NCBI RefSeq assembly: GCF_003568845.1
Contig: NZ_CP030127.1
Coordinates: 589,501 to 653,500 of the forward strand
DNA from: Indioceanicola profundi
Lineage (GTDB): Bacteria; Pseudomonadota; Alphaproteobacteria; Azospirillales; Azospirillaceae
Direction: 5' to 3'
Length of the DNA stretch: 64,000 nucleotides
The position numbers were made by a program, and so were the translations under genes. The first letter of the stretch is position 1; the number at the start of each line of letters is the position of its first letter. This document shows, in pieces, positions 1-64,000 of this stretch. A model generated the notes under the pieces. The model did not search any database, had not been told where the DNA came from, and saw nothing but the letters and a program-made list of their open reading frames with translations.

Positions 1-181
1 CAGGAGGGACGGGGGCGTGCCGTTCTACGCAATCCTTAGGCCAGCCAGGGGCCATCCGCCCCATGCGCTCGGGTCTGCCATGCGGCCCCTGGCCCTGCTG
101 GACGATTGTCCTACATAAAGAAATGGGCTATTTGATTGGCAATACCACACGCCGCGGTGTGGAACAGTGTAGAGAGGGATT

Positions 182-955
182 ATGAGCGCGTTCGCCGAGG
201 AGAAGGTCATCTCCGTCCACCACTGGACCGACACGCTTTTCAGTTTCAAGCTGACCCGGGACCAGTCCTTGCGGTTCCTCAATGGCCAGTTCGCCATGAT
301 CGGGCTGCAGGTGGAGGGGAAGCCTCTGGTGCGCGCCTACTCCATGGCCAGCGCCAATTATGAGGACCATCTGGAGTTCTTCTCCATCAAGGTTCCGAAT
401 GGTCCCCTGACCTCCCGGCTGCAGCACATCAAGGTTGGCGACACAGTGCTGGTGGGGCGGAAGCCCACGGGCACGCTGCTGACGGACAATCTGCGCCCGG
501 GCCGCAACCTCTATCTCTTCTCCACCGGCACCGGCCTTGCCCCGTTCATGAGCCTGATCCGCGATCCGGAGATGTACGGCAAGTTCGACAAGGTCATCCT
601 GACCCACGGCGTCCGCTACAAGGCGGAGCTGGCCTATCAGGAGCTGATCACCCGCGAGCTGCCGGACAATGAATTCTTCGGCGATCTGGTCCGGGAGAAG
701 CTGGTCTACTACCCCACGGTAACGCGCGAACCGTTCAAGACCCAGGGCCGCCTCACCGACCTGATCCACACCGGCCGGATGGCTGCCGATCTGGGCCTGC
801 CCGATCTCGATCCCGAGCTGGACCGCGCCATGATCTGCGGCGGCCCGGACATGCTGGCCGATCTGAAGCAGATGCTGGAAGAGCGCGGCTTCAAGGAAGG
901 TTCCAGCAACGACCCGGCCGACTTCGTGGTCGAAAAGGCCTTTGTGGAGAAGTAA
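182..955 (+). CDS. fpr: Ferredoxin--NADP(+) reductase
   Basis: This 257-aa cytosolic flavoprotein should move electrons between NADPH and ferredoxin or flavodoxin. The FAD-binding motif RAYS is at residues 51-54, the pyridine-nucleotide loop STGTGLAPF at about 114-122, and a CGGPDML segment near 217. It ends in AFVEK, the short tail typical of bacterial subclass FPRs. A GAGAGGG ribosome site lies just before the ATG. Its length matches the family. It is monocistronic and converges on the chemosensory operon, so it is probably unrelated to it. The family call is secure; the physiological partner cannot be read from the sequence. Confidence 0.95.
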   Translation: MSAFAEEKVISVHHWTDTLFSFKLTRDQSLRFLNGQFAMIGLQVEGKPLVRAYSMASANYEDHLEFFSIKVPNGPLTSRLQHIKVGDTVLVGRKPTGTLLTDNLRPGRNLYLFSTGTGLAPFMSLIRDPEMYGKFDKVILTHGVRYKAELAYQELITRELPDNEFFGDLVREKLVYYPTVTREPFKTQGRLTDLIHTGRMAADLGLPDLDPELDRAMICGGPDMLADLKQMLEERGFKEGSSNDPADFVVEKAFVEK

Positions 956-973
956 GCCTCCACACATCGGAAA

Positions 974-997
974 GGCGTGGGGCGGCGCCCTCACGCC
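974..997. terminator. Hairpin between convergent fpr and chemosensory operon
   Basis: An inverted repeat pairs GGCGTG-GGGC with GCCC-T-CACGCC (one-base bulge, loop GGC). It overlaps the stop codon of the minus-strand kinase. Read on the minus strand it is followed by a short T run. It could end transcription from both sides. Confidence 0.5.
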
Positions 998-2904
998 GCG
1001 GGGGCGGCGCTCTCCGGGTCGGCCAGCCGCACATGTTCCGAGAGGGGCACGTTCATGGTGACGCGCAGCCCTTCGGGCCGGAAATCCTGTTTTGTCGATC
1101 CGCCTAGCTCATAAGCCAGGCCGGAGCGGATCAGGCGGGAGCCGAAACCGCTGCGGCTGGGCGGGCTCACCGGCGGACCGCCCGTTTCCCGCCAGGTGAT
1201 CAGCAGGCGTTCCTTTCCTTCCTCCGCCGCGGCGTCGATGGTCCAGGACAGGTCGACCCGCCCCTCGGGCGTCGAGAAGGCCCCGTACTTCGCGGCGTTG
1301 GTGGCCAGCTCGTGCACCGCCATGCCCAGGGCCAGGGCCGCCTTGGGACTCAGTTGCACCGGCGGACCGTCGAGACGCAGGTTGCCGCGCTGCTCATCCC
1401 GGTAGGGCGCAGCCTCGCTGGTCAGGAGCTGTGCCAGCTCGACCTCTCCCCAATGATGCCGCGCCAACAGGTTATGGGTATTGGACAGCGCCTGGAGCCT
1501 GCCGGAAAAGGCTGCCCAGAAGGCGTCGGTATCCTGCTGGTGGCGCTGGCGGGTCTGGGCGGCGATGGAATTGACAGTGGCCAGGGTGTTTTTCACCCGG
1601 TGGCTCAGCTCTGCCATCAGGATGGCTTGGCGCTGCTCGGCCCGCCGCCGCTCGGTGACGTCCACCATCTGCACCACCATGCCGCCTTGGCGCAGATGGG
1701 CCACCGACATGATCACCGGCACCTTGGTGCCGTCCACGCGGAACAGCTCGGCTTGCCCGTCGCGCAGGGCGGCGATGCCGTTCTCGCTCAGCCCGATGCT
1801 CTCTGCCAGCGGTTTCCCCTGCAACCTCTCCAGCCCGCAGCCCAGCAGCGTTTCCGCTGCCGGATTCATGAAGGTGGGCAGGCCGTCCTGGTCCACCATG
1901 AACAGGGCGGTGGAGACGCTTTCCGTAATGGTCCGCGTCACCGCCGCCTGATGTTCCAGCCGCGCATAGGCCTCCTGAAGCCGGTCATTGGCCTCCCGCA
2001 GTTCGTCGGCCAGGGCAGCCCGCGCCTCCGCCTCCGCCCGCTCGGCGCGGAGTTGCAGGGATTCGCGCTCGCGGGACAGATAGTCGTCCAGGATGCGGCG
2101 GTTCTGCTCCGCCAGGAAACGGCGGCGCAAGGTGGCCCGCAGGCGGGCGCGCAGCACGGCATAGTCCGGCTGCGGCTCGATACAGTCATCCAGCCCCAGC
2201 TCCAGTGCGGTACGGATACGACTGGCGGATTCCGCCCCGCGCAGCAGCAGGAGCAGCGCCGGCCCGCCCACGGCGACGGACTGCAACTCCAAGGAGGTGT
2301 CCATCCCGTCGCCATCAGTGAGCCGTTCCGCCACGATGATGCAGTCGAAGGCCCGCTCCGGCGCGCGGCGCATGGCGCTGGCTGCATCCGGCACATGCTC
2401 CACCCGACAGCCCTCTTCCCGCAGAACCTGATCAAGGTCTTCGGCCCGTTCCGCCGGGGCGCCGACCACCAGCACCTCCGCCTTGCGGAAGGCGGCGCGG
2501 GGCAGGGCCATGCTGCTGTCCGGGTCGCGGTCGGTGTGGCGGAGCTGGTTGCGGACCCGCAGCAGAATCATGCTGTCCTGCGCGGATTTCGGCAGGAAGT
2601 CGTCGGCCCCGCTCTCAAGCCCGGCCTGCTGCGCCGCCGGCGATTCATCCGCCGTGAGCACGATGATCGGCATGGAGAAGGTGCCGACATTCAGGCGAAT
2701 CTGCCGGCACAGCTCGTCGCCCCGCATGTCCGGCAGGTGATAATCCAGAATCATCAGATCGGGGAGGGAGCGGTTCAGCTCGTCCAATGCATGGGCGGCG
2801 GAACTGGCGATACTCACCGCAAATCCGGCGCGATCGAACATGTCCTCCAGGCGCAGGGCCTGCGTAAGGCTGTCTTCGACGAGCAGGATGCGTTGCTTGC
2901 GCAT
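991..2904 (-). CDS. REC-REC-PAS-HWE histidine kinase (CheS3-like)
   Basis: This 637-aa cytoplasmic kinase is the last gene of the chemosensory operon. REC1 (residues 1-122) is complete, with LLVEDS and the phospho-acceptor in MILDYHLPD (D54). A second receiver fold (about 142-262) lacks the acceptor: the equivalent strand reads CIIVAERLTDGDG. A coiled coil follows, then a PAS domain (about 320-425), then a HisKA_2/HWE dimerisation helix with ELSHRVKNTLA and an ATPase domain with ELATNAAKYGAF. Its start overlaps the cheB stop (ATGA). The operon position suggests CheA phosphorylates REC1 and tunes this kinase, as I recall for CheS3 in the R. centenum che3 pathway. There is no transmembrane segment and no DNA-binding or GGDEF output domain. 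Confidence 0.85.
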   Translation of the reverse strand: MRKQRILLVEDSLTQALRLEDMFDRAGFAVSIASSAAHALDELNRSLPDLMILDYHLPDMRGDELCRQIRLNVGTFSMPIIVLTADESPAAQQAGLESGADDFLPKSAQDSMILLRVRNQLRHTDRDPDSSMALPRAAFRKAEVLVVGAPAERAEDLDQVLREEGCRVEHVPDAASAMRRAPERAFDCIIVAERLTDGDGMDTSLELQSVAVGGPALLLLLRGAESASRIRTALELGLDDCIEPQPDYAVLRARLRATLRRRFLAEQNRRILDDYLSRERESLQLRAERAEAEARAALADELREANDRLQEAYARLEHQAAVTRTITESVSTALFMVDQDGLPTFMNPAAETLLGCGLERLQGKPLAESIGLSENGIAALRDGQAELFRVDGTKVPVIMSVAHLRQGGMVVQMVDVTERRRAEQRQAILMAELSHRVKNTLATVNSIAAQTRQRHQQDTDAFWAAFSGRLQALSNTHNLLARHHWGEVELAQLLTSEAAPYRDEQRGNLRLDGPPVQLSPKAALALGMAVHELATNAAKYGAFSTPEGRVDLSWTIDAAAEEGKERLLITWRETGGPPVSPPSRSGFGSRLIRSGLAYELGGSTKQDFRPEGLRVTMNVPLSEHVRLADPESAAPAA

Positions 2905-3998
2905 CAGAATGAACCCTCCTGCCGGATGCCGGCGAGGATGCGCAGGCGCGGCGCGATCAAGTGTAGCGGCAGGGTCGTACGCACCGCACCAAGTTTCGCC
3001 GCCGCGGCCGGCATGCCATAGACAACGGCCGTGCTCTCATCCTCTGCAATGGTCTGCGCGCCGACACGGTACAGCTCCAGCATGCCGTCGGCGCCGTCGC
3101 TGCCCATGCCGGTCAGCACGACGCCGATCGCCCGCGGCCCGAGATCGGCTGCCATACTCTTCAGCAGCAGCGTGCCGGAAGGGCGCTGCCCGCCCACGGG
3201 CGGAGACTTGTCCAGCCTGAGACGACCGCCCGAGAGGGCGAGATGATGCTCGACGGGCGCGACATAGACGCAGCCGCGCTGCGGCGCCTCTCCATCCGCG
3301 GCGATGCGCACCTGGTAAGGCGTGGAGGAACTCAGCCAGTCGGTAAATCCAGCCAGGAAGCTGCCCACGATATGCTGCACCAGAAGGATGGGCAGCGGAT
3401 AATCCGCCCCAAGCCCGTTCAAGAGCGTGACCAGCGCGCTAGGGCCGCCGGTTGAGGCGACAATGCCGAGGGCAGCGTAGCTCTCGGGCACGTTCGGTGC
3501 CGTCCGGGGAGCCGCCTGCGGCGCGGCAGACAAGCTTCTGGCAGCCCCGTCCAGGGCAAAGGCCAGGTCCCGCCGCATGCTCTGCCGCACCACCTTGATC
3601 TTGCTCATGCGAACCAGTTGATCGCAGAGCCGCTTGGCAAGTACGGCATAGTCGGCGTGGCTCAACCCCTGCGGCTTCTCCACCACGGCAAGGGCTCCGG
3701 CGCGGAGCGCATCCATGGCCAGATGCCCGTCCTCCGAATTCACCCCGGCGGCGACGACCACGATGGGCGTGGGCCTGCGGCGCATCACCTCCAGCGTCGC
3801 ATCCAGCCCGTTCATGCCCGGCAGGCGGATGTCGAGCGAGATCACGTCGGGCTGCACACGTTCCAGCCGGTCCAGCATCTCCTCGGCCGAGGCTACCGTC
3901 TCCACCACCGTGAGTCGGGCGTCCCTGCCGATGGCATGCTGGAGCAGCAGGCTGACGGTAGGAGAGTCCTCGACGATCAGAACACGGATGGGCGTCAT
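2904..3998 (-). CDS. cheB: Chemotaxis protein-glutamate methylesterase CheB
   Basis: This 364-aa two-domain protein has an N-terminal receiver (IRVLIVEDS; acceptor Asp in ISLDIRLPGMNG). The C-terminal methylesterase carries the catalytic triad pieces in order: Ser in ASTGGP, His in LVQHI, and Asp in GMGSDGADG. It removes methyl groups from receptor glutamates and deamidates glutamines, opposing CheR. The start overlaps the cheA stop by ATGA and its stop overlaps the kinase start, so the genes are translationally coupled. In Wsp-type systems this CheB is the adaptation switch. Confidence 0.95.
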   Translation of the reverse strand: MTPIRVLIVEDSPTVSLLLQHAIGRDARLTVVETVASAEEMLDRLERVQPDVISLDIRLPGMNGLDATLEVMRRRPTPIVVVAAGVNSEDGHLAMDALRAGALAVVEKPQGLSHADYAVLAKRLCDQLVRMSKIKVVRQSMRRDLAFALDGAARSLSAAPQAAPRTAPNVPESYAALGIVASTGGPSALVTLLNGLGADYPLPILLVQHIVGSFLAGFTDWLSSSTPYQVRIAADGEAPQRGCVYVAPVEHHLALSGGRLRLDKSPPVGGQRPSGTLLLKSMAADLGPRAIGVVLTGMGSDGADGMLELYRVGAQTIAEDESTAVVYGMPAAAAKLGAVRTTLPLHLIAPRLRILAGIRQEGSF

Positions 3999-6181
3999 AT
4001 CAGCTGCCTGATGGTGGCCAGCAGCTCGGCCTGTTCAAAACGCTGCTTGACGATGTAGGCATCCGCCCCGAGAGCCAGCCCGCGTTGACGGTCCTCCCGC
4101 TTCGCCAGTGAAGTCACAAGAATAACCGGCGTGGACGATAGTTCCGGGTCCTGCTTCATGGTCTCGACCAGACCGAACCCATCGAGATGGGGCATCTGGA
4201 CGTCCGCGATGACCAGATCGATCCGGTCCGACCGCAGGCGTTGCAGCGCCTGCATGCCATCCACCGCCAGCAGCACCTGATAGCCATGCGCCTCCAGGAT
4301 GCTCTTCTCCAGCGTGCGGGTGGTCAGGCTGTCATCCACCACCAGCACCACGGGCGTGCGCGGCGTCTCCGGCCGCTCGACGAGGGTAATGCCCGTACGT
4401 CGGTCGGCGCCAAGCAACGCATAGGGATTCAGAACCAAGGCCACCCGTCCATCATCCAGAACCATGCCGCCGGACACGGCCCCATCGGTCGGCAGCGGAT
4501 GGCCCAGATCCCGGACCAGCCCCTGACGCAATCCGACGAATCCGTCGCAGGCGAAGGCGGCCCGGCCGCTCTCGGCGCGCACCACCAGGATGAAAACACT
4601 CGACCGGCTGGTTTGGACCTGCGCCCCAGGCATTCCGAGTACGCTAGCCAGACTGGATAGGGGTAGGACCTCTCCATCCAGTCGGACCACCGGGCGCCCC
4701 TCCAGCATCTCGATGGCCGAGGGGCGGATCCGGTGCAGGCGGGCGACGCCGTCGGCAGGAATGCCGAAGATCTGGTCCTTGACCATGGCGAGCAGCACGG
4801 TCTGGGCGAAGCCCGAGACGGGCACGGTGATGCGGAACTCCGCCCCGCCTTCTGGCCGGTTCTGTGCGCGGACCGCTCCGCCCAGGCGCAGGGCCGCCTC
4901 CCACACCACCGACAGGCCCATGCCGCGCCCGGCCATGTCGCTCACCTCCGCCCGGGTGGTGAAGCCTGGGCGGAAGATCAGGCGCAGAAGCTCCTCTTCC
5001 TGGATCGTATCGCTGCGCCCGGAAAGAAGGCCCCGGCGCTCCGCCGCGGCGCGTACAGCCCGCAGGTCGAAGCCGCGGCCGTCATCCGCGACGCAGACCT
5101 CCAGCCGGCCGGCCACCATGCGGAATGTCAGGGACAGATGGCCTGCTTCCGGCTTGCCCTTGGCCCGCCGCTCCGCCGCGGATTCGATGCCGTGGGACAA
5201 TGCGTTGCGCAGCAGATGCAGCACCGGGTCCTTCAGCCGTTGCAGCACCAGCCGGTCGGCACGCAGCCCCAGCCCCTCAACCGTGATCTCCGCCTGCACG
5301 CCCAGGTCGGAGGCAGTGGAGCGGACCAGGCTGCGCGTGGTGCCGAACACGGCCTCCACCTGCACCATGCGGGCATCGGCCAGATCGTCGCGCAGGCCGC
5401 CGCCCAGCTGGCGGGCCGTCTGGGCGGACTGCACGCCCGAACGGCGCAGGGTGCGACCAGCCGCGGTCAGGCTGCGCAGACGGCGGTCCAGGCGTTCCGC
5501 CACGGCCGTACCCGCCCCATGGCTGCTCAGGATGCGCCGCAGTTCCCGCCAATCCTCCTCGATGGCGCGCAGCCCATCGGCCATGGCGCCGACCTGCCGC
5601 GCCGAATCCTCCCAGCGCTTGGATTCCGTCAGCAGTTCGCCGGTGGTCTCAAGGATGCGGTCCAGCCGGACCGCTTCCATGCGCAGGGTCCCGGCCGCAC
5701 TGTCCGCAGGTGCGGGGCCGGGAACCGGCGGGGTGGGGAGATTGGGCCTAGACAGCTTGACCGGGGCGCCGACCGGGAGGGATGACCGGCGCGGCGGTGC
5801 CGCGCCCAGATACCGGTCCAGTTCGGCCAGCATGGGCGCAGGATCGACGGGCGGCGCTTCTCCCGTCAAGCTGCTGGCCACGTCCTCCACCATGTCCAGG
5901 GCGGCGCGGGCGAGTTGGATCGCCTCCGCCCCGAGCGGCGTCTGCTGTTGACGTGCCCGGTCCAGCAGGGTCTCCAGCCGGTCCGCCAGTTGCTCCGCCG
6001 GCGCAAGGCCGACAGCCCGTGCCGCCCCCTTGAGGCTGTGTGCCTGCCGGAACGCCTCCTCCAGCGCGGCAGGCGCAGGCGCGGCCTCGACCGCGGCGTC
6101 CAGGAAAACCCGGATGCCGGCAAGATAGTCACGATGCTCGATCTGGAAGGCCTGGATCAGCCTTGCCTGGATGTCGCTCAC
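3995..6181 (-). CDS. cheA: Hybrid chemotaxis histidine kinase CheA-REC
   Basis: This 728-aa kinase takes signal from the MCP. The HPt domain has phospho-acceptor H48 in AHSLKGAARAVG. A proline-rich linker (about 130-165) is followed by the dimerisation region and the ATPase domain (NALSHGIES; DDGRGFDL; GRGMGLSVV). A CheW-like domain comes next, and the last 120 residues are a receiver (LVVDDS; acceptor in LVIADVQMPHLDG). A CheA with its own receiver marks Wsp/ACF-type or che3-type pathways rather than a classical flagellar motor switch pathway. It overlaps the MCP stop (ATGA). Likely targets are the operon's own single-domain regulator, CheB, and REC1 of the last kinase. Confidence 0.95.
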   Translation of the reverse strand: MSDIQARLIQAFQIEHRDYLAGIRVFLDAAVEAAPAPAALEEAFRQAHSLKGAARAVGLAPAEQLADRLETLLDRARQQQTPLGAEAIQLARAALDMVEDVASSLTGEAPPVDPAPMLAELDRYLGAAPPRRSSLPVGAPVKLSRPNLPTPPVPGPAPADSAAGTLRMEAVRLDRILETTGELLTESKRWEDSARQVGAMADGLRAIEEDWRELRRILSSHGAGTAVAERLDRRLRSLTAAGRTLRRSGVQSAQTARQLGGGLRDDLADARMVQVEAVFGTTRSLVRSTASDLGVQAEITVEGLGLRADRLVLQRLKDPVLHLLRNALSHGIESAAERRAKGKPEAGHLSLTFRMVAGRLEVCVADDGRGFDLRAVRAAAERRGLLSGRSDTIQEEELLRLIFRPGFTTRAEVSDMAGRGMGLSVVWEAALRLGGAVRAQNRPEGGAEFRITVPVSGFAQTVLLAMVKDQIFGIPADGVARLHRIRPSAIEMLEGRPVVRLDGEVLPLSSLASVLGMPGAQVQTSRSSVFILVVRAESGRAAFACDGFVGLRQGLVRDLGHPLPTDGAVSGGMVLDDGRVALVLNPYALLGADRRTGITLVERPETPRTPVVLVVDDSLTTRTLEKSILEAHGYQVLLAVDGMQALQRLRSDRIDLVIADVQMPHLDGFGLVETMKQDPELSSTPVILVTSLAKREDRQRGLALGADAYIVKQRFEQAELLATIRQLI

Positions 6182-7821
6182 AGCCGGTACTTCTCGAACA
6201 GTCTGGTCAGGGTCTCGCCCATCTGGTTGAGGTCGGTGGACGCCTTGGCGAGCTGATCCGTACTGGACGCGGTCTGCACGCTGGCCTGACGGATCTGCTG
6301 GAGACCCTGCGCGATCTGCTCCACGCCGATGCGCTGCTGACCGGTGGCGCCGACCACCTGCTGGAAGGAGCCGCTGTTCTCCTGGATGTTTTCGGCCATG
6401 CGATGGATCGCCTCTTCGGAGGCGAGCGCCTTCTCGCGGCCGACGGTGACGCGCTTCAGGGCCTCTTCGGTCAGCATGACCGAGGCGCTGATGTTCTTCT
6501 GCGTCTGTTCCAGGATGCTGCGGACCTGCTTGGTCGCGTCCTTCGCCTGGTCGGCCAGGGCCTTGATCTCATTGGCGACCACTGCGAAGCGCCGGCCCTG
6601 GTCGCCGGCATCCGCAGCCTCGATGGCGGCGTTCAGGGCGACCAGGTTCGTCTGCTCGGAAATCTCGTTCACCGTGGCGATGATTTCGCCGATGGCCTGG
6701 GTGCGCTCCGACAGGGCCACGATGGTTTCGGCAACGCTTTCCGTCTGGGCGCGAATGGATTCCATGGCGCTGGCGGCATCGCGCACCGTCAGCAGACCGG
6801 ACTGGCCCGTGGCGGCCATGTCCTCTGCGGCGCCGCCCACCTGACGTGCGAGCTCGGAGACCTGCTGCGAGGACTGTCCGATCTCCTCCACCGTGGAGGT
6901 GATCTCCTGCACTGCCGCAGCCTGCTGGCGCGTACTGGCCGCCTGCTCCTGGATGGACGCGGAGATCTGGGCCACGGCCGCGGCCAGTCGCTCCGCCGTG
7001 GAGCGGGTCTCCTGCGTGATGGACTGGAGGGAGGACAGCATCTGGTTGAAGGTCAGGCTCAACAGACCCAGCTCGTCGGCGGAGATCACCGGCAGCGGCG
7101 GCTGGCGGAGGTTCCCCTCGATGATCCCGCGCGCCATGGCGACGCAGTTCTGCAGCGGGCCGACGATGCTGCGCGCGGCCAGCCACGCCACGATGGCCCC
7201 GATCACGATGGCGATGGCGCCGATCACCGCCTGCGCCACAACGGCCTGCTGGACCCGCTGCTGCGACAGGACGATGAATTGTTTGGCCGACGCATCGGCG
7301 GCATTCGTCGCAGCGACGCGCAGTTCATCAAGCTCGGCCAGGACGCGCAGATCGCTGTAGTCCTGGTTCTGCGTGGCAGTCAGCGCCTGCAGGCGGGATG
7401 CCAGCCGGTCAATGGCGAGCGCCTGCTCCTCCAGCGTCCTGGCCAGCGCAGGATGCGGCTTCGGCATGTCCACGGTCGCCCCCGTCACGGCGTCGACCAG
7501 GGCAGGACCGCCGTTCCGCAAGGATTGTAGGTTCCGTTCCAGGAGGCGCAGGCGCTGGGGCACGTCGACGGGCGCTCCCATCATGCCCGTCAGGGAGTCG
7601 ATGTAGAAATTCTGGATCAGGTAGCGCTGTCGCCCCATCGCTTCCGCCTGAGCGGCGTCGCTCTTCTGCTCCTGCAGAATGATGATGGATGAGGCCAGCA
7701 GGACCAGGATCGCGGTGGTGAAGACAGCGGCGACAAGGAACAGCTTCATGCCGACCTTCATACTCCGCCACGGCCCGAACGAGCCCGGCATGCGGGCGTA
7801 GGTAGAGGTCAGGTCGGTCAT
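6178..7821 (-). CDS. Methyl-accepting chemotaxis protein (receptor)
   Basis: This 547-aa inner-membrane receptor has a membrane segment near residues 26-50, a periplasmic helical bundle of about 140 residues, a second membrane segment (about 190-212), HAMP, and a long cytoplasmic signalling coil. The hairpin tip EISEQTNLVALNAAIEAA is strongly conserved. The periplasmic part has no recognisable ligand pocket; it resembles four-helix-bundle sensors. It ends LFEKYRL with no CheR/CheB-tethering pentapeptide. It lies between cheW and cheA in the operon and is presumably their dedicated receptor. Confidence 0.93.
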   Translation of the reverse strand: MTDLTSTYARMPGSFGPWRSMKVGMKLFLVAAVFTTAILVLLASSIIILQEQKSDAAQAEAMGRQRYLIQNFYIDSLTGMMGAPVDVPQRLRLLERNLQSLRNGGPALVDAVTGATVDMPKPHPALARTLEEQALAIDRLASRLQALTATQNQDYSDLRVLAELDELRVAATNAADASAKQFIVLSQQRVQQAVVAQAVIGAIAIVIGAIVAWLAARSIVGPLQNCVAMARGIIEGNLRQPPLPVISADELGLLSLTFNQMLSSLQSITQETRSTAERLAAAVAQISASIQEQAASTRQQAAAVQEITSTVEEIGQSSQQVSELARQVGGAAEDMAATGQSGLLTVRDAASAMESIRAQTESVAETIVALSERTQAIGEIIATVNEISEQTNLVALNAAIEAADAGDQGRRFAVVANEIKALADQAKDATKQVRSILEQTQKNISASVMLTEEALKRVTVGREKALASEEAIHRMAENIQENSGSFQQVVGATGQQRIGVEQIAQGLQQIRQASVQTASSTDQLAKASTDLNQMGETLTRLFEKYRL

Positions 7822-7881
7822 CTGCGTTGCCTCGAGAAGTCTGGACGTTTTGGTCTTGGAACTGGTTCTGGCAGCGGCGGG

Positions 7882-8469
7882 TCAGCCGGTTTCTCTGATT
7901 TCCCGCTCCAGCGGACCGCCGAGGCCGGTCAGCCGTCCAGGATCGATCAGGATGAGCCCGTCGGGCGCGATCCCCTCGACGAAGGAGCGGTGCTGCGGCT
8001 CCTGATCGGGCGCGGAACCGGGAGTGACGAGCGCGCCGGTATCGATATGTGAAACCTCGCCCAGGGACTCTATCCGCAGGCCATAAATCCCGCCGGGGCA
8101 GCGCGCCAGCAGCACATAGGCCGGTGCGTCGGCGGCCGGGGCGGGATGCCCTAGAAGGTAGTGCATGTCGACCACGGGCAGGGGATTTCCGCGCCGGGCC
8201 GCGACCCCAAGCAATGCCAGCGGCCAGCCCGGCACCGGCGACCAGCGGTGCAGCGGCATCACTTCGGCAAGACCGGTCAGGCGCACGGCGATCCGGGACG
8301 GGCCCACCATGGCGCTCAGCACGCCGGTTCCGCGCAGTCCGGCTTCCTCCAGAGGGCGGGCCAGCCGGGCGGCGCGACGCCGGAACAGGGCTTCCAGCGC
8401 GTGCCGGTCGGCGCCTTCCAGGGCGTCGGCCGCGTTCTCCGCGGCAAGTGTGGTTAGGTTTCCGGTCAT
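7882..8469 (-). CDS. cheW: CheW-domain adaptor
   Basis: This 195-aa CheW-like adaptor should bridge the MCP tip and CheA. A helical N-terminal extension of about 45 residues precedes the beta-barrel fold, where PLALLGVAARRGNPLPVVDM is the characteristic segment. Its start overlaps the cheR stop (ATGA). It is one of two CheW-type proteins in the operon, as in Wsp (WspB/WspD) and che3-type clusters. It is divergent enough that I rest the call on fold signatures plus context. Confidence 0.85.
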   Translation of the reverse strand: MTGNLTTLAAENAADALEGADRHALEALFRRRAARLARPLEEAGLRGTGVLSAMVGPSRIAVRLTGLAEVMPLHRWSPVPGWPLALLGVAARRGNPLPVVDMHYLLGHPAPAADAPAYVLLARCPGGIYGLRIESLGEVSHIDTGALVTPGSAPDQEPQHRSFVEGIAPDGLILIDPGRLTGLGGPLEREIRETG

Positions 8470-9887
8470 GAGGGACGTTCAAGCTGGGTGATCTGGGTCT
8501 GTGCCGCCTGCCGCAGTTCCTCGACCGTGATGCCGGGCACGCCGCGCACGGCGGCCGTCGGCTCCGTTCGCTGGGAGAGGTCGAGCACGTTCCGGAAACA
8601 GCGTTGCGCGCCCTCCTGGTCGGTGGGCCGCAGCAGGCATCCAAGCTGGTAATGCGCAATCAGCGCAGTGCGGTCCAGGTAGAGCGCGCGGCGGTACGCC
8701 TCGATCGCCTGCGGAACACCTCCGCGCTGCTCATGCACCATGCCGAGGCAGAAATGCACCCAGGGGTCCAGCGGCTCCTGGCTCAACCAGCGTTGGCAGG
8801 CTGCGGCTGCACCCTCCCAATCGCCACGGCGGATCAGTTGCTCCACTTCCTCCGCCAGTGCAGGGGCGGCCGCGGGAGGCTGCGGCACCGGCATGGGCGG
8901 CAGGGGGGCAGGCTTCGCGGGTGGGGCGCGCCGCACCGGCGCGGATTGCTGACGGCGCGGGCGTGAGGCAGCCGGCGGCGGAAGCTGGAGCGAGGGCTTG
9001 GGGGCGAGCTTGGTCCAGAGCGGCTGCGGCCGGACCACCCCGCCCTCCGGCTTGCGGTACAGAACCGCGTCCGGCAGCATCACCGCTTCATAGTCTCGGA
9101 ACAGCCGCATGTCCGGCTCCGCATGGCCGACCAAAAGCCATCCGCCCTCCGGCAGGCTCTTGTGGAATTCCGCAAGGATTCGGGCGTTTGTTTCCTGATC
9201 GAAATAAATAAAGACATTACGGCAGAAGATCAGGTCCGGGCTGCCCAGCTCGAGCGGAACGCGGTCGCGCACCAGATTGTGGTACTGGAAGCTCGTCCAG
9301 GCACGGTAGTCGGGCTTCAGCTCCCAATGGCTGCCCGCACGGGTGAAGCAGCGGTCGCGCAGATCGTCGGGCGTGGCACGGAACGACCAGGAGCCGAAGC
9401 GCGCCGCCCGGGCAGCGGCCAGGAAGCGCCGGTTGATGTCGGTGCCCAGAATGCCGACATCCCAGTCCTTCAGCTCCCGGCCGAAGCGCTCCTTCAGCAG
9501 GATAGCCGCCGTATAGGCTTCAGCACCGGTCGCGCAGCCGGCACTCCAGATCCGGAGCTGTCGGATGTCCGCCTTGCGGGCCAGGATGTCCGGTATGATG
9601 CGGTCGGTGAAGGCTGTCCATTGGCCGGCATGGCGCAGGAAGTAGGTTTCCCCGATGGTCAGCTCCGCCGCCAGGGCATCCTTCTCCGCCACCGCCTGGT
9701 CGCCGGTCAGCAGACGCAGATAGGCCGTTCCGTCCGCAGCACCGGCCGCCTTCATGCGCCGGGCGAAGGCGGCTGCCAGGGATTCATCCTTGTCGGCATA
9801 GAAAGTCATGCCGGTCAGTTCGATGGCCATTGCCTTGAGTTGCGGGAACCGGGGGTCGCGCTGCAACTCGGCGGGAGAGGGGCTCAC
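8466..9887 (-). CDS. cheR: CheR methyltransferase with C-terminal TPR domain
   Basis: This 473-aa protein methylates receptor glutamates with S-adenosylmethionine. The CheR fold occupies roughly residues 1-280 (GETYFLRH; RIWSAGCATGAEAYT for SAM; LIFCRNVFIYFD). A Pro/Ala-rich linker (about 285-345) leads to a TPR region (WVHFCLGMVHEQRGG and AHYQLGCLLR). CheR fused to TPRs is the WspC-like architecture. It overlaps both neighbours by ATGA, as expected for coupled translation within the operon. Confidence 0.93.
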   Translation of the reverse strand: MSPSPAELQRDPRFPQLKAMAIELTGMTFYADKDESLAAAFARRMKAAGAADGTAYLRLLTGDQAVAEKDALAAELTIGETYFLRHAGQWTAFTDRIIPDILARKADIRQLRIWSAGCATGAEAYTAAILLKERFGRELKDWDVGILGTDINRRFLAAARAARFGSWSFRATPDDLRDRCFTRAGSHWELKPDYRAWTSFQYHNLVRDRVPLELGSPDLIFCRNVFIYFDQETNARILAEFHKSLPEGGWLLVGHAEPDMRLFRDYEAVMLPDAVLYRKPEGGVVRPQPLWTKLAPKPSLQLPPPAASRPRRQQSAPVRRAPPAKPAPLPPMPVPQPPAAAPALAEEVEQLIRRGDWEGAAAACQRWLSQEPLDPWVHFCLGMVHEQRGGVPQAIEAYRRALYLDRTALIAHYQLGCLLRPTDQEGAQRCFRNVLDLSQRTEPTAAVRGVPGITVEELRQAAQTQITQLERPS

Positions 9888-10438
9888 GGCGCCTCCTCCG
9901 GGAAGCGGTCGTCCAAGGCGCGGCGGCGCGCCTCTTCCGCCGCGCGGAACGCCTCGATCCGGGTTTCCTCCTCGCGCAGCAGCAGCCGCTCCGGCACCAG
10001 CACGCCGCAGGTCTCGTTCTCCAGCATCACCTCTGCCCGCAGCACCCCGCCGAAGCTTTCCGCCGGGTCCACCTGCCGCCAGGAGCGAGCGTCCGGTCGA
10101 AGGATGGCGAGAGCACGGTCCACGAGCAGCGCACGGGGCGAGGGGCCACGAAGCCGCACCAGGGCAGTGGCCGGGCTGGGCGGCAACTCGGGCAGGCCCA
10201 GCAGCCGGGCCAGGCTCACCACCGGAAGCGCCAGATCGGGCAGCATGAGGAAACCCGCGAGGAGCGGTGGCCGGTTGGGCGGCTCGGCCAGCGCCGCCAT
10301 GGGCAGCAGCGACTGAACGGCAGCGCGGGGCAGGGCGAAGCTGCGCCCGGACAGGGCGAAAACCAGAAGTTCGTCGCCGGTCTTGCCGGACACCTCCGTA
10401 GCGGCGGCGCGGCCGCCTATGGTCGCGGTTCCGGTCAC
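9884..10438 (-). CDS. CheW-like protein, second adaptor of the operon
   Basis: This 184-aa protein is called from a GTG start that sits 4 bases after the upstream stop. A longer in-frame reading from 10573 would overlap the response regulator and is rejected. The CheW-like core includes ELLVFALSGRSFALPRAAVQS and GFLMLPDLALPVVSLARLLG. An arginine/glutamate-rich C-terminal helix follows. It probably acts as the second coupling protein between receptor and CheA. Confidence 0.78.
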   Translation of the reverse strand: MTGTATIGGRAAATEVSGKTGDELLVFALSGRSFALPRAAVQSLLPMAALAEPPNRPPLLAGFLMLPDLALPVVSLARLLGLPELPPSPATALVRLRGPSPRALLVDRALAILRPDARSWRQVDPAESFGGVLRAEVMLENETCGVLVPERLLLREEETRIEAFRAAEEARRRALDDRFPEEAP

Positions 10439-10442
10439 GGGC

Positions 10443-10832
10443 TCAGCCGCCCGGCTGGGCCGGCTTGCCGGTGATGACCAGATGGCGCAGTTCGGTAAGG
10501 AGTTCCTGCTCGCCGAACGGCTTCTGCAGGCGCCGGCAATCCCGCAACCGCTCCGGCAGCATGCCGGATTCATATCCGGTCGTCAGCATCACAGGCACAT
10601 TGCGCGCCACCAGCTTGTCGGCCACAGGATAAACGGCCTCTCCCGCCAGATTGACGTCCAGTATGGCACCATCCAACGGCTGATCATCGGCCAGCCGGAT
10701 TGCCTCTTCCACGTTCTTCGCGGGCCCGATCACATCGCATCCGGCAGACGAAAGGATATCCGCAACAAAAATTGCGTTTATGAACTCGTCCTCGACCAGA
10801 AGGATTTTAAGGCCGGCAAGTGATTCGGGCAT
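10443..10832 (-). CDS. Single-domain response regulator (CheY-like)
   Basis: This 129-aa receiver has LLVEDE, the acceptor Asp in GAILDVNLAGE, Thr in MLTTGY and Lys in LQKPF. The LDVNLAGE loop is the type usually paired with HWE/HisKA_2 kinases, not the flagellar-motor CheY type. The start at 10832 is chosen for the GGAAGAG site 9 bases upstream; an ATG six codons earlier is possible. It is first in the chemosensory operon and could shuttle phosphate from CheA or the HWE kinase. It has no output domain. Confidence 0.88.
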   Translation of the reverse strand: MPESLAGLKILLVEDEFINAIFVADILSSAGCDVIGPAKNVEEAIRLADDQPLDGAILDVNLAGEAVYPVADKLVARNVPVMLTTGYESGMLPERLRDCRRLQKPFGEQELLTELRHLVITGKPAQPGG

Positions 10833-11029
10833 ACTGCTCAGCTCTTCCATTAGAAATAAAATAAAACAGGCTGACGATGCCTTCGAGCATGTCAACCTGC
10901 CAAGAGACTTGATCTCACAGAACAAGAAAAAGGATACAACGGCCGCATCCGGGCTGTCGAACCAGACGGTCGGCCTATTACCGAACTTAGGCCTATCGGC
11001 CTAGTCCGACTGTGTGGTCTCAGTGCGCG

Positions 11030-12742
11030 CTAGCGGGTCCGGCGCGCGCCACGGCTGGGCTTTACCCAAAGGCGCAGGTCGGAAAAGCGCGGCACGCGTC
11101 GCTCAATGAAGCCGTTAGCGCGCGCATAATCGATGAAGGGCTGCTCCAGCAGTTTTTCCTCTTTGCCCACCAGGATGGCAGCAGGCGGACGGTCGCGCAG
11201 CAGTTCGTCCAGAGTCTCGGGCGTAACGCCGTTCAGCCTGTCGATCTCCGCCGGCTTCAGCCGGTCGCCCGTACGATAGAAGAAGGGGCCGGCCGACAGT
11301 TCGGGATAGATATCCAGCCCAGCCTCCAAGGCGAAGATCGGGGTCAGGGTCAGGACCGGCCCATCCGTGCCGGCGGCCGCCAGCTCGCCCCGAATGCTGG
11401 CGCTGGCCTCCGCGACGCGATTGACCATCCATTTGTGCGGCATCACCAGCTTGGGGGCGGTCTGCATGAGCAGCGCCGTTCCCGGCAGGCAGCCGACGAT
11501 GACCACCCCTGCGAAGATGGCTCCACGGGCGCCGAACATCGGGGCCAGCGCATGGAACAGGAACGGTGCCGACAGGGCCAGCATGGCCGCGAAGGGGTGG
11601 AAGTACTGGATATAGGGCGGGCGAGGCAGCAGCCCGGCGATCAGGGCCAGCACTACCAGAAGCAGGGTCAGGGACGCCCGGTTGCGGGCCAACCGCTCGC
11701 GGATAGCAGGACCGATATGGGTTGCGCGGGTGGCCACCATGGTGATCGCGATCAGGATCACCACGGCCATGACGGCATCAGAGAAGACCCGGCGGTTCAG
11801 GAACTCGGCAAGATGCTCCGCCCCGAAATAGCTCTCCCGCCCGATCATCCGGTGCCACGCCAAGGGCGTGTCCAGGTGGTAGGTGAAATTGCCTTCGATG
11901 AACCCGTGCCAGGCACCGATAGCGTAGCTGAGGATCAGCAGCAGCCCAAGGAAGCCGCCGGCGGTGAGCGGCAGTGCGCTGTCCAGGATGCGGCTGCGGA
12001 TTGTCCGGCCGGAATCCATCAGCAGCACGTAAATCATGATTCCCAGTGGCGCGAACCCCCAGGACAGTTTCAGCCCGACGGACAGCGCCAACAACAAACC
12101 GGCCAAGCCCAGCAGCCTTCTGCGCCCGACATCCGCGTCGAGCCCGCGCAGCGTCAGCAGGATGCCGGCCAGTCCCGCCGCACAGGGCGCCATGTCGTTG
12201 CGGCTGCTGTCGACCGCGGCCAGAACGGCCGTGGAGGTAATGAACAGCAAGGTGGTTCCCAGCCCGACCATATGGTTGTGGGTCAGGCGCACGGCCTGCT
12301 GCCACAGCATTGCGCAACAGCCCAGGGTCAACAGCCAGGTAAGCAGGCGGGCGGCCAGGAAATAGCCGCCATCTCCCCCGCCCGTCAGCTGGAAGGCGGC
12401 GGCAAGCAGCTCCGGATAGAGCGGAGTCTGGAGATAGATGAAGTCGCGGTAGACCTCTCCTTGCATCGCCAGCACGCCGGCCGCGATGAACTGCTCCTCA
12501 TCGTGGTTGTAGCCACGGCCGATGGCAAAGACGAGGAGCACCAGGGCAAGAATGGCCCCCGCGATCACCGGGAGGGTGGCAGCCCGGCCGGCGCGGTCGC
12601 GCGATACTGTCAGCCCGGCTGAATCCAGGGACGTGATGGCGCCGGTTCCGGTGGGCGTGGCCGCAATGGCCTTGGCACTGACGGGTTCGCTGCCCGGGGG
12701 CGGGACCTGGGCCTGGATGGAATCCGCCTCGCGCTTCGCCAT
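11030..12742 (-). CDS. Integral-membrane glycosyltransferase, PMT/ArnT-like (GT-C)
   Basis: This protein of about 570 aa has roughly 10-11 hydrophobic segments starting near residue 60. The first periplasmic loop has YNHDEEQF, placed where GT-C enzymes keep the acidic catalytic residue, followed by YLQTPLYPELL. Such enzymes move a sugar or phospho-sugar from a polyprenyl carrier onto protein, lipid A or polysaccharide outside the membrane. The substrate cannot be told. I chose the ATG at 12742; an upstream TTG at 12802 would add 20 residues that do not look conserved. It stands alone, near other surface-sugar genes. Confidence 0.75.
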   Translation of the reverse strand: MAKREADSIQAQVPPPGSEPVSAKAIAATPTGTGAITSLDSAGLTVSRDRAGRAATLPVIAGAILALVLLVFAIGRGYNHDEEQFIAAGVLAMQGEVYRDFIYLQTPLYPELLAAAFQLTGGGDGGYFLAARLLTWLLTLGCCAMLWQQAVRLTHNHMVGLGTTLLFITSTAVLAAVDSSRNDMAPCAAGLAGILLTLRGLDADVGRRRLLGLAGLLLALSVGLKLSWGFAPLGIMIYVLLMDSGRTIRSRILDSALPLTAGGFLGLLLILSYAIGAWHGFIEGNFTYHLDTPLAWHRMIGRESYFGAEHLAEFLNRRVFSDAVMAVVILIAITMVATRATHIGPAIRERLARNRASLTLLLVVLALIAGLLPRPPYIQYFHPFAAMLALSAPFLFHALAPMFGARGAIFAGVVIVGCLPGTALLMQTAPKLVMPHKWMVNRVAEASASIRGELAAAGTDGPVLTLTPIFALEAGLDIYPELSAGPFFYRTGDRLKPAEIDRLNGVTPETLDELLRDRPPAAILVGKEEKLLEQPFIDYARANGFIERRVPRFSDLRLWVKPSRGARRTR

Positions 12743-12913
12743 TCGGTCTACCGTCTTTACCGGAACAGCTTCCTCCTTACAGGTGCGCCACGGTCCAGGC
12801 AATCGGAATGCCCGGTCGCAGTGGAAGGGTCACGAGAGTGTCACGGAGGAAATGGCAGCGGAGGGCGGGAGTACGCAGGCCGGATTCCTGCGGGGCGGCT
12901 TGATTGTGCAACG

Positions 12914-12944
12914 AAAAGGGCGGCGCATCTTGCGATGGCCGCCC
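12914..12944 (-). terminator. Rho-independent terminator after HU gene
   Basis: On the minus strand GGGCGGC-C-ATC pairs with GAT-GC-GCCGCCC around a GCAA loop, followed by TTTTC. It lies 24 bases past the HU stop codon. Confidence 0.8.
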
Positions 12945-12967
12945 CGTTCCGATGCGTAGCGCCCGGA

Positions 12968-13243
12968 TCAGCCGTTGACGGCGTCCTTCAGGCCCTTGCC
13001 GGCGGTGAACTTCGGCTGCTTGGAGGCGGCGATCTCGATGGTCTCGCCGGTGCGCGGGTTCTTGCCCTGGCGCGCGGCGCGCTCAGCGACGGCGAAGGTC
13101 CCGAAGCCCAGCAGGCGCACATCGTCACCCTTCTTCAGGGCGGCGGCGATACCGTCGAACACGGCGTCGACAGCCTTGGTGGCATCGGACTTGGACAGGC
13201 CGGTGGTGTCGGCGACGGCGGCGACGAGATCGTTCTTGTTCAT
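12968..13243 (-). CDS. hup: HU family DNA-binding protein
   Basis: This 91-aa nucleoid protein bends and compacts DNA as a dimer. [20 protein letters not shown] starts a canonical HU chain; [21 protein letters not shown] is the arm region and [14 protein letters not shown]-type residues close it. The start at 13243 has an AGGGAG site. The open frame continues 62 codons upstream but that stretch is unlike any HU. It is monocistronic with its own terminator. Confidence 0.96.
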
Positions 13244-13425
13244 GCTTTGGCTCCCTTGAGCGCGTTGAGGTGGCTCTTTCAATGAACGAAGTTGGGCCGT
13301 TCCACCAAGCCCAAACCCGCTGTTTCCAAGCGAATTAACGCCAAACGCGGCAGCGGGGCAACACCGAACACGTGCCGCAGCCTGTCTGGGCCTCCCGCGG
13401 AACCGGTTACGGGAGGCGGTCGGGG

Positions 13426-15138
13426 TCAATGTAGGAGCATTCTGTCGAAGATCGTGGAATGGCTCCAGTCAGGCACGCCGATGATCACAGGCTGCAGCGC
13501 CACTGTATTGGAGATGTCCAGGACTGGCGCGAAAAGGTCCGAGGCGGGAAGGATATCATCGCGCATGCCCGTAACAACCTCATCCAGCATGGGAAACGCG
13601 GAGACTGACCGGTGCTGTCCAGTGCTGCTCTGTGGCTGGTCTGTGACGCCGGGCAGGGGGGCAGCGTCTGCATAACGCTCGACTTGGCCGGCCTTGCTTG
13701 TGCGCGGCGTGCTCTCCGCGACGGCTTCCTCATAGCTCTTCCAGAGCGAACCGCCTTCCCGAATCCTGTACTCCAGCACGTCCGACTTCGGGTGTGCCAG
13801 CAGCGGACCCGGCATCGACGGCTTTGTCGGCGCGGGACCGGACAGGACGGGGGCATTCGTCGGGACCGCTACAGGGTTGGTGAAGATGAAGACGTCCGGG
13901 GTCAGGGCATTCAGGCTGAGATTCTTCAGCAGCAGGGCCTGATCCTCATCCAGGCGTAGAAGCACGTCCGAACCCATCTGGCGAGCCCAGACCAGCACGT
14001 CATCCGCGTGACAGAAATGGAACCCGTCCAACCGGATTTTGTCCGTATTATTAACGGTGTTGCTGAAATCCAGGATGACGTCGTTGCCGCGCCCATTCCT
14101 GATCACAAAGATGTCTGTTCCGCGCCCGCCTTGCAGCGTGTCGTCGCCCCGGCCCCCATCCAACTCGTTATAGGAAGACCTGGAACCGCCGAGGAAATTA
14201 TTCTTGTCATTCCCGGTCAGGAAGCGGCTGCCATCGCCGGACATGACTGCATTGGTTTCCTCCGGCTTCATGGTGTAGCGCCAAGCGTATGAGGTGACCG
14301 GGCTTGTCCTGGTCAGTACCGTGAAATCCTCGATGCCGATGGTCGCCCAGCCCGTAGGAATGCCGACGAGCTGGTGATCCGGCGTCTTTTGATAGGCCCG
14401 GATGTAATCAATCTTCATGTCCGCCGGAAATGGCGTGCTGCCGTCCGGATTGCCCGGCCAGTAGCCGCCGACGGCCAGATTGGCGACCAGATAGGCGGGC
14501 TGGTTGGTGATCTTGTTTGCCGTCTCACCGACCTTGATGCCGTCGTAATACCAGACGACTTTATTTTCCTGCCAGTCGATGCCGTAGGTGTGGAACCCGC
14601 CGGAGCTATCGAACATTCCCTTCACGGCGACCGCATAGACCTTCTTATGGCTGCCGGATTCGTCCTTGTAGTGGGAAGTGCCGTAAAGCTTGTCCGGCTC
14701 CTTCCCCAGAACCTCAACCACGTCCAGTTCCGGAGGCCATTGGCCATCCAGTGTCAGCATCCAGAAGGCTGGCCAGAGGCCCTTGCCAGCCGGCATCTGG
14801 GCCCGGATCTCGAAATAGCCGTACTGCATCGAGAAGCCGCGCTCGGACGAGATCATGCCGGACGTGTAATCGAGGTTGTCGATTTGCGCCTTGATCTCCG
14901 CCGAAGCCGGTTCGGCACGGATCGTAAGAATGCCGTCCTGTACGTTGAAGGGATTCAGTCCCAGATTCTTGTAGGACGGGTCGACATAGAGTTGCTTCTC
15001 CCCGTTGCCAGGTAGCGTCCGCGTTCCCCAGTATCCGTAAGGTCTCCAGAAGCCGTCGGACTGGCCAAGAAGATCGATCTCATCGAAATCGTCGCTGAAG
15101 ACCATCTTGTACTTTGAAAGGTCCAGTGTCTCCGTCAT
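13426..15138 (-). CDS. GH16 glucanase with RTX-like module (ExsH-like)
   Basis: This 570-aa enzyme should cut beta-1,3/1,4-glucan or an acidic exopolysaccharide. The GH16 jelly roll spans about residues 10-250. The catalytic motif ELDVVE has nucleophile E137, D139 and acid/base E142. Residues 328-344 ([17 protein letters not shown]) are two RTX/hemolysin-type calcium-binding nonapeptides. There is no N-terminal signal peptide, so export by a type I system with a C-terminal signal is likely, as in rhizobial ExsH. The last 120 residues are low-complexity and unassigned. No type I transporter is in the window. Confidence 0.85.
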
Positions 15139-15493
15139 CGGCGCCGTCCTGCGTGCTTTCAGCGTCGCATATCCGCACAGCCCATTCCGCGCGGATGGTG
15201 GACGTCTGCTTGACTCGGGCAGGCATCCAGCACGGTCAGAATCGATAGTGGTAATTAACGACCGCTTTAACAGGCCGGCAACGCCTGTGATGATCCTGTG
15301 ACAATACCCAATTTGGGCGGATTAAGCCCTTAGGTCGCGCGATTGTCGCTTGGACGCGCGGCCTTTGTCCCCGTTCTGCCCGCACAGGCTATCCGGCGGC
15401 CAAGCGATACAACTCATCGGGGCAAGGCCAACTGAATCCGGGGGAATCAGGACAGTCCGTGGGCTTTGGATGTGGCCGAAAATGGTGCGCTCG
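15139..15493. other. 355-bp intergenic region upstream of the GH16 gene
   Basis: No coding frame is convincing. About 120 bases before the GH16 start there is TTAA-N8-TTAAC (15255-15270), close to the CtrA-like boxes in front of the flagellar genes but with 8 instead of 7 spacer bases. Nothing else stands out. Confidence 0.5.
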
Positions 15494-15724
15494 TCAGGCC
15501 GCGCCGTGTGCAGGGTCAAGCAGCGCGATCAGGCGCTCCGCCTCCGCCGGAAGTGGTCGGCTTGCCGGCACCGACAACAGGTACCGCTCAAGCCGCGCAC
15601 CATGGGCGATGGTGGCCAGCATGCATTCGAGCCGGCGGAGGGTGATGTCGTCACAGCTTTCGAGTGCTGCGCGACAACTCCGCAGAGCGCGCGCTTTCCG
15701 CCCGTCTGCACTCCGGTCCCGCAT
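15494..15724 (-). CDS. Small unknown protein divergent from fliK
   Basis: This 76-aa reading frame is preceded by GGAGGG seven bases before its ATG and has high third-position GC (near 78% by eye), which supports real coding. The product is a soluble, largely helical, Arg/Leu/Ala-rich chain with three cysteines and no motif I recognise. It is transcribed away from fliK. The box at 15770-15784 sits between the two, so it might be co-regulated with flagella. The function is unknown. Confidence 0.5.
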   Translation of the reverse strand: MRDRSADGRKARALRSCRAALESCDDITLRRLECMLATIAHGARLERYLLSVPASRPLPAEAERLIALLDPAHGAA

Positions 15725-15769
15725 CAGCCGCCCTCCGTCTGTTGTCGGGTCGACCTTAGCCGGCCTTGT

Positions 15770-15784
15770 TTAAAGCCGCTTTCA
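15770..15784. promoter_or_regulatory. CtrA-like box, divergent region upstream of fliK
   Basis: TTAA-AGCCGCT-TTCA on the plus strand reads TGAA-N7-TTAAAC on the minus strand. The 7-base spacing matches the CtrA consensus TTAA-N7-TTAA. It sits 46 bp before the small minus-strand gene and 95 bp before fliK. Confidence 0.45.
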
Positions 15785-15831
15785 TCCGCGATCGGGTTTG
15801 CGGAGCCCGGCTGGAGGGGGCGGGCCGAACG

Positions 15832-15886
15832 CAAACGCCAGTTTAATTTCCGCAGCATAGGGTCAGGCTGGTTTCCAAATGGAGAC
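15832..15886 (+). promoter_or_regulatory. fliK promoter region: TTAA box, GCATAG and GTTTCC dyad
   Basis: CAAA-N7-TTAA (15832-15846) is followed by TTTCCG, GCATAG (15855-15860) and the dyad GTTTCC-AAAT-GGAGAC (15871-15886). The same series with near-identical spacing precedes flgE. The dyad overlaps the ATG used for fliK, which is unusual and could mean direct repression or a later start. Confidence 0.55.
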
Positions 15887-17120
15887 GAACTTGATCGCAC
15901 CCATGCTCCCGCCGCCCGGCCCTGGCCGCGAAACACAGTCCTCATTTGCCGCAGGTTCCTCCAAGGCAGCCCTGACCGGCCCCGGACGCGGATTCAATTC
16001 TCTTGTCACCGGGCAGGGGACCGGGACAGGCGGGCGCGTGGCCATGTCCCTCACAGGGGGAAAGCCGGAGCAAGGGAACTCGCTAGCGGTTGGAGGCGGG
16101 GTACCGGAGGTGGGGGCGTCGCTGGGAGGCGTTGCCGCCCCCGTGGAACCGGTCGCTTCCGCCGCAGATCAGGCTGTCCCGGCCGTTATGGACGCTGCCG
16201 CCCCGGAGCTGGAGCAGATCGAAGACGTTCTGGTCGTGCCGGGTGGGCAGGCCACTCCTGCGGCACCTTCTCAGGCAGCGGCAGGGACTGCCGGCTCTGA
16301 ACTCTCCATGATGAGCCTGGACGGTGGAGATGCTCCGGCATCGCCGGGCACGCCTCCGCAGCCCGGAAGCATCCTCGATGACGAGGGCAAGGTCGCATCT
16401 CCAGCGCCTTCCGCCCGGCCGCAGGAGATGCCGACGGCGGCGGTACGGGGCGCTGCGTCAGGTGGGCAGTCCGACCGTCCAATGCTTCCGGCCGGACGCA
16501 CTGTTCCGATCGCCGTCGGTCCGGGAGCCGAACCGGCGCCCGGTGGCCTGTTCACAACGCCGGAACCTGCGGGCCCGCCGCTCCCGACGCTGGCGTCATC
16601 CGCCGCTCCCGATGTTCAATCGACGCTCATGCAGATGCCGGCCCAGTCGGCATCGTCGCCAGTCGCGGCGGGTGCGGCAGCCGCCCATCAGGCCCGGACG
16701 ACAGCCATGGAAGCGCCTGCGGGACAACTCTTCGTCCGCATCGAACAAGCCACCGCGGAAGGCCAGACCCGCTTCGCCGTACGTCTGGACCCGGAGGAGT
16801 TGGGGCGCGTGGAGGTCGTGCTGGAATTCCAAGATGGCCGTGTGCAAGCAACTGTCGCCGCCGACCGTCCCGCCACGTTGGAACTGCTGCAGCGCGACGC
16901 CCGCTGGCTGGAGCGGGCGATGGAGCAGGGCGGCTTCAAGCTCCAGCAGGACGGTCTTCATTTCACACTGCGCGATGGCCAGGCTGGAGCCGGGCAGGAG
17001 GGCGGACAGCGTGCCGCCCGCCTTCTCGCCGCCGGCTTCGATGGTGCGGATTCCCGTGACGACATGCTGGTCCCCGCCGCCGCACGGCGGCTGGAGGGGC
17101 TGGTGGATATCCAGGTGTAA
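15879..17120 (+). CDS. fliK: Flagellar hook-length control protein FliK
   Basis: This 413-aa protein is exported as a ruler that sets hook length and switches export specificity through FlhB. The first 270 residues are low-complexity Ala/Pro/Gly/Ser-rich, as usual. The C-terminal Flg_hook domain is clear (QTRFAVRLDPEELGRVEVVL, then RDARWLERAMEQGG and LHFTLRDG). It is followed 12 bases later by flgD. The chosen ATG lies inside a regulatory-looking dyad and lacks a strong ribosome site, so the exact N-terminus is uncertain. Confidence 0.88.
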   Translation: METNLIAPMLPPPGPGRETQSSFAAGSSKAALTGPGRGFNSLVTGQGTGTGGRVAMSLTGGKPEQGNSLAVGGGVPEVGASLGGVAAPVEPVASAADQAVPAVMDAAAPELEQIEDVLVVPGGQATPAAPSQAAAGTAGSELSMMSLDGGDAPASPGTPPQPGSILDDEGKVASPAPSARPQEMPTAAVRGAASGGQSDRPMLPAGRTVPIAVGPGAEPAPGGLFTTPEPAGPPLPTLASSAAPDVQSTLMQMPAQSASSPVAAGAAAAHQARTTAMEAPAGQLFVRIEQATAEGQTRFAVRLDPEELGRVEVVLEFQDGRVQATVAADRPATLELLQRDARWLERAMEQGGFKLQQDGLHFTLRDGQAGAGQEGGQRAARLLAAGFDGADSRDDMLVPAAARRLEGLVDIQV

Positions 17121-17132
17121 GGAACCAAGTCC

Positions 17133-17786
17133 ATGACCGATCTTTCCGTCCAGTCCGGCATGACCGATCCGGCCGCAAGCGCCGCCCAAACCCGCCTCAC
17201 CGCTGACACCCAGTCGTTCCTGAAACTGCTGACGACGCAGCTTTCCAACCAGGACCCGCTGGCGCCGGTCGACCCGACCCAGTTCGTCAGTCAGCTCGCC
17301 CAGTTCTCCAGCGTGGAGCAGGCGGTGCAGTCCAATAGCCGGCTCGCCGAGGTCCTGTCCGAACTCCGCGCCAGCGGCGACCGGATGGACCTGTCCTATA
17401 TCGGCCGGGAGGTTGAGGTGGCCGATACGCGGGTGGCGCTTACCGAAGACGGTGCCTCTGCACGCTATCTGGTTCCCGACGGGGCGCAGCGGGTCGAAGT
17501 CCGCATCCTGGATATGGAAGGAAAGACGGTGCGAACGATCCAAGGCAGCACGGTTGCCGGGATCAAGGACCTTGAATGGGACGGCCGCACCGACAGCGGC
17601 ACCCAGGCGGAGACCGGCATCTACCGCGTGGAGATCGGCGCGTTCGACAAGGACGGCAAGCAGCTTGAGACCCAGATCACCGTCACCGACAAGGTGCGTC
17701 GCGTGGTACGGCAGGACGGGAAAACGCTGTTCCAGCTGAATGGCGGCCAAGTGGTGACGCGCGACCAGATCGTCTCGGCAGGTTGA
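17133..17786 (+). CDS. flgD: Flagellar hook assembly scaffold FlgD
   Basis: This 217-aa hook cap is needed for FlgE polymerisation. The N-terminal signature is intact: FLKLLTTQLSNQDPLAPVDP, then TQFVSQLAQFSSVEQ. The C-terminal half has the FlgD Tudor/Ig-like domain with LEWDGRTDSGTQAETGIYRV. Twelve bases separate it from fliK, so the two are co-transcribed. It converges on the XRE regulator gene. Confidence 0.95.
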   Translation: MTDLSVQSGMTDPAASAAQTRLTADTQSFLKLLTTQLSNQDPLAPVDPTQFVSQLAQFSSVEQAVQSNSRLAEVLSELRASGDRMDLSYIGREVEVADTRVALTEDGASARYLVPDGAQRVEVRILDMEGKTVRTIQGSTVAGIKDLEWDGRTDSGTQAETGIYRVEIGAFDKDGKQLETQITVTDKVRRVVRQDGKTLFQLNGGQVVTRDQIVSAG

Positions 17787-17805
17787 TGGGTCCCGATGTC
17801 AAGTC

Positions 17806-18423
17806 CTATCCGAGGAAGGAGACGCCGGCCACCTTGTGCAGGCGCTCCACCTCCTCGAACTCCAGATCCACCCGCCGGCGGGAGAGGGTGAGGCCGTAGA
17901 ACCGGCCATCGTCGTCCTGGCGGAGATAGAAGGCCAAGGGCAACCAGTTCACACGGTTGACGACCAGATCCCCAACACTGGCCACCCTGGCCGGATGTAC
18001 GTGCAGGATCACGCCGGGCGTCAGGGCCGGTGCATTGGATAAATCGTTGATGATGATGGCGTAGGCGCCGGGTACGTCCCGCACCGCCTCGAACGGCGCA
18101 ACGGTGCCGACCGGTTGCGCATTGCTGCCGGCCTGCGCCAGGTCACGGCCGTCAAACAGCGGAATTCCGGCTGCTGGCGGCTGCACTTCGCCCAGCAGCT
18201 CCCGGTAGGGATTTCCCGGCGTCAGCAATTCCGCAGCGGGCAGTCCGAATACCCGGGCAAGGCGCACCACATGGTCCGGCCGGATCGGCCGAGCACCGGT
18301 TTCCAGCTTCGACAGCTCCCCCTTCGACATGCCGGCTGCGGCGGCGGCGGCGGCCAGACTCATTCCCGCCTTACCGCGCAGGCTGCGCAGCCGCACACCA
18401 TCCTGTCCGCCCGTATCCGCCAT
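17806..18423 (-). CDS. XRE-family regulator with S24-like C-terminus
   Basis: This 205-aa probable DNA-binding protein has a helix-turn-helix (SLRGKAGMSLAAAAAAAGMS, then KGELSKLETGARPIRPDHVV) and a C-terminal beta-rich S24/LexA-like fold. The usual Ser-Met of the protease site is missing (NDLSNAPALTPG aligns there), so it is unlikely to self-cleave. The start at 18423 is set by the beginning of the conserved HTH; the frame stays open 127 codons further but that part reads as a shadow. It follows the FliL-like gene on the same strand at 76 bp and may regulate nearby flagellar genes. Its target is unknown. Confidence 0.7.
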   Translation of the reverse strand: MADTGGQDGVRLRSLRGKAGMSLAAAAAAAGMSKGELSKLETGARPIRPDHVVRLARVFGLPAAELLTPGNPYRELLGEVQPPAAGIPLFDGRDLAQAGSNAQPVGTVAPFEAVRDVPGAYAIIINDLSNAPALTPGVILHVHPARVASVGDLVVNRVNWLPLAFYLRQDDDGRFYGLTLSRRRVDLEFEEVERLHKVAGVSFLG

Positions 18424-18499
18424 CGTCGGCCCGCGCCATGATTCCGTTGTGGAAACATACACCAATCGGACCGGCGGGAAAGAGGCGGATGGCGGCGGG

Positions 18500-18970
18500 C
18501 TATCGACGGTTCTCCTGGTGGACCAGCTTGCCGATGCGGAGGTCGCGCAACTCCGCCGGGGCGGCAGCGGCCTGCGCTGCAGCCAGCAGTTCGGCGCGCA
18601 GCTCTTCTGGGTCGGTGCGTCCGGGGTCCAGCCGGCCCTCCGCCCCGGCACGGTAGAGCACGGCCAGAATTCGGTCCTGCACGGGGGGAAGCACAGGGCT
18701 GGCGGATGTACCGGGCGCGAGTTCCACCTTGAATTCCGCTGCCACGAAGCCGGAGATGCGGCTGCGCGTCCAGATCGGAGCAAAGAGCGGGCCAAGATCG
18801 GCAACGACTGGAGCCAGTGCGGGATCGATCACCGGCGCAGCCGGTAAGTCTTCCGTCTGCTCCAGGGCGGTCGTGGCAGCGACACGGCTTGCCGTCAGGC
18901 CGCCGCCAAGCAGAAAGCCGCCGAGCGCGCTTGCGGCCACGGCCACTACGACAAGGCGGAGCTGGTCCAT
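18500..18970 (-). CDS. FliL-like membrane protein of the flgF-flgG-flgA-flgH operon
   Basis: This 156-aa protein has one N-terminal membrane helix (about residues 5-27) and a periplasmic domain. The arrangement resembles FliL, including the segment VLPPVQDRILAVLYRAG and a helical EELRAELLAAAQ. It begins 19 bases after flgH. FliL proteins ring the stator near the motor. Similarity is by topology and pattern only, so FliL-like is a tentative name. Confidence 0.6.
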   Translation of the reverse strand: MDQLRLVVVAVAASALGGFLLGGGLTASRVAATTALEQTEDLPAAPVIDPALAPVVADLGPLFAPIWTRSRISGFVAAEFKVELAPGTSASPVLPPVQDRILAVLYRAGAEGRLDPGRTDPEELRAELLAAAQAAAAPAELRDLRIGKLVHQENRR

Positions 18971-18989
18971 CGCGGTCTTCCCGATATCG

Positions 18990-19718
18990 TCAGAAGGGCA
19001 GGATCACGTCCAGCACCTGCTGGCCGATCCTGGGCTGCTGCACATCCATGATCTGGCCGCGTCCGCCATACGCGATGCGGGCTTCCGCGATCTTCTCGTA
19101 GCTGATCGTGTTGCGCGTGGTGATGTCCTCCGGCCGGATGACGCCGGCGATGCGCAACTCCCGCAGCTCGTAGTTCACCCGCATCTCCTGCCGGCCAGCG
19201 ATCACCATGTTGCCGTTGGGCAGCACCTGGGTGACGACGGCGGCCACCTGCATCTGGATGTTCTCTTGCCTGTTTACCGAACCGGCGCCGGTGGCGGAGC
19301 TGTTAGAGCCGATATCCACCAGCGCGTCCGGGTCGACCCGATCCGGAAGAAAGGTTTCCAGACCGAACAGGCTCGGGGTGGAGAGGGACTCCGCGGACCC
19401 GCGGCTGCGCGACGTCTGATTCCGGATCTGGGCCTGCTCCGACATGTTTATGGTCACAGTGACGATGTCACCCACCGTCTTGGCCCGCAGGTCGCGTAGG
19501 AATCCACGGGCATCGGCCTGCCATAGGCTGGCGGGCTGCCGTACCTCCACATCCGGGAACGGCATCGGCATGGAGACGCGCACCGCTTCATCCTGGTAGG
19601 CCGGGTCCTGGATCGGCGTGATGCTGGGCGCGCGGCCCAGATGGTCCAGGCGCTCGGCACAAGCGGAAAGGGCCAGCAGCGCCGCGAGGCAGCCGATCCG
19701 GCGGGGCAGGGCATGCAT
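18990..19718 (-). CDS. flgH: Flagellar L-ring lipoprotein FlgH
   Basis: This 242-aa outer-membrane L-ring subunit has a signal peptide ending in lipobox LSAC (Cys20). FlgH signatures include SLWQADARGFLRDLRAKTVG, DIVTVTINMSEQAQ and NGNMVIAGRQEMRVNYE. A GGAGG site precedes the ATG. It follows flgA by 12 bases and precedes the FliL-like gene, all on the minus strand. Confidence 0.96.
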   Translation of the reverse strand: MHALPRRIGCLAALLALSACAERLDHLGRAPSITPIQDPAYQDEAVRVSMPMPFPDVEVRQPASLWQADARGFLRDLRAKTVGDIVTVTINMSEQAQIRNQTSRSRGSAESLSTPSLFGLETFLPDRVDPDALVDIGSNSSATGAGSVNRQENIQMQVAAVVTQVLPNGNMVIAGRQEMRVNYELRELRIAGVIRPEDITTRNTISYEKIAEARIAYGGRGQIMDVQQPRIGQQVLDVILPF

Positions 19719-19730
19719 GGTCTGGCCTCC

Positions 19731-20423
19731 TCAATCCGATGCGGTGACAGTGCCGGGGCCGCTCACCACTGCGGTGATGGTCCGGTTGCTGTCCAGGTTC
19801 TGGATCCGGATCACGTCGCCAACGCCGCCGTCCTCCAGCGCTCTGCCACGGGCGCTCAGAACCAGCGCGCCGCTACGGAATTCCACGGTGACCGCCTTGT
19901 TGCGTTCCACGACCGTAGGTGCGGCGACGTAGCCGGCCGGAACCGGACGGCCGGCAGCCAGGACGCGGCGCACCTGCATGCCTTCCAGCTTATGTCGGGC
20001 GACTACGGCCCTGGCGCTGACCTGGTCGCTGCGCAGGGGAATGGTGGTAAGGTCGCCGGCGCCGATCACCTCTCCCGGCGTCAGACGTCGGGCAGGCACC
20101 GTGACCTCGGTTTCCGTCCAGGCCTCCCCCTCCACCCGGACGCGGTCCCGTTCGCGCAGCAGGATTGCCGCGAAACGGCCGGAGCGGGGATCGTAGGTGA
20201 TGGCCTGTACGCCGTGCACGGGCCCGTCCACCGGCGTTGCCAGCATCAGGCGGAGGTCTCCTGCGGACAAGGCATCGCCGTACTTGCGCTGCAGCTCCTC
20301 CCCCAGCATCCGCTCTGCCGTACCGGCTGCGGCATTGGCCAGCCCCGGGGCGGAAAGGAGGGCCAGCAAGGCCCCAAGGAGAGCATGTTTGCGCAGGGCG
20401 GCCATCATGGCTGAAGGCTTCAT
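19731..20423 (-). CDS. flgA: Flagellar P-ring assembly chaperone FlgA
   Basis: This 230-aa periplasmic chaperone helps FlgI form the P-ring. It has a Sec signal peptide (hydrophobic stretch about residues 12-32) and the SAF-type C-terminal domain (GEVIGAGDLTTIPLRSDQVS; LAAGRPVPAGYVAAPTVVER; IRIQNLDSNRTITAVVSGPG). Its start overlaps the flgG stop (TGATG), so it is coupled to flgG. Confidence 0.93.
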   Translation of the reverse strand: MKPSAMMAALRKHALLGALLALLSAPGLANAAAGTAERMLGEELQRKYGDALSAGDLRLMLATPVDGPVHGVQAITYDPRSGRFAAILLRERDRVRVEGEAWTETEVTVPARRLTPGEVIGAGDLTTIPLRSDQVSARAVVARHKLEGMQVRRVLAAGRPVPAGYVAAPTVVERNKAVTVEFRSGALVLSARGRALEDGGVGDVIRIQNLDSNRTITAVVSGPGTVTASD

Positions 20424-21208
20424 CAGCGCATCTGCGCGACGGTGTTCAGCATCTGGTCGCCAGCTTCCACCACGCGGCTGTTCATCTCATAGGCGCGCTG
20501 AGCGGAGATCAGGTTGGTGATCTCCTGCACGATGTTGACGTTGGCAGCCTCGAGATAGCCCTGACGTACGCCGGCGAAGCCGAGCTGTCCGGGCATGCCC
20601 AGCAGGGGAATGCCCGAAGCCGGAGTCTCGCGGAACAGATTGTAGCCGATGGCCTCCAGCCCCGCCTCATTGACGAACATCGCCATCTCGAACTGGCCGA
20701 CATTCTCCGGCTCCGTCTGGCCGTTCAGATAGGCCAGGACCTCGCCGTTTCGATTGATCATCACCTCGCGGGTATTCTCCGGCACGGTGATGCCGGGGCT
20801 CACCTGGTAGCCATCCACCGTAACGATGGTGCCTTCGGGGGAAAGCTGGAAATTGCCGGCGCGGGTATAGGCGGATTGCCCATCGGGCATGGTGACGACC
20901 AGATACCCCTTGCCGTCCAGCGCCACGTCGTACTGGTTTTCCGTCCGGTTCAGCGGGCCTTGGGTGGAGATACGCCCAACGGCCGATGGCTTCACGCCGA
21001 GACCGAGCTGGATGCCCGCCGGCACGATCGTGTTCTGGTCCGACGACGGCGAACCGGGGCGGAGCTGGGACTGGTACATCAGGTCCTGGAACTCGGCGCG
21101 GGACCGCTTGTAGCCCACCGTGTTCAGGTTCGCGATGTTGTTGGAGATGACCTCCACGTTCAGCTGCTGGGCCATCATGCCGGTTGCGGCGATGTTGAGC
21201 GTGCGCAT
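20423..21208 (-). CDS. flgG: Flagellar distal rod protein FlgG
   Basis: This 261-aa distal rod subunit is the normal length. It starts MRTLNIAATGMMAQQLNVEV, followed by NNIANLNTVGYKRSRAEFQD. The C-terminal rod/hook helix has NVNIVQEITNLISAQRAYEM and ends NTVAQMR. It lies 38 bases after flgF and overlaps flgA. Confidence 0.97.
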   Translation of the reverse strand: MRTLNIAATGMMAQQLNVEVISNNIANLNTVGYKRSRAEFQDLMYQSQLRPGSPSSDQNTIVPAGIQLGLGVKPSAVGRISTQGPLNRTENQYDVALDGKGYLVVTMPDGQSAYTRAGNFQLSPEGTIVTVDGYQVSPGITVPENTREVMINRNGEVLAYLNGQTEPENVGQFEMAMFVNEAGLEAIGYNLFRETPASGIPLLGMPGQLGFAGVRQGYLEAANVNIVQEITNLISAQRAYEMNSRVVEAGDQMLNTVAQMR

Positions 21209-21246
21209 GGGATGCGGACTCCTGTTCCTATCGTGTCGATCCGGCG

Positions 21247-21999
21247 TCAGCTCGTGGCCGGGCCGCCAAGCTTGGTAATGGCGTTGCGTTGGCGCTCATG
21301 CTCGGCCTCGACCATGCGGTTGGCCTGGCCATAGGCGCGGGTGAGATCGATCAGGCGGACCATCTCCGCCACCGGCTGGACGTTGGAGCTCTCGAGCGCG
21401 CCCTGCACCAGGGTGGCGCCCTCCGCCTCCTGCGGTTCGCCGGCGTAGCGGACCAGACCGCCAGCATCTCGTTGGAGCCCCTGCGGGCCGGGCAGGCGGA
21501 ACAGGCCGATGCGACCGAGCTGTACGGTTTCCACTGCACCTTCGCCGTTCACGGTCTTGAAGCTGATGTCGCCCCCAGCCCCGACGGTGATCTCGCCCGC
21601 ATCCTCCGGCAGCACGATCTCAGCGCCGTCGGCGCCGGTGACCGGGTGTCCATCGACGTTGACCAGCCTTCCATCCGGGTCCTTGTTCAGGCGACCGTCG
21701 CGGGTGTAGCGGGGGCCGTCCGCCGTCTCCACCCGAAGCCAGGCATCGCCGCGAACGGCAACGTCCAGCGGATTGCCGGTCATTGCGACGGCACCTTCCC
21801 GCAGGTCGGTGTAGGTGGCCCGGTCCACCACGAAAGCGGTGGGATCGCCGCCGCGAACGCGCTCCACGAAGTCATCGAACACCGGCCGCTCCGCGCGGAA
21901 TGCAGTCGTGTTCATGTTGGCGACATTGTTGGCCGTCACGTCGAGCATCCGGCGGAGCGCCATCTGCTGCGACAGCCCGACATAGAGCGCGTTTTCCAC
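21247..21999 (-). CDS. flgF: Flagellar proximal rod protein FlgF
   Basis: This 250-aa rod subunit uses a GTG start with GGGGAG about 11 bases before it. The N-terminal rod motif is MENALYVGLSQQMALRRMLD, then TANNVANMNTTAFRAERPVF. The C-terminus is SSNVQPVAEMVRLIDLTRAYG. It is first in the minus-strand flgF-flgG-flgA-flgH-FliL-like unit and is divergent from the TPR gene, with two CtrA-like boxes between them. Confidence 0.95.
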   Translation of the reverse strand: MENALYVGLSQQMALRRMLDVTANNVANMNTTAFRAERPVFDDFVERVRGGDPTAFVVDRATYTDLREGAVAMTGNPLDVAVRGDAWLRVETADGPRYTRDGRLNKDPDGRLVNVDGHPVTGADGAEIVLPEDAGEITVGAGGDISFKTVNGEGAVETVQLGRIGLFRLPGPQGLQRDAGGLVRYAGEPQEAEGATLVQGALESSNVQPVAEMVRLIDLTRAYGQANRMVEAEHERQRNAITKLGGPATS

Positions 22000-22048
22000 G
22001 GGAACCGGTCTCCCCTTCCAAGCGGCGCGCTGCTGCGGATGCCGCTCT

Positions 22049-22093
22049 TTGAACCGGCTTTAATGTGACCATGCGAGGTTAAACCCGGGTTCA
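22049..22093. promoter_or_regulatory. Divergent flgF / TPR-gene control region with two boxes
   Basis: Box 1 is TTGA-ACCGGCT-TTAA (22049-22063) reading toward the TPR gene. Box 2 (22079-22093) reads TTAA-N7-TTCA on the plus strand. On the minus strand, toward flgF, it reads TGAA-N7-TTAACC, shifted by one base. Both have the 7-base spacer of CtrA sites. Confidence 0.55.
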
Positions 22094-22114
22094 AAATCAC
22101 CGCCGTGGTTGCCG

Positions 22115-24385
22115 ATGAGAAACAGACATGCTCTCGCCGCCGGTTCCGCCATGCTGCTGTCGCTGGTCGCGCCTGCCGCCGGGGCTGCACCCGTAGCGTT
22201 GGAATTCCGGGCGCGCGAAGGTGCAACCGAGCTGGTCATTCCCGGCGCCGATGTGGGCGCCTCCACATTCAGGCTGGAACCCTGTGCCGCCGTGCTGCGG
22301 GTGACCGCCCCCGCCGGGATCGACCTCGACCGGGTCCGGTCCGGAACGGACCGTATCCGGGGCGTGGCGCTGGATGGGGACAGTACGTTACGGGTGGAGA
22401 CGGAATGCGGGGCCGGGCTGGAACTGCGCCGCCGCGCGGCGGAGGTAGCGCTGGTTGTGGGCGCTGCGCCGATCCCGCAGCGGAAACCAGGGGCTGAGCA
22501 CCGGATATTGATCGCGGCTACCGGCGCGCCGATCTCGCTGGTCCCTCCGGCTTCGGACCTGCCCAATGGGGCGGATGCAGCGGCTGCGGCAGGGACGCCG
22601 GCGAATGGCCAGGACCCGGACGATGCCGGTTTCGCCCGCGCTGCCATCGCGGCCGGTATTGCGGCGGCGGACGAGGCACGGATAGTGCCGCCTGTCTCGC
22701 CTCCCGGTACATCCGACGCCGGGCCGTCCCCCTCGGAGCGGGCCAGCCATCCTGACCGGCCTGATCCGGCATGGGGGCGGCAGCCGCCGATTTTCAAATT
22801 GGCACAGTGGCAGACATCGCCGTTCCGGGCCGAACGCGACCGCCTGCGTGACCTTCTGGAGAAGGCTCCGGACGAGAACGCGCGACGCCACGCCCGTGTC
22901 GAACTGGGCAGGCTGCTGCTGGCCTGGGACATGGGGCCTGAGGCTTTGGACCTTCTGACGGGGGAGGGCATACCAAGCAACCCGGAGGAACATGCATTGG
23001 CCGCAGCAGCCGCCGTACTGGCGAATGCTGATCATGAGGCGGCGGACTGGTTCGCCACGCCGGAGGCGCTGGCCAGGGCGGACGGTCCCCTCTGGGCGGC
23101 AGCTGCCGCGGCACAGCGGGGCCGGGCTGAACGGGCCGTGGCCTATCTGCCGGCCGCTCATGCTGCCCTGGGTTCCGTTCCCAAAGAGCTGCGCCGCCGC
23201 TTCGGGTTGGAGCTGTTGGGCATCGCCGCCGCAGCAGGTCTGGATGGTTTCGCACGCGAAATGGCCCAAGCCGTGGAGCTCGCAGGGCCGGACATTCAGG
23301 AACGGGCGCTGCTGCACCTCCGGGTCGGGGACCTGCATGCCACCGCTGGACGGGCAAGGTTGGCGTTGGACCAGTGGAACAGGGCTGCCGCCCTGTCCGG
23401 CGATGCCGCCCTTACCGGACGGATGCGTGCGGCCGGGCTGCGCTACCGGGATGGAGACCTGGATGCGGCTGGATACCGGATGGTTCTGGAGGGCATCCTA
23501 CGGGAGCGGCGCGGCGGTAGCCTGGATTTCGACGCCATGGCGGCGATGTCGATGCTGGAACGGGCGGAGGGCCGGGTTCCCGAGGCGGTGAGTACGCTAC
23601 GGCTGCTGGCGCTGCGCTATCCGCATCATGCCGGGTTGGCTGAACAGGTCGCAGCGGCCCAGCAGATGCTGGAGGGGCTTGTCGCTGAGGAGGGGGGCCT
23701 TCCCCTGGCCGACCGTATCGCAACGTTCGAGGCCGGGCGGCTTCTGCTGGCGGACGATCCGTCGGGCTGGCAGCTCCGTCGCAGATACGCGTCCTTCCTG
23801 GTCAGGAACGGGTTCCCGGCACTCGCCCGGGAGGAGTTGCTGGCCCTGTCCGGCACAATCCCGCCGGAGCAGCGTCAGCCGGTTATCCTCGATCTCGCGG
23901 CCCTTGACCTCTCCGCGGGCGATCCCGAGCGGGCGCTTGCGACTTTGGCGCTGGACGGAGCTGATGAACCGGACAAGACGGCCTGGGCCGTACTGAAGGC
24001 ACGGGTGCTGACCGCGGACGGGAAAGGGGGCCAGGCGCTGGAGTTGGTAGCGGACGTCACGGGCAGCGAAGCCCAGGCCGCGCGCGCCGACAGCCACTGG
24101 CAGCTACGCCGCTGGAAGGAAGCCGCCGAGTCCTACAAAGTCCTGGCCGGACTCCGCCCCTTGAGCGGCGAAGAGGCGACCCGGCAGGGCCTGGCCGGTT
24201 ATCTGGCCGGGGGCGCGGTAGTTTCCGCTTGGGACAGCGGCGATCTGGCGGAGCCCTGGGCAGCCCGACTGCGCGTGCTTGCCGAGGCGCCGACGCTGGA
24301 GCCCGCCACGGATGCGGCCGTCCGGGCGCTGCTCCGCGGCAGCCGGGATATCGCGCTTACTGTTCCGGCCGCCGTATCCAAATGA
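22115..24385 (+). CDS. Large periplasmic TPR-type protein next to motA
   Basis: This 756-aa protein has a Sec signal peptide (cleavage near AGA-AP, about residue 26 of the chain). An N-terminal region of about 150 residues looks beta-rich (VALEFRAREGATELVIPGAD), then a linker leads to about 500 residues of Ala/Leu-rich helical repeats of TPR/SEL1 kind. ATG at 22115 is preferred over a TTG two codons before. It ends immediately at the motA promoter box and is divergent from flgF. Similar unnamed TPR proteins beside motAB occur in related bacteria as far as I recall. A stator or rod-associated role is inference from position only. Confidence 0.7.
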   Translation: MRNRHALAAGSAMLLSLVAPAAGAAPVALEFRAREGATELVIPGADVGASTFRLEPCAAVLRVTAPAGIDLDRVRSGTDRIRGVALDGDSTLRVETECGAGLELRRRAAEVALVVGAAPIPQRKPGAEHRILIAATGAPISLVPPASDLPNGADAAAAAGTPANGQDPDDAGFARAAIAAGIAAADEARIVPPVSPPGTSDAGPSPSERASHPDRPDPAWGRQPPIFKLAQWQTSPFRAERDRLRDLLEKAPDENARRHARVELGRLLLAWDMGPEALDLLTGEGIPSNPEEHALAAAAAVLANADHEAADWFATPEALARADGPLWAAAAAAQRGRAERAVAYLPAAHAALGSVPKELRRRFGLELLGIAAAAGLDGFAREMAQAVELAGPDIQERALLHLRVGDLHATAGRARLALDQWNRAAALSGDAALTGRMRAAGLRYRDGDLDAAGYRMVLEGILRERRGGSLDFDAMAAMSMLERAEGRVPEAVSTLRLLALRYPHHAGLAEQVAAAQQMLEGLVAEEGGLPLADRIATFEAGRLLLADDPSGWQLRRRYASFLVRNGFPALAREELLALSGTIPPEQRQPVILDLAALDLSAGDPERALATLALDGADEPDKTAWAVLKARVLTADGKGGQALELVADVTGSEAQAARADSHWQLRRWKEAAESYKVLAGLRPLSGEEATRQGLAGYLAGGAVVSAWDSGDLAEPWAARLRVLAEAPTLEPATDAAVRALLRGSRDIALTVPAAVSK

Positions 24386-24400
24386 AAACCGGCTTTAACC
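24384..24400 (+). promoter_or_regulatory. CtrA-like box before motA
   Basis: GAAA-ACCGGCT-TTAACC overlaps the stop codon of the TPR gene. The same 17-base layout (GAAA-N7-TTAACC) is found before flgI. CATAGG follows at 24413-24418. Confidence 0.5.
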
Positions 24401-24458
24401 AGCGCCACGCAACATAGGCTCCAGGGGCCGGTGGCCCGTTGCGGATTGGAGACAGTCG

Positions 24459-25343
24459 ATGAACCTCGTGGTCGGCACCATCATCGTGGTCGCCTCGGTG
24501 CTGGGCGGGTTTGCAGCGCTGGGCGGCAACCTCTCGGTTCTCTGGCAGCCATTCGAGTTGGTGATCATCGGCGGCGCTGCGCTGGGCGCATTCATCATCG
24601 CCAACCCCCGCCGGGTCATCCAGGACACCGGCGGGGTGCTGAGGCAACTCTTCGGCGGCACCAAGCACAAGCGGGACGACTATCTGGAACTGCTCGGTCT
24701 TCTCTACACGCTGCTCCGCACCGCCCGGACGCGCGGAATGCTGTCCCTGGAAAGGGACATCGAACGACCGGAAGACAGCCAGATTTTCCAGCAGTTTCCG
24801 GGAGTCATGCGTCACCCGCGTGCGATCCGCTTCATCACCGACTATCTGCGCCTGATCTCCCTCGGCGCCGAACGCGGCCACGAGATCGAGTCCTTGATGG
24901 ATGAGGAGCTGGCGACCCTGTCCAAGGACATGCACCGCGTGTCGAAGAGCCTGCATACCGTGGCGGAAGGGTTGCCGGCGCTGGGGATTGTTGCCGCCGT
25001 CCTGGGCATGATCAAGACCATGGCCGCGATCTCCGCGCCGCCGGACGTACTGGGCCACATGATCGGCGGCGCGCTGGTCGGCACCTTTCTCGGTGTGCTC
25101 CTGTCCTACGGGTTCCTAGGGCCGTTGGCCGGGGCCGCGCACCGGCTGCGCGATGAAGAGGTGAAGTATTTCCAGTGCATCAAGGCCGGGCTCGCGGCAT
25201 ATGTGCACGGCTCTGCTCCCGCCATCTGCGTCGAACACGCGCGCAAGATGCTCTATGCCGAAGTTCAGCCCAGCTTCCACGAGGTGGAAGAAGTAACGAC
25301 GGCGGCATCCGGCCGCCTGGGCGAACGGCAGAAGGCGGCCTGA
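24459..25343 (+). CDS. motA: Flagellar motor stator protein MotA
   Basis: This 294-aa proton-driven stator subunit has four membrane helices: two at the start (MNLVVGTIIVVASVLGGFAA; FELVIIGGAALGAFI) and two near residues 165-215 (GIVAAVLGMIKTMAAISAPP; ALVGTFLGVLLSYGFLGPLA). The large cytoplasmic loop includes RTARTRGMLSLERDIE with the conserved charged residues that contact FliG. It is followed after 2 bases by motB. Confidence 0.97.
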   Translation: MNLVVGTIIVVASVLGGFAALGGNLSVLWQPFELVIIGGAALGAFIIANPRRVIQDTGGVLRQLFGGTKHKRDDYLELLGLLYTLLRTARTRGMLSLERDIERPEDSQIFQQFPGVMRHPRAIRFITDYLRLISLGAERGHEIESLMDEELATLSKDMHRVSKSLHTVAEGLPALGIVAAVLGMIKTMAAISAPPDVLGHMIGGALVGTFLGVLLSYGFLGPLAGAAHRLRDEEVKYFQCIKAGLAAYVHGSAPAICVEHARKMLYAEVQPSFHEVEEVTTAASGRLGERQKAA

Positions 25344-25345
25344 CC

Positions 25346-26365
25346 ATGCCGCCGCCGAACCGCCAGAAGCCTACGGTTATCGTCCGCCGCCGTCCGGTCG
25401 AGGAGGATGAGGCGCCCCAGGGGCATGGCACCTGGAAGATCGCTTATGCCGATTTCGTGACCGCCATGATGGCGTTCTTCATGCTGCTCTGGCTCGTGAA
25501 CATCACCACGCCGGAGCAGCGCGACGGCATCGCCGACTATTTCAACCCGATCAGCGTGTCCGACAGCAACTCCGGTGCGGACGGGCAGCTTGCCGGCCGG
25601 GCGGTGGACAGCGAGGGAAGCCTGACCGAGAAGCCCAGCAGCAGTTGGGAAACGATCCCGGCCGCCCGTGTGCCCACCCTGTCCCCGGCCGGTCCCGACC
25701 GGATGGCGATGGCGGCTGGAGACGCGGAAAGCATGGTGGCCGGCAAGCCGGATGCCGGCGAAGCGGGCGACCTGACACTTGGCGAGGTCAAGGCGGGCGA
25801 CGTGGCCGCCGGACGAACCATGGAACCGGCCTTGCAGGAGCGTCTGAACCAGGTGCAAGCGGAGGAGCGCGCCTTCGACCGCATTGAGGAGCAGGTGCGG
25901 GACGCCCTGCTGGCCGCAGCGGAGTTGTCGGACCTGTCGCAGAACCTGATGTTCGAGCGGACGACGGACGGGCTGCGTATTCAGATCACCGATCGGCCCT
26001 ATTTCAGCATGTTCGAGGTCGGGTCGGTCGAGCTGAACGACCGGGCGGCGGCGCTGATGCAGGTTGTTGCCGACGCTCTGGCGCCGGTGCCGAATCGAAT
26101 TGCCATCGCGGGCCATACGGATGGACGGAGCTTCGCGCCCACGGCCCGCTACACGAACTGGGAGCTGTCGGCCGACCGCGCCAATGCGGCACGGCGGCTA
26201 CTGACCGGCGCTGGAATTCCGCCAGCCCGGCTGGCTCGGGTGGAAGGGCTTGCCGATACGTTGCACATCTATCCAGAGTCTCCGGAGGATGCCCGCAACC
26301 GGCGGATCAGCATCACCGTCCTGCGCCGGATTCCCCTGGCCGGCCTGGAGGGGCAGGCTGGCTAG
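25346..26365 (+). CDS. motB: Flagellar motor stator protein MotB
   Basis: This 339-aa protein has one membrane helix (WKIAYADFVTAMMAFFMLLW) with the proton-carrying Asp in YADF. A linker of about 100 residues carrying Asp/Gly-rich insertions leads to an OmpA-like peptidoglycan-binding domain (IAGHTDGRSF; NWELSADRANAARRLL; RNRRISI). The start at 25346 is fixed by the family and the motA stop. The TAG stop lies inside the 6-bp target duplication of the downstream insertion sequence. The protein is therefore intact despite the insertion. Confidence 0.96.
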   Translation: MPPPNRQKPTVIVRRRPVEEDEAPQGHGTWKIAYADFVTAMMAFFMLLWLVNITTPEQRDGIADYFNPISVSDSNSGADGQLAGRAVDSEGSLTEKPSSSWETIPAARVPTLSPAGPDRMAMAAGDAESMVAGKPDAGEAGDLTLGEVKAGDVAAGRTMEPALQERLNQVQAEERAFDRIEEQVRDALLAAAELSDLSQNLMFERTTDGLRIQITDRPYFSMFEVGSVELNDRAAALMQVVADALAPVPNRIAIAGHTDGRSFAPTARYTNWELSADRANAARRLLTGAGIPPARLARVEGLADTLHIYPESPEDARNRRISITVLRRIPLAGLEGQAG

Positions 26366-26366
26366 A
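26361..26366. repeat. Left target-site duplication of the IS element
   Basis: GCTAGA directly before the left terminal repeat is repeated exactly at 27411-27416 after the right one. It fits the NCTAGN target reported for IS481. Confidence 0.9.
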
Positions 26367-27354
26367 TGTTTGGTCCCGGCATTTGGTGGAGCGGGTTGAG
26401 GATGAAGCGTTCTGGGTCGGCAATCCACTGTTTGCAGATGAACTCGTAAGGCGTAAGGCCCTTTAGCGTCTTAAGGCGCCGGCCAAAGTTGTAGGCTGCG
26501 ACGAAGTCGGCGAGGTGCTGCCGGAGCTCGTCATGGCTCTCATAGTGGTAGCGCTTGACGGTCGCATCCTTGATGGTGCGGTTCATGCGCTCGACCTGAC
26601 CGTTGGTCCAGGGGTGGCGAGGCTTGGTCAGCCGATGCTCCACGTCGAGATCGGCGCAGGCAGCCTCGAAGGAGTGGCAGCGGAAGGGGATCTTCTCGGC
26701 CCGCATGGCCTTGATGTCCTTGGGCGTCCAACCGTCACCGGTCGGCTCGGTGAAGTGGGTGCCGTTGTCGGTGAGCACGGTGTGGATCTTGTAGGGAACG
26801 GCTGCCGCGAGGTGGCGGAGGAAGTCGCCAGCCACGCGCCGCGTCGCCTTCTCGTGCAGCTCGACAAAGGCGAACTTGGACGTGCGGTCGATGGCCACGA
26901 AGAGGTGGAGCTTGCCCTGTTCGGTCCTGACCTCCGCGATGTCGATGTGGAAGAAGCCGATCGGGTAGCGCTTGAACCTTGAGCGCTGCGGCTTGTCCCC
27001 GTCGGTCTCGGGCAGCCGGCTGATGCCGTGTCGCTGGAGGCAGCGATGCAGGCTCGAACGGGTGAGGTGCGGAATAGTGGCCTGGAGGGCGTAGAGGCAG
27101 TCGTCGAGCGGCAGCAGCGTGTAACGCCGGAAGGCGACGATGATCGCCTCGTCCTCGGCCGTCAGGATGGTGGATCTGGGGGCCGTGGGCCCGGTGCGCT
27201 GATCAGCGACCGAGCTCCTGGCCCTCCACTTCGCAACCGTCTTCGGGTTGATGCCATACCGCTTGGCCAGGGCTCTCAGGCTCTCTTGACTATGCTGTAT
27301 CGCTCGACGGACCGCCGCTGTCGTTGTGGCGCTCCCGTGGTGAACCTGCCCCAT
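26362..27354 (-). CDS. IS481-family DDE transposase
   Basis: This 330-aa integrase-type transposase has an N-terminal helix-turn-helix (SQESLRALAKRYGINPKTVA, then KWRARS) and a DDE catalytic core: first Asp in GFFHIDIAEVR, second in TVLTDNGTHF, Glu in WTNGQVERMNRTIKDATVKR. The frame runs through the terminal repeat, and its TAG stop is supplied by the target duplication, outside the element. The start at 27354 is chosen; an ATG five codons earlier is possible. Confidence 0.94.
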   Translation of the reverse strand: MGQVHHGSATTTAAVRRAIQHSQESLRALAKRYGINPKTVAKWRARSSVADQRTGPTAPRSTILTAEDEAIIVAFRRYTLLPLDDCLYALQATIPHLTRSSLHRCLQRHGISRLPETDGDKPQRSRFKRYPIGFFHIDIAEVRTEQGKLHLFVAIDRTSKFAFVELHEKATRRVAGDFLRHLAAAVPYKIHTVLTDNGTHFTEPTGDGWTPKDIKAMRAEKIPFRCHSFEAACADLDVEHRLTKPRHPWTNGQVERMNRTIKDATVKRYHYESHDELRQHLADFVAAYNFGRRLKTLKGLTPYEFICKQWIADPERFILNPLHQMPGPNI

Positions 27355-27410
27355 AGCGCTTCCATCCACTCACGTGACAAGAATGCACCATCAAACCCCG
27401 GGACCAAACA
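26367..27410 (-). mobile_element. Complete IS481-family insertion sequence
   Basis: This 1044-bp element is bounded by terminal inverted repeats: 26367-26389 against 27388-27410, starting TGTTTGGTCCCGG, 20 of 23 bases matching. A 6-bp duplication of GCTAGA flanks it. It holds a single transposase gene on the minus strand that fills the element. Intact ends, duplication and frame imply recent, possibly active, insertion. Confidence 0.93.
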
Positions 27411-27416
27411 GCTAGA
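27411..27416. repeat. Right target-site duplication of the IS element
   Basis: GCTAGA, identical to 26361-26366. It overlaps the first two bases of the dyad that followed motB before insertion. Confidence 0.9.
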
Positions 27417-27450
27417 CCGGTTTCCGATCAACTCGGATCGAAAACCGGTC
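27415..27450. terminator. Long dyad, probable original motB terminator
   Basis: GACCGGTTT-C-CGATC pairs with GATCG-A-AAACCGGTC: 15 positions with one mismatch around a 6-base loop. There is no T run afterward. If the IS is removed, this dyad begins one base into the motB stop codon's neighbourhood, so the insertion pushed it 1.05 kb from motB. Confidence 0.55.
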
Positions 27451-27510
27451 CAGGCTTCCTGCAGAAGATGCTCCAGCGGTCAGCGTGCTGCGGAACCGTG
27501 CCCGCTGTCC

Positions 27511-27693
27511 TCAGCCGAGCTGCGGCGTGACAATCGCCAGTACCAGGATGAAGACGACGCCGATGTTCAAGGCGTCGTTCACCCATTCGATCAGCCCGGC
27601 TCCAGACTGGCGCAGACGCACGGCGGCTGCGGCGGCGAGCGCAATGGCGAAGACTGCATGGGCGGCCAGATAGAAAGTGACCTGATCCATCAT
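27511..27693 (-). CDS. Small two-helix membrane protein, unknown
   Basis: This 60-aa protein starts at the first of two adjacent ATGs behind an AAGGAGG site. It has two hydrophobic segments (FYLAAHAVFAIALAAAAAV and NIGVVFILVLAIVTP) joined by a short polar loop. I know no family for it. It lies 157 bp downstream of the next unknown gene on the same strand. The strong ribosome site supports it being real. Confidence 0.6.
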   Translation of the reverse strand: MMDQVTFYLAAHAVFAIALAAAAAVRLRQSGAGLIEWVNDALNIGVVFILVLAIVTPQLG

Positions 27694-27853
27694 GCAGCCT
27701 CCTTCAAAGAGGTCCGGAACCGGCATGGGTATGGAGCGGCCAGCGGAAAGAAATGCGTCGTGGTCATGTTCGGCTTTTATGTTCGGGCGGCCGCACGCAC
27801 CGGATCACCACCGCTTGAAGCGGCAGCGACGCGTCGGCGTTTCGGCCTGGATG

Positions 27854-28291
27854 TCAGGATAGTGGGACCGGGGGCCGGCATTGCGGCGCACCGGGACAGG
27901 CTTCAGGCCTGAACGGGCGGCCCGGTCTGGCAGCGCCCCGCCCCACGGGGCGGTTGGCGCGCTGGATAGCAGGCGGCTGCCATGCTGGCACGGCTCCGCG
28001 GGCCGGCAGCGGGAAGATGAGTGCCGCGGCGGCGGCAAGCACCAGAAGCAGGAGCGTCGGGTCGTTGCCTGACGCTGCCTGCTGACGTCCCTGCGGCGCG
28101 GTCCGGCTGGACTCCACCACGGTGGGCAAGGTCTGGATGGCAGGCTGAAGCCGATCGTCGAGGGCTGAGCTGACGGCCGAGGCGCCCGGCTGCCCGAATG
28201 GAACCGGCGCGCGGACAAGGATCAGTGCGCCCTGAAGAAGGGCGAAAATGAGCGTGAGGGCCAGGAGCCTACAGGCCCGGTGCCGCAGCAT
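27854..28291 (-). CDS. Small membrane-anchored protein, unknown
   Basis: This 145-aa frame has an N-terminal hydrophobic helix (LLALTLIFALLQGALILV), a polar 50-residue middle and a second hydrophobic stretch (LLLLVLAAAAALIFPLP) before a Pro/Arg-rich tail. There is no good ribosome site and no recognised motif. An overlapping frame on the same strand (27805-28218) looks less protein-like. It is downstream of the epimerase gene and may belong to that sugar operon. Confidence 0.4.
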   Translation of the reverse strand: MLRHRACRLLALTLIFALLQGALILVRAPVPFGQPGASAVSSALDDRLQPAIQTLPTVVESSRTAPQGRQQAASGNDPTLLLLVLAAAAALIFPLPARGAVPAWQPPAIQRANRPVGRGAARPGRPFRPEACPGAPQCRPPVPLS

Positions 28292-28427
28292 CGTTGCAGC
28301 AGATCCATCATGGCGGGGCGGCAATCGCCCCACACATTGCCAGAGGTGGCACGAAACAGGCTCTGCTGCAACAGCGGGATCGGATAGCCCCGGCGCGGGC
28401 GCCGCGCCGGGGGCATGGATGCTGCGG

Positions 28428-29507
28428 TCAGGCCGCGCCGGTGGCCGGGGCGGAGCCCTGGTCCGCACGGAGATAGCCGTTGGCGAAGTACCAGTCCGCC
28501 GTGGCCTGAACCCCTTCCGCCAGACTGACCTGCGGGCGATAGCCCAGCACGTCGCGGGCGCGGCTGATGTCGAAGGCGCGGTTCTTGACGAAGAAGGCGG
28601 CGCGCCGGCGGTGCAGCGGCGGGTCGATGCCGAAGGGCTTGAACACGGTCTCGCACGCCACCGCGGCCATGTGGATGGGCCAGTAGGGAATACGGACCCG
28701 CGGCGCCGGCCGGCCAACGGACTTCGCCACTGTCGCCGTCAACTCGTTCAGGCTGATATAGCGGTCGCCGGCCAGGATGAAGACGCCGCCCAGCGCCGCC
28801 TCCACCGTGCCGCACAGGATGATTCCGCGCACCAGATCGTCGATATAGACCGGGTGCCACAAGGTTTCTCCGTTGCCGATCATGAAGAACCGGCGCTGAT
28901 GGATAGCCTTGAACAGCTTCAGGAAGCGCAGGTCGCCGGGACCGTAGATGCCGGCTGGGCGGAAGACGACGCCATTGAGGTCCTTGGCGAAGGCTTCCCG
29001 CGCCTTCATCTCCCCTTCCAGCTTGCTGCGCTGATAAATGTCGGAGGGGGCAAGCGGGCCGTCCTCGGTGCAGGGAATCACCTCCACATCACCATGTACG
29101 CCGATGGTGGAGCAATGGACGACCCGGCCGGCTCCATGACGCCGCGCCGCGTCCAGCACGTTCAGTGTGCCCCCGACATTCACATCCTCATAATAGCTGT
29201 CGGGGTGCCCCGCGGTCCGGAACACGGCGGCGATATGGTAGATCAGTTCGCAGCCCTCTGCCGCCGCTGCAACGGCCTTGGCGTCGCGAATATCGCCCGG
29301 CACCAGTTCGATCCCTGCCTGCGCGAGGGACTTTCCGGAGGAGGAGGCGGGGTCGCGGACCAGGGCGCGGACGGCGTGGCCGCGGCGTCGCAGTTCCCTG
29401 GCCAGGGCACCACCGGTGAAACCTGTCGCCCCGGTCACCAGGATTTTCTGCTGCTGCGATGCGGTCATGTGACTATCCGGATAGGGTTGTAAGAAGGGAA
29501 TGCTCAT
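28428..29507 (-). CDS. NAD(P)-dependent epimerase/dehydratase (extended SDR)
   Basis: This protein of about 359 aa has the Rossmann motif TGATGFTGGALARELRRRGH and the active-site tyrosine-lysine pair in IYQRSKLEGE, as in dihydroflavonol-reductase-like or nucleotide-sugar epimerases. IYGPGDLRFLK and HPVYIDDLVRGI are typical substrate-lobe segments. The chosen ATG overlaps the methyltransferase stop (ATGA); a second ATG 13 codons on is possible. It is the last of three genes after the glycosyltransferase and methyltransferase, so a role in surface glycan or lipid decoration is inferred. Confidence 0.82.
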   Translation of the reverse strand: MSIPFLQPYPDSHMTASQQQKILVTGATGFTGGALARELRRRGHAVRALVRDPASSSGKSLAQAGIELVPGDIRDAKAVAAAAEGCELIYHIAAVFRTAGHPDSYYEDVNVGGTLNVLDAARRHGAGRVVHCSTIGVHGDVEVIPCTEDGPLAPSDIYQRSKLEGEMKAREAFAKDLNGVVFRPAGIYGPGDLRFLKLFKAIHQRRFFMIGNGETLWHPVYIDDLVRGIILCGTVEAALGGVFILAGDRYISLNELTATVAKSVGRPAPRVRIPYWPIHMAAVACETVFKPFGIDPPLHRRRAAFFVKNRAFDISRARDVLGYRPQVSLAEGVQATADWYFANGYLRADQGSAPATGAA

Positions 29508-30307
29508 CGGGGGCGGCTGGCGCACATCAGCACCGGGCCGCCCGTCAGGCGATCCAGGCCAAGGGTGCGGGCCACCACTTCCGCCGTCCGGGACAGGCCG
29601 GGCCTGCCCAGCGCCCGGTGGGCGGCCATGGGCAGGATGAACTGGCGGTGCCATGTGATTTCGGTGAAGCCGAGGCCGGACAACGCCGCTTCGACCTCCC
29701 GGATGGAGTGGGTAAAGAAGGGGCGTGTGTTGCTCTCCACCCGCCGCTTCAGCCCGAAGCTGGCGTCCGCCAACTTCTGGAATCCGTCGTCGGGCGCGAA
29801 ATCCACAAGGATCGTCCGGCGGGAGAGGCGGGCCATGTCAGCCAGCAGCGGACGCCAGCGTTCCACATGCGCCATCAGCCGCACGGCGACCACGGCATCG
29901 TAGGATGCGTCGGCGAAGGGCAGGGCGGTCAGTCGCGCGGCCTTGAAGCTCACCAGATCCGGGTGGGCTTCTATGATCCGGCTCAGTCGGGCGACGCAGG
30001 CCGGAACGCTGCCCTGCACGTCCAGGCGGATGCCGGCGGCCGCAAGCGGTCCGGCCAGTTGGGCATGCCCGCCACCAAGTTCCAGAACCGTTTCGGGCAG
30101 CGAACCGCCGCCAGCCTGGCGAAGGAGGCGCAGCACCTCCCTGGCCTGGACCTCCAGGAACCAAGCGCCGACCCCGCCGCGGAATCGGCCGGCATAGGCA
30201 TCGCTGGAGGTTTCGATGTCGGGCGCTTCCACATCGTGGCTGGCCCGCCCTGCTCCGGCCGCCTTCGGCAGGCGCTCATCCGGCGTGCCGGTTGCCCTGT
30301 TCGTCAT
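29504..30307 (-). CDS. Class I SAM-dependent methyltransferase
   Basis: This protein of about 267 aa has VLELGGGHAQLAGPLAAAGI as the SAM-binding motif I and LPFADASYDAVVAVRLMAHV as motif II/III, the usual form of small-molecule or sugar methyltransferases. An upstream GTG at 30364 would overlap the glycosyltransferase gene by 28 bases; I chose the ATG at 30307. It sits between the glycosyltransferase and epimerase genes and probably modifies the same glycan. The acceptor is unknown. Confidence 0.78.
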   Translation of the reverse strand: MTNRATGTPDERLPKAAGAGRASHDVEAPDIETSSDAYAGRFRGGVGAWFLEVQAREVLRLLRQAGGGSLPETVLELGGGHAQLAGPLAAAGIRLDVQGSVPACVARLSRIIEAHPDLVSFKAARLTALPFADASYDAVVAVRLMAHVERWRPLLADMARLSRRTILVDFAPDDGFQKLADASFGLKRRVESNTRPFFTHSIREVEAALSGLGFTEITWHRQFILPMAAHRALGRPGLSRTAEVVARTLGLDRLTGGPVLMCASRPR

Positions 30308-30336
30308 CTGCACGCTATCCACTACCTGCGCTCCGT

Positions 30337-31557
30337 TCAGCCGTTCAACGGCGCCGTTGCCCACTCGGGCGCACGTTGTCCGGTGGCCGTGGCGTAGAGC
30401 TGCGCCATCTCCTGTTTGAACCGGGCGAAGCTGTGCTTCTCCTGCACGAGGGCACAGGCGGCTGCGGCGCGCTCCGCAGCCCGGCCCGGGTCCTGCAGCG
30501 CCGTCTCAAGCGCGTCGGCTAGCCCTTTCGCCGTCGGCTCGCCCAGGAAGGCGCTGTTTCCATCGATAACGCGGGTGTGGGTGGGAAGGTCCGTCGCCAC
30601 GATCGGCCGTCCGCTGGCCATGTAGGTGAAGATCTTCAGCGGCGTGATCAGCGGTTCCAGCCGCGGGCTGGCCAGCACGTCGGCCGCTCCCATATAGAGG
30701 GACATCTGCTCCGGCGGCTGGCGGCCGGCGAAACGCACCAGATTTTCCACGCCCAGGCTGGCGGCATGCGCGCGCATGGCCGTCACCTCCCCCTCATGTC
30801 CGCCGACCAGCAGCAGGCGTGCATTGGGCCGGCGGGGAGCAAGCAGGGCCATCGCCTCAACAAGCACCTCGACCCCCTGGCGTTGATCGAAGTTGCCGGT
30901 ATAGGCGATGACCTCCGACCCGGTCAGGTCCAGCCGCTGCCGTAATGCCTGCACTGCCTCTGGCGCCGGGGCGTCGAAAGCCCCGTCCAGCGGGATGTCG
31001 GCGATCTCGAATACGGGCACGCCGGGGCTTTCCTCCCGCGCCAGATCAGCCAGCGGGCGAACCACCGCGGCGATGGCGGCGGACCCTCTCAGCGCCCGGC
31101 GGCGCAGGAACCTTGCCAGACCGGCCAGCCTGCGGCCGGCGCCCGAACCGGCGGCGAGCAGGCCGGGCAGATCGGAGTCCAGGTCGCAGATGGCGGGCAC
31201 GTCATAGAGCCGGGCCAGGGGAATGGCCCAGAACGCCGATTCCTCCACCGCGTGAACAGCCGTGTAGCGGCGGCGCGCCAGCATGGCGGACGCATGGGTC
31301 ATCAGAACGGGATTGTACAGGGCCTTTGCCATGGAGAAGCCCACGGGGACCGTTCCCACCGGCAGGCGGACTGTACGGTGGATGCTCAGCCCAGGCTCCT
31401 GCACATCCTGCCCGCCGGGCAAGGTCAGCAGATCCACATGGTAGCCGAGTTGGCCCAACGCGCGGCACATGAAACGCACATTGATCGGCGTTCCCGCCAT
31501 GGTAAAGAAGGTCTGTGGCGCGATCATCAGAACGCGCGGCGGAGAGGCGGCTGTCAT
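30337..31557 (-). CDS. Glycosyltransferase family 4-like
   Basis: This 406-aa GT-B enzyme has an N-terminal acceptor domain (PQTFFTMAGTPINVRFMCRA; GYHVDLLTLPGG) and a C-terminal donor domain (AYTGNFDQRQGVEVLVEAMA; ADVLASPRLEPLITPLKIFT; YMASGRPIVATDLPTH), where the glutamate of the E-x7-E motif lies in LEPLITPLKIF. It transfers a sugar from a nucleotide donor, probably for exopolysaccharide, LPS or glycolipid. It is first of a three-gene minus-strand unit. Confidence 0.88.
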   Translation of the reverse strand: MTAASPPRVLMIAPQTFFTMAGTPINVRFMCRALGQLGYHVDLLTLPGGQDVQEPGLSIHRTVRLPVGTVPVGFSMAKALYNPVLMTHASAMLARRRYTAVHAVEESAFWAIPLARLYDVPAICDLDSDLPGLLAAGSGAGRRLAGLARFLRRRALRGSAAIAAVVRPLADLAREESPGVPVFEIADIPLDGAFDAPAPEAVQALRQRLDLTGSEVIAYTGNFDQRQGVEVLVEAMALLAPRRPNARLLLVGGHEGEVTAMRAHAASLGVENLVRFAGRQPPEQMSLYMGAADVLASPRLEPLITPLKIFTYMASGRPIVATDLPTHTRVIDGNSAFLGEPTAKGLADALETALQDPGRAAERAAAACALVQEKHSFARFKQEMAQLYATATGQRAPEWATAPLNG

Positions 31558-31899
31558 ATCCGGGCAGTCCTCATGCCCCGTTACTCCTCGTCACGGTACG
31601 CCGATTGCGCCGATGCGCGCGGGCTTGGAGCAGCAAAGTCCTTCCGCGCTGCGGCGCGGAATCGACGACTGTGGCATGATCCTGTAGGGATGGCCGGGTT
31701 GCCATGCCTATTACAGTGTAAGACCCAGTGCGCACGGAGCTCTAAAGCGGAGAGGCGACACCACCTTTGAGGAGAGCCACGTCCCTAGCCATCTGTGGAA
31801 GAGTTCTGTCCAGGCAGAGAGCGCCGATTGCTCCGATGCCTTCAGAGCGCCGATGTGTTGCAATGCAACCATTAACCCTTACGTTCGGAGTAACTGGCA
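31558..31899. other. 342-bp divergent intergenic region
   Basis: There is no convincing gene. A near-perfect direct repeat, CGCCGATTGCKCCGATG, lies at 31599-31615 and 31822-31838 (16 of 17 bases), with a third partial copy GCGCCGATG near 31847. ATTAACCC lies about 30 bases before the small kinase start. These may be control sites for the flanking divergent genes. Confidence 0.4.
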
Positions 31900-32580
31900 A
31901 TGCATGGTGACGCGCTGCCGACCCCGCCTGGTTCGGCCGACGAGGTGATTGATGATTTGCGCCGCCAGCTCGCACGGCAGGATCTGCGGATACAGGAACT
32001 CCAGCACAGGGCGCTAAGCGGGAGTCAGGCTGTCGCGCGGCAGCTGGGGAGCCTGTTGTCGGAGTTGCGCGACCCCGCAGCCCGCGCGGTCCTTGAGGAA
32101 GCGCGGAGCAGGGTGGAAGCCCTGGGCGACATACACCGCACATTGGCTCCCCGTCCTGCCGCGGAATATGTCGAGATGCGCGCCAGCCTGGGCGACCTCT
32201 GTGCCGCCCTCTCCAGGGCTCTGGATGCCAATGGACGGGATATCACGCTCAGGCTAACTGTCACCGGTCCGGCATTGCCGGCGCGGATCGCCGTCCCGAT
32301 CTGCCTGATCGCGAATGAGCTGGTCGGGAATGCGTTGCGCTTCGCGTTCCGTGGGCGCACGCGAGGCACCGTCTCCGTTGTTCTGCGCACCGCCGGGGAC
32401 AGGGTGATGTTCAGCGTATCCGACGACGGCGTCGGCATTTCGGAGCGTACCCTGCGACGGGATGACACAGGCCTGTGGCTGGTGCGGCAGCTCGCATCCG
32501 AACTTGGTGCGATTTTAGACCTGAATCGGGACGATGGAACGAGCATTTCCGTCCTTATCCCGCTGTCCGAAGGCGCGTGA
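31900..32580 (+). CDS. Small HWE/HisKA_2-like histidine kinase
   Basis: This 226-aa soluble protein carries only the dimerisation helices and ATPase domain of the HisKA_2/HWE class. The presumed phospho-acceptor is H37 in ELQHRALSGSQ; the usual Arg-Val-Lys-Asn after the His is not kept. DPAARAVLEEARSRVEALGD, IANELVGNALRFAF and SDDGVGISERT are typical. It has no sensor domain, so it must take its signal from another protein. It stands alone, opposite the glycan genes. Confidence 0.75.
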   Translation: MHGDALPTPPGSADEVIDDLRRQLARQDLRIQELQHRALSGSQAVARQLGSLLSELRDPAARAVLEEARSRVEALGDIHRTLAPRPAAEYVEMRASLGDLCAALSRALDANGRDITLRLTVTGPALPARIAVPICLIANELVGNALRFAFRGRTRGTVSVVLRTAGDRVMFSVSDDGVGISERTLRRDDTGLWLVRQLASELGAILDLNRDDGTSISVLIPLSEGA

Positions 32581-32715
32581 CCCTCGACCATCCCCTAATC
32601 TAGGCGTTTCGGCATAGTTGGAACACTTTCGATTTTCCCTGAGAACCGCTCTCGGTGAGGGGCGGGTCTTCCGTCCGCATCCCGGCGACAATTCTCCGAG
32701 GGATCGAACGCAGCC

Positions 32716-34158
32716 ATGATGGCGAAGGGGTTGGAACTAGAACGGCAGGCGCGCCGCCCTCTTTTGAAGGTTCTCCGCAGCCCGCGGAAGACCTTGTTCC
32801 GCATATCTCTGGCGCTTCTGTTCCTGGCGAGCGCGGCTGCCATCCTGCTGATCGTCGAAGGAAGCGTCGCCGAAGAGTCCTCGGGAGAGGCGCAGACCAT
32901 GTCACCCATGGCCTTCTGGGGCATGCGGACGGCCGCCGACCTGCACCCTGGCATGCCGGAGCCCCGGCTTCTCTCCTTTGTCGGAGCGCCGCGGGGCGTC
33001 ACTGTCGACCTGTCCATCGGCACCATCGGGGCCGTCGCCCGGATCATGCCTTTCGGCGACAGCATCACGCAGGGCGTTGTAAACCGCGATCTGCGCGATA
33101 CGGGCGGGTACCGCGCCCCACTCTGGCAGATGTCGTTGCGCGGTGGCGGTCTGGTCGAGTTCGTCGGACCTGAGAAATCAGCGTTGCCCGGCCCGCAGGA
33201 CCCGGACCACGCCGGCTTCGGACGCCGCACGCTGGTCTGGGCCGAGGAGGAGGCGCCAAATCTGTTGGCACGGTATCGGCCAGATGTGGTTCTGCTGATG
33301 TTTGGCACCAACGACAGTAATGAGGCGGACGCCGAGAACATGCTCGCCCGGGCCGGAACGCTGTTCGACCGGATTGCATCGGATTCGCCGGGGACACTTC
33401 TCCTTGTGGCCGATCCTCCGCCAATCCGGCCGGATGCGCAACCGCACGAGCGTGTCGCTGCGATGGATACGTTCCGCGCCTTGTTGCCGGTCATCATCCG
33501 GGAGCGGGCGGAGCAGGGTAGCCGCATTCAGCACGTCTCCATGGCGGCGTTGGGCGTCCAGCACGTGTCCGCCCCACCCGCCGACAACGGGTTGCACCCG
33601 ACCCCGAACGGCTATTGCGCCATGGCTGCGGGCTGGGCCGCTGGTCTGGCTCAGAGCGGACTGTCTACCGGGTACCTGCCTCTGCCCCCGATTGATATGA
33701 AGGGTGTGGCGGACATCACCGGAAGCGCTTTCAATGACCGGCTGGTCGGAACTGCCGGAATGAATCGTCTGCGCGGTGGACGCGGCAACGATGTCCTGAT
33801 CCCCAATGGCGGGGCTGACGAGTTGTGGGGTGGACCGGATGCGGATCTATTCGTATTCGCCACTGCCGATATCGGCACGGGCGTTTCAATCGTGCACGAC
33901 TTCAATGCGGAAGAGGGCGACCGGCTGGACCTCTCGAGCATCAGCGCGGCTTATCCCGAACCGGACATGATCGTCTTCCGCTCGACGGAAGCCGGCACCT
34001 TTCTGGCCGTAGATCCGGACGGGATGATCGGGGAAATGCCTCCCGTTGAGATCGCCTGGTTTCCCGGCGCCTCCATCGGGCCCGATGTCGTTCTGGAACA
34101 AACCGCTGTCGCATGCGATCCGAATCCGGAGACGCAGTCGGCCAGCCTGCCCCACTGA
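32716..34158 (+). CDS. SGNH/GDSL hydrolase with RTX-like C-terminal module
   Basis: This 480-aa protein has an N-terminal hydrophobic anchor (about residues 29-48, FRISLALLFLASAAAILLIV). The SGNH core has block I PFGDSITQG, block III FGTNDSN and block V DNGLHPTPNGY with catalytic Asp/His. Residues about 348-395 resemble hemolysin-type repeats (LRGGRGNDVL; ELWGGPDADLFVF). Likely work is deacetylation or de-esterification of a surface polysaccharide. The RTX-like module pairs it with the GH16 enzyme at 13426-15138, but here with a membrane anchor. The substrate is unknown. Confidence 0.75.
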   Translation: MMAKGLELERQARRPLLKVLRSPRKTLFRISLALLFLASAAAILLIVEGSVAEESSGEAQTMSPMAFWGMRTAADLHPGMPEPRLLSFVGAPRGVTVDLSIGTIGAVARIMPFGDSITQGVVNRDLRDTGGYRAPLWQMSLRGGGLVEFVGPEKSALPGPQDPDHAGFGRRTLVWAEEEAPNLLARYRPDVVLLMFGTNDSNEADAENMLARAGTLFDRIASDSPGTLLLVADPPPIRPDAQPHERVAAMDTFRALLPVIIRERAEQGSRIQHVSMAALGVQHVSAPPADNGLHPTPNGYCAMAAGWAAGLAQSGLSTGYLPLPPIDMKGVADITGSAFNDRLVGTAGMNRLRGGRGNDVLIPNGGADELWGGPDADLFVFATADIGTGVSIVHDFNAEEGDRLDLSSISAAYPEPDMIVFRSTEAGTFLAVDPDGMIGEMPPVEIAWFPGASIGPDVVLEQTAVACDPNPETQSASLPH

Positions 34159-34174
34159 ACCGGACGCTCGGCTT

Positions 34175-34230
34175 TTCATCCGCGCTTAAATTTCCGTTGC
34201 TACGGTCACCCCGAGTTTCCAAATGGATAC
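34175..34230 (+). promoter_or_regulatory. flgE promoter region: TTAA box, GCTACG and GTTTCC dyad
   Basis: TTCA-N7-TTAA (34175-34189) is followed by TTTCCG, GCTACG (34199-34204) and dyad GTTTCC-AAAT-GGATAC (34215-34230). The dyad differs from the fliK one at a single base, and the TTAA-to-dyad distance differs by one base. It lies at the 3' end of the SGNH gene and the gap before flgE. Confidence 0.6.
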
Positions 34231-34271
34231 CGCTGTCCGCGGCGGGAATCCGCGAAGACGGAGCACGGGTG

Positions 34272-35567
34272 ATGAGCATCTTCAGCGCGATGAATTCCGG
34301 GGTCAGCGGGCTGGCGGCGCAGAGTGCCAAGTTCGGCGCCATCTCTGACAACATCTCCAACTCATCAACGGTGGGGTACAAGCGAACGGGCGTGCAGTTC
34401 TCCACGCTGGTGACGACCAGCAGCACGCCCGGCAGTTACTCCGCCGGCGGCGTCATGGCCGATCTGCGCACCGAGGTGTCGCGCCAGGGCATCGTGACCA
34501 GCTCCTTGTCCTCCACGGATATGGCTATTTCCGGCCGCGGCTTCTTCGTCGTGAATACGAAGGCGAACGGGGAGGACAGCAATTTCCAGCTCACCCGCTC
34601 CGGCAGCTTCCGCGTCGACGAGAATGGAAATCTGCGGAACACCGCGGGCCATTACCTGCAGGGCTGGCGGCTGAACGAGCAGGGAGAGGTTGCGGGTGGT
34701 GAGCCCTCGCGCACCAGCTTCGGGACGCTGGAAACGGTTAATCTGTCCAGCATCACCGGGCTTGTGAAGCCGACGAGCGAGATCGACTTTGCTGCCAATC
34801 TCCCCGCCAATCGGACTGGCCCGACCGGAACGGGGGGAAGCTTCTCCACCTCTGTCGACTATTTCACCCGCCTCGGTTTCACAAGCCGGGTCACGCTGGA
34901 GTGGGAGCCGTCAACGGCCAGCGCCAACCAGTGGACGCTGCGGATGCGGGACGTGAACGGGGCGAATATCGGCGAGGTGAATCTGCAGTTCGCCGATGGC
35001 AGCGGCAGCGTTCCGGCCGGCACGCTGGAGACGATCAGCGCTGGCGCTGTTCCGCCGGCGGCCGTCGATGCGGCGGACGGCAGCATGACCATCACCGTGG
35101 ACGGCCAGCCGATCACGGTGAATTTCGGGCGCACGGGCGAGACGGGTGGCCTCACCCAGTGGGGTGACCAGTATGTGCCGACCAAGATCAACAAGGACGG
35201 CGCCGGCTACGCTCCGCTGGAGCGGGTGGAGGTCGGTGACGATGGCGTCATGACCGCCGTCTATCGTAACGGGCTGCGTCAAGCGGTCTACCGCATTCCC
35301 ATGGCCGATGTGACCAATCCGGACGGGCTTCGCCGGATGGACGGCAACGCCTTCCAGATCAGCCGCGAGTCCGGCGACATCTATCTCTGGGATGCCGGTA
35401 CCGGCACGGCCGGAACGGTCAATGGCGGGGCGTTGGAAGCTTCCAACGTCGATATCGCCGAGGAACTGACCAGCATTATTGAGACGCAGCGGGCCTACTC
35501 GTCCAACGCCAAGATCATCCAGACCGCAGACGAGATGCTGGACGAGGTCACGCGGCTGATGCGCTGA
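34272..35567 (+). CDS. flgE: Flagellar hook protein FlgE
   Basis: This 431-aa hook subunit begins MSIFSAMNSGVSGLAAQSAK, followed by SDNISNSSTVGYKRTGVQFS. The C-terminal helix has ASNVDIAEELTSIIETQRAY and ends DEVTRLMR. The start was moved 53 codons in from the longest frame, because the family begins there and GGAG lies 10 bases upstream. It is first of the flgE-flgK-flgL unit, which ends at the strong hairpin at 38186-38238. Confidence 0.97.
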   Translation: MSIFSAMNSGVSGLAAQSAKFGAISDNISNSSTVGYKRTGVQFSTLVTTSSTPGSYSAGGVMADLRTEVSRQGIVTSSLSSTDMAISGRGFFVVNTKANGEDSNFQLTRSGSFRVDENGNLRNTAGHYLQGWRLNEQGEVAGGEPSRTSFGTLETVNLSSITGLVKPTSEIDFAANLPANRTGPTGTGGSFSTSVDYFTRLGFTSRVTLEWEPSTASANQWTLRMRDVNGANIGEVNLQFADGSGSVPAGTLETISAGAVPPAAVDAADGSMTITVDGQPITVNFGRTGETGGLTQWGDQYVPTKINKDGAGYAPLERVEVGDDGVMTAVYRNGLRQAVYRIPMADVTNPDGLRRMDGNAFQISRESGDIYLWDAGTGTAGTVNGGALEASNVDIAEELTSIIETQRAYSSNAKIIQTADEMLDEVTRLMR

Positions 35568-35631
35568 GGCCAACCGGCCTCTTCCGCCCCGCCACCCTGT
35601 TCCGCCTCTCCATTTCTGGAAGGTCTGAGTC

Positions 35632-37116
35632 ATGACCATTGGTCTCGCCCTGCAGACGGCGCTGACCGGGCTGCGTGCGAATCAGCAGCGCTCGGCGATC
35701 CTGTCGCGCAACATCGCCAACGCCACCACTCCGGGCTACACCCGCAAAGAGGCCGTGCTCGCCTCCCTCACCGTCGGCGGCGAGGGCAGGGGCGTAGAGG
35801 TGCGCGATATCCGCCGCAGTGTCGATACGGGGCTGGCGCGCGAGGTGCGAACCCAGACCAGCACCCAGATGAGCCTAGCGGTCAGGGCGGAGTCGCTGGC
35901 CGCCTATACGCAGGCCGTCGGCCAGCCGGAGGAGGAGCGCAGCCTGTCGTCCGCCCTTGCAGGGCTGGAGCAAGCCTTCCTGCGATTGGAGGAGTTGCCC
36001 GAGAGCCCGACCCAGCAGCGGGCCGTCGTTGACGCAGCCACGGTTCTCGTCCAGCGGCTGAATGCCGCCGACGCCAAGGTGGCAGAGGTACGGCAGCAGG
36101 CAGATGCCGACATCGGCGATGCGGTGGCGGAGGTGAACCAAGCCCTGAAGCAGCTGGAGGCCCTGAACCGTCAGGTGGCAATCCGCACTGGCACCGGGCA
36201 GGATGCCACCGAACTGCAGGACCAACGCGACCGTCTGCTGGACACGATCTCGGAGCATATCGGGATCAACTACTTCACCCGAGATGCGGGCGAGGTGGTT
36301 GTGATGACCACCGGGGGGGCCACGCTGCTGGATGGGCGGGCGCGGGAACTGGAATTCTATCACACGGCCGTAATCGGGTCGGAGGCCACATATCCCGGCG
36401 GTCTTTCCGGCTTGAGAATCGACGGGATAGACATGGCGCCGGGCAGCGGATACCCGAATTCCGTGTCCGGCGGCCGCATCGAGGGGCTGTTCGCGGTACG
36501 CGACCAGCTCATGCCGCAGGTTCAGCGGCAGATCGACGAGGTTGCGAGCGTGCTTGCCGACCGGTTCCAGGCCGCCGATTCCAGCATCGCTGGCAGTGGA
36601 CTCGGCGATACGGGCCTGTTCACCGACAATGGCAGCCGCCACTACCGAACGCCTCCCTTCGATCCTGCCTCTCCCGGGCCGGCTGGTCTGGCCGGGCGAA
36701 TTCGGGTCAACGATATGGTCCGGATCGACGCTGGCGGCGATCCTGCCCTTGTCCGCACCGGACTGCACGGTGGCGGCGGGGATGTCGGCAATACCGCGCA
36801 GATCAAGGCTTTCCTGGGCGTCTTTTCGGAGACGGTCGGGTTCAGCACCGGCGCCGGCCTGATGCCGTCAGGGACGATCAAGACCTTCACCTCCGCCGCA
36901 ATCAGCCAGCAGCACATGATGCGGGCGAGTGCCGAGACGGATGCCAAGGCGCAAGGCCTGCTCGTCGAGACGGTGCAGGCCAGCCGGGAAGCCCGCGAGG
37001 GCGTGAACATCGACGAGGAGCTGCAGGAGTTGATCGTCCTCGAGCGGGGCTATGCCGCGTCCGCCCAGGTGATCCAGGCTGCGGCCCGCATGCTCGACAA
37101 GCTGTTGGAGATCTGA
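35632..37116 (+). CDS. flgK: Flagellar hook-associated protein 1 FlgK
   Basis: This 494-aa hook-filament junction protein begins MTIGLALQTALTGLRANQQR and has the rod/hook motif SRNIANATTPGYTRKEAVLA. The middle is the variable domain. The C-terminal helix is VNIDEELQELIVLERGYAAS, then AARMLDKLLEI. It sits 64 bases after flgE and 4 before flgL. Confidence 0.95.
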   Translation: MTIGLALQTALTGLRANQQRSAILSRNIANATTPGYTRKEAVLASLTVGGEGRGVEVRDIRRSVDTGLAREVRTQTSTQMSLAVRAESLAAYTQAVGQPEEERSLSSALAGLEQAFLRLEELPESPTQQRAVVDAATVLVQRLNAADAKVAEVRQQADADIGDAVAEVNQALKQLEALNRQVAIRTGTGQDATELQDQRDRLLDTISEHIGINYFTRDAGEVVVMTTGGATLLDGRARELEFYHTAVIGSEATYPGGLSGLRIDGIDMAPGSGYPNSVSGGRIEGLFAVRDQLMPQVQRQIDEVASVLADRFQAADSSIAGSGLGDTGLFTDNGSRHYRTPPFDPASPGPAGLAGRIRVNDMVRIDAGGDPALVRTGLHGGGGDVGNTAQIKAFLGVFSETVGFSTGAGLMPSGTIKTFTSAAISQQHMMRASAETDAKAQGLLVETVQASREAREGVNIDEELQELIVLERGYAASAQVIQAAARMLDKLLEI

Positions 37117-37120
37117 AGCG

Positions 37121-38179
37121 ATGACTGTGCCTACCGTCTCTACCCTGTCGCTGGCGCGGCAGACCCGGAACGGCATCCGTCTGATGCAAGTGGAAATGTC
37201 CATGCGTCAGCAGGAGCTGTCCACCGGCCGCAAGATTGATGTCGCCGGCGCCATCGGCAGCCGGACCGCCTCTCTGGTCGATCTGCGCAATGCGCGCAAC
37301 GAGATCGTCGAATACCAGACCTCCATCCAGACCCAGGCGTCCCGCCTCACCACGATGCAGAAAGCGGTCGAGGAGGTGCGGGCGGCAGTCACCAAGGTCC
37401 GCGACCTGGCGCTGGGCGTGTCCGGCTCCGGCAGCGGACCTGCGGCCGGGGCTATCGACGAGGCGGCTCGCGATGCGCTGCAAGTCGTCCAGTCCATGCT
37501 GAATACCAGCCAGTCAGGACGTTTCCTGTTCGCTGGCACGCGCTTCGACCAGAAGCCGGTCCAGCCGCAGGACGAGGTGGGGCCGAGCGGGCTGTCGCCG
37601 GCCCAGGCCGTCGCACAGACGATCAGCGGCTTTCCCGCTCTCACGGACGCCGCATCGGTCGACGCCATGATCGACGGGCCGGGCGGTCTGTCGGCCATGT
37701 TCAACGATGTCGATCCCACCGATCCGGCCAGCTTCTCCAACACTTTCTTCCATGGCTCCACCACCTATGTCGTGGGCCGTGCAGGAAATGAAATGCCCGT
37801 GACCTACCGCGTGACCGCCGGTGATCAGGCGATCCGCGACCTGATGCAGGGGCTGTACATGCTTGCGGCCGTGCCGGATGATTCCGTGCCGACGGGCGCT
37901 TATAAGCGGGTTGCGGAGCGAGGCTGGCAGCAACTCACCGGGGCCCTGGACCAGCTGGTCGAAATGCAGGGCGTGCTGGGGCTGGAGGAGGAGGCGGTCG
38001 ACCGCGCCGAACGCCAGTATGAGGTGCAGAAGACCCTCGTCTCCACCCAGATCGTCAGGCTGGAGGAGGCGGACCCTCAGGAAACCGCACTGCGACTGAA
38101 TACGCTTCAGACCCAGCTCGAGGCGAGCTTCGCCGTGACCAGCCGGATAAGCACCTTGTCGCTGGTCAATTTCCTCTGA
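37121..38179 (+). CDS. flgL: Flagellar hook-associated protein 3 FlgL
   Basis: This 352-aa second junction protein is flagellin-like at both ends: RQTRNGIRLMQVEMSMRQQE with LSTGRKIDVAGAIGSRTASL at the start, and LQTQLEASFAVTSRISTLSL ending VNFL. QSGRFLFAGTRFDQKPVQ is the usual FlgL/FlaN hallmark. It is last in the hook unit; the terminator begins 7 bases after the stop. Confidence 0.95.
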   Translation: MTVPTVSTLSLARQTRNGIRLMQVEMSMRQQELSTGRKIDVAGAIGSRTASLVDLRNARNEIVEYQTSIQTQASRLTTMQKAVEEVRAAVTKVRDLALGVSGSGSGPAAGAIDEAARDALQVVQSMLNTSQSGRFLFAGTRFDQKPVQPQDEVGPSGLSPAQAVAQTISGFPALTDAASVDAMIDGPGGLSAMFNDVDPTDPASFSNTFFHGSTTYVVGRAGNEMPVTYRVTAGDQAIRDLMQGLYMLAAVPDDSVPTGAYKRVAERGWQQLTGALDQLVEMQGVLGLEEEAVDRAERQYEVQKTLVSTQIVRLEEADPQETALRLNTLQTQLEASFAVTSRISTLSLVNFL

Positions 38180-38185
38180 CAATCC

Positions 38186-38238
38186 GGGACGGCTGCACCT
38201 CTGCCGGGCTGCAGGCCGGGCAGAGGTGCAGCCGTCCC
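38186..38238 (+). terminator. Very strong hairpin after flgL
   Basis: A perfect 20-bp stem (left arm 38186-38205, GGGACGGCTGCACCTCTGCC) pairs with 38219-38238 around a 13-base loop. No T tract follows. It ends the flgE-flgK-flgL unit, or acts as a 3' stabiliser. Confidence 0.8.
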
Positions 38239-38309
38239 ATATCCAAACCGTGATTGGCGGCCAGGGCTGGAAAAAAATCAGCGGAGAACCTGGCCGGTTC
38301 AGGACAGCC

Positions 38310-38349
38310 TTAAGCCCGGGACGCGGTCCAGCCGCATGCCCGGGCTCAA
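38310..38349. terminator. Hairpin after the CtrA/FtcR-like gene
   Basis: TTAAGCCCGGG (38310-38320) pairs with CCCGGGCTCAA (38339-38349) with one mismatch, with a small inner GCGG/CCGC stem. It lies just past the stop of the minus-strand regulator and can serve both directions. Confidence 0.55.
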
Positions 38350-38390
38350 TTGTCGAGAGCTTCTGAAACGGAGGGAGAAGCCGGCGCTGG

Positions 38391-39140
38391 CTATGCCGTC
38401 GCAGCCATCTCCATGGCCATGGGACGCGGCCGGGGCGCCGGCAGGTCGTCATCCGCGGCCTCGGGCGCCTCGAACTTGTAACCGCGGCCATAGACGGTCT
38501 CGATATAGCGATCGCCGTTGGTGGCTTCGGCGATCTTCTTCCGCAGTTTGCAGATGTAGACGTCGATCACTTTGTCCAGGGGATCGGAACCGGAGAGGCT
38601 GTACACGGCCTCGTAGATCTTTTCCTTGGAGATTACCCGGCCGACATTCAGGGCCAGCACGCTGAAGATCGCATGCTCCCGATGGCTGAGCCGCAGACGG
38701 CGTCCATCCACCGCCGGGTCGCGCCCGTCGAGGTAGACGGTGAGGCGGCCAACCTGCAACTCTGGAGAGCTGTGGCCGTGGGAGCGCCGACGGACAGCGT
38801 GCAGCCGCGCCTCGATCTCCTGGGCATTCACCGGCTTCACCAGCACATCGTCCGCACCAGCGCGCAGGTGGGTGATTGTCGTAGCGACGCAACGCCGCTC
38901 AAGCAAGCTGGTCAGGATCGTCTGTCCCACCGTCCGGCGCAGCCGGCCGATCAGGTTATCCGGGTTGGTGACGTCTCCGACAAGGATTGCGTCGTAATCG
39001 TCGAAGCCGTGCGCTCCGTCCTGGAGCAGGCCCTCCGCATCCAATTCCCGGGCGACCTCGCAACGCAGGTTTGCCCGCTCGATCGTGCGGGCGACGGCTC
39101 CGGCGACAGTCTGATCGTTCTCAATCAGCAGAACGCGCAT
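38391..39140 (-). CDS. CtrA/FtcR(Rem)-type OmpR-family regulator
   Basis: This 249-aa protein has an N-terminal receiver and a winged-helix DNA-binding domain. The C-terminal half closely follows CtrA: RRRSHGHSSPELQVGRLTVY, VIDVYICKLRKKIAEATNGD, then IETVYGRGYKFE. The receiver is atypical. The acidic pocket reads LIENDQ (E7, N8, D9). The acceptor strand YDAILVGDVTNPD has an extra residue, leaving D56 as the only candidate. K102 is kept. The start at 39140 has GGAG six bases upstream; upstream ATGs add 4 or 16 codons. CtrA, and FtcR/Rem in rhizobia and Brucella, activate flagellar genes. Its place between flgL and flgI, amid TTAA-N7 boxes, suggests it controls this cluster. It is likely a paralog, not the cell-cycle CtrA itself. 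Confidence 0.82.
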   Translation of the reverse strand: MRVLLIENDQTVAGAVARTIERANLRCEVARELDAEGLLQDGAHGFDDYDAILVGDVTNPDNLIGRLRRTVGQTILTSLLERRCVATTITHLRAGADDVLVKPVNAQEIEARLHAVRRRSHGHSSPELQVGRLTVYLDGRDPAVDGRRLRLSHREHAIFSVLALNVGRVISKEKIYEAVYSLSGSDPLDKVIDVYICKLRKKIAEATNGDRYIETVYGRGYKFEAPEAADDDLPAPRPRPMAMEMAATA

Positions 39141-39324
39141 GCCATTCTCCATGGTTACAGCGTCGGGCCGGAGCCGGGACGCAGCCAAACTTGATAAAAT
39201 TGATGTGATCTTCTATGGTACTTAGAGGCGACAAATAGAGACTACGCAATCAGGGTAGCCCGTCAAGAAAATACTACTTTCGCGTTGCAAGTAAAAATGC
39301 ATAAAAATTGAGGAAAAGCGGGCC

Positions 39325-39341
39325 GAAAACTTGCTTTAACC
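39325..39341 (+). promoter_or_regulatory. CtrA-like box before flgI
   Basis: GAAA-ACTTGCT-TTAACC, the same frame as the motA box. CCATAC lies 8 bases past the TTAA (39348-39353), where a -10 element would be expected. Confidence 0.5.
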
Positions 39342-39391
39342 TCGCCTCCATACTCTCCGGTTGAGCCGCACCGAATCTCCGGGGAATCCGC

Positions 39392-40519
39392 ATGGCGAAC
39401 CGTTTCCTTGTCCGGCTGGCTGCGACAGGCCTTGCTGTCCTGCTGCCGGCCATGATCGCATTTCCTTCCGGCGCACAGACCCGCATCAAGGATCTGGTGG
39501 AAGTGGAAGGCGTGCGAGCGAACCAACTTCTCGGCTACGGTCTGGTTGTGGGACTGAAGGGGAGCGGCGACCGCCTGCAGAACTCGCCCTTCACGCAGCA
39601 GAGCCTCGAAGGGATGCTGGAGCGGTTGGGGGTCAATATCACCGGCCTCAATGTCCGGACGCGGAATATCGCGGCCGTCATGGTCACGGCGGAGCTGCCG
39701 CCCTTTCCTCGCCAGGGAAGCCGCCTGGACGTTTCCATCTCCACCATGGGCGACGCCACAAGCCTGCAAGGCGGCAATCTCGTTGCGACGCCGCTGATGG
39801 GAGCGGACGGCAGGATCTATGCAGTGGCGCAGGGGCCTGTTGCCATAAGCGGCTTCGATGTGCAGGGACAGGCGGCCAGCGTAACCAAGGGCGTGCCCAC
39901 CTCCGGCCGTATCGCCAACGGCGCCATCGTGGAGCGGGAGGTTGATTTCGCGCTCGACGATCTGCGCAGCGTGCGGCTGAGCCTGCGGTCGCCGGACTTC
40001 TCAACGGCAACCCGGATCGCCCAGGCGGTGAATACCGACCTTGGCGGATCGGTCGCGCGCGCCACAGATCCGACCACCGTGGAGATGACGGTGCCAGCCG
40101 CGTTCCAGGGAAATGTCGCCGCACTTGTTTCCAGGATAGAAACGCTTCAGGTCAGGCCCGACGCGCCGGCCAGGGTGGTGGTGGATGAGAAGTCCGGCAC
40201 CATTGTGATCGGCGAGAATGTGCGCATCAGCACCGTGGCCGTGGCGCAGGGCAATCTGACGGTACGGGTGGAGGAGACTCCGCAGGTGTCGCAACCCTCG
40301 CCCTTCGCCGAGCAAGGACAGACCGTCGTGGTGCCGCGCACCCAGATTACGGTCGACGAGGAGAGTGGGAACCGTCTGAACATCATCCAGGGCGGCGTAT
40401 CGCTTCAGGAACTGGTGAACGGGCTGAACCGTCTTGGCGCCGGCCCGCGCGACATCATCGCGATTCTTCAGGCCATCAAGGCCGCCGGCGCGCTGCACGC
40501 CGATCTTGAAGTCATGTGA
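39392..40519 (+). CDS. flgI: Flagellar P-ring protein FlgI
   Basis: This 375-aa periplasmic P-ring subunit has a Sec signal peptide ending near FPSGA-QT (about residue 29). The mature start TRIKDLVEVEGVRANQLLGY is diagnostic, as are GLVVGLKGSGD, NVRTRNIAAVMVTAELPPF and, near the end, LNIIQGGVSLQELVNGLNRL with GAGPRDIIAILQAIKAAGAL. It opens the flgI-flgJ-flgN unit. Confidence 0.97.
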   Translation: MANRFLVRLAATGLAVLLPAMIAFPSGAQTRIKDLVEVEGVRANQLLGYGLVVGLKGSGDRLQNSPFTQQSLEGMLERLGVNITGLNVRTRNIAAVMVTAELPPFPRQGSRLDVSISTMGDATSLQGGNLVATPLMGADGRIYAVAQGPVAISGFDVQGQAASVTKGVPTSGRIANGAIVEREVDFALDDLRSVRLSLRSPDFSTATRIAQAVNTDLGGSVARATDPTTVEMTVPAAFQGNVAALVSRIETLQVRPDAPARVVVDEKSGTIVIGENVRISTVAVAQGNLTVRVEETPQVSQPSPFAEQGQTVVVPRTQITVDEESGNRLNIIQGGVSLQELVNGLNRLGAGPRDIIAILQAIKAAGALHADLEVM

Positions 40520-40533
40520 GACGGAGGACCAGG

Positions 40534-40839
40534 ATGATCCAGCCGCCGACGGTGCCGCCCCTGGCGCTTTCCACCGCTACGCCCGCCCATTCCTTCGGCC
40601 TGAAGCCGGACGTGGCGGCGGCGAAGCAGTTCGAGGCGATGATGATCAGCCAGATGCTGCAATCCATGTTCGAGGGCGTGTCCACGGACGGGTTCTTCGG
40701 CGGCGGCTTCGCGGAGGAGAGTTTCCGCGGCCTCATGCTGGAGGCTGTGGGCAGCCAGATCGCGACGGGCCCCGGTCTCGGCATTGCCGAAAACGTCCAG
40801 TCGCAGATCGCGGCCTACATGGCCGCCAAGGAAGGGTGA
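40534..40839 (+). CDS. Rod-binding protein, FlgJ N-terminal type (CheL)
   Basis: This 101-aa protein is the rod-cap half of FlgJ without the muramidase half, a form called CheL in many alphaproteobacteria. AAAKQFEAMMISQMLQSMFE and GFAEESFRGLMLEAVGSQIA are typical. The start at 40534 follows GGAGG. The missing wall-cutting activity is probably supplied by the separate transglycosylase at 52030-52746. Five bases separate it from the next gene. Confidence 0.9.
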   Translation: MIQPPTVPPLALSTATPAHSFGLKPDVAAAKQFEAMMISQMLQSMFEGVSTDGFFGGGFAEESFRGLMLEAVGSQIATGPGLGIAENVQSQIAAYMAAKEG

Positions 40840-40844
40840 ATACC

Positions 40845-41360
40845 ATGGAGCTGGACACGCTGCCGCCGGATCTGCGGCTCAACCTGCGTGAGGCGTTCGA
40901 CGGGCTGGCCGATCTGCTGGATGAGGAAACTGAAAAACTGCCGCAGGCCAATGCGGAGGAGCTGGCGCTCTATGCCGAGGCCAAGCGCAGCCTGTTCGAA
41001 CAGCTCGCCATTCTATTGCGTGAGGCGAATGACCCGGCCAGGGCTGCCGCGGCGCCTGAGCCGGTGACGGCTACAGCCGCAGAGGATGCCGCGGCCGACA
41101 CTGATGAGGAGGGCGAGGCCGAAGAGAGCGAGCCTGACCCGGCCGATCCCGAGTGCGTGCGGACGGCGGCCCGTCGCCTCAAGGACCGGGTCGAGGTCAA
41201 CCGCCGCGGACTTCTTGCGGCCCAGGACGCCATAGCCGCCGTTGCCCGCCATGTGGGCAGGGCTGTGGAGCAGCAGCAGACCGACGGCGTCTACGCCCGC
41301 GGCGGCAGTGCGCCGCGCAGTGGGCAGGCCGGCTTCGGCCGGGTGGAGCATGAGCTTTAG
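40845..41360 (+). CDS. FlgN-like export chaperone
   Basis: This 171-aa protein is mostly helical, with a long acidic Glu/Asp/Ala insert at about residues 70-105. ECVRTAARRLKDRVEVNRRG and LLAAQDAIAAVARHVGRAVE resemble the FlgN coiled-coil that holds FlgK and FlgL before export. Its place after the flgJ-like gene is where flgN often lies. The sequence is divergent, so the call rests partly on context. Confidence 0.7.
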   Translation: MELDTLPPDLRLNLREAFDGLADLLDEETEKLPQANAEELALYAEAKRSLFEQLAILLREANDPARAAAAPEPVTATAAEDAAADTDEEGEAEESEPDPADPECVRTAARRLKDRVEVNRRGLLAAQDAIAAVARHVGRAVEQQQTDGVYARGGSAPRSGQAGFGRVEHEL

Positions 41361-41362
41361 AC

Positions 41363-41400
41363 GTTTCCAAAAGGAAACAAATTTTACCCCGGTTTAAACC
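41363..41400 (+). promoter_or_regulatory. Flagellin promoter region: GTTTCC dyad and TTAA box
   Basis: A perfect dyad GTTTCC-AAAA-GGAAAC (41363-41378) is followed three bases later by TTTTACCCCGGTTTAAACC (41382-41400), which contains TTTA-N7-TTAA. About 117 bases separate the box from the flagellin ATG. That leader can fold (GGGGC at 41430-41434 with GCCCC at 41446-41450), which would suit FlbT-type mRNA control. Confidence 0.6.
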
Positions 41401-41517
41401 CGGCGTGGGAGGATGGGTTCAGCTTCCAAGGGGCCGCAGCTTGTTGCCCCAGACCCCGACGAGGCAGCGGCGTCAGAAGGCGCTCCGACCGAAACCATCC
41501 ACGAAGGAATCAGAGAA

Positions 41518-42369
41518 ATGACCACGTCCATTCTCACCAACGTCGGCGCAATGGTGGCGCTGCAGACCCTGAACCGCACCACCAAGGATCTGGCGGTGGT
41601 CCAGGATCGCATCTCCACCGGCATGAAGGTGGCCACGGCCAAGGACAATTCGTCCTACTGGTCCATCGCCACCACCATGAAGTCCGACGTGTCCGCGCTC
41701 AAGGCGCTGAACGAGAACATCAACATCAACGCGGCCACCGTGCAGACGGCCCGTGTCGGTGCTGAGAACATCCAGAAGCTGATGAGCCAGGTGAAGGACC
41801 AGCTCTCGCTCGCCACCTCCGCCTCGGTCGATCACACCAAGATCGGCGAAGAGCTGGACAGCTTGGCTGCGCAGATCCAGAACACGATGGATGCCGCCAG
41901 CTACAATGGCGAGAACCTGCTGAACAACACCGACGTCCGTACGCTGACCGTCTCCATCAACCGCAGCGGTGCTGGCATCACGGCGGTGGAGGACGAGGTT
42001 GCCGGCCAGGACATGACGGCTGTGCAGACCTTCGTGGCCGGCCTGTCCGCCGCCATCACCGGCGGCGCCGACGGTTCCGCCAACGCGGCGTCCGCGCAGA
42101 CCCAGCTCCTGGCGCTCGAAGCGCATATGGAGACCGTCATCACCGCGGCGGCCGAGTTCGGTAACGTCGGCAAGCGGCTTGAGCTGCAGGCCGACTTCAC
42201 CAGCAAGCTGGTGGACAGCCTCAACCAGGGCATCGGTACCCTGGTGGACGCGAACCTGAACGAGGAGTCGGCACGTCTTCAGGCCCTGCAGGTCCAGCAG
42301 CAGCTGGGCATCCAGGCCCTGTCGATCGCCAACGGCGCTCCGCAGAACATCCTGGCGCTGTTCCGCTGA
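41518..42369 (+). CDS. Flagellin
   Basis: This 283-aa filament protein is short, as is usual in alphaproteobacteria. Conserved ends: ALQTLNRTTKDLAVVQDRIS and TGMKVATAKDNSSYWSIATT at the N-terminus; QALQVQQQLGIQALSIANGA and PQNILALFR at the C-terminus. The central variable domain is small. The start at 41518 begins MTTSILTNVGAM. It is transcribed from its own promoter, with a strong terminator after it, and is followed by flaF and flbT. It is the only flagellin in the window. Confidence 0.97.
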   Translation: MTTSILTNVGAMVALQTLNRTTKDLAVVQDRISTGMKVATAKDNSSYWSIATTMKSDVSALKALNENININAATVQTARVGAENIQKLMSQVKDQLSLATSASVDHTKIGEELDSLAAQIQNTMDAASYNGENLLNNTDVRTLTVSINRSGAGITAVEDEVAGQDMTAVQTFVAGLSAAITGGADGSANAASAQTQLLALEAHMETVITAAAEFGNVGKRLELQADFTSKLVDSLNQGIGTLVDANLNEESARLQALQVQQQLGIQALSIANGAPQNILALFR

Positions 42370-42394
42370 TCGCACGGCCTCGCGCAAGTGACTG

Positions 42395-42420
42395 GGGCCG
42401 CCCGCAAGGGCGGCCCTTTT
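42395..42420 (+). terminator. Rho-independent terminator after flagellin
   Basis: GGGCCGCCC-GCAA-GGGCGGCCC followed by TTTT: a 9-bp perfect stem with a stable tetraloop. Confidence 0.92.
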
Positions 42421-42446
42421 CCATTGGTGGTTCGGGAGATGTCGGC

Positions 42447-42494
42447 GTATCCGAATGGAAACGTTTTATCGCCGTTTAATCCGCCCTTGCTAGC
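42447..42494 (+). promoter_or_regulatory. flaF promoter region: dyad, TTAA box, TTGCTAGC
   Basis: GTATCC-GAAT-GGAAAC (42447-42462) lies one base before TTTTATCGCCGTTTAATCC (42464-42482), which holds TTTA-N7-TTAA. TTGCTAGC follows 7 bases past the TTAA. The order dyad-then-box matches flagellin; the TTGCTA element matches flgE. Confidence 0.58.
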
Positions 42495-42532
42495 GTTGGA
42501 AAAGGGAACAGCGCCAGAGGGATAGAGCCGCC

Positions 42533-42889
42533 ATGAGCGTCGCCGCCTACCGCCAGTCCATGCGCGACACGATCAGTCCGCGCGAGCTGGAAAGCCGAGT
42601 CTTCGCGCAGGTCACGGCAGAGCTGGAGGGATGCGTCGCCGGCACCGACCGCTTCGCGGTGATCCGCGCGGTGGATCGGAACCGCCGCCTCTGGGGCGCT
42701 CTCGTCGCCGATCTGGCCGAAGGCGAGAACCTGTTGCCGGACCAGCTCAAGGCCGGGCTGGTGTCTCTGGGGCTGTGGGTGAACCGCTATAGCGGCCAGG
42801 TGCTTGCCGACGGCTCCCCACTGGCGCCGCTGATCGATGTGAACCGAACGGTGATGAAGGGCTTGGCTGCGCCTCTGGCGGCCGGCTGA
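42533..42889 (+). CDS. flaF: Flagellar biosynthesis regulator FlaF
   Basis: This 118-aa alphaproteobacterial flagellin regulator is needed for flagellin production and acts with FlbT. SPRELESRVFAQVTAELEGC and NRRLWGALVADLAEGENLLP match the family. Seventeen bases separate it from flbT, and both lie directly behind the flagellin gene in the usual order. Confidence 0.93.
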   Translation: MSVAAYRQSMRDTISPRELESRVFAQVTAELEGCVAGTDRFAVIRAVDRNRRLWGALVADLAEGENLLPDQLKAGLVSLGLWVNRYSGQVLADGSPLAPLIDVNRTVMKGLAAPLAAG

Positions 42890-42906
42890 GGAGAACGGAG
42901 CGTGCC

Positions 42907-43353
42907 ATGGGGCTGAAGCTGAAGTTGAAGCCGTACGAGAAATTCGTCGTCAATGGCGTGGTGATCGAGAACGGCCGCCACCGCAACACAGTGACGCTGG
43001 CCAACCACGCCCAGGTGATGACCGGCCGCAGCATCCTTCAGCCGGAAGAGGCGACAACGCCCGTCAAGCGGGCCTATTACGCCATTCAGGCCATGCTGAT
43101 CGACCCGGCCAACATGACCGGCCATCAGCAGGTCTATGAGCCGCTCATGGCCCAACTCGCCTCCGCCATCCGTGATTCCGAGATGCGATGCCATCTGGCG
43201 GAAGCGCAGGGATTTGTCAGGGACGGGGACCATTACAAGGCGCTGGCCGCTCTGCGGCCGGTCATCGCCTACGAGGCGATGCTGCTGTCCGATGCAGATC
43301 AGCAGGACAGGGATACGGCCAAACCGCCGGCAGAAGCGTCGGCGCGTGCGTAG
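42907..43353 (+). CDS. flbT: Flagellin mRNA regulator FlbT
   Basis: This 148-aa protein binds the flagellin mRNA leader in Caulobacter and promotes its decay until the hook is built. MGLKLKLKPYEKFVVNGVVI, PVKRAYYAIQAMLIDP and HYKALAALRPVIAYE are family hallmarks. It is co-transcribed with flaF. The long foldable flagellin leader is a plausible target. Confidence 0.95.
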   Translation: MGLKLKLKPYEKFVVNGVVIENGRHRNTVTLANHAQVMTGRSILQPEEATTPVKRAYYAIQAMLIDPANMTGHQQVYEPLMAQLASAIRDSEMRCHLAEAQGFVRDGDHYKALAALRPVIAYEAMLLSDADQQDRDTAKPPAEASARA

Positions 43354-43425
43354 GCGCCCACGATCGGGGCGGCAAGGCCGGCTGTGCGGCTCGTCTCTGC
43401 GAGGGTGCCGCGCCAGGAGGGGAGC

Positions 43426-43752
43426 ATGAGCGAACGCAAATCCGTGGAGGGCGTCACCGCCGCAGAACCCGCTGCCCGCCCGCGTGTGGCGGAACGGGTG
43501 GTTACCGAAGCACGCACCCGGGAGGCGCGGGAGGAGCAGGAGCCCGATCCGCCTCCGCCCCCCATCGAGCCGTCCCCCGCCTATCGCCCCTATCGGGTGC
43601 AGCTCGACCCGGAAACAAGCCGCCTTTTCACCGAGGTGCTGGACCCGCGCACGGGCGGCGTGCTGCTGCGGATTCCGCCGGGCTATTCACCGTCGGAATC
43701 CGCGGAACAGACGGAAGAACGGCCCATCGGTGAGCGGGAGGTCAAGCTATGA
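43426..43752 (+). CDS. FlaG-like small protein
   Basis: This 108-aa protein starts with MSERKSVEG behind AGGAGGGG; an upstream GTG at 43384 would add 14 residues. The N-terminal 50 residues are charged and disordered-looking with a Pro run. The C-terminal LDPETSRLFTEVLDPRTGGV and LLRIPPGY resemble the FlaG domain (a beta-hairpin ending in an I-P-P turn). It lies after flbT and overlaps the DUF1217 gene by ATGA. FlaG affects filament length elsewhere; the match is weak. Confidence 0.6.
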   Translation: MSERKSVEGVTAAEPAARPRVAERVVTEARTREAREEQEPDPPPPPIEPSPAYRPYRVQLDPETSRLFTEVLDPRTGGVLLRIPPGYSPSESAEQTEERPIGEREVKL

Positions 43753-44582
43753 TCAGCGGCATATCGGGATATGGCGGTGGGATCGTCACGGGCGGCGGCG
43801 GTTCCTCCCTGGTCCAATTGCGCCTGTTGCAGCGCACGACGGACCGGCAGATGCAGATGCTGGCGGAGCAGCCGCAGGTCAAACGCGATGTGGCCTATTT
43901 CCGCGCCGAAATCGGGAATGTCAAAAGCGCCGAGGACCTCGTGTCCGATAGTCGGCTTCTGCGGTTCGTCGCCACCGCCTTCGGCATGGAGGATCAGGCC
44001 TACGCCAAGGCGTTGCTGAAGAAGGTGATGGAGAGCGATCTGGATGATCCCCGTTCCTTCGCCAACCGGATGTCCGATCCGCGCTTCAAGGAGTTGGCTG
44101 CCGCCTTCAATTTTCCGAAGTACGGCGGTATCAAGGCCGGGCTTCCAGCCTTCCAACAGCAGCTCGTCGACCGCTACATGACGCAGCGGTTCGAGGAGCA
44201 GGCAGGGCAGTCGAACGAAGCCCTGCGGCTAGGGCTGTATTTCCAGCGCAAGGCTGGCCAGATCGAGAACTGGTACAACGTGCTGGCCGATCCCGCCCTG
44301 TCGCAGGTGATGCGGGCGGCGCTAAACCTGCCGGAGGAGATGAGCAAGACCGATGTCGACCGGCAGGTGGACATGTTCAAGGACAAGCTCGACATCAAGA
44401 AGCTTCAGGACCCGGCGGAGGTCGGCAAACTGATCGAGCGGTTCATGGTCATGTCGGATGTGCGGACAGGCGGGCCCGCGGGACCTCAAAGCCCGATTCT
44501 GCAGCTTCTGAATGCGGGTAGCGGTCGGGTGACGCTCGATCCCTCAACCATCCTGGCGGCAAGCCGGCTACGCCGGATCTGA
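43749..44582 (+). CDS. DUF1217-family flagellar protein
   Basis: This 277-aa protein is largely helical. VKRDVAYFRAEIGNVKSAED, LLRFVATAFGMEDQAYAKAL and LDDPRSFANRMSDPRFKELA match the DUF1217 family found in alphaproteobacterial flagellar clusters, whose role is unproven. It is translationally coupled to the FlaG-like gene. Its last 15 bases overlap the end of the convergent kinase gene. Confidence 0.85.
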   Translation: MISGISGYGGGIVTGGGGSSLVQLRLLQRTTDRQMQMLAEQPQVKRDVAYFRAEIGNVKSAEDLVSDSRLLRFVATAFGMEDQAYAKALLKKVMESDLDDPRSFANRMSDPRFKELAAAFNFPKYGGIKAGLPAFQQQLVDRYMTQRFEEQAGQSNEALRLGLYFQRKAGQIENWYNVLADPALSQVMRAALNLPEEMSKTDVDRQVDMFKDKLDIKKLQDPAEVGKLIERFMVMSDVRTGGPAGPQSPILQLLNAGSGRVTLDPSTILAASRLRRI

Positions 44583-46364
44583 CTGGGTTTCCATCGGCCC
44601 CGCGTCCCTTCTGGGGCCTGCGGCGGCCCGTTCCAGGGCCGTCACCAGCGCATCCAGCGTGTAGGGCTTGGACAGCACGGTGAACTCGGTGCCTCCAGCG
44701 ATCTCCTCGCTGTAGCCGGTCATCAGCACGATGGGAAGCTCAGGCCGCCGCCGCCGGGCATCCCGCGCCAGATCCAGGCCGGTTGCCCGCCCGGGCATGA
44801 TCACATCCGACAGCAGCAGGTCGGCCGGAAAGCCTGAAGCAATCATCTGCATCGCCTCGTCCGCAGTCCCGGCGCGCGCGATGCGATAGCCCAGATCCTC
44901 CAGCATCGTGCCCACCAGCGAGCTGACGATGGGATCATCCTCGACCAGCAGGATTCGGCCCTGAGCGCGCCCCAGCTTCCGCTCCTCCACCGGCTGCGGC
45001 ACGTCAGGCTTCTTGTGGGAGCGCGGCAGGTACAGGATGACCGCAGTGCCCTGTCCCGGCATGGTTTCGATCCGCGCTGCACCGCCCGATTGCTGCACGA
45101 AGCCGTAGACCTGGCTCAAGCCCAGGCCGGACCCTTTACCGACCGATTTGGTAGTGAAGAACGGATCGAAGGCGCGGGCCTGCACTTCTGGCGTCATGCC
45201 GGTGCCATCGTCACGCACGGCGATCCGCACGAATTCGCCCGACAGGGCGGGTTCTTCCGGGTCGTCGGATGGCAGCGCGATGTTCCTGGCCTCGATCCGC
45301 AGCAATCCCGCCTTCGGCATCGCATCGCGGGCATTGACGCTGAGATTCAGGATGGCGAGTTCGAATTGCGTCGGGTCCACCTCCACCGTCCAGAGGTCAG
45401 ACGCCAGATCGGGCTCCAGCCGGATATCGGCCCGCAGAGCGCGGGCCAGCAGCTCGGACATTCCCAGCAGTTGGTCCCGCACATCGACCGGCTGCGGCCG
45501 TAGGGCCTGCCGCCGGGCGAAGACCAGGAGCTGCTGCGTCAGTTTTGCGCCCCGCTCGACGGCCTGACGACCGGCGTCCAGGATTTTATGGACCTCCTGG
45601 TTATCCACCCTGCGGCGCACCAGCGACAGACATCCCGACAGGCTCTGCAGCAGGTTGTTGAAGTCATGCGCGACGCCGCCGGTAAGCTGGCCCAGCGCCT
45701 CCATCTTCTGGGTCTGCCGCAACGCCTGCTCCGCCTTTTCCCGCTCCTCGATCTGGAGTTGGAGATTGCGGTTGGCGGCGGCGAGATCCCTGGCCTGGGA
45801 GGCCAGCGTGGCGTTGGCGCGGTTCATGGTGGCCTGCGCGGCCCCCAGCACGACGACCAGCAGCGCCGCCATGACGGCCAGCACCACCACGGCGCCGTAC
45901 CGGACCAGCCGGCGGAAGGCCGGATCGATGGTGCTGCGCAGAAGAACGGCGCCAACCTCCTTGCCGTTCTGGATGACTGGTACGACCACCTTCAGATCGT
46001 TGCCGTTCAGGATCGGTCCGCGCACGCTGCCCGGCTCATCGGGGAGCAGCTCGCCGGACCGGGCGAAGCCGGCGAGCAGCCTGCCATCGGCTCCGTAGAC
46101 GCCGGCCACGCGCAGATCGGGATTGGCGGCCAGGGGATTTACATAGTCCTGCGCGGCAACCTCATCCTCGAATAAAAGCGCGGCCACGACGCTGGCGGCC
46201 AGGATCTGGGCCTGGGTCCCGATTTCCCGGGCCTTCTGGTCCTGGTAGAGACGCTCACCCTGCACCGCGAGCAGGAAGCCGGCCAGGAGCAGGAAAAGCG
46301 CGCTGGCCAGGGCAACAGATGGCAGCAGGCGCCAGCGTCTCGGCGTTCCGCCCATGCTGTCCAT
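44568..46364 (-). CDS. Membrane hybrid histidine kinase (CHASE8-like sensor)
   Basis: This 598-aa kinase has two membrane helices (about 15-35 and 158-180) bracketing a periplasmic domain with AAALLFEDEVAAQDYVNPLA-type residues, as in CHASE8 sensors. It continues with a short coil, HisKA (GQLTGGVAHDFNNLLQSLSG), an ATPase domain (DDGTGMTPEVQ; GSGLGLSQVYGFVQQSGG) and a C-terminal receiver (LLVEDDPIVS; acceptor in LLLSDVIMPG). ATG at 46364 has AGAGGG nearby. It is the last of a TonB receptor-YfiR-kinase unit. No DNA-binding partner is in the unit. Confidence 0.88.
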   Translation of the reverse strand: MDSMGGTPRRWRLLPSVALASALFLLLAGFLLAVQGERLYQDQKAREIGTQAQILAASVVAALLFEDEVAAQDYVNPLAANPDLRVAGVYGADGRLLAGFARSGELLPDEPGSVRGPILNGNDLKVVVPVIQNGKEVGAVLLRSTIDPAFRRLVRYGAVVVLAVMAALLVVVLGAAQATMNRANATLASQARDLAAANRNLQLQIEEREKAEQALRQTQKMEALGQLTGGVAHDFNNLLQSLSGCLSLVRRRVDNQEVHKILDAGRQAVERGAKLTQQLLVFARRQALRPQPVDVRDQLLGMSELLARALRADIRLEPDLASDLWTVEVDPTQFELAILNLSVNARDAMPKAGLLRIEARNIALPSDDPEEPALSGEFVRIAVRDDGTGMTPEVQARAFDPFFTTKSVGKGSGLGLSQVYGFVQQSGGAARIETMPGQGTAVILYLPRSHKKPDVPQPVEERKLGRAQGRILLVEDDPIVSSLVGTMLEDLGYRIARAGTADEAMQMIASGFPADLLLSDVIMPGRATGLDLARDARRRRPELPIVLMTGYSEEIAGGTEFTVLSKPYTLDALVTALERAAAGPRRDAGPMETQSDPA

Positions 46365-46372
46365 GCGCCCTC

Positions 46373-46927
46373 TCAACCCCGTTTCGTGACGGTCAGCGCC
46401 AAGCTCAGCAGCTTGGAGCTGATCGTCAGCCCGTTGCGGGCCGCGGTCCCGCTGTCGATATGGAAGCGGACCCGGTTGTCGCGGATTACGAAATGAACAA
46501 CACCCCGCGCGTCACCGGCGTTGGCCGCATCTGTCACTGTCAGAACGGGCTTGCCGGCGAGTTGGCGCAGCATATCGTGGATCGCATCCTCCCTTTCCGT
46601 CGAAAGATACAGGATGTGGCAATCGGACGCCTCATCCGGGGGAGCCATGCGGCGGATGGTGATGGGTCGCTGTCCAACGGTCTGGGTCTCCGCAATCCGG
46701 TCCAGATGGGCCCCGAATGGATCGGGACCCATGACGCAGACGGCAACCGGATCGTCCGGACCCGGAAAGGATTCCTCCGGCCAAGTGACGAACTCTCCGA
46801 ATTTGGTCAGGAAGGCCGCCTTCACCGGATACTCCAGCGACTCTTCTCTCGTTGCCGCTCCTGCGAAAAGAGGCAACAATCCCATTATCATCAGCAGAAA
46901 CGGTGCGCAGATCCGGCGCACCGTCAA
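46373..46927 (-). CDS. YfiR-family periplasmic protein
   Basis: This 184-aa protein has a Sec signal peptide (hydrophobic about residues 8-24). The DUF4154/YfiR domain shows YPVKAAFLTKFGEFVTWPEE, LDRIAETQTVGQRPITIRRM, CHILYLST and VHFVIRDNRVRFHID. YfiR in Pseudomonas restrains the diguanylate cyclase YfiN; here the neighbouring CHASE8-like kinase may be the partner instead. It overlaps the TonB receptor stop (ATGA). Confidence 0.88.
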   Translation of the reverse strand: MTVRRICAPFLLMIMGLLPLFAGAATREESLEYPVKAAFLTKFGEFVTWPEESFPGPDDPVAVCVMGPDPFGAHLDRIAETQTVGQRPITIRRMAPPDEASDCHILYLSTEREDAIHDMLRQLAGKPVLTVTDAANAGDARGVVHFVIRDNRVRFHIDSGTAARNGLTISSKLLSLALTVTKRG

Positions 46928-48882
46928 AGGCTCCAGCGGGCGCGGAGCTGAACGGTCCGGCCGAAGACCCGCCGGGCCGGATTCTCCGTCATCTCCGTAT
47001 GCCGCTCATTCAGAAGGTTGTCTCCCGCCAACGACAGCTCCAGCGAATCCAGCAGGCGCCAGCCTAGGCGGGCATCGACCAAGGTATAGCCGGGCAGGGC
47101 AGGGGCTGAAAGATCATCTACCGTCCGCACCGCCAGATCCAGTTCCAAGCCGCCGGCCAGGTTCATGCGGGAGCGGACCTGTCCATGCCAGTCCGGATCA
47201 TTTCCTACGGCGGCGAAGTTCGCCCTGTCGTTGCGCCCGCCCTTGAGGCGGAAATCCTTACGCAGGATAGTGGCGCCCGCGCTGAGCCGCCACCAGTCGG
47301 TCAGAAGATACTCGCCCCATACCTCCACGCCCCAGCTTTCCCCTCTGATGCCGTTCGCCAGGGCCAGCGGCAGCGGGGCGGTAGTGACAGGCTCCGTCGT
47401 GCGGATATCGTCATAGACATTGAAGAAGGTCGACACGGATAGGCTGGTGCGATCAAGGGGCCGGCCGCGGTAGCCGGCTTCGAAGGCGATCAGCTTTTCC
47501 GAACCGAAGCTGCCCCGCACCAGTACGCCCGGCGCAACAAGTTCGCGGTCGACACGCGACGGCGTCCGGACCGCACGCGACACCGCCGTCCACAGCAGCG
47601 CCCCTTCCGGCGCCTGCCATGCCAGACGGGCGTTCGGCAGATACTCCCAGCCGGTGAAGCTGCTGCGCTCCAGCTTCAGCCCAAGTGTCAGCGCCAGTTC
47701 CGGCGTCAGCGCCATCTCATCCTGGACGAAGACGTCGCTCAGGTTCAGCCAGCGCTTGCGGGGGTCCAGCACGAAAGCGTTCAGGGTGTTGCGGAAGTCA
47801 TCCCTGATGATGCGATGCCCGCCGCCCCAGACGATCCGATGTCCTTCCCACGGGGCGAAATTGTGCTGAAACTCCGTCGCATAGGTGTCTACCCGCTCCA
47901 CCACGCCGAAATAGTCGCGACGGGAACGGTCCACATAGCCTTGCAGCTCAAGCGCCGCGCCTCCGTTCAGATCACGACGCCATCTTGCCAGAACGTTCTC
48001 CCCCTCCAGTCCCCAGTGGAATGTGGGAAGGCCGGCCACCTCCACTTCCGTCTCGAAGTCGGAAACATCCCCCTGGACCGTGAAGCTGTCGGCGCCGCCG
48101 TCCAGATCGACGCGGAAGCCCCCCTGCAAGCCGTTCCAGTCGTCGCCCAGGTCGATGCCCGCCAGCGGATTCGGGTGTTCCCGCTCGAATCCCTGGACAT
48201 AGAACCGGTAGGCGGCGCGGTCGCCAAGGGTTCCGCCATAGCGGGCGGAGGCTCGGCGATCCTTGGTGCCGAGCGTGATGTTGGCCAGGGCGCCCTGGGT
48301 ATCCAGGGCACGCTTACTGACCACATTGATGACGCCGTTGACGGCATTGCTGCCCCAGAGCGTTCCGCCGGGGCCGCTGACCACCTCGATCCGGTCCAGA
48401 TCGGGGAGGAAGACGTCCTGCGCATCCCAGTAAACGGCGGAATGAAGCAGAGAATAGATGCTGCGCCCGTCGATCAGAACCTGCAGCTTGTTGGCGGTGT
48501 CATAGCCGTTGAAGCCGCGAGCGGAGATGCTGTAGCCCAGTGTCTCAAGCCGGGCGACGTGCAGGTTGGGAGCGAGCCGTAGCGCCTCTGCCAAGTTCAC
48601 GGCGCCTGAGCGCCGGATATCGTGTTGCCGGATGAGGAAGGCTGCTGCCGGTGCATTCTCGACGGATTGGGGCCGGCGGGAAACAGACGTGATTTCCACC
48701 TTGACCAGCTCGTCGATGGACATAAGCGCAAGATCGGCTGGATCAACCGACGCATGTACATTGGACACCCAGACGGTTACTGAAACAGCGACCAGAATAG
48801 AAAGCCGGCTTGTTTTCCAGCGTCGCTTATCGGCAGCAGAGGAACCGGCGGGGATGGGGCTGGGCTGGATGGACATCATCAA
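46924..48882 (-). CDS. TonB-dependent outer-membrane receptor
   Basis: This 652-aa beta-barrel receptor has a signal segment at about residues 28-44. The plug domain (about 55-185) includes SIDELVKVEITSVSRRPQSV, LQVLIDGRSIY and RIEVVSGPGGTLWGSNAVNG. The barrel ends in ...VQLRARWSL, with an aromatic-rich final strand. It sits in a unit with YfiR and a kinase, a recurring arrangement in proteobacteria that suggests sensing rather than bulk uptake. The ligand is unknown. Confidence 0.9.
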   Translation of the reverse strand: MMMSIQPSPIPAGSSAADKRRWKTSRLSILVAVSVTVWVSNVHASVDPADLALMSIDELVKVEITSVSRRPQSVENAPAAAFLIRQHDIRRSGAVNLAEALRLAPNLHVARLETLGYSISARGFNGYDTANKLQVLIDGRSIYSLLHSAVYWDAQDVFLPDLDRIEVVSGPGGTLWGSNAVNGVINVVSKRALDTQGALANITLGTKDRRASARYGGTLGDRAAYRFYVQGFEREHPNPLAGIDLGDDWNGLQGGFRVDLDGGADSFTVQGDVSDFETEVEVAGLPTFHWGLEGENVLARWRRDLNGGAALELQGYVDRSRRDYFGVVERVDTYATEFQHNFAPWEGHRIVWGGGHRIIRDDFRNTLNAFVLDPRKRWLNLSDVFVQDEMALTPELALTLGLKLERSSFTGWEYLPNARLAWQAPEGALLWTAVSRAVRTPSRVDRELVAPGVLVRGSFGSEKLIAFEAGYRGRPLDRTSLSVSTFFNVYDDIRTTEPVTTAPLPLALANGIRGESWGVEVWGEYLLTDWWRLSAGATILRKDFRLKGGRNDRANFAAVGNDPDWHGQVRSRMNLAGGLELDLAVRTVDDLSAPALPGYTLVDARLGWRLLDSLELSLAGDNLLNERHTEMTENPARRVFGRTVQLRARWSL

Positions 48883-49031
48883 TGGATCAGGCAGAATGTG
48901 GCGCAGATCGCCGAAATCGGGAGTAGCACCGCTTCGAATGCCTGCATAGTCGCCAATGCGCCTGTTCCGGTATCTATGCCGTAAGAGCTACGCCCCCATT
49001 TCCCCAGCCAGTCGAACAGGGCATTTACGGC

Positions 49032-50426
49032 TCAACTCGACCCAGGTCTGGGCTGGCCCTTCCGGCCGGACTTGGCCGGTTCTTCCTGTGGCGGAGCTGC
49101 CGGTTCGGGTTCCGAAAGAATATCTGCTAAGGTTGCAAAGCTGTTAGCGGCCGGCGTTGCCTCACTCTTGGGCTGGGCAAGAAATGCGGTGAAGGCCGGC
49201 ATTGCCCGGATCGCGCGGTCCAGTTCCGCATCGCTTCCGGCCCGGTAGGCTCCCAGGCGGATCATCTCCTCCATGGACCCATAGCGGGAGAGGAGGGTGC
49301 GGGCGGCAGATACCGTGGCATTCTCCTCAGCACTGTGGCAGCCGGGCAGTGCGCGGCTGACGCTTTTCAGCACGTCCACCGCAGGGTACCGGCCGCGTTC
49401 CGCGATCTGGCGGGTCAGGACCAGATGGCCGTCCAGAATACCGCGCACAGCGTCCGCCACGGGTTCATCATGGTCGCCGCCTTCCACCAGAACGGTGAAG
49501 AGGCCGGTGATATCGCCTGTGCCCTCGATCCCTGGGCCGGCCCGTTCCAGCAGCCTCGGCAATTCGGCGAATACTGTGGGCGGATAGCCCTTGGTGGTTG
49601 GCGGTTCCCCGGCCGCTAGCCCGATCTCCCGCTGTGCCATGGCGAAGCGGGTGATGCTGTCCATCAGGCACAGAACATCCCGACCCTGGTCCCGGAACCA
49701 CTCCGCGACTGACATCGTCAGGTAGGCCGCCTGTCGGCGGGTCAGAGCGGGCTCATCCCCCGTCGCCACAATCACCACCGACCGGGCAAGGCCTTCCGGT
49801 CCCAGATCGTCCTGAATGAATTCCTGCACTTCGCGTCCGCGCTCCCCGATCAGGCCGATCACATTGACATCGGCGGCGCTGGACCGCGCCAGCATGGAGA
49901 GAAGCGTGGACTTGCCGACGCCCGACCCGGCGAATACGCCAAGCCGCTGCCCGCGACACAGCGGCACGAAGCTGTCCAGCACGCGAATCCCGGTATCCAG
50001 CCGCGTCCCCATCCGGCGGCGCTGGAAGGCATGCGGCGGTCCGGCGCGCAGCGATCGGTTTCCGTCCCCGCGGACCAACGGCCCCTTGCCATCGACCGGG
50101 CGTCCGAAAGCGTCCACGACGCGGCCCAACCAGCCCTCCCCCGGTCGGACCACGGTTTCCGTCGCGGCTTCGACCCTGCATCCCAGCCCCAGTCCGTCGA
50201 CAGGGCCGAAGGGCAACAGCACGGCCCGGTCTCCCCGGAAGCCGACGACTTCGCACGGGGTCGACCGTCCGTTGCGGGCGATCGCCCGGCAGGCATCGCC
50301 CACCGAAAGTCGGCGTTCCAGCCCCTCCACCTCCACCGTCATGCCGGTGCAGGCGGCGACTTGGCCGTGGAAGCTGAAACGGGGCAACTGCTCAATGTCG
50401 GCCAGCAGGCCGGCGAGGATGGACAT
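49032..50426 (-). CDS. fliI: Flagellum-specific ATPase FliI
   Basis: This 464-aa type III export ATPase has Walker A GSGVGKST at residues 167-174, LCLMDSITRFAMAQREIGLA around the Walker B region, and GDITGLFTVLVEGGDHDEPV plus DGHLVLTRQIAERGRYPAVD typical of FliI. The last 45 residues form a Glu/Pro-rich tail (SEPEPAAPPQEEP) not usual in the family. It is monocistronic here. fliH and fliJ are not adjacent. It is divergent from flgB. Confidence 0.96.
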   Translation of the reverse strand: MSILAGLLADIEQLPRFSFHGQVAACTGMTVEVEGLERRLSVGDACRAIARNGRSTPCEVVGFRGDRAVLLPFGPVDGLGLGCRVEAATETVVRPGEGWLGRVVDAFGRPVDGKGPLVRGDGNRSLRAGPPHAFQRRRMGTRLDTGIRVLDSFVPLCRGQRLGVFAGSGVGKSTLLSMLARSSAADVNVIGLIGERGREVQEFIQDDLGPEGLARSVVIVATGDEPALTRRQAAYLTMSVAEWFRDQGRDVLCLMDSITRFAMAQREIGLAAGEPPTTKGYPPTVFAELPRLLERAGPGIEGTGDITGLFTVLVEGGDHDEPVADAVRGILDGHLVLTRQIAERGRYPAVDVLKSVSRALPGCHSAEENATVSAARTLLSRYGSMEEMIRLGAYRAGSDAELDRAIRAMPAFTAFLAQPKSEATPAANSFATLADILSEPEPAAPPQEEPAKSGRKGQPRPGSS

Positions 50427-50475
50427 GGGACAGGGTCCTCGGACGCGGTTTCCATCCCATCCTGTCCGGCAGCGT

Positions 50476-50490
50476 TTAAAGGGGCTTAAA
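50476..50490 (-). promoter_or_regulatory. CtrA-like box toward fliI
   Basis: On the minus strand TTTA-AGCCCCT-TTAAACG, 50 bases before the fliI ATG. It has the TTTA-N7-TTAA form seen at flagellin and flaF. Confidence 0.45.
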
Positions 50491-50515
50491 GCGGTAGACC
50501 ACCGGCGGCGCTGAC

Positions 50516-50573
50516 TTAAACACCGCTTTTACCGGGGCGTGAAAGCATCGGCCCGGGTTTTCAAACAGGAAAC
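50516..50573 (+). promoter_or_regulatory. flgB promoter region: TTAA box and variant dyad
   Basis: TTAA-ACACCGC-TTTTACC (50516-50533) is followed by AAGCATCGG and then GTTTTC-AAACA-GGAAAC (50557-50573), a 17-base variant of the GTTTCC dyad, 13 bases before the flgB ATG. Confidence 0.5.
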
Positions 50574-50585
50574 AGGACTTCGGCC

Positions 50586-50987
50586 ATGGATCTGTCCTCA
50601 ATCGGCCTGTTTCATCTCGCCGGCCGGCGCATGGAATATCTGGGCGCACGGCATCAGGTGATCGCACAGAACGTGGCCAATGCCGATACGCCCGGTTTCC
50701 GCGCCCGCGATCTGAAGGCCTTCGACTTTCAGGCCGCCGTGCGCCACGCCGCTGGAAACATATCCCCCGTTCAGACCAGTCCAATGCATCTGACCGGCAC
50801 CCGTGCGCCGCAGCCGTTCCGGGAGGATCGCCGGGTTCCGACCTATGAGACAGCGCCTGCGGGCAACGGCGTGGTGCTGGAAGAGCAGATGATGAAAGCG
50901 GCGGAGGTGCGACAGGCCTACGACCTCGCCACAGGAATCTTCCAGAAGCATGTCGGGATGCTCCGCCAGGCCTGGACCACCCGCTGA
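50586..50987 (+). CDS. flgB: Flagellar proximal rod protein FlgB
   Basis: This 133-aa rod subunit has AGRRMEYLGARHQVIAQNVA followed by NADTPGFRARDLKAFDFQ, the rod motif. The C-terminus is LEEQMMKAAEVRQAYDLATG. It opens the flgB-flgC-fliE-fliQ-transglycosylase unit. Confidence 0.96.
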   Translation: MDLSSIGLFHLAGRRMEYLGARHQVIAQNVANADTPGFRARDLKAFDFQAAVRHAAGNISPVQTSPMHLTGTRAPQPFREDRRVPTYETAPAGNGVVLEEQMMKAAEVRQAYDLATGIFQKHVGMLRQAWTTR

Positions 50988-51006
50988 TACCGAAGGAGAC
51001 GATCCC

Positions 51007-51426
51007 ATGACCTTCGATCCGCTTTCCGCCTCCTTCGGGATCGCAGCCACCGGCATGAAGGCGCAGGCCACGCGCCTGCGCGTCGTGGCCGAGAATCTGG
51101 CCAATGCCAACTCCACCGCAGAGATGCCGGGAGGCGATCCATATCGGCGCAAGACCGTGGTGTTCGCCAGCGTCCTGGACAAGGCGCTGGGCGCGAACGC
51201 AGTGGAGGTGAAGCGGATCGGCCGGGACACCGGCGCCTTCACTCTGCGGCACGATCCCAGCCATCCGGCTGCCAACGCCGAGGGTTATGTGAAGCTGCCC
51301 AACGTCAATGCGCTCACCGAGATGATGGACATGCGGGAGGCCGGCCGCTCCTACGAGGCGAACCTTAACCTGCTGCAGCAGGCGCGCGGCATGGTCGGCC
51401 GCACCATTGATATGCTGCGTAGCTGA
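51007..51426 (+). CDS. flgC: Flagellar proximal rod protein FlgC
   Basis: This 139-aa rod subunit has ASFGIAATGMKAQATRLRVV, then AENLANANSTAEMPGGDPYR. The C-terminus NVNALTEMMDMREAGRSYEA is diagnostic. The start at 51007 follows GAAGGAGA; the frame extends 19 codons upstream without support. Confidence 0.97.
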   Translation: MTFDPLSASFGIAATGMKAQATRLRVVAENLANANSTAEMPGGDPYRRKTVVFASVLDKALGANAVEVKRIGRDTGAFTLRHDPSHPAANAEGYVKLPNVNALTEMMDMREAGRSYEANLNLLQQARGMVGRTIDMLRS

Positions 51427-51437
51427 GGGGAACAGCG

Positions 51438-51749
51438 ATGTTGGTGGTTCCAGCCCAGGGCGTCGCGCAGGCCTATGCTGCCGGCAAGCTGTCCGGCATC
51501 CAGGCGGCCAGCACCGTCGCGGCGCCCAAACGCGGCGACTTTTCCCGCTATGTTGAGAACGCTGTTCGCACGGCTCTCAACACAGTGCGGCAGGGAGAGC
51601 ATACGGCGGCGGCCGGCATGCAGGGGAAGGCCAGTGCACAGGAGGTGGTCCAGGCCGTGATGTCGGCGGAAATGACGGTTCAGTCCGTCGTTGCCGTGCG
51701 CGACAAGCTGGTCAGCGCTTATCTAGACATCATGCGCATGCCGATCTGA
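51438..51749 (+). CDS. fliE: Flagellar hook-basal body adaptor FliE
   Basis: This 103-aa protein joins the MS-ring to the rod. The C-terminal half is clear: GKASAQEVVQAVMSAEMTVQ, then SVVAVRDKLVSAYLDIMRMP. It begins 11 bases after flgC and is followed 13 bases later by fliQ. Its MS-ring partner FliF is not encoded in the window. Confidence 0.94.
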   Translation: MLVVPAQGVAQAYAAGKLSGIQAASTVAAPKRGDFSRYVENAVRTALNTVRQGEHTAAAGMQGKASAQEVVQAVMSAEMTVQSVVAVRDKLVSAYLDIMRMPI

Positions 51750-51762
51750 GAGGGAGGACGGC

Positions 51763-52026
51763 TTGAACGAGGCCGATGTGCTCGAGCTTCTCCGATCCGG
51801 GATCTGGACCGCGGTCTGGGCGGCCGCCCCTCCCTTGGCTGTGGCGCTTTTCGTCGGGCTTGGCATTTCCCTGCTGCAGGCGCTGACCCAGGTGCAGGAG
51901 GCGACACTGAGCTTCGTGCCGAAGATCGTGGCCATTCTGGCCTGCACCGTTCTGGCGCTTCCTTTCATGTTCGCTGTGCTGTCCACCTATACGGAGCAGG
52001 TGGTGGCGCGCATCGCAGGACCCTGA
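51763..52026 (+). CDS. fliQ: Flagellar export gate protein FliQ
   Basis: This 87-aa protein with two membrane helices (TAVWAAAPPLAVALFVGLGI; IVAILACTVLALPFMFAVLS) forms part of the export gate. ISLLQALTQVQEATLSFVPK is the FliQ hallmark. It uses a TTG start with GGAGG six bases before it. Its gate partner fliP is absent from the window. Confidence 0.95.
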   Translation: MNEADVLELLRSGIWTAVWAAAPPLAVALFVGLGISLLQALTQVQEATLSFVPKIVAILACTVLALPFMFAVLSTYTEQVVARIAGP

Positions 52027-52029
52027 GCC

Positions 52030-52746
52030 ATGACGACTGGCCGCCGCTACTTCTTCAAGACGCGGAGGCGCAACGTGGCGGCAATACCGGCCGTTCTTCT
52101 CGGCATGCTGCTGCTGTTGGCAAGCGCAGGCGTTGCGGAGGGGGCAGCCGGACCGGAAACTGCCTGTCTTGATCAGATCCGTGCGGCGGAGCGCGATGTG
52201 CGGCTGCCCGGCCGGCTTCTTCTGGCCATTGGGATGACCGAGGCCGGACGCCGGTTGGACGGACGGCTGACAGTCTGGCCTTGGACAGTCAATGCGGAGG
52301 GCAAGGGCCGGTTCTTCGCCGACAAGTCATCCGCCGTGCGGTTTGTGGAGACGTTGCGCGCCCGCGGCGTGCGGTCCATCGATGTCGGTTGCATGCAGGT
52401 GAACCTGCATTGGCATCCGCAAGCTTTCCCCGATCTTGAAACTGCATTCGACCCGGAGGCCAATGTCGCATATGCGGCGGGCCTGCTGAAACGGCACCAC
52501 GGCGACCTACGGAACTGGAGTCGATCCGTCCGGCGCTATCACTCCGCGACGGACAGCAAGGGCGATGCCTACTTCGAGCGGGTCTCAGACAATCTGCGCA
52601 TGGTGATGCGGCGGCGGCATGAGTTGGCGGACATGCCGACGCGCAAGCCTGTCGGCAGCGTTCCGCCGCCGGCCCGGACCCGGAAGGTCGATGATGCTCC
52701 CGGGCCGGGCAGTGCGGGAACTTGGCGGCTGCCCTCATCGCGGTGA
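52030..52746 (+). CDS. Lytic transglycosylase, probably for the rod
   Basis: This 238-aa protein has a signal peptide (about residues 14-37, hydrophobic VLLGMLLLLASAGVAEGAA). The SLT fold has catalytic Glu in LLLAIGMTEAGRR, then SIDVGCMQVNLHWHPQAFPD and FDPEANVAYAAGLLKRHHGD. It follows fliQ by 3 bases. Because the FlgJ-like protein here lacks a muramidase domain, this enzyme probably opens the wall for the rod, as SltF does in Rhodobacter. A basic 30-residue tail is unassigned. Confidence 0.88.
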   Translation: MTTGRRYFFKTRRRNVAAIPAVLLGMLLLLASAGVAEGAAGPETACLDQIRAAERDVRLPGRLLLAIGMTEAGRRLDGRLTVWPWTVNAEGKGRFFADKSSAVRFVETLRARGVRSIDVGCMQVNLHWHPQAFPDLETAFDPEANVAYAAGLLKRHHGDLRNWSRSVRRYHSATDSKGDAYFERVSDNLRMVMRRRHELADMPTRKPVGSVPPPARTRKVDDAPGPGSAGTWRLPSSR

Positions 52747-52758
52747 ATGGCCGGCAGG

Positions 52759-55008
52759 CTAGGCCGGCGTCGACTCCGCATCCTCCACATCCGCGGGCGC
52801 CAGGATGCGACCCAGCGCGCCAGCAAGCTGATCGAACTGGATCGGCTTGGCGATGACTTCCGCATCGCTTTCCGCGATCCCGCCGATGACCGGCCGGTCA
52901 TATCCGGTGCAGAACAGGTAGGGCACGCCGCGGTCCCGGAGCACCTGGGCCACGGGAAAGCTGTCCGCCCCAGCCCCGAGATGAACGTCCAGAATAGCCG
53001 CGTCCGGCCGCTCCGCCGCCTGGGCCAGTTCCAGGGCGCGGGCAAGGGTCGGGGCGGGCCCCACGATCTCGCACCCCAGCTGACGCAGCAGGCGCTCCAC
53101 CTCCAGGGCGACGAACCCGTTATCCTCCACCAGCAGGATGCGGGAGCCGGGCGGCACGGCGACGCCGTTCACCGCCGTGTGATCCTTGCTGCCGCTGGGC
53201 GCTGCGGAACTCATGACATTAATGGCGGCAATGCGCAGTTCCGCCAGCAGCCCTTCCGGCCGCCAGTCCTGCTTCAGCTCACCGCCCAACTGGCGGGCGC
53301 TGGCGAACATGATCTGGCTGCCGAAGCCCTTGCGCGTTGGCGGTGTCGGCGTGGGACCGCCATGCTCACGCCAGCACAGGACGACGTCCTTACCTTCGAA
53401 ATGCCAGATCAGGTCCAGCCGACCCTCCGGCACGGACAGGGCTCCGTACTTTGCGGCATTTGTGGCTAGCTCATGCAGGACTACGGTGGCAGCCTGTGTC
53501 GCCTCTGGATGCAGGGTGACTGGGGGGCCTTCCACATGGACGCGGCCGACGCCGCCGAAGGCATTCATCTCCTCGGTCACCAGCTTCGCCAACTCCACGC
53601 CGGCCCAGCGGCTGCTGGACAGCAGGGCATGGGCGCGCGACAGGGCGGCGACACGTCCTTTAACGGCCGAGACGAAATCCTCCACCGTGTTGGCCTTGGT
53701 CAGCGACAGCATGGCCTGGACCACGGCGAGCAGGTTCCGGGCCCGATGATCCACTTCGCGGGCCAGCAGGAGCTGACGCTCCTCCGCTTCCTTGCGCTCG
53801 GTGATGTCGATGCTGAGGCCGGTGATCCGGCGGGGCGCGCCGTCCTCCCCATAGGTCGCACGGCCGAGGCCAAGCAGCCAGCGCGTGCCCTTCTCGGGGT
53901 GGACGACGCGGTATTCCAGACGGAAATCCGATCGGTGGCCGTCCAGCGCCTGATCGATGCCGTGCCGCAGAGGCTCCCGGTCGTCGGGATGAACGGAGGA
54001 AAGCCAGGCATCCAGCCCGACCGACTCCGCCACCGGCGGCAGCCCGCAGAGACGGCCATACTCTTCGGACCAATCAAAGCAGTCCACCGCCACATCCCAG
54101 TCCCATGTGCCGGCCTGCGCCGCTTCCAAGGCCAAGCGTAGACGCTCCTCGCTGTCGCGATAGGCCATCTCCGCCGCCTTGCGCTCGGTCAGGTCGGCGG
54201 CCATTGAGACGACGAGCCGCCGTCCCGCGGCATCCGTCCCGATGGGGGAGGATGCGATGCTCCAGATCCGCTTGCCAGTGTTTCGGGTGCAGATCTCGAA
54301 CTCGCCATGGTCGCTTCGGCTATCGAGATCGTAGAGTTTCGTGTACCCGCCCCGCAGTTCCTCGGGCCGGCCCTCGTAAGCCAGCCGACTCCAGGCCTCC
54401 ATGTTCGGCAGTTCGTCCGACGTAAAGCCGGTGATCTCGGTCCAGGCGCGGCTGAGCTGGACGATCTGGCCGTCCTCGGCATGGATCATGATGGGGAAGG
54501 GCGCTTCCGCGACGGCGCGCTGCAGGCGTGCCTCGCTGGCCTGCAATGCTGCCAGCACCTGCCGGTGCTCCGCCCGACGGCGGGCATCATCCAACGCACG
54601 CAGTACCGTCGCCGGCAGGCGTTCCAGACGCTGCTTGACCACGAAGTCGGTGGCCCCGCGCTTCAGGGATTCCACCGCCACATCCTCTCCAAGCACCCCG
54701 GAGACGAAGACGAAAGGCGTATCCCGGGCCGCCGTCTGCGCCATTGCAAGCGCGGACATGCCGTCAAAGGCGGGCAGGGAAAAATCGGATAGGATCAGGT
54801 CGAAACCGCCCCGCTCCAGTGCCGTAGCAAAATCCGGCCGCGTCATTACCCGCTCTACACTGTGCGGAATTCCTCCCATCGTCAGCCGCTCCGAGATCAG
54901 ATCGGCATCAATGGTGCTGTCCTCCAGATGAAGGATGCGGATTGGTGCGGCTGGCACGGTTCCTGGCTTTCCGTGGTTCGGCGACATATCGGCTTCGGCG
55001 GCGCTCAT
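52759..55008 (-). CDS. REC-PAS-PAS-HWE-REC hybrid histidine kinase
   Basis: This 749-aa soluble kinase has an N-terminal receiver (HLEDSTIDAD; acceptor in LILSDFSLPAFDG), two or three PAS segments with PAC-type ends (TERKAAEMAYRDSEERLRLA; DITERKEAEERQLLL), an HWE dimerisation helix (REVDHRARNLLAVVQAMLSL), ELATNAAKYGALSVPEGRLD in the ATPase domain, and a C-terminal receiver (LLVEDNGFVA; acceptor in DAAILDVHLGAG). The start overlaps the upstream stop (TAATG). Its operon partners are a phytochrome and a single receiver, so it should be downstream of light sensing. Confidence 0.88.
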   Translation of the reverse strand: MSAAEADMSPNHGKPGTVPAAPIRILHLEDSTIDADLISERLTMGGIPHSVERVMTRPDFATALERGGFDLILSDFSLPAFDGMSALAMAQTAARDTPFVFVSGVLGEDVAVESLKRGATDFVVKQRLERLPATVLRALDDARRRAEHRQVLAALQASEARLQRAVAEAPFPIMIHAEDGQIVQLSRAWTEITGFTSDELPNMEAWSRLAYEGRPEELRGGYTKLYDLDSRSDHGEFEICTRNTGKRIWSIASSPIGTDAAGRRLVVSMAADLTERKAAEMAYRDSEERLRLALEAAQAGTWDWDVAVDCFDWSEEYGRLCGLPPVAESVGLDAWLSSVHPDDREPLRHGIDQALDGHRSDFRLEYRVVHPEKGTRWLLGLGRATYGEDGAPRRITGLSIDITERKEAEERQLLLAREVDHRARNLLAVVQAMLSLTKANTVEDFVSAVKGRVAALSRAHALLSSSRWAGVELAKLVTEEMNAFGGVGRVHVEGPPVTLHPEATQAATVVLHELATNAAKYGALSVPEGRLDLIWHFEGKDVVLCWREHGGPTPTPPTRKGFGSQIMFASARQLGGELKQDWRPEGLLAELRIAAINVMSSAAPSGSKDHTAVNGVAVPPGSRILLVEDNGFVALEVERLLRQLGCEIVGPAPTLARALELAQAAERPDAAILDVHLGAGADSFPVAQVLRDRGVPYLFCTGYDRPVIGGIAESDAEVIAKPIQFDQLAGALGRILAPADVEDAESTPA

Positions 55009-55451
55009 TACACGCGGGCCGGCGGCGGTTCGTTCAGGATGCCCCAGAACATGCCGAGGTCCTTGATGGCACTATAGAACTCGTAGAAATCGACCGGCTT
55101 GACCACGAAGGCGTTCACGCCGAGGTCATAGCTCCGGTAGAGGTCACGCTCTTCCCGGGAGGAGGTCAGCATCACCACCGGCATCTGGCGCATGGCCGGA
55201 TCGGATTTCAGCTTTTCCAGGACCTCAAGCCCATTGATCTTGGGCAGCTTCAAATCCAGCAGGACCACCACCGGATCAGGCGTATTGCGTGCCTCATGCC
55301 GGCCACGGCGGTACAGGTAATCCAACGCCTCCGCCCCGTCCCGCGCAACGTCGATGTCGTTGGCCAGCTGACACTTCTCCAGGGCGGCGAGGGTCAGCTC
55401 GACGTCCTTTGGATTGTCCTCGACAAGAAGGATAGGTTTCAGATTGCGCAT
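55008..55451 (-). CDS. Response regulator, Rcp1-like
   Basis: This 147-aa single receiver has LLVEDNPKDVELTLAALEKC, acceptor Asp in VVLLDLKLPKINGLEVLEKL, MLTSSRE and VVKPVDFYEF. The extended form with NDIDVARDGAEALDYLY is the Rcp1 type, the usual partner of phytochromes. It lies 14 bases after the phytochrome gene. Confidence 0.92.
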   Translation of the reverse strand: MRNLKPILLVEDNPKDVELTLAALEKCQLANDIDVARDGAEALDYLYRRGRHEARNTPDPVVVLLDLKLPKINGLEVLEKLKSDPAMRQMPVVMLTSSREERDLYRSYDLGVNAFVVKPVDFYEFYSAIKDLGMFWGILNEPPPARV

Positions 55452-55465
55452 GGTGTGCCTTTCCC

Positions 55466-57709
55466 TCAGTCGACGGGAAGCGAGAAGTAGAAGGTTGCTC
55501 CGATACCCTCCGCGCCTTCGGCCCAGGTGCGGCCACCATGGCGTTCGACGATCCGGCGGACATTGGCGAGGCCGATTCCAGTGCCTTCGAACTCTTCAGC
55601 GTGGTGAAGGCGCTGGAACACGCCGAACAGCTTGTCGACATAAGTCATGTCGAACCCGGCGCCGTTATCCCTGACATGGAAGATGACCTCGGTATTTTCA
55701 CGTCGGCAGCCCAGCTCAATGATGGCGTTGGACCGCCCGCGGGTAAATTTTATGGCATTGCCCAGCAGGTTCTGGAACACAAGCCGCAGCATGTTCGGAT
55801 CGCCTTGGACCATGCCCAGATTGCCGATGCGCCATTCGATGTCGCGGCCGCGGGCATCGATTTCCAGACGCCGCCGAACCTCCTCGGCCATCTGGGTCAT
55901 GTTCACGCTGGTGAGGCTGAGCGCGATGCGCCCCATCTGGGAGAAGCTCAGCAGGTTGTCGACCAGGGTCCCGGCGGATATGGCGGCCTCAGTGACGGAG
56001 GCCAGATAGTGGCGGCCTCGTTCGCTCAGCCGGTCCGCTTCCCGCTCGCGCAGCAGCTCGGCATAGCCCACGATATGGCGGAAAGGGGCGCGCAAATCGT
56101 GGGAGACGGAATAGGAAAAGGCCTCCAGCTCCCGGTTGCTCCGCTGCAACTCACCGGTCAGGGACGCCAGTTCCTCGGCCTTGCGCAGCACCACATTGAC
56201 GATGGCCGAACGCAGCTCTTCCGCCGCGGCCTTCTCGCCATCCGTCCAGGGGCTGGATGTCTGGCGCACCGTCTCCTTCCAGATTTCGAAGGATTTGCGG
56301 GGGTGGAGGCGGGCGCCGGCCGGCGTGACCTCCGCCGCCTTCTGAGGATCGCCGCCCCACTTCACCGTCTCCACCACTTCGGGACGGAACCACATCAGAT
56401 AGTCCGGTTTGAGCTGGGAAATCGAGACGGCCAGGACACCGCTGGCCGTGTCCTTCATCGATTCCGCGCCCGGCATTTCCCCCGGGAGCGAGTTGGTGGC
56501 GAACAGTTCGCGGTCGCACCGGCCATCCAGCCATTCGGCAATGGCCCGGACCTGAGCTTCCGTCGGCGTCCGTCCGATCAGCGAGACATGATCCTCGAAC
56601 ATGATGGCTGCGCCATCGGCCCCGGTGAGGCGCATTAGCTCCACCGGGTTGCGGGAGAGCCCGTTCAAGAACCGATCTTCCTCCGCCATGTGCCCGAGCA
56701 GCTTCACCTGCACAGTCCGCAGACCCATCCGGTGTTCGGTGTCGGCGGCGCGTTCCTTTGCAATGACCTGGAGGGCGAAAATCTGGGCGATGTGGTCGCA
56801 GGCCGCACGGACATGGAACGGCGCCCGTCGCGGCGCCTTGTTATGGCAGGAAACCAGGCCCCAGAGTCGCCCCTCGCACAGCACGGAGAAGGACATGGAG
56901 GAGGCGGTCCCCATATTGCGCATATACTCCAGATGCACTGGGGATACGCTGCGCAGCACGGAATGGCTGAGGTCCAGCGGCTGGCCGGTAAGTGGGCTGA
57001 GAGCCGGCTCGATCGGCACCGGTTCATAGTTCGCATCGGCGATCAGGCGCACCCGGTTCAGCCGGTAAAGCTCCCGCGCCTGGGCCGGAATGTCGGAAGC
57101 TGGAAAGCGAAGATCCAGGTAGGAGGGAAGCTGATCGTTCCGGTCTTCCGCCACCACCGTTCCGTTCCAGTGCTGGTCGAAACGGTAGACCAGCACGCGA
57201 TCAAATTCGGTGATCCGCCGTACCTCGCGCGCCGCAAGCTCGCAGAGCGCATCTACCGATCGCATCTCGTGCAGTTCCTCCACGAACGCACGGACCATCG
57301 GATAGACGTCTTCGAAGGAGCCGGTGCGACGTCCTTTCCGTTCCTCCAGTTCCAACACCAGGGAAGGGCCGGAGCGGTATCCCACCGCGTAGAAAGTGGA
57401 GGACTGGCTATCCGAGGCGAATGTCACGGGGCCGAGATAGTGGGCTGAACCCTCCTGGACGGCCCGCAGGTCCTCGGCCAGCCGGTCGGAGCCGAGAGGC
57501 AGGAGATCGTGGAGGCGGCTGCCAAGCAGATCGGGTTTTCCAACCGCGGCTGCCGCATTCGCGCTGGCCTGCATGATCGTCAGCGAGGCGGGTTCCATGG
57601 CCAGCAGGAGACCGTAAGGCTGGATGCTTCCCGGTATGTGAATCGGCTCCTTGGCGCACGCCGACAGATCCGGCGCGTCCAAGGAAGGGGGAATTGGGCC
57701 AGTCTTCAT
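55466..57709 (-). CDS. bphP: Bacteriophytochrome histidine kinase
   Basis: This 747-aa red/far-red light sensor has C18 in the N-terminal segment ACAKEPIHIPGSIQPYG, the biliverdin attachment site in this class. A PAS-GAF-PHY core follows, with DIP at 206-208, HLEYMRNMGTASSMSF (H259) and WGLVSCHN (H289). The kinase part has FSYSVSHDLRAPFRHIVGYA and ends with NGAGFDMTYVDKLFGVFQRL and GIGLANVRRIVERHGG. It should phosphorylate the Rcp1-like regulator next to it. No heme oxygenase gene is adjacent. The unit lies between two flagellar operons. Confidence 0.95.
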   Translation of the reverse strand: MKTGPIPPSLDAPDLSACAKEPIHIPGSIQPYGLLLAMEPASLTIMQASANAAAAVGKPDLLGSRLHDLLPLGSDRLAEDLRAVQEGSAHYLGPVTFASDSQSSTFYAVGYRSGPSLVLELEERKGRRTGSFEDVYPMVRAFVEELHEMRSVDALCELAAREVRRITEFDRVLVYRFDQHWNGTVVAEDRNDQLPSYLDLRFPASDIPAQARELYRLNRVRLIADANYEPVPIEPALSPLTGQPLDLSHSVLRSVSPVHLEYMRNMGTASSMSFSVLCEGRLWGLVSCHNKAPRRAPFHVRAACDHIAQIFALQVIAKERAADTEHRMGLRTVQVKLLGHMAEEDRFLNGLSRNPVELMRLTGADGAAIMFEDHVSLIGRTPTEAQVRAIAEWLDGRCDRELFATNSLPGEMPGAESMKDTASGVLAVSISQLKPDYLMWFRPEVVETVKWGGDPQKAAEVTPAGARLHPRKSFEIWKETVRQTSSPWTDGEKAAAEELRSAIVNVVLRKAEELASLTGELQRSNRELEAFSYSVSHDLRAPFRHIVGYAELLREREADRLSERGRHYLASVTEAAISAGTLVDNLLSFSQMGRIALSLTSVNMTQMAEEVRRRLEIDARGRDIEWRIGNLGMVQGDPNMLRLVFQNLLGNAIKFTRGRSNAIIELGCRRENTEVIFHVRDNGAGFDMTYVDKLFGVFQRLHHAEEFEGTGIGLANVRRIVERHGGRTWAEGAEGIGATFYFSLPVD

Positions 57710-57893
57710 CTAGAGCATCAGCGTTCGGATACGGAGCCAGGCCTCCTCGGAGCACCTCTGCGGGTCGGAACCCTAACCCGGTCGGTAAGCTAATGCGAGC
57801 GGCAGACCGGCTTACGCCTTTCGGCTAGGCTGGGCCGATGTATTAGGAATGCTTCATAAAACTGGCCCGCGGCGCCGTAAGCATGTGGCCGCC

Positions 57894-57910
57894 TTGAACC
57901 CGGGTTTTAC
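57894..57910 (+). promoter_or_regulatory. CtrA-like box before flhA
   Basis: TTGA-ACCCGGG-TTTTAC, 50 bases before the flhA ATG. It resembles the flgB box TTAA-N7-TTTTACC. Confidence 0.45.
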
Positions 57911-57959
57911 CCCGGACGACTAGGCTGCGCCGACTTCCATCTCCTTGGACGACCGCTTC

Positions 57960-60026
57960 ATGAACTTCGCTACCGCCATCCCGATCGGCCTCCGCCATCG
58001 GGACGTGATGTTCGCCCTGGGGCTGGTCTTCATTCTGACGGTGCTGATCCTGCCGGTGCCGAGCTGGATGTTGGATATCGGCCTTGCGCTCAGCATGGCG
58101 ATCAGCGTGTTGATTCTCATGGTTGCGCTCTGGATCACAAGGCCCTTGGATTTCAGCAGCTTCCCAACCGTTCTTCTGATTGCGACTCTGCTCCGTCTGT
58201 CCTTGAACCTCGCCTCTACGCGACTGATCCTGTCGGAAGGGCACGGGGGAACGGATGCGGCCGGCCATGTCATCATGGGTTTCGCCAACTTCGTGATCGG
58301 CGGGAACTTTGTCATCGGCTTGATCGTCTTCGCCATTCTGGTCGTGGTGAATTTCATCGTCATCACGAAGGGCGCCAGTCGGATCGCGGAGGTTGGCGCC
58401 AGGTTCGCCCTGGACGCCATGCCGGGTAAGCAGATGGCCATCGACGCCGACCTGTCGGCTGGCCTGATCGACGAATCCCAGGCCCGTCACCGACGCCAGG
58501 AGCTGGAGCAGGAAAGTGCCTTCTTCGGTGCCATGGATGGTGCATCCAAGTTCGTGCGCGGCGATGCCGTGGCGGGCCTGATCATCACTGCCATCAACGT
58601 GCTGGGCGGGCTTGTCATCGGTGTGGCGCAGCATGGGCTGCCCTTTGGCGAGGCGGCCCACACCTACACGGTGCTGACCGTCGGCGACGGGCTGATCACG
58701 CAGATTCCCGCCCTGATCGTCAGCCTGGCCGCTGGCATCCTGGTGTCGAAGGGCGGTAATCGCGGGTCCGTGGACGAGGCGCTGTTGGGGCAGCTCGGCG
58801 GCTATCCGAAGGCGCTGGCGGTGGCTGGCGGGCTCATGGCGTTGCTGGCCGTGACGCCCGGTCTCCCGATGCCGCCCTTCCTGCTGCTCGCCGCCGCCGC
58901 CGGCGGGCTGGCTTGGCACCTGCCGCGCTATGCCCGCCAGCAGGAGGAAGCAAAGAAGCATGAGGAGTTGCTGGCCGCCAAGGCTCCCACGGCGGAGGAA
59001 CCAGTGGCCGACATGCTGCGCGTGGACGACATCCGGCTGGAGCTGGGCAGCGGCTTGGTCTCCATGATCCTGGACCCCGGCACGGGACTTTCCGCCAAGG
59101 TCCGCCGGCTGCGCAAACGCTTCGCCACGGAGTTCGGCTTTCTGCTGCCGTCCGTGCGGCTGCGGGACAGCGCATCGGTGGCGCTGAACGGATATGAAAT
59201 TTCAATCCAGGGCGTGGTTGTGGCCAAAGGCGAGGTGCAACTGCGCAAGATGCTGGCCATCGACCCGCGGAATCAGGGCATCAATATTCCCGGCCTGGAT
59301 ACGCGGGAACCCACCTTCAATCTGCCCGCCCGCTGGATCGACCCGGCCTTGACGGAGGAGGCGGAGCTGAAGGGCTTCACTGTCGTCGATCCGGACAGTG
59401 TGGTGACCACCCATATGGCGGAGGTGGTCAAGGAACACATGCCGACGCTGCTGTCCTATGCCGCCACCAAGCGGCTTCTGGACGAACTCGACCGCGAGCA
59501 TCAGAAACTGGTCGCAGATCTGGTGCCGGGGCAGGTGACCCTGTCGGTGGTCCAGCGCGTGCTCCAGGCGTTGCTGGCGGAGCGGGTCAGCATCCGGAAC
59601 CTGCCCATCATCCTGGAAGGAATATCGGAAGCCGCCGCTTGGACCCGCAACGTCACCCTGATGACAGAGCATGTTCGCTCAAGGCTTTCCCTCCAGATAT
59701 GCCAAGCGCTGATGACCGCGGACGGCTTCATCCCGGTGATCGTGGTCAGCCCAGAATGGGAGACCGTGTTCCTGGAGAACATCGTCGAGGAGGGAGAGGA
59801 CCGGCGTTTCGTCATGCCGCCATCCCAGGTCCAGGAATTCCTGCTGGCCGCCCGCAGCCGCATACAGGCGCATGCCGGCAGCGACCATTGGCCGGCTGTG
59901 CTGGTTGCCCCGGCCGCGCGCCCCTTCGTGCGCTCACTGCTTGAGCGGGTCAGCCCCTCCACGCCGGTAATCTGCCATAACGAACTCCATCGCAAGGCGC
60001 CCGTCACCACCATCGACCAGATCTGA
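57960..60026 (+). CDS. flhA: Flagellar export gate protein FlhA
   Basis: This 688-aa protein has eight membrane helices in the first 320 residues. RPLDFSSFPTVLLIATLLRL, LNLASTRLILSEGHGG and GFANFVIGGNFVIGLIVFAI lead into the conserved cytoplasmic loop (ITKGASRIAEVGARFALDAM; PGKQMAIDADLSAGLI). The cytoplasmic C-domain carries YAATKRLLDELDREHQKLVA. ATG at 57960 is preferred over a TTG five codons earlier. It is followed by fliR and flhB. Confidence 0.97.
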   Translation: MNFATAIPIGLRHRDVMFALGLVFILTVLILPVPSWMLDIGLALSMAISVLILMVALWITRPLDFSSFPTVLLIATLLRLSLNLASTRLILSEGHGGTDAAGHVIMGFANFVIGGNFVIGLIVFAILVVVNFIVITKGASRIAEVGARFALDAMPGKQMAIDADLSAGLIDESQARHRRQELEQESAFFGAMDGASKFVRGDAVAGLIITAINVLGGLVIGVAQHGLPFGEAAHTYTVLTVGDGLITQIPALIVSLAAGILVSKGGNRGSVDEALLGQLGGYPKALAVAGGLMALLAVTPGLPMPPFLLLAAAAGGLAWHLPRYARQQEEAKKHEELLAAKAPTAEEPVADMLRVDDIRLELGSGLVSMILDPGTGLSAKVRRLRKRFATEFGFLLPSVRLRDSASVALNGYEISIQGVVVAKGEVQLRKMLAIDPRNQGINIPGLDTREPTFNLPARWIDPALTEEAELKGFTVVDPDSVVTTHMAEVVKEHMPTLLSYAATKRLLDELDREHQKLVADLVPGQVTLSVVQRVLQALLAERVSIRNLPIILEGISEAAAWTRNVTLMTEHVRSRLSLQICQALMTADGFIPVIVVSPEWETVFLENIVEEGEDRRFVMPPSQVQEFLLAARSRIQAHAGSDHWPAVLVAPAARPFVRSLLERVSPSTPVICHNELHRKAPVTTIDQI

Positions 60027-60101
60027 GATGCTGAATTTCGCTGTGGATACATGGACTTGCAGGATGGAGATGAACCACACTATTGGAACGGTTCCCGGCC
60101 C

Positions 60102-60863
60102 ATGACGCTGGAGCAGATTCTGACAGGGGAAATCTACGCTTTCCTGCTTGTGTTCGTGCGGGTGGGGGCGGCCTTGTCGATGCTGCCCGGCTTCGGGGAA
60201 ATGGCAGTGCCGTTGCGCGCCCGGCTGGCAGCGGCCCTGGCGGTGGCGTTGGCCCTGTCAGCCGTGGTTGGCGGGCTGCCCGCCGGCCCGCCCACGGCAC
60301 CGTCCGACATACTACGCCATGTGTTCGGAGAGTTCGCGGCCGGCATGGTGATCGGTGTGGCGGCACGGATTCTGTTTGCATCCCTACAGATTGCGGGCCA
60401 GCTCATCGCCCAGACGGCAGGCCTCTCGAACATCTTCGCCCTGCCTGGAACAGGGTTCGAGGCCGGATCGGTTGTGGGGGGCTATCTCATGATCGGTGGT
60501 CTGGTTCTGATCTTCGTCAGTGACCTGCACCATGCGATGATCGGCGCTCTTTATGAGAGTTACCGCCTGATGCCTGCGGCCACTGTGCCAGCTCTGGCGG
60601 ATCTCGCAAAACTGACCACGGAGGCGGTGAGCACGGCATTCCGCCTGGCCGCCCAGTTCTCCGCGCCGTTCCTCGTGCTGGGCTTCGTCTACAATGTCGG
60701 ACTCGGGCTGATCAACCGGGCCATGCCGCAGTTCGCTGTCTTCTTCATCGCCCTGCCGGTCTCCATCCTGGGAGGCTTGGTACTTCTGGCGATCACGCTG
60801 ACCGCCGTGCTGACGGGCTTCCTTGCCGCTTTCGGCACGCAACTCGCGCGCTTTGGTGGATGA
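60102..60863 (+). CDS. fliR: Flagellar export gate protein FliR
   Basis: This protein of about 253 aa has six membrane helices. EIYAFLLVFVRVGAALSMLP, FGEMAVPLRARLAAALAVAL and SAPFLVLGFVYNVGLGLINR are family hallmarks. The start at 60102 is set by homology; an ATG at 60051 in frame would add 17 polar residues, and neither has a good ribosome site. Three bases separate it from flhB. Confidence 0.94.
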   Translation: MTLEQILTGEIYAFLLVFVRVGAALSMLPGFGEMAVPLRARLAAALAVALALSAVVGGLPAGPPTAPSDILRHVFGEFAAGMVIGVAARILFASLQIAGQLIAQTAGLSNIFALPGTGFEAGSVVGGYLMIGGLVLIFVSDLHHAMIGALYESYRLMPAATVPALADLAKLTTEAVSTAFRLAAQFSAPFLVLGFVYNVGLGLINRAMPQFAVFFIALPVSILGGLVLLAITLTAVLTGFLAAFGTQLARFGG

Positions 60864-60866
60864 GAC

Positions 60867-61946
60867 ATGGCGGACAGCCAGGACCAGCACCAGAAAACCG
60901 AGGAGCCGACGCAGCGGAAACTGGAAGAGGCGCGGCGACGCGGCGACGTGCCGATCAGCCGCGACCTCTACACACTCGGCATGGTTCTCGCAGCACTGAT
61001 CCTGTTCGGCGGACTGGGGCCTGGGATGGCCGCCGAGATGGCGGACTTGCTGCTGCCCTTTGTGGAGAATGCTCCCGGGCTCGTCCTCTCCAATCCTGCG
61101 GACGGATTCCGTGTCCTGTCCTATTTGCTGGGCAAGGCTGGACTTATCCTGCTGCCGGCAGCGGCGGTTCTGGTCGGAGCTGCGCTGGCGGCGGCGTTCA
61201 TCCAGGGCAATCTGCTGGTCGCGGGCGACCGTATCCAGCCGAAGCTGGAACGGATCAGCCCGATGAAGGGCTGGAAGCGGCTGTTCTCGCTGAAGACCCT
61301 GGTCGAGTGGTTGAAGGGCCTGACCAAAGTGGCGGCCGTTACTGTCGCGCTGGCGGTGGTCATCGGCCCGGAACTGCACCGTGCGGAGATGATGGCCTCG
61401 GCTGATGCGGCAGCCATTGCCGGTCTTCTGACGGACGTTACGCTGCGCCTTCTCCTTGCCGTCCTGGTGGCGAGTCTTGCCATCGCTCTGGTCGATCTGG
61501 TCTGGCAGAACATCTCCTGGCGTCGCCAGCAGCGTATGACCCTGCAGGAACTGAAGGACGAATTCCGGCAGTCGGAAGGCGACCCGCACCTCAAGGCCAG
61601 GATCAAACAACTCCGCCGCGACCGGGCACGCAAACGCATGTTTGCGGAGCTTCCGACGGCGACCGTGGTGATTACCAACCCGACGCATTTCGCCGTTGCC
61701 CTCCGCTACGACCTGTCCCAGGCGCCTGCCCCGCAGTGCGTCGCAAAGGGGACGGATCTGGTCGCGCTCCGTATCCGCGAAGTAGCAGGCGGGCATGGTA
61801 TCGCCATCGTCGAAAACCCGCCTCTTGCCAGGGCCTTGTATAAGTCCGTCGAGATTGGCGAGGAGGTGTCACCCGAACATTACATCGCGGTGGCCGAGGT
61901 CATCAGTTATGTGGTCAGCCTGAAGGCCAGCGCGGTTCAGACCTGA
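60867..61946 (+). CDS. flhB: Flagellar export switch protein FlhB
   Basis: This 359-aa protein has four membrane helices and a cytoplasmic domain with the self-cleaving NPTH motif at residues 271-274 (TVVITNPTHFAVALRY). The N-terminus EEPTQRKLEEARRRGDVPIS is typical. Cleavage lets FliK switch export from hook to filament. It is the last gene of the flhA-fliR-flhB unit. Confidence 0.97.
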   Translation: MADSQDQHQKTEEPTQRKLEEARRRGDVPISRDLYTLGMVLAALILFGGLGPGMAAEMADLLLPFVENAPGLVLSNPADGFRVLSYLLGKAGLILLPAAAVLVGAALAAAFIQGNLLVAGDRIQPKLERISPMKGWKRLFSLKTLVEWLKGLTKVAAVTVALAVVIGPELHRAEMMASADAAAIAGLLTDVTLRLLLAVLVASLAIALVDLVWQNISWRRQQRMTLQELKDEFRQSEGDPHLKARIKQLRRDRARKRMFAELPTATVVITNPTHFAVALRYDLSQAPAPQCVAKGTDLVALRIREVAGGHGIAIVENPPLARALYKSVEIGEEVSPEHYIAVAEVISYVVSLKASAVQT

Positions 61947-62035
61947 CACTGGTTTCGTCGCTTTGCCGGTGCCGGACTTGACCCGGCGAGTCCCTGCCTG
62001 CTCTCCTGGTCTGGACCACGGTGGGGGAGGGCGGC

Positions 62036-62467
62036 ATGGATGCGGTGACACGGGCACGTATCAGCAAGCGCGAACGGCAGCGGCGCTGGCGGCAGCGCAA
62101 CATCGAGGACCGCAGCGGACGGCGTGGCACGTCCGTCGTGGCGCACCTGAACGACATCGAAATCGCGTTGCTGGACAAGCTGGCGATCGACGACTACAAG
62201 CGCCGGCCCTGTGGGCGTGATGATGGAGCGGACCTGTCGCCGCCGTCCCGATCCAGGGCGATCCGACTGCTGATCCGGCGGGTACTGGATCTCGGTCTGG
62301 TGGACCCGGCCGAACTCGGGCCTTTGATCCCGCTGAAGGATGAGATGGGCTCATTCTGGAGCCTGGAAACCTGTTGGCGGCGCGCCAGCCGGGACCGGCG
62401 ATCTGGCGTGGATGACAATGGCGAGTTGATGGAACAGCCGGAGCCACCCTGGCGCCCAAAGGCATGA
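62036..62467 (+). CDS. Ribbon-helix-helix-like unknown protein
   Basis: This 143-aa basic protein starts MDAVTRARISKRERQRRWRQ behind GGGAGGGC. VVAHLNDIEIALLDKLAIDD followed, after a 15-residue insert, by SRSRAIRLLIRRVLDLGLVD has the strand-helix-helix pattern of MetJ/Arc repressors. That would make it a DNA-binding regulator, but the insert is unusual and no named family comes to mind. It follows flhB by 89 bp on the same strand. Confidence 0.6.
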   Translation: MDAVTRARISKRERQRRWRQRNIEDRSGRRGTSVVAHLNDIEIALLDKLAIDDYKRRPCGRDDGADLSPPSRSRAIRLLIRRVLDLGLVDPAELGPLIPLKDEMGSFWSLETCWRRASRDRRSGVDDNGELMEQPEPPWRPKA

Positions 62468-63063
62468 TACATCAGGTGGTTTCGTCTAATCACCGCATGG
62501 ATGTGGCCTGAGTACGGGGCTGAATGCGCTTGGCTGGTTGTAAGGGGCGTGCAGAGGTGGGCCTCTTTGACCGGATGCCGCTTTGTTTGGAGTGGTATTG
62601 TTTTTGATGTGGGTATTTTGGGCGGAGTGGGCAGGCTGCTATTAGTTTTAGACTGTAATAAACCGTCTACGCGTAGACGGCTAAGCATGAAGATCAGCAA
62701 TAAGCTCTAGAAACACCACCCCTCCCACCCGAACCACCCCACTGGCTTTTGCCCCCCGTCGCAGAGGGGGCTACCTGCCGCTGGCCTGGACTCATCTCAA
62801 TTCCGACCTTTGAAGCAGAGGGACCCTTCTGTCGGCTTCAAATCAGAATCGCCCTCATGCCGAATGCTTCAAAAGCTGCATCCAGCGGGAAACGGGAAGA
62901 AGCTATGGCATGGGGTGTCGCCGTCTAATCCGGATGGAGCAATCCTGATCTGGCGAGGTGGTACTCCGGCCTTCCCAGTCGGGTGAGCTACCTGGACAGT
63001 GGCGAATTCCGTTCCACCATCAACTTCACGCCAACAGGTTCTCGAAGTGGATGTGGGGATTGG
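62468..63063. other. 596-bp gene-poor region with palindromes
   Basis: No frame is convincing, and base composition is lower in GC than the rest, especially 62500-62720. It contains a perfect 18-bp palindrome CCGTCTACGCGTAGACGG (62663-62680), and a GCCCCC/GGGGGC hairpin (62751-62771). GCTTCAAA occurs at 62835 and 62866 with its inverse TTTGAAGC at 62809. It may hold control sites for the downstream desaturase or be the remains of a transferred segment. Confidence 0.5.
62663..62680. promoter_or_regulatory. Perfect 18-bp palindrome, possible operator
   Basis: CCGTCTACGCGTAGACGG reads the same on both strands. It lies about 200 bp after the ribbon-helix-helix-like gene, within AT-richer DNA. 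A dimeric repressor site is possible; the binder is unknown. Confidence 0.4.
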
Positions 63064-64000
63064 ATGAGCCGTAGACTGGTGGTGATCGGTGCCGGCCCGG
63101 GTGGCCTGACGGCTTCCCTGCTTTTGGCGGCAGGCGGGGCGGACGTCACCCTTATCGAAAGGCAAAATCGGGTCGGCGGCCGATCCGGATGCATTGAGGC
63201 CGAGGGTTTCCGCTTCGACATCGGGCCGACTTTCTTCCTTTATCCGCGCATCCTGCGTGAAATCTTCAGGGCATGCGGCGCCGACCTGGACCGGGAGGTG
63301 GAGCTTATCCGCCTGGATCCGCTCTACCGGCTCGCCTTCGAAGACGCGGCCGGCCGTCATACGGAAGATCTCAGGGTCTGGAACGATCCGGACAAGCTCG
63401 CGGCGGAGATTGCGCGCCTTTCTCCGGAAGACGCGCCGCGCCTGGAGCTGTTCCGGCGGGACAATCGGATGAAGCTGGAGGCTTTCCGGCCGGTGCTGGA
63501 GCGGCCCTTCCGCGGCTTGCACGACCTCATGGCCCCGCCCGTGCTGAAAGCCCTGCGCCATCTGCGTCCGTGGGCGAGCGTGGATGAGGATCTGGGGCGC
63601 TATTTTCAGGACCCGCGGATACGGCTGGCCTTCTCCTTCCAGTCCAAATATCTCGGCATGAGCCCGTTCCGGTGCCCGAGCCTTTTCACCATCCTCTCAT
63701 TCCTTGAGCATGAGCACGGCGTCTGGCACCCGCGCGGCGGCTGCAACATGGTCATGGACGCCATGGCTCGCGTGGCCCGGAGGATGGGGGTGCAGATTCA
63801 GCTCGGCGAGGAGGTGAAGTCGATCACCTTCGACGGTCGCCGCGCCAAGGGCGTAGTCACCTCGGAATCCGAATATCCGGCGGATGCGGTGGTGATCGGT
63901 GCTGACTTCGCGCAGGCGATGAACAGGCTGGTGCCGGACCGGCTGCGGCGACGCTGGTCCGACGCGAAGATCGCGACCAAGAAGTTTTCCTGCTCCACCT
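63064..64000 (+). CDS. CrtI-family FAD-dependent desaturase, 5' part
   Basis: The gene runs off the window end; 312 residues are visible. The N-terminus MSRRLVVIGAGPGGLTASLL has the FAD-binding GxGxxG, followed by LIERQNRVGGRSG and FRFDIGPTFFLYPRILREIF. This layout is the phytoene desaturase/carotenoid oxidoreductase class. WHPRGGCNMVMDAMARVARR is the usual later segment. A substrate in carotenoid or other isoprenoid metabolism is likely, but the exact step cannot be told from half the chain and no other crt gene is visible. Confidence 0.85.
   Translation, partial: MSRRLVVIGAGPGGLTASLLLAAGGADVTLIERQNRVGGRSGCIEAEGFRFDIGPTFFLYPRILREIFRACGADLDREVELIRLDPLYRLAFEDAAGRHTEDLRVWNDPDKLAAEIARLSPEDAPRLELFRRDNRMKLEAFRPVLERPFRGLHDLMAPPVLKALRHLRPWASVDEDLGRYFQDPRIRLAFSFQSKYLGMSPFRCPSLFTILSFLEHEHGVWHPRGGCNMVMDAMARVARRMGVQIQLGEEVKSITFDGRRAKGVVTSESEYPADAVVIGADFAQAMNRLVPDRLRRRWSDAKIATKKFSCST

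Follow-up and report, generated by a model that had tools for sequence, protein, structure and literature searches.

The gene studied here occupies positions 38391-39140 on the minus strand of the analysed stretch of Indioceanicola profundi DNA (the window; 64,000 nucleotides). It encodes a 249-amino-acid protein from an ATG that matches the start in its relatives; an in-frame TTG upstream would yield 265 amino acids. A degenerate receiver (residues 1-120) is followed by a winged-helix DNA-binding domain (residues 128-228). We refer to the family of this protein as Q. The first-pass annotation, made from the sequence by a model, had placed an abnormal CtrA/FtcR-like regulator inside a flagellar cluster, and the neighbours, flgL on one side and flgI on the other, agree with this. 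The features are as follows.

15769-15785: palindromic box TTTAAAGCCGCTTTCAT, about 95 nt upstream of fliK
15879-17786, plus strand: fliK and flgD
18990-21999, minus strand: flgF-flgG-flgA-flgH operon
22048-22064: palindromic box TTTGAACCGGCTTTAAT, between flgF and the ORF at 22109
22078-22095: second box GTTAAACCCGGGTTCAAA, between flgF and the ORF at 22109
24383-24399: weak box with 3 mismatches, about 61 nt upstream of motA
24459-26365, plus strand: motA and motB
34174-34190: box TTTCATCCGCGCTTAAA, about 77 nt upstream of flgE
34266-35567, plus strand: flgE (hook), head of the flgE-flgK-flgL operon (Pfam)
35632-37116, plus strand: flgK (Pfam)
37121-38179, plus strand: flgL (flagellin N/C domains and position)
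38391-39140, minus strand: Q-family orphan OmpR-type regulator, divergent from flgI
38715-38729, minus strand: codons 138-142 of the regulator (DGRDP), a motif common to FtcR-type proteins
38970-38984, minus strand: codons 53-57 of the regulator (LVGDV), with Gly55 in the phospho-acceptor column and Asp56 next to it
39392-40519, plus strand: flgI (P-ring) of the second-system type (Pfam, FlgI tree)
41382-41398: box TTTTACCCCGGTTTAAA, about 120 nt upstream of the flagellin gene
41518-42369, plus strand: flagellin
42464-42480: box TTTTATCGCCGTTTAAT, about 54 nt upstream of flaF
42533-43353, plus strand: flaF and flbT
49032-50426, minus strand: fliI (flagellar export ATPase)
50474-50491: box GTTTAAAGGGGCTTAAAG, about 49 nt upstream of fliI

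Several other genes lie within or next to these. A chemotaxis operon (994-10573, minus strand; CheW, CheR, an MCP, a CheA hybrid, CheB and an HWE kinase hybrid) adjoins the second flagellar set and recalls the Che2 operon of Rhodospirillum centenum, which controls lateral flagella. A 758-amino-acid ORF with no Pfam match (22109-24385, plus strand) has boxes directly upstream and is conserved in several Q clusters. An IS-type integrase gene (26365-27369, minus strand) adjoins motB, and just before flgE lies a gene (32716-34158, plus strand) whose product, read by eye, is predicted to be secreted and combines a lipase-like N-terminal part with RTX-like glycine-rich repeats. A CHASE8 hybrid histidine kinase, a YfiR-like protein and a TonB receptor (44571-48882, minus strand) are encoded between the flagellar genes and fliI; a bacteriophytochrome kinase, a receiver protein and an HWE kinase hybrid (52762-57709, minus strand) are encoded beside the cluster.

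The DNA-binding domain of the regulator was normal (PF00486, 72.6 bits), in keeping with its earlier description as CtrA-like. The receiver scored below the Pfam cut-off (PF00072, 20.9 versus 30.2 bits); the receiver of the genome's own CtrA scored 100.7 bits. As had been noticed, LIENDQ replaces the usual acidic pair: Glu7 is kept and the second acidic residue, the Mg-binding Asp, is Asn8. In a global alignment of 44 Q family members, 24 FtcR-type proteins and 15 CtrA proteins, the phospho-acceptor is lost throughout the Q family, with Gly in 41 of the 44 members and Ser in 3. The same column is Asp (Asp51 of CtrA) in 15/15 CtrA proteins, and Gly in 23 and Ser in 1 of the FtcR-type proteins. 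The column of the Mg-binding Asp has mostly Pro, Gln or Asn in Q and Asp in none of the 44 members, whereas CtrA keeps both acidic residues; Glu7 of Q is mostly Asp in FtcR. An extra residue had been proposed in the acceptor strand. The alignment ruled this out, having no insertion there; just past beta-3, Q proteins are shorter.

The structure prediction that had been proposed as a check gave a normal receiver fold and winged helix (AlphaFold2, pLDDT 88). PDB matches were OmpR-type regulators, placing the window protein in the OmpR/PhoB fold. They included HP1043 (HsrA) of Helicobacter pylori, a phosphorylation-independent orphan that resembles Q in its OmpR-type fold and degenerate receiver but is distant, essential and not flagellum-specific. 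A pseudogene was ruled out by the conservation of domains across orders.

Indioceanicola profundi has a canonical CtrA, encoded at C1:977202-977879, which scored 419 bits with NF045991 (cut-off 350). The window protein scored 156.3 bits with the same model and fell outside the CtrA clade in the tree described below. The window gene is thus not the only ctrA of the genome, and the search for a separate canonical copy, suggested in the first-pass annotation, bore out its idea of a paralogue distinct from cell-cycle CtrA. In an alphaproteobacterial MAG, a degenerate CtrA-like protein is encoded directly upstream of a canonical ctrA (L123, 8975-9841).

Close relatives of the window protein (53-73% identity) were found in 6 of 22 genomes of the same family, each of which also had a separate CtrA-type match with about 40% identity to the window protein. 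Members of the Q family come from Azospirillaceae, Parvularculaceae and Rhodobacteraceae and from Tepidicaulis; among the named genomes scanned, those with the family include Azospirillum, Niveispirillum, Oleisolibacter, Tepidicaulis, Parvularcula, Thioclava, Cognatishimia and Sulfitobacter. Public plasmid records label its members 'response regulator transcription factor' or 'hypothetical protein', and no paper naming the family was found in the open-licence literature. In Rhodospirillum centenum, the published descriptions of RC1_0209, which lies in the fla clusters, are 'CheY-like receiver' and 'CtrA homolog' (PMC2890560, PMC4340629); neither paper gives its function. Judging from its position rather than its sequence, RC1_0209 is probably the Q ortholog (the Q gene at 195 kb in genome G002).

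In the main tree, the 44 Q sequences grouped with support of 93/92 and CtrA with 97/95. Q paired with the FtcR-type proteins (99/98) while lying outside the FtcR clade itself. The FtcR-type sequences in the tree and the alignment are real ones, found with an FtcR probe that served only to locate them. On sequence evidence, FtcR, Rem, LafR and ActR, orphan flagellar regulators of Rhizobiales, are likely the sister group of Q. They share with Q the acceptor-column Gly and the GRDP motif, whose Asp141 and Pro142 were found in 44/44 Q members, in 21 and 23 of 24 FtcR-type proteins and in none of 15 CtrA proteins. The window gene also has the characteristic site beside flgE-flgK-flgL or flgI: the order flgJ-flgI-Q-flgL-flgK-flgE is common to Azospirillaceae, Parvularculaceae and Rhodobacteraceae, and FtcR genes likewise adjoin flgE-flgK-flgL. 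Common descent can be argued because the acceptor Gly and GRDP are shared, these being few residues that are themselves within the tree data. The kinship with FtcR/Rem, raised earlier by analogy, is now backed by derived residues common to both and by the pairing that the tree prefers.

Alternatively, the resemblance might be convergent, two CtrA-derived regulators having lost the acceptor independently and Q not belonging to the FtcR line, which would be compatible with the function proposed below. Long branches are in play in the tree, and support for Q dropped to 65/90 when the longest rows were removed. The recognition helix of the window protein is VIDVYICKLRKKI, not the FtcR-type ESHxSKLRKKL; in the alignment, the helix of Q was about 40% identical to that of FtcR and on average 66% identical to that of CtrA. 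No peak of spacing-7 boxes (see below) was found in FtcR clusters. The phylogeny asked for in the first-pass annotation placed Q outside CtrA, but AU tests left two alternatives to the FtcR pairing unrejected (p 0.089 and 0.069). Set against this are the pairing in the full-data tree, the common site beside flgE-flgK-flgL, and an Asp-to-Gly change and a GRDP motif that are both absent from CtrA. We consider convergence rather unlikely and prefer a sister relationship of Q and FtcR.

The regulator belongs to a second flagellar set, as the earlier idea of a paralogue dedicated to one flagellar system implied. One flgI gene of Indioceanicola profundi lies in the window, a second on C1. Among 82 Azospirillaceae genomes, two flgI genes (two split genes being counted as one) were present in 40 of 43 Q-positive and 5 of 39 Q-negative genomes (Fisher P=3e-14; the genomes are related, so P overstates their independence). 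The five Q-negative exceptions are draft genomes. Incomplete Q copies were seen at contig ends in related Azospirillum records, and such breakage may explain some of the exceptions. In the FlgI tree, all primary copies formed one clade (100/100) and the Q-linked copies fell outside it, in several groups. Three Q-positive genomes had a single flgI. One of these is a MAG (G006), in which the Q gene (L053) has no flagellar neighbours or boxes. An A. brasilense record has two Q copies, one of them on plasmid p4 (L240, 20001-20780), where no flagellar gene is annotated closer than 20 kb. In other orders, some Q clusters may be the sole flagellar set. Q clusters may be related to the published fla2 type, judging from Sulfitobacter plasmids.

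The window contains nine TTAA-N7-TTAA sites with at most one mismatch, versus 0.83 expected; none lies in the intergenic region between the Q gene and flgI. The CtrA-like boxes that had been reported are present as to their core, but they take a palindromic form seldom met in the rest of the genome. Counts of TTAA-N7-TTAA peaked at spacing 7 in the window and in Q-linked loci of five groups; those at spacings 6 and 8 were also raised, partly from extended AT ends. Azospirillaceae sites extend to the palindrome TTTAAA-N5-TTTAAA, and Rhodobacteraceae sites consist of the TTAA core only. Because this 17-bp pattern was chosen after the sites had been viewed, the enrichment in the window itself is partly circular, and a genome-wide search and other genomes give more independent support. 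With at most two mismatches, the palindrome occurred six times in the 5.37 Mb genome, four times in the window (binomial P 3e-7). Of the other two sites, one is on C4 and one (C2:733670) precedes by about 90 nt a small ORF that adjoins fliG and fliP, so that flagellar loci on replicon C2 hold five of the six matches. The raw genome-wide count was no higher than that of a reversed control; the location is the striking part.

Other genomes gave similar results. The best 17-bp matches of G003, G017 and G021 fell in their Q clusters, while those of the Q-negative genome G011, for which the list is complete, were scattered. In six dual-flagella genomes, 54 boxes were counted at spacing 7 in Q clusters versus 16, nearly flat, in primary clusters, the stretches compared being about 40 kb each in four genomes, 38 versus 40 kb in G021 and 64 versus 80 kb in Indioceanicola profundi. 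The two clusters were alike in G022 (5 versus 6 boxes). In the named loci, a box was found within 300 nt upstream of 61/62 flagellin, 39/41 flgE, 50/60 Q, 27/38 fliI and 24/40 flgI genes. Control spacings were far lower in the same regions, and operon-internal genes were almost never preceded by a box.

These boxes could instead be targets of canonical CtrA, with Q competing with it or modulating it (for example, as a repressor or heterodimer partner) and so gating CtrA at the second flagellar set. The box core is that of CtrA, the recognition helices are similar as noted above, and the title of a work cited in PMC4340629 (reference 24) states that a CtrA homologue affects swarming in R. centenum. 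However, no such enrichment is seen in the primary clusters of these genomes despite the presence of CtrA, the palindrome is concentrated in Q-linked clusters and scattered where Q is missing (G011), and boxes precede Q itself in most loci. We regard this reading as unlikely.

Our favoured explanation, in which we have good though not full confidence, is that Q, which derives from the CtrA line and most likely has FtcR/Rem/LafR as its sister group, is a phosphorylation-independent orphan activator that serves only a second flagellum, probably a lateral one, and would bind the palindromic boxes. With its CtrA-like recognition helix, it would bind TTTAAA-N5-TTTAAA, which contains TTAA-N7-TTAA, independently of CtrA. 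Its predicted targets are the heads of fliK, flgF/ORF22109, motA, flgE, flagellin, flaF and fliI; in most relatives, it would also bind its own promoter, shared with flgI. Because the acceptor Asp is missing, its activity would be set by amount, a protein partner or a ligand rather than by the CckA-ChpT relay. By analogy with LafR, the second flagellar set would most likely be activated when the level of Q rises, and this flagellum would probably be made conditionally. A phosphorylation switch at Asp56, directly after Gly55 and in a protein that keeps Lys102, is very improbable, since position 56 is Asp in only 6/44 Q members, Lys102 is found in 21/44, the Mg-binding Asp is missing in all 44, and LafR is reported not to depend on phosphorylation (PMC8429497).

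Among the closest parallels, by description, is LafR of Bradyrhizobium diazoefficiens, an orphan Rem-type regulator in a cell with two flagella, which controls lateral and not polar flagella and for which phosphorylation is unnecessary (PMC8429497). Unlike the sampled Rhizobiales FtcR-type proteins, Q has a CtrA-like recognition helix and a box. In Agrobacterium, Rem is inhibited by MirA (PMC12632262). In R. centenum, lateral genes are inducible by surface, and FlbD mutations disrupt polar but not lateral flagella (PMC2890560).

How two flagella are kept separate in one cell is an open question in Rhodobacterales (PMC12363192), and the same question concerns Azospirillum and R. centenum. To it the Q family brings a gene, a predicted box and target operons. 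A. brasilense has been reviewed as lacking rem (PMC8429497), and Q, even in two copies, is a candidate regulator for this species. We tentatively entertain a broader scenario, somewhat short of even odds in our estimation, in which Q survives as an intermediate step from CtrA to FtcR/Rem: a CtrA duplicate would have lost phosphorylation first while keeping the CtrA DNA code, and a mobile second flagellar system would have taken it over and gained from it a box of its own. Whole flagella could in this way pass from one alphaproteobacterial order to another together with their regulator. The Q family hints at how the line of a cell-cycle regulator may have yielded flagellum-specific, phosphorylation-free regulators.
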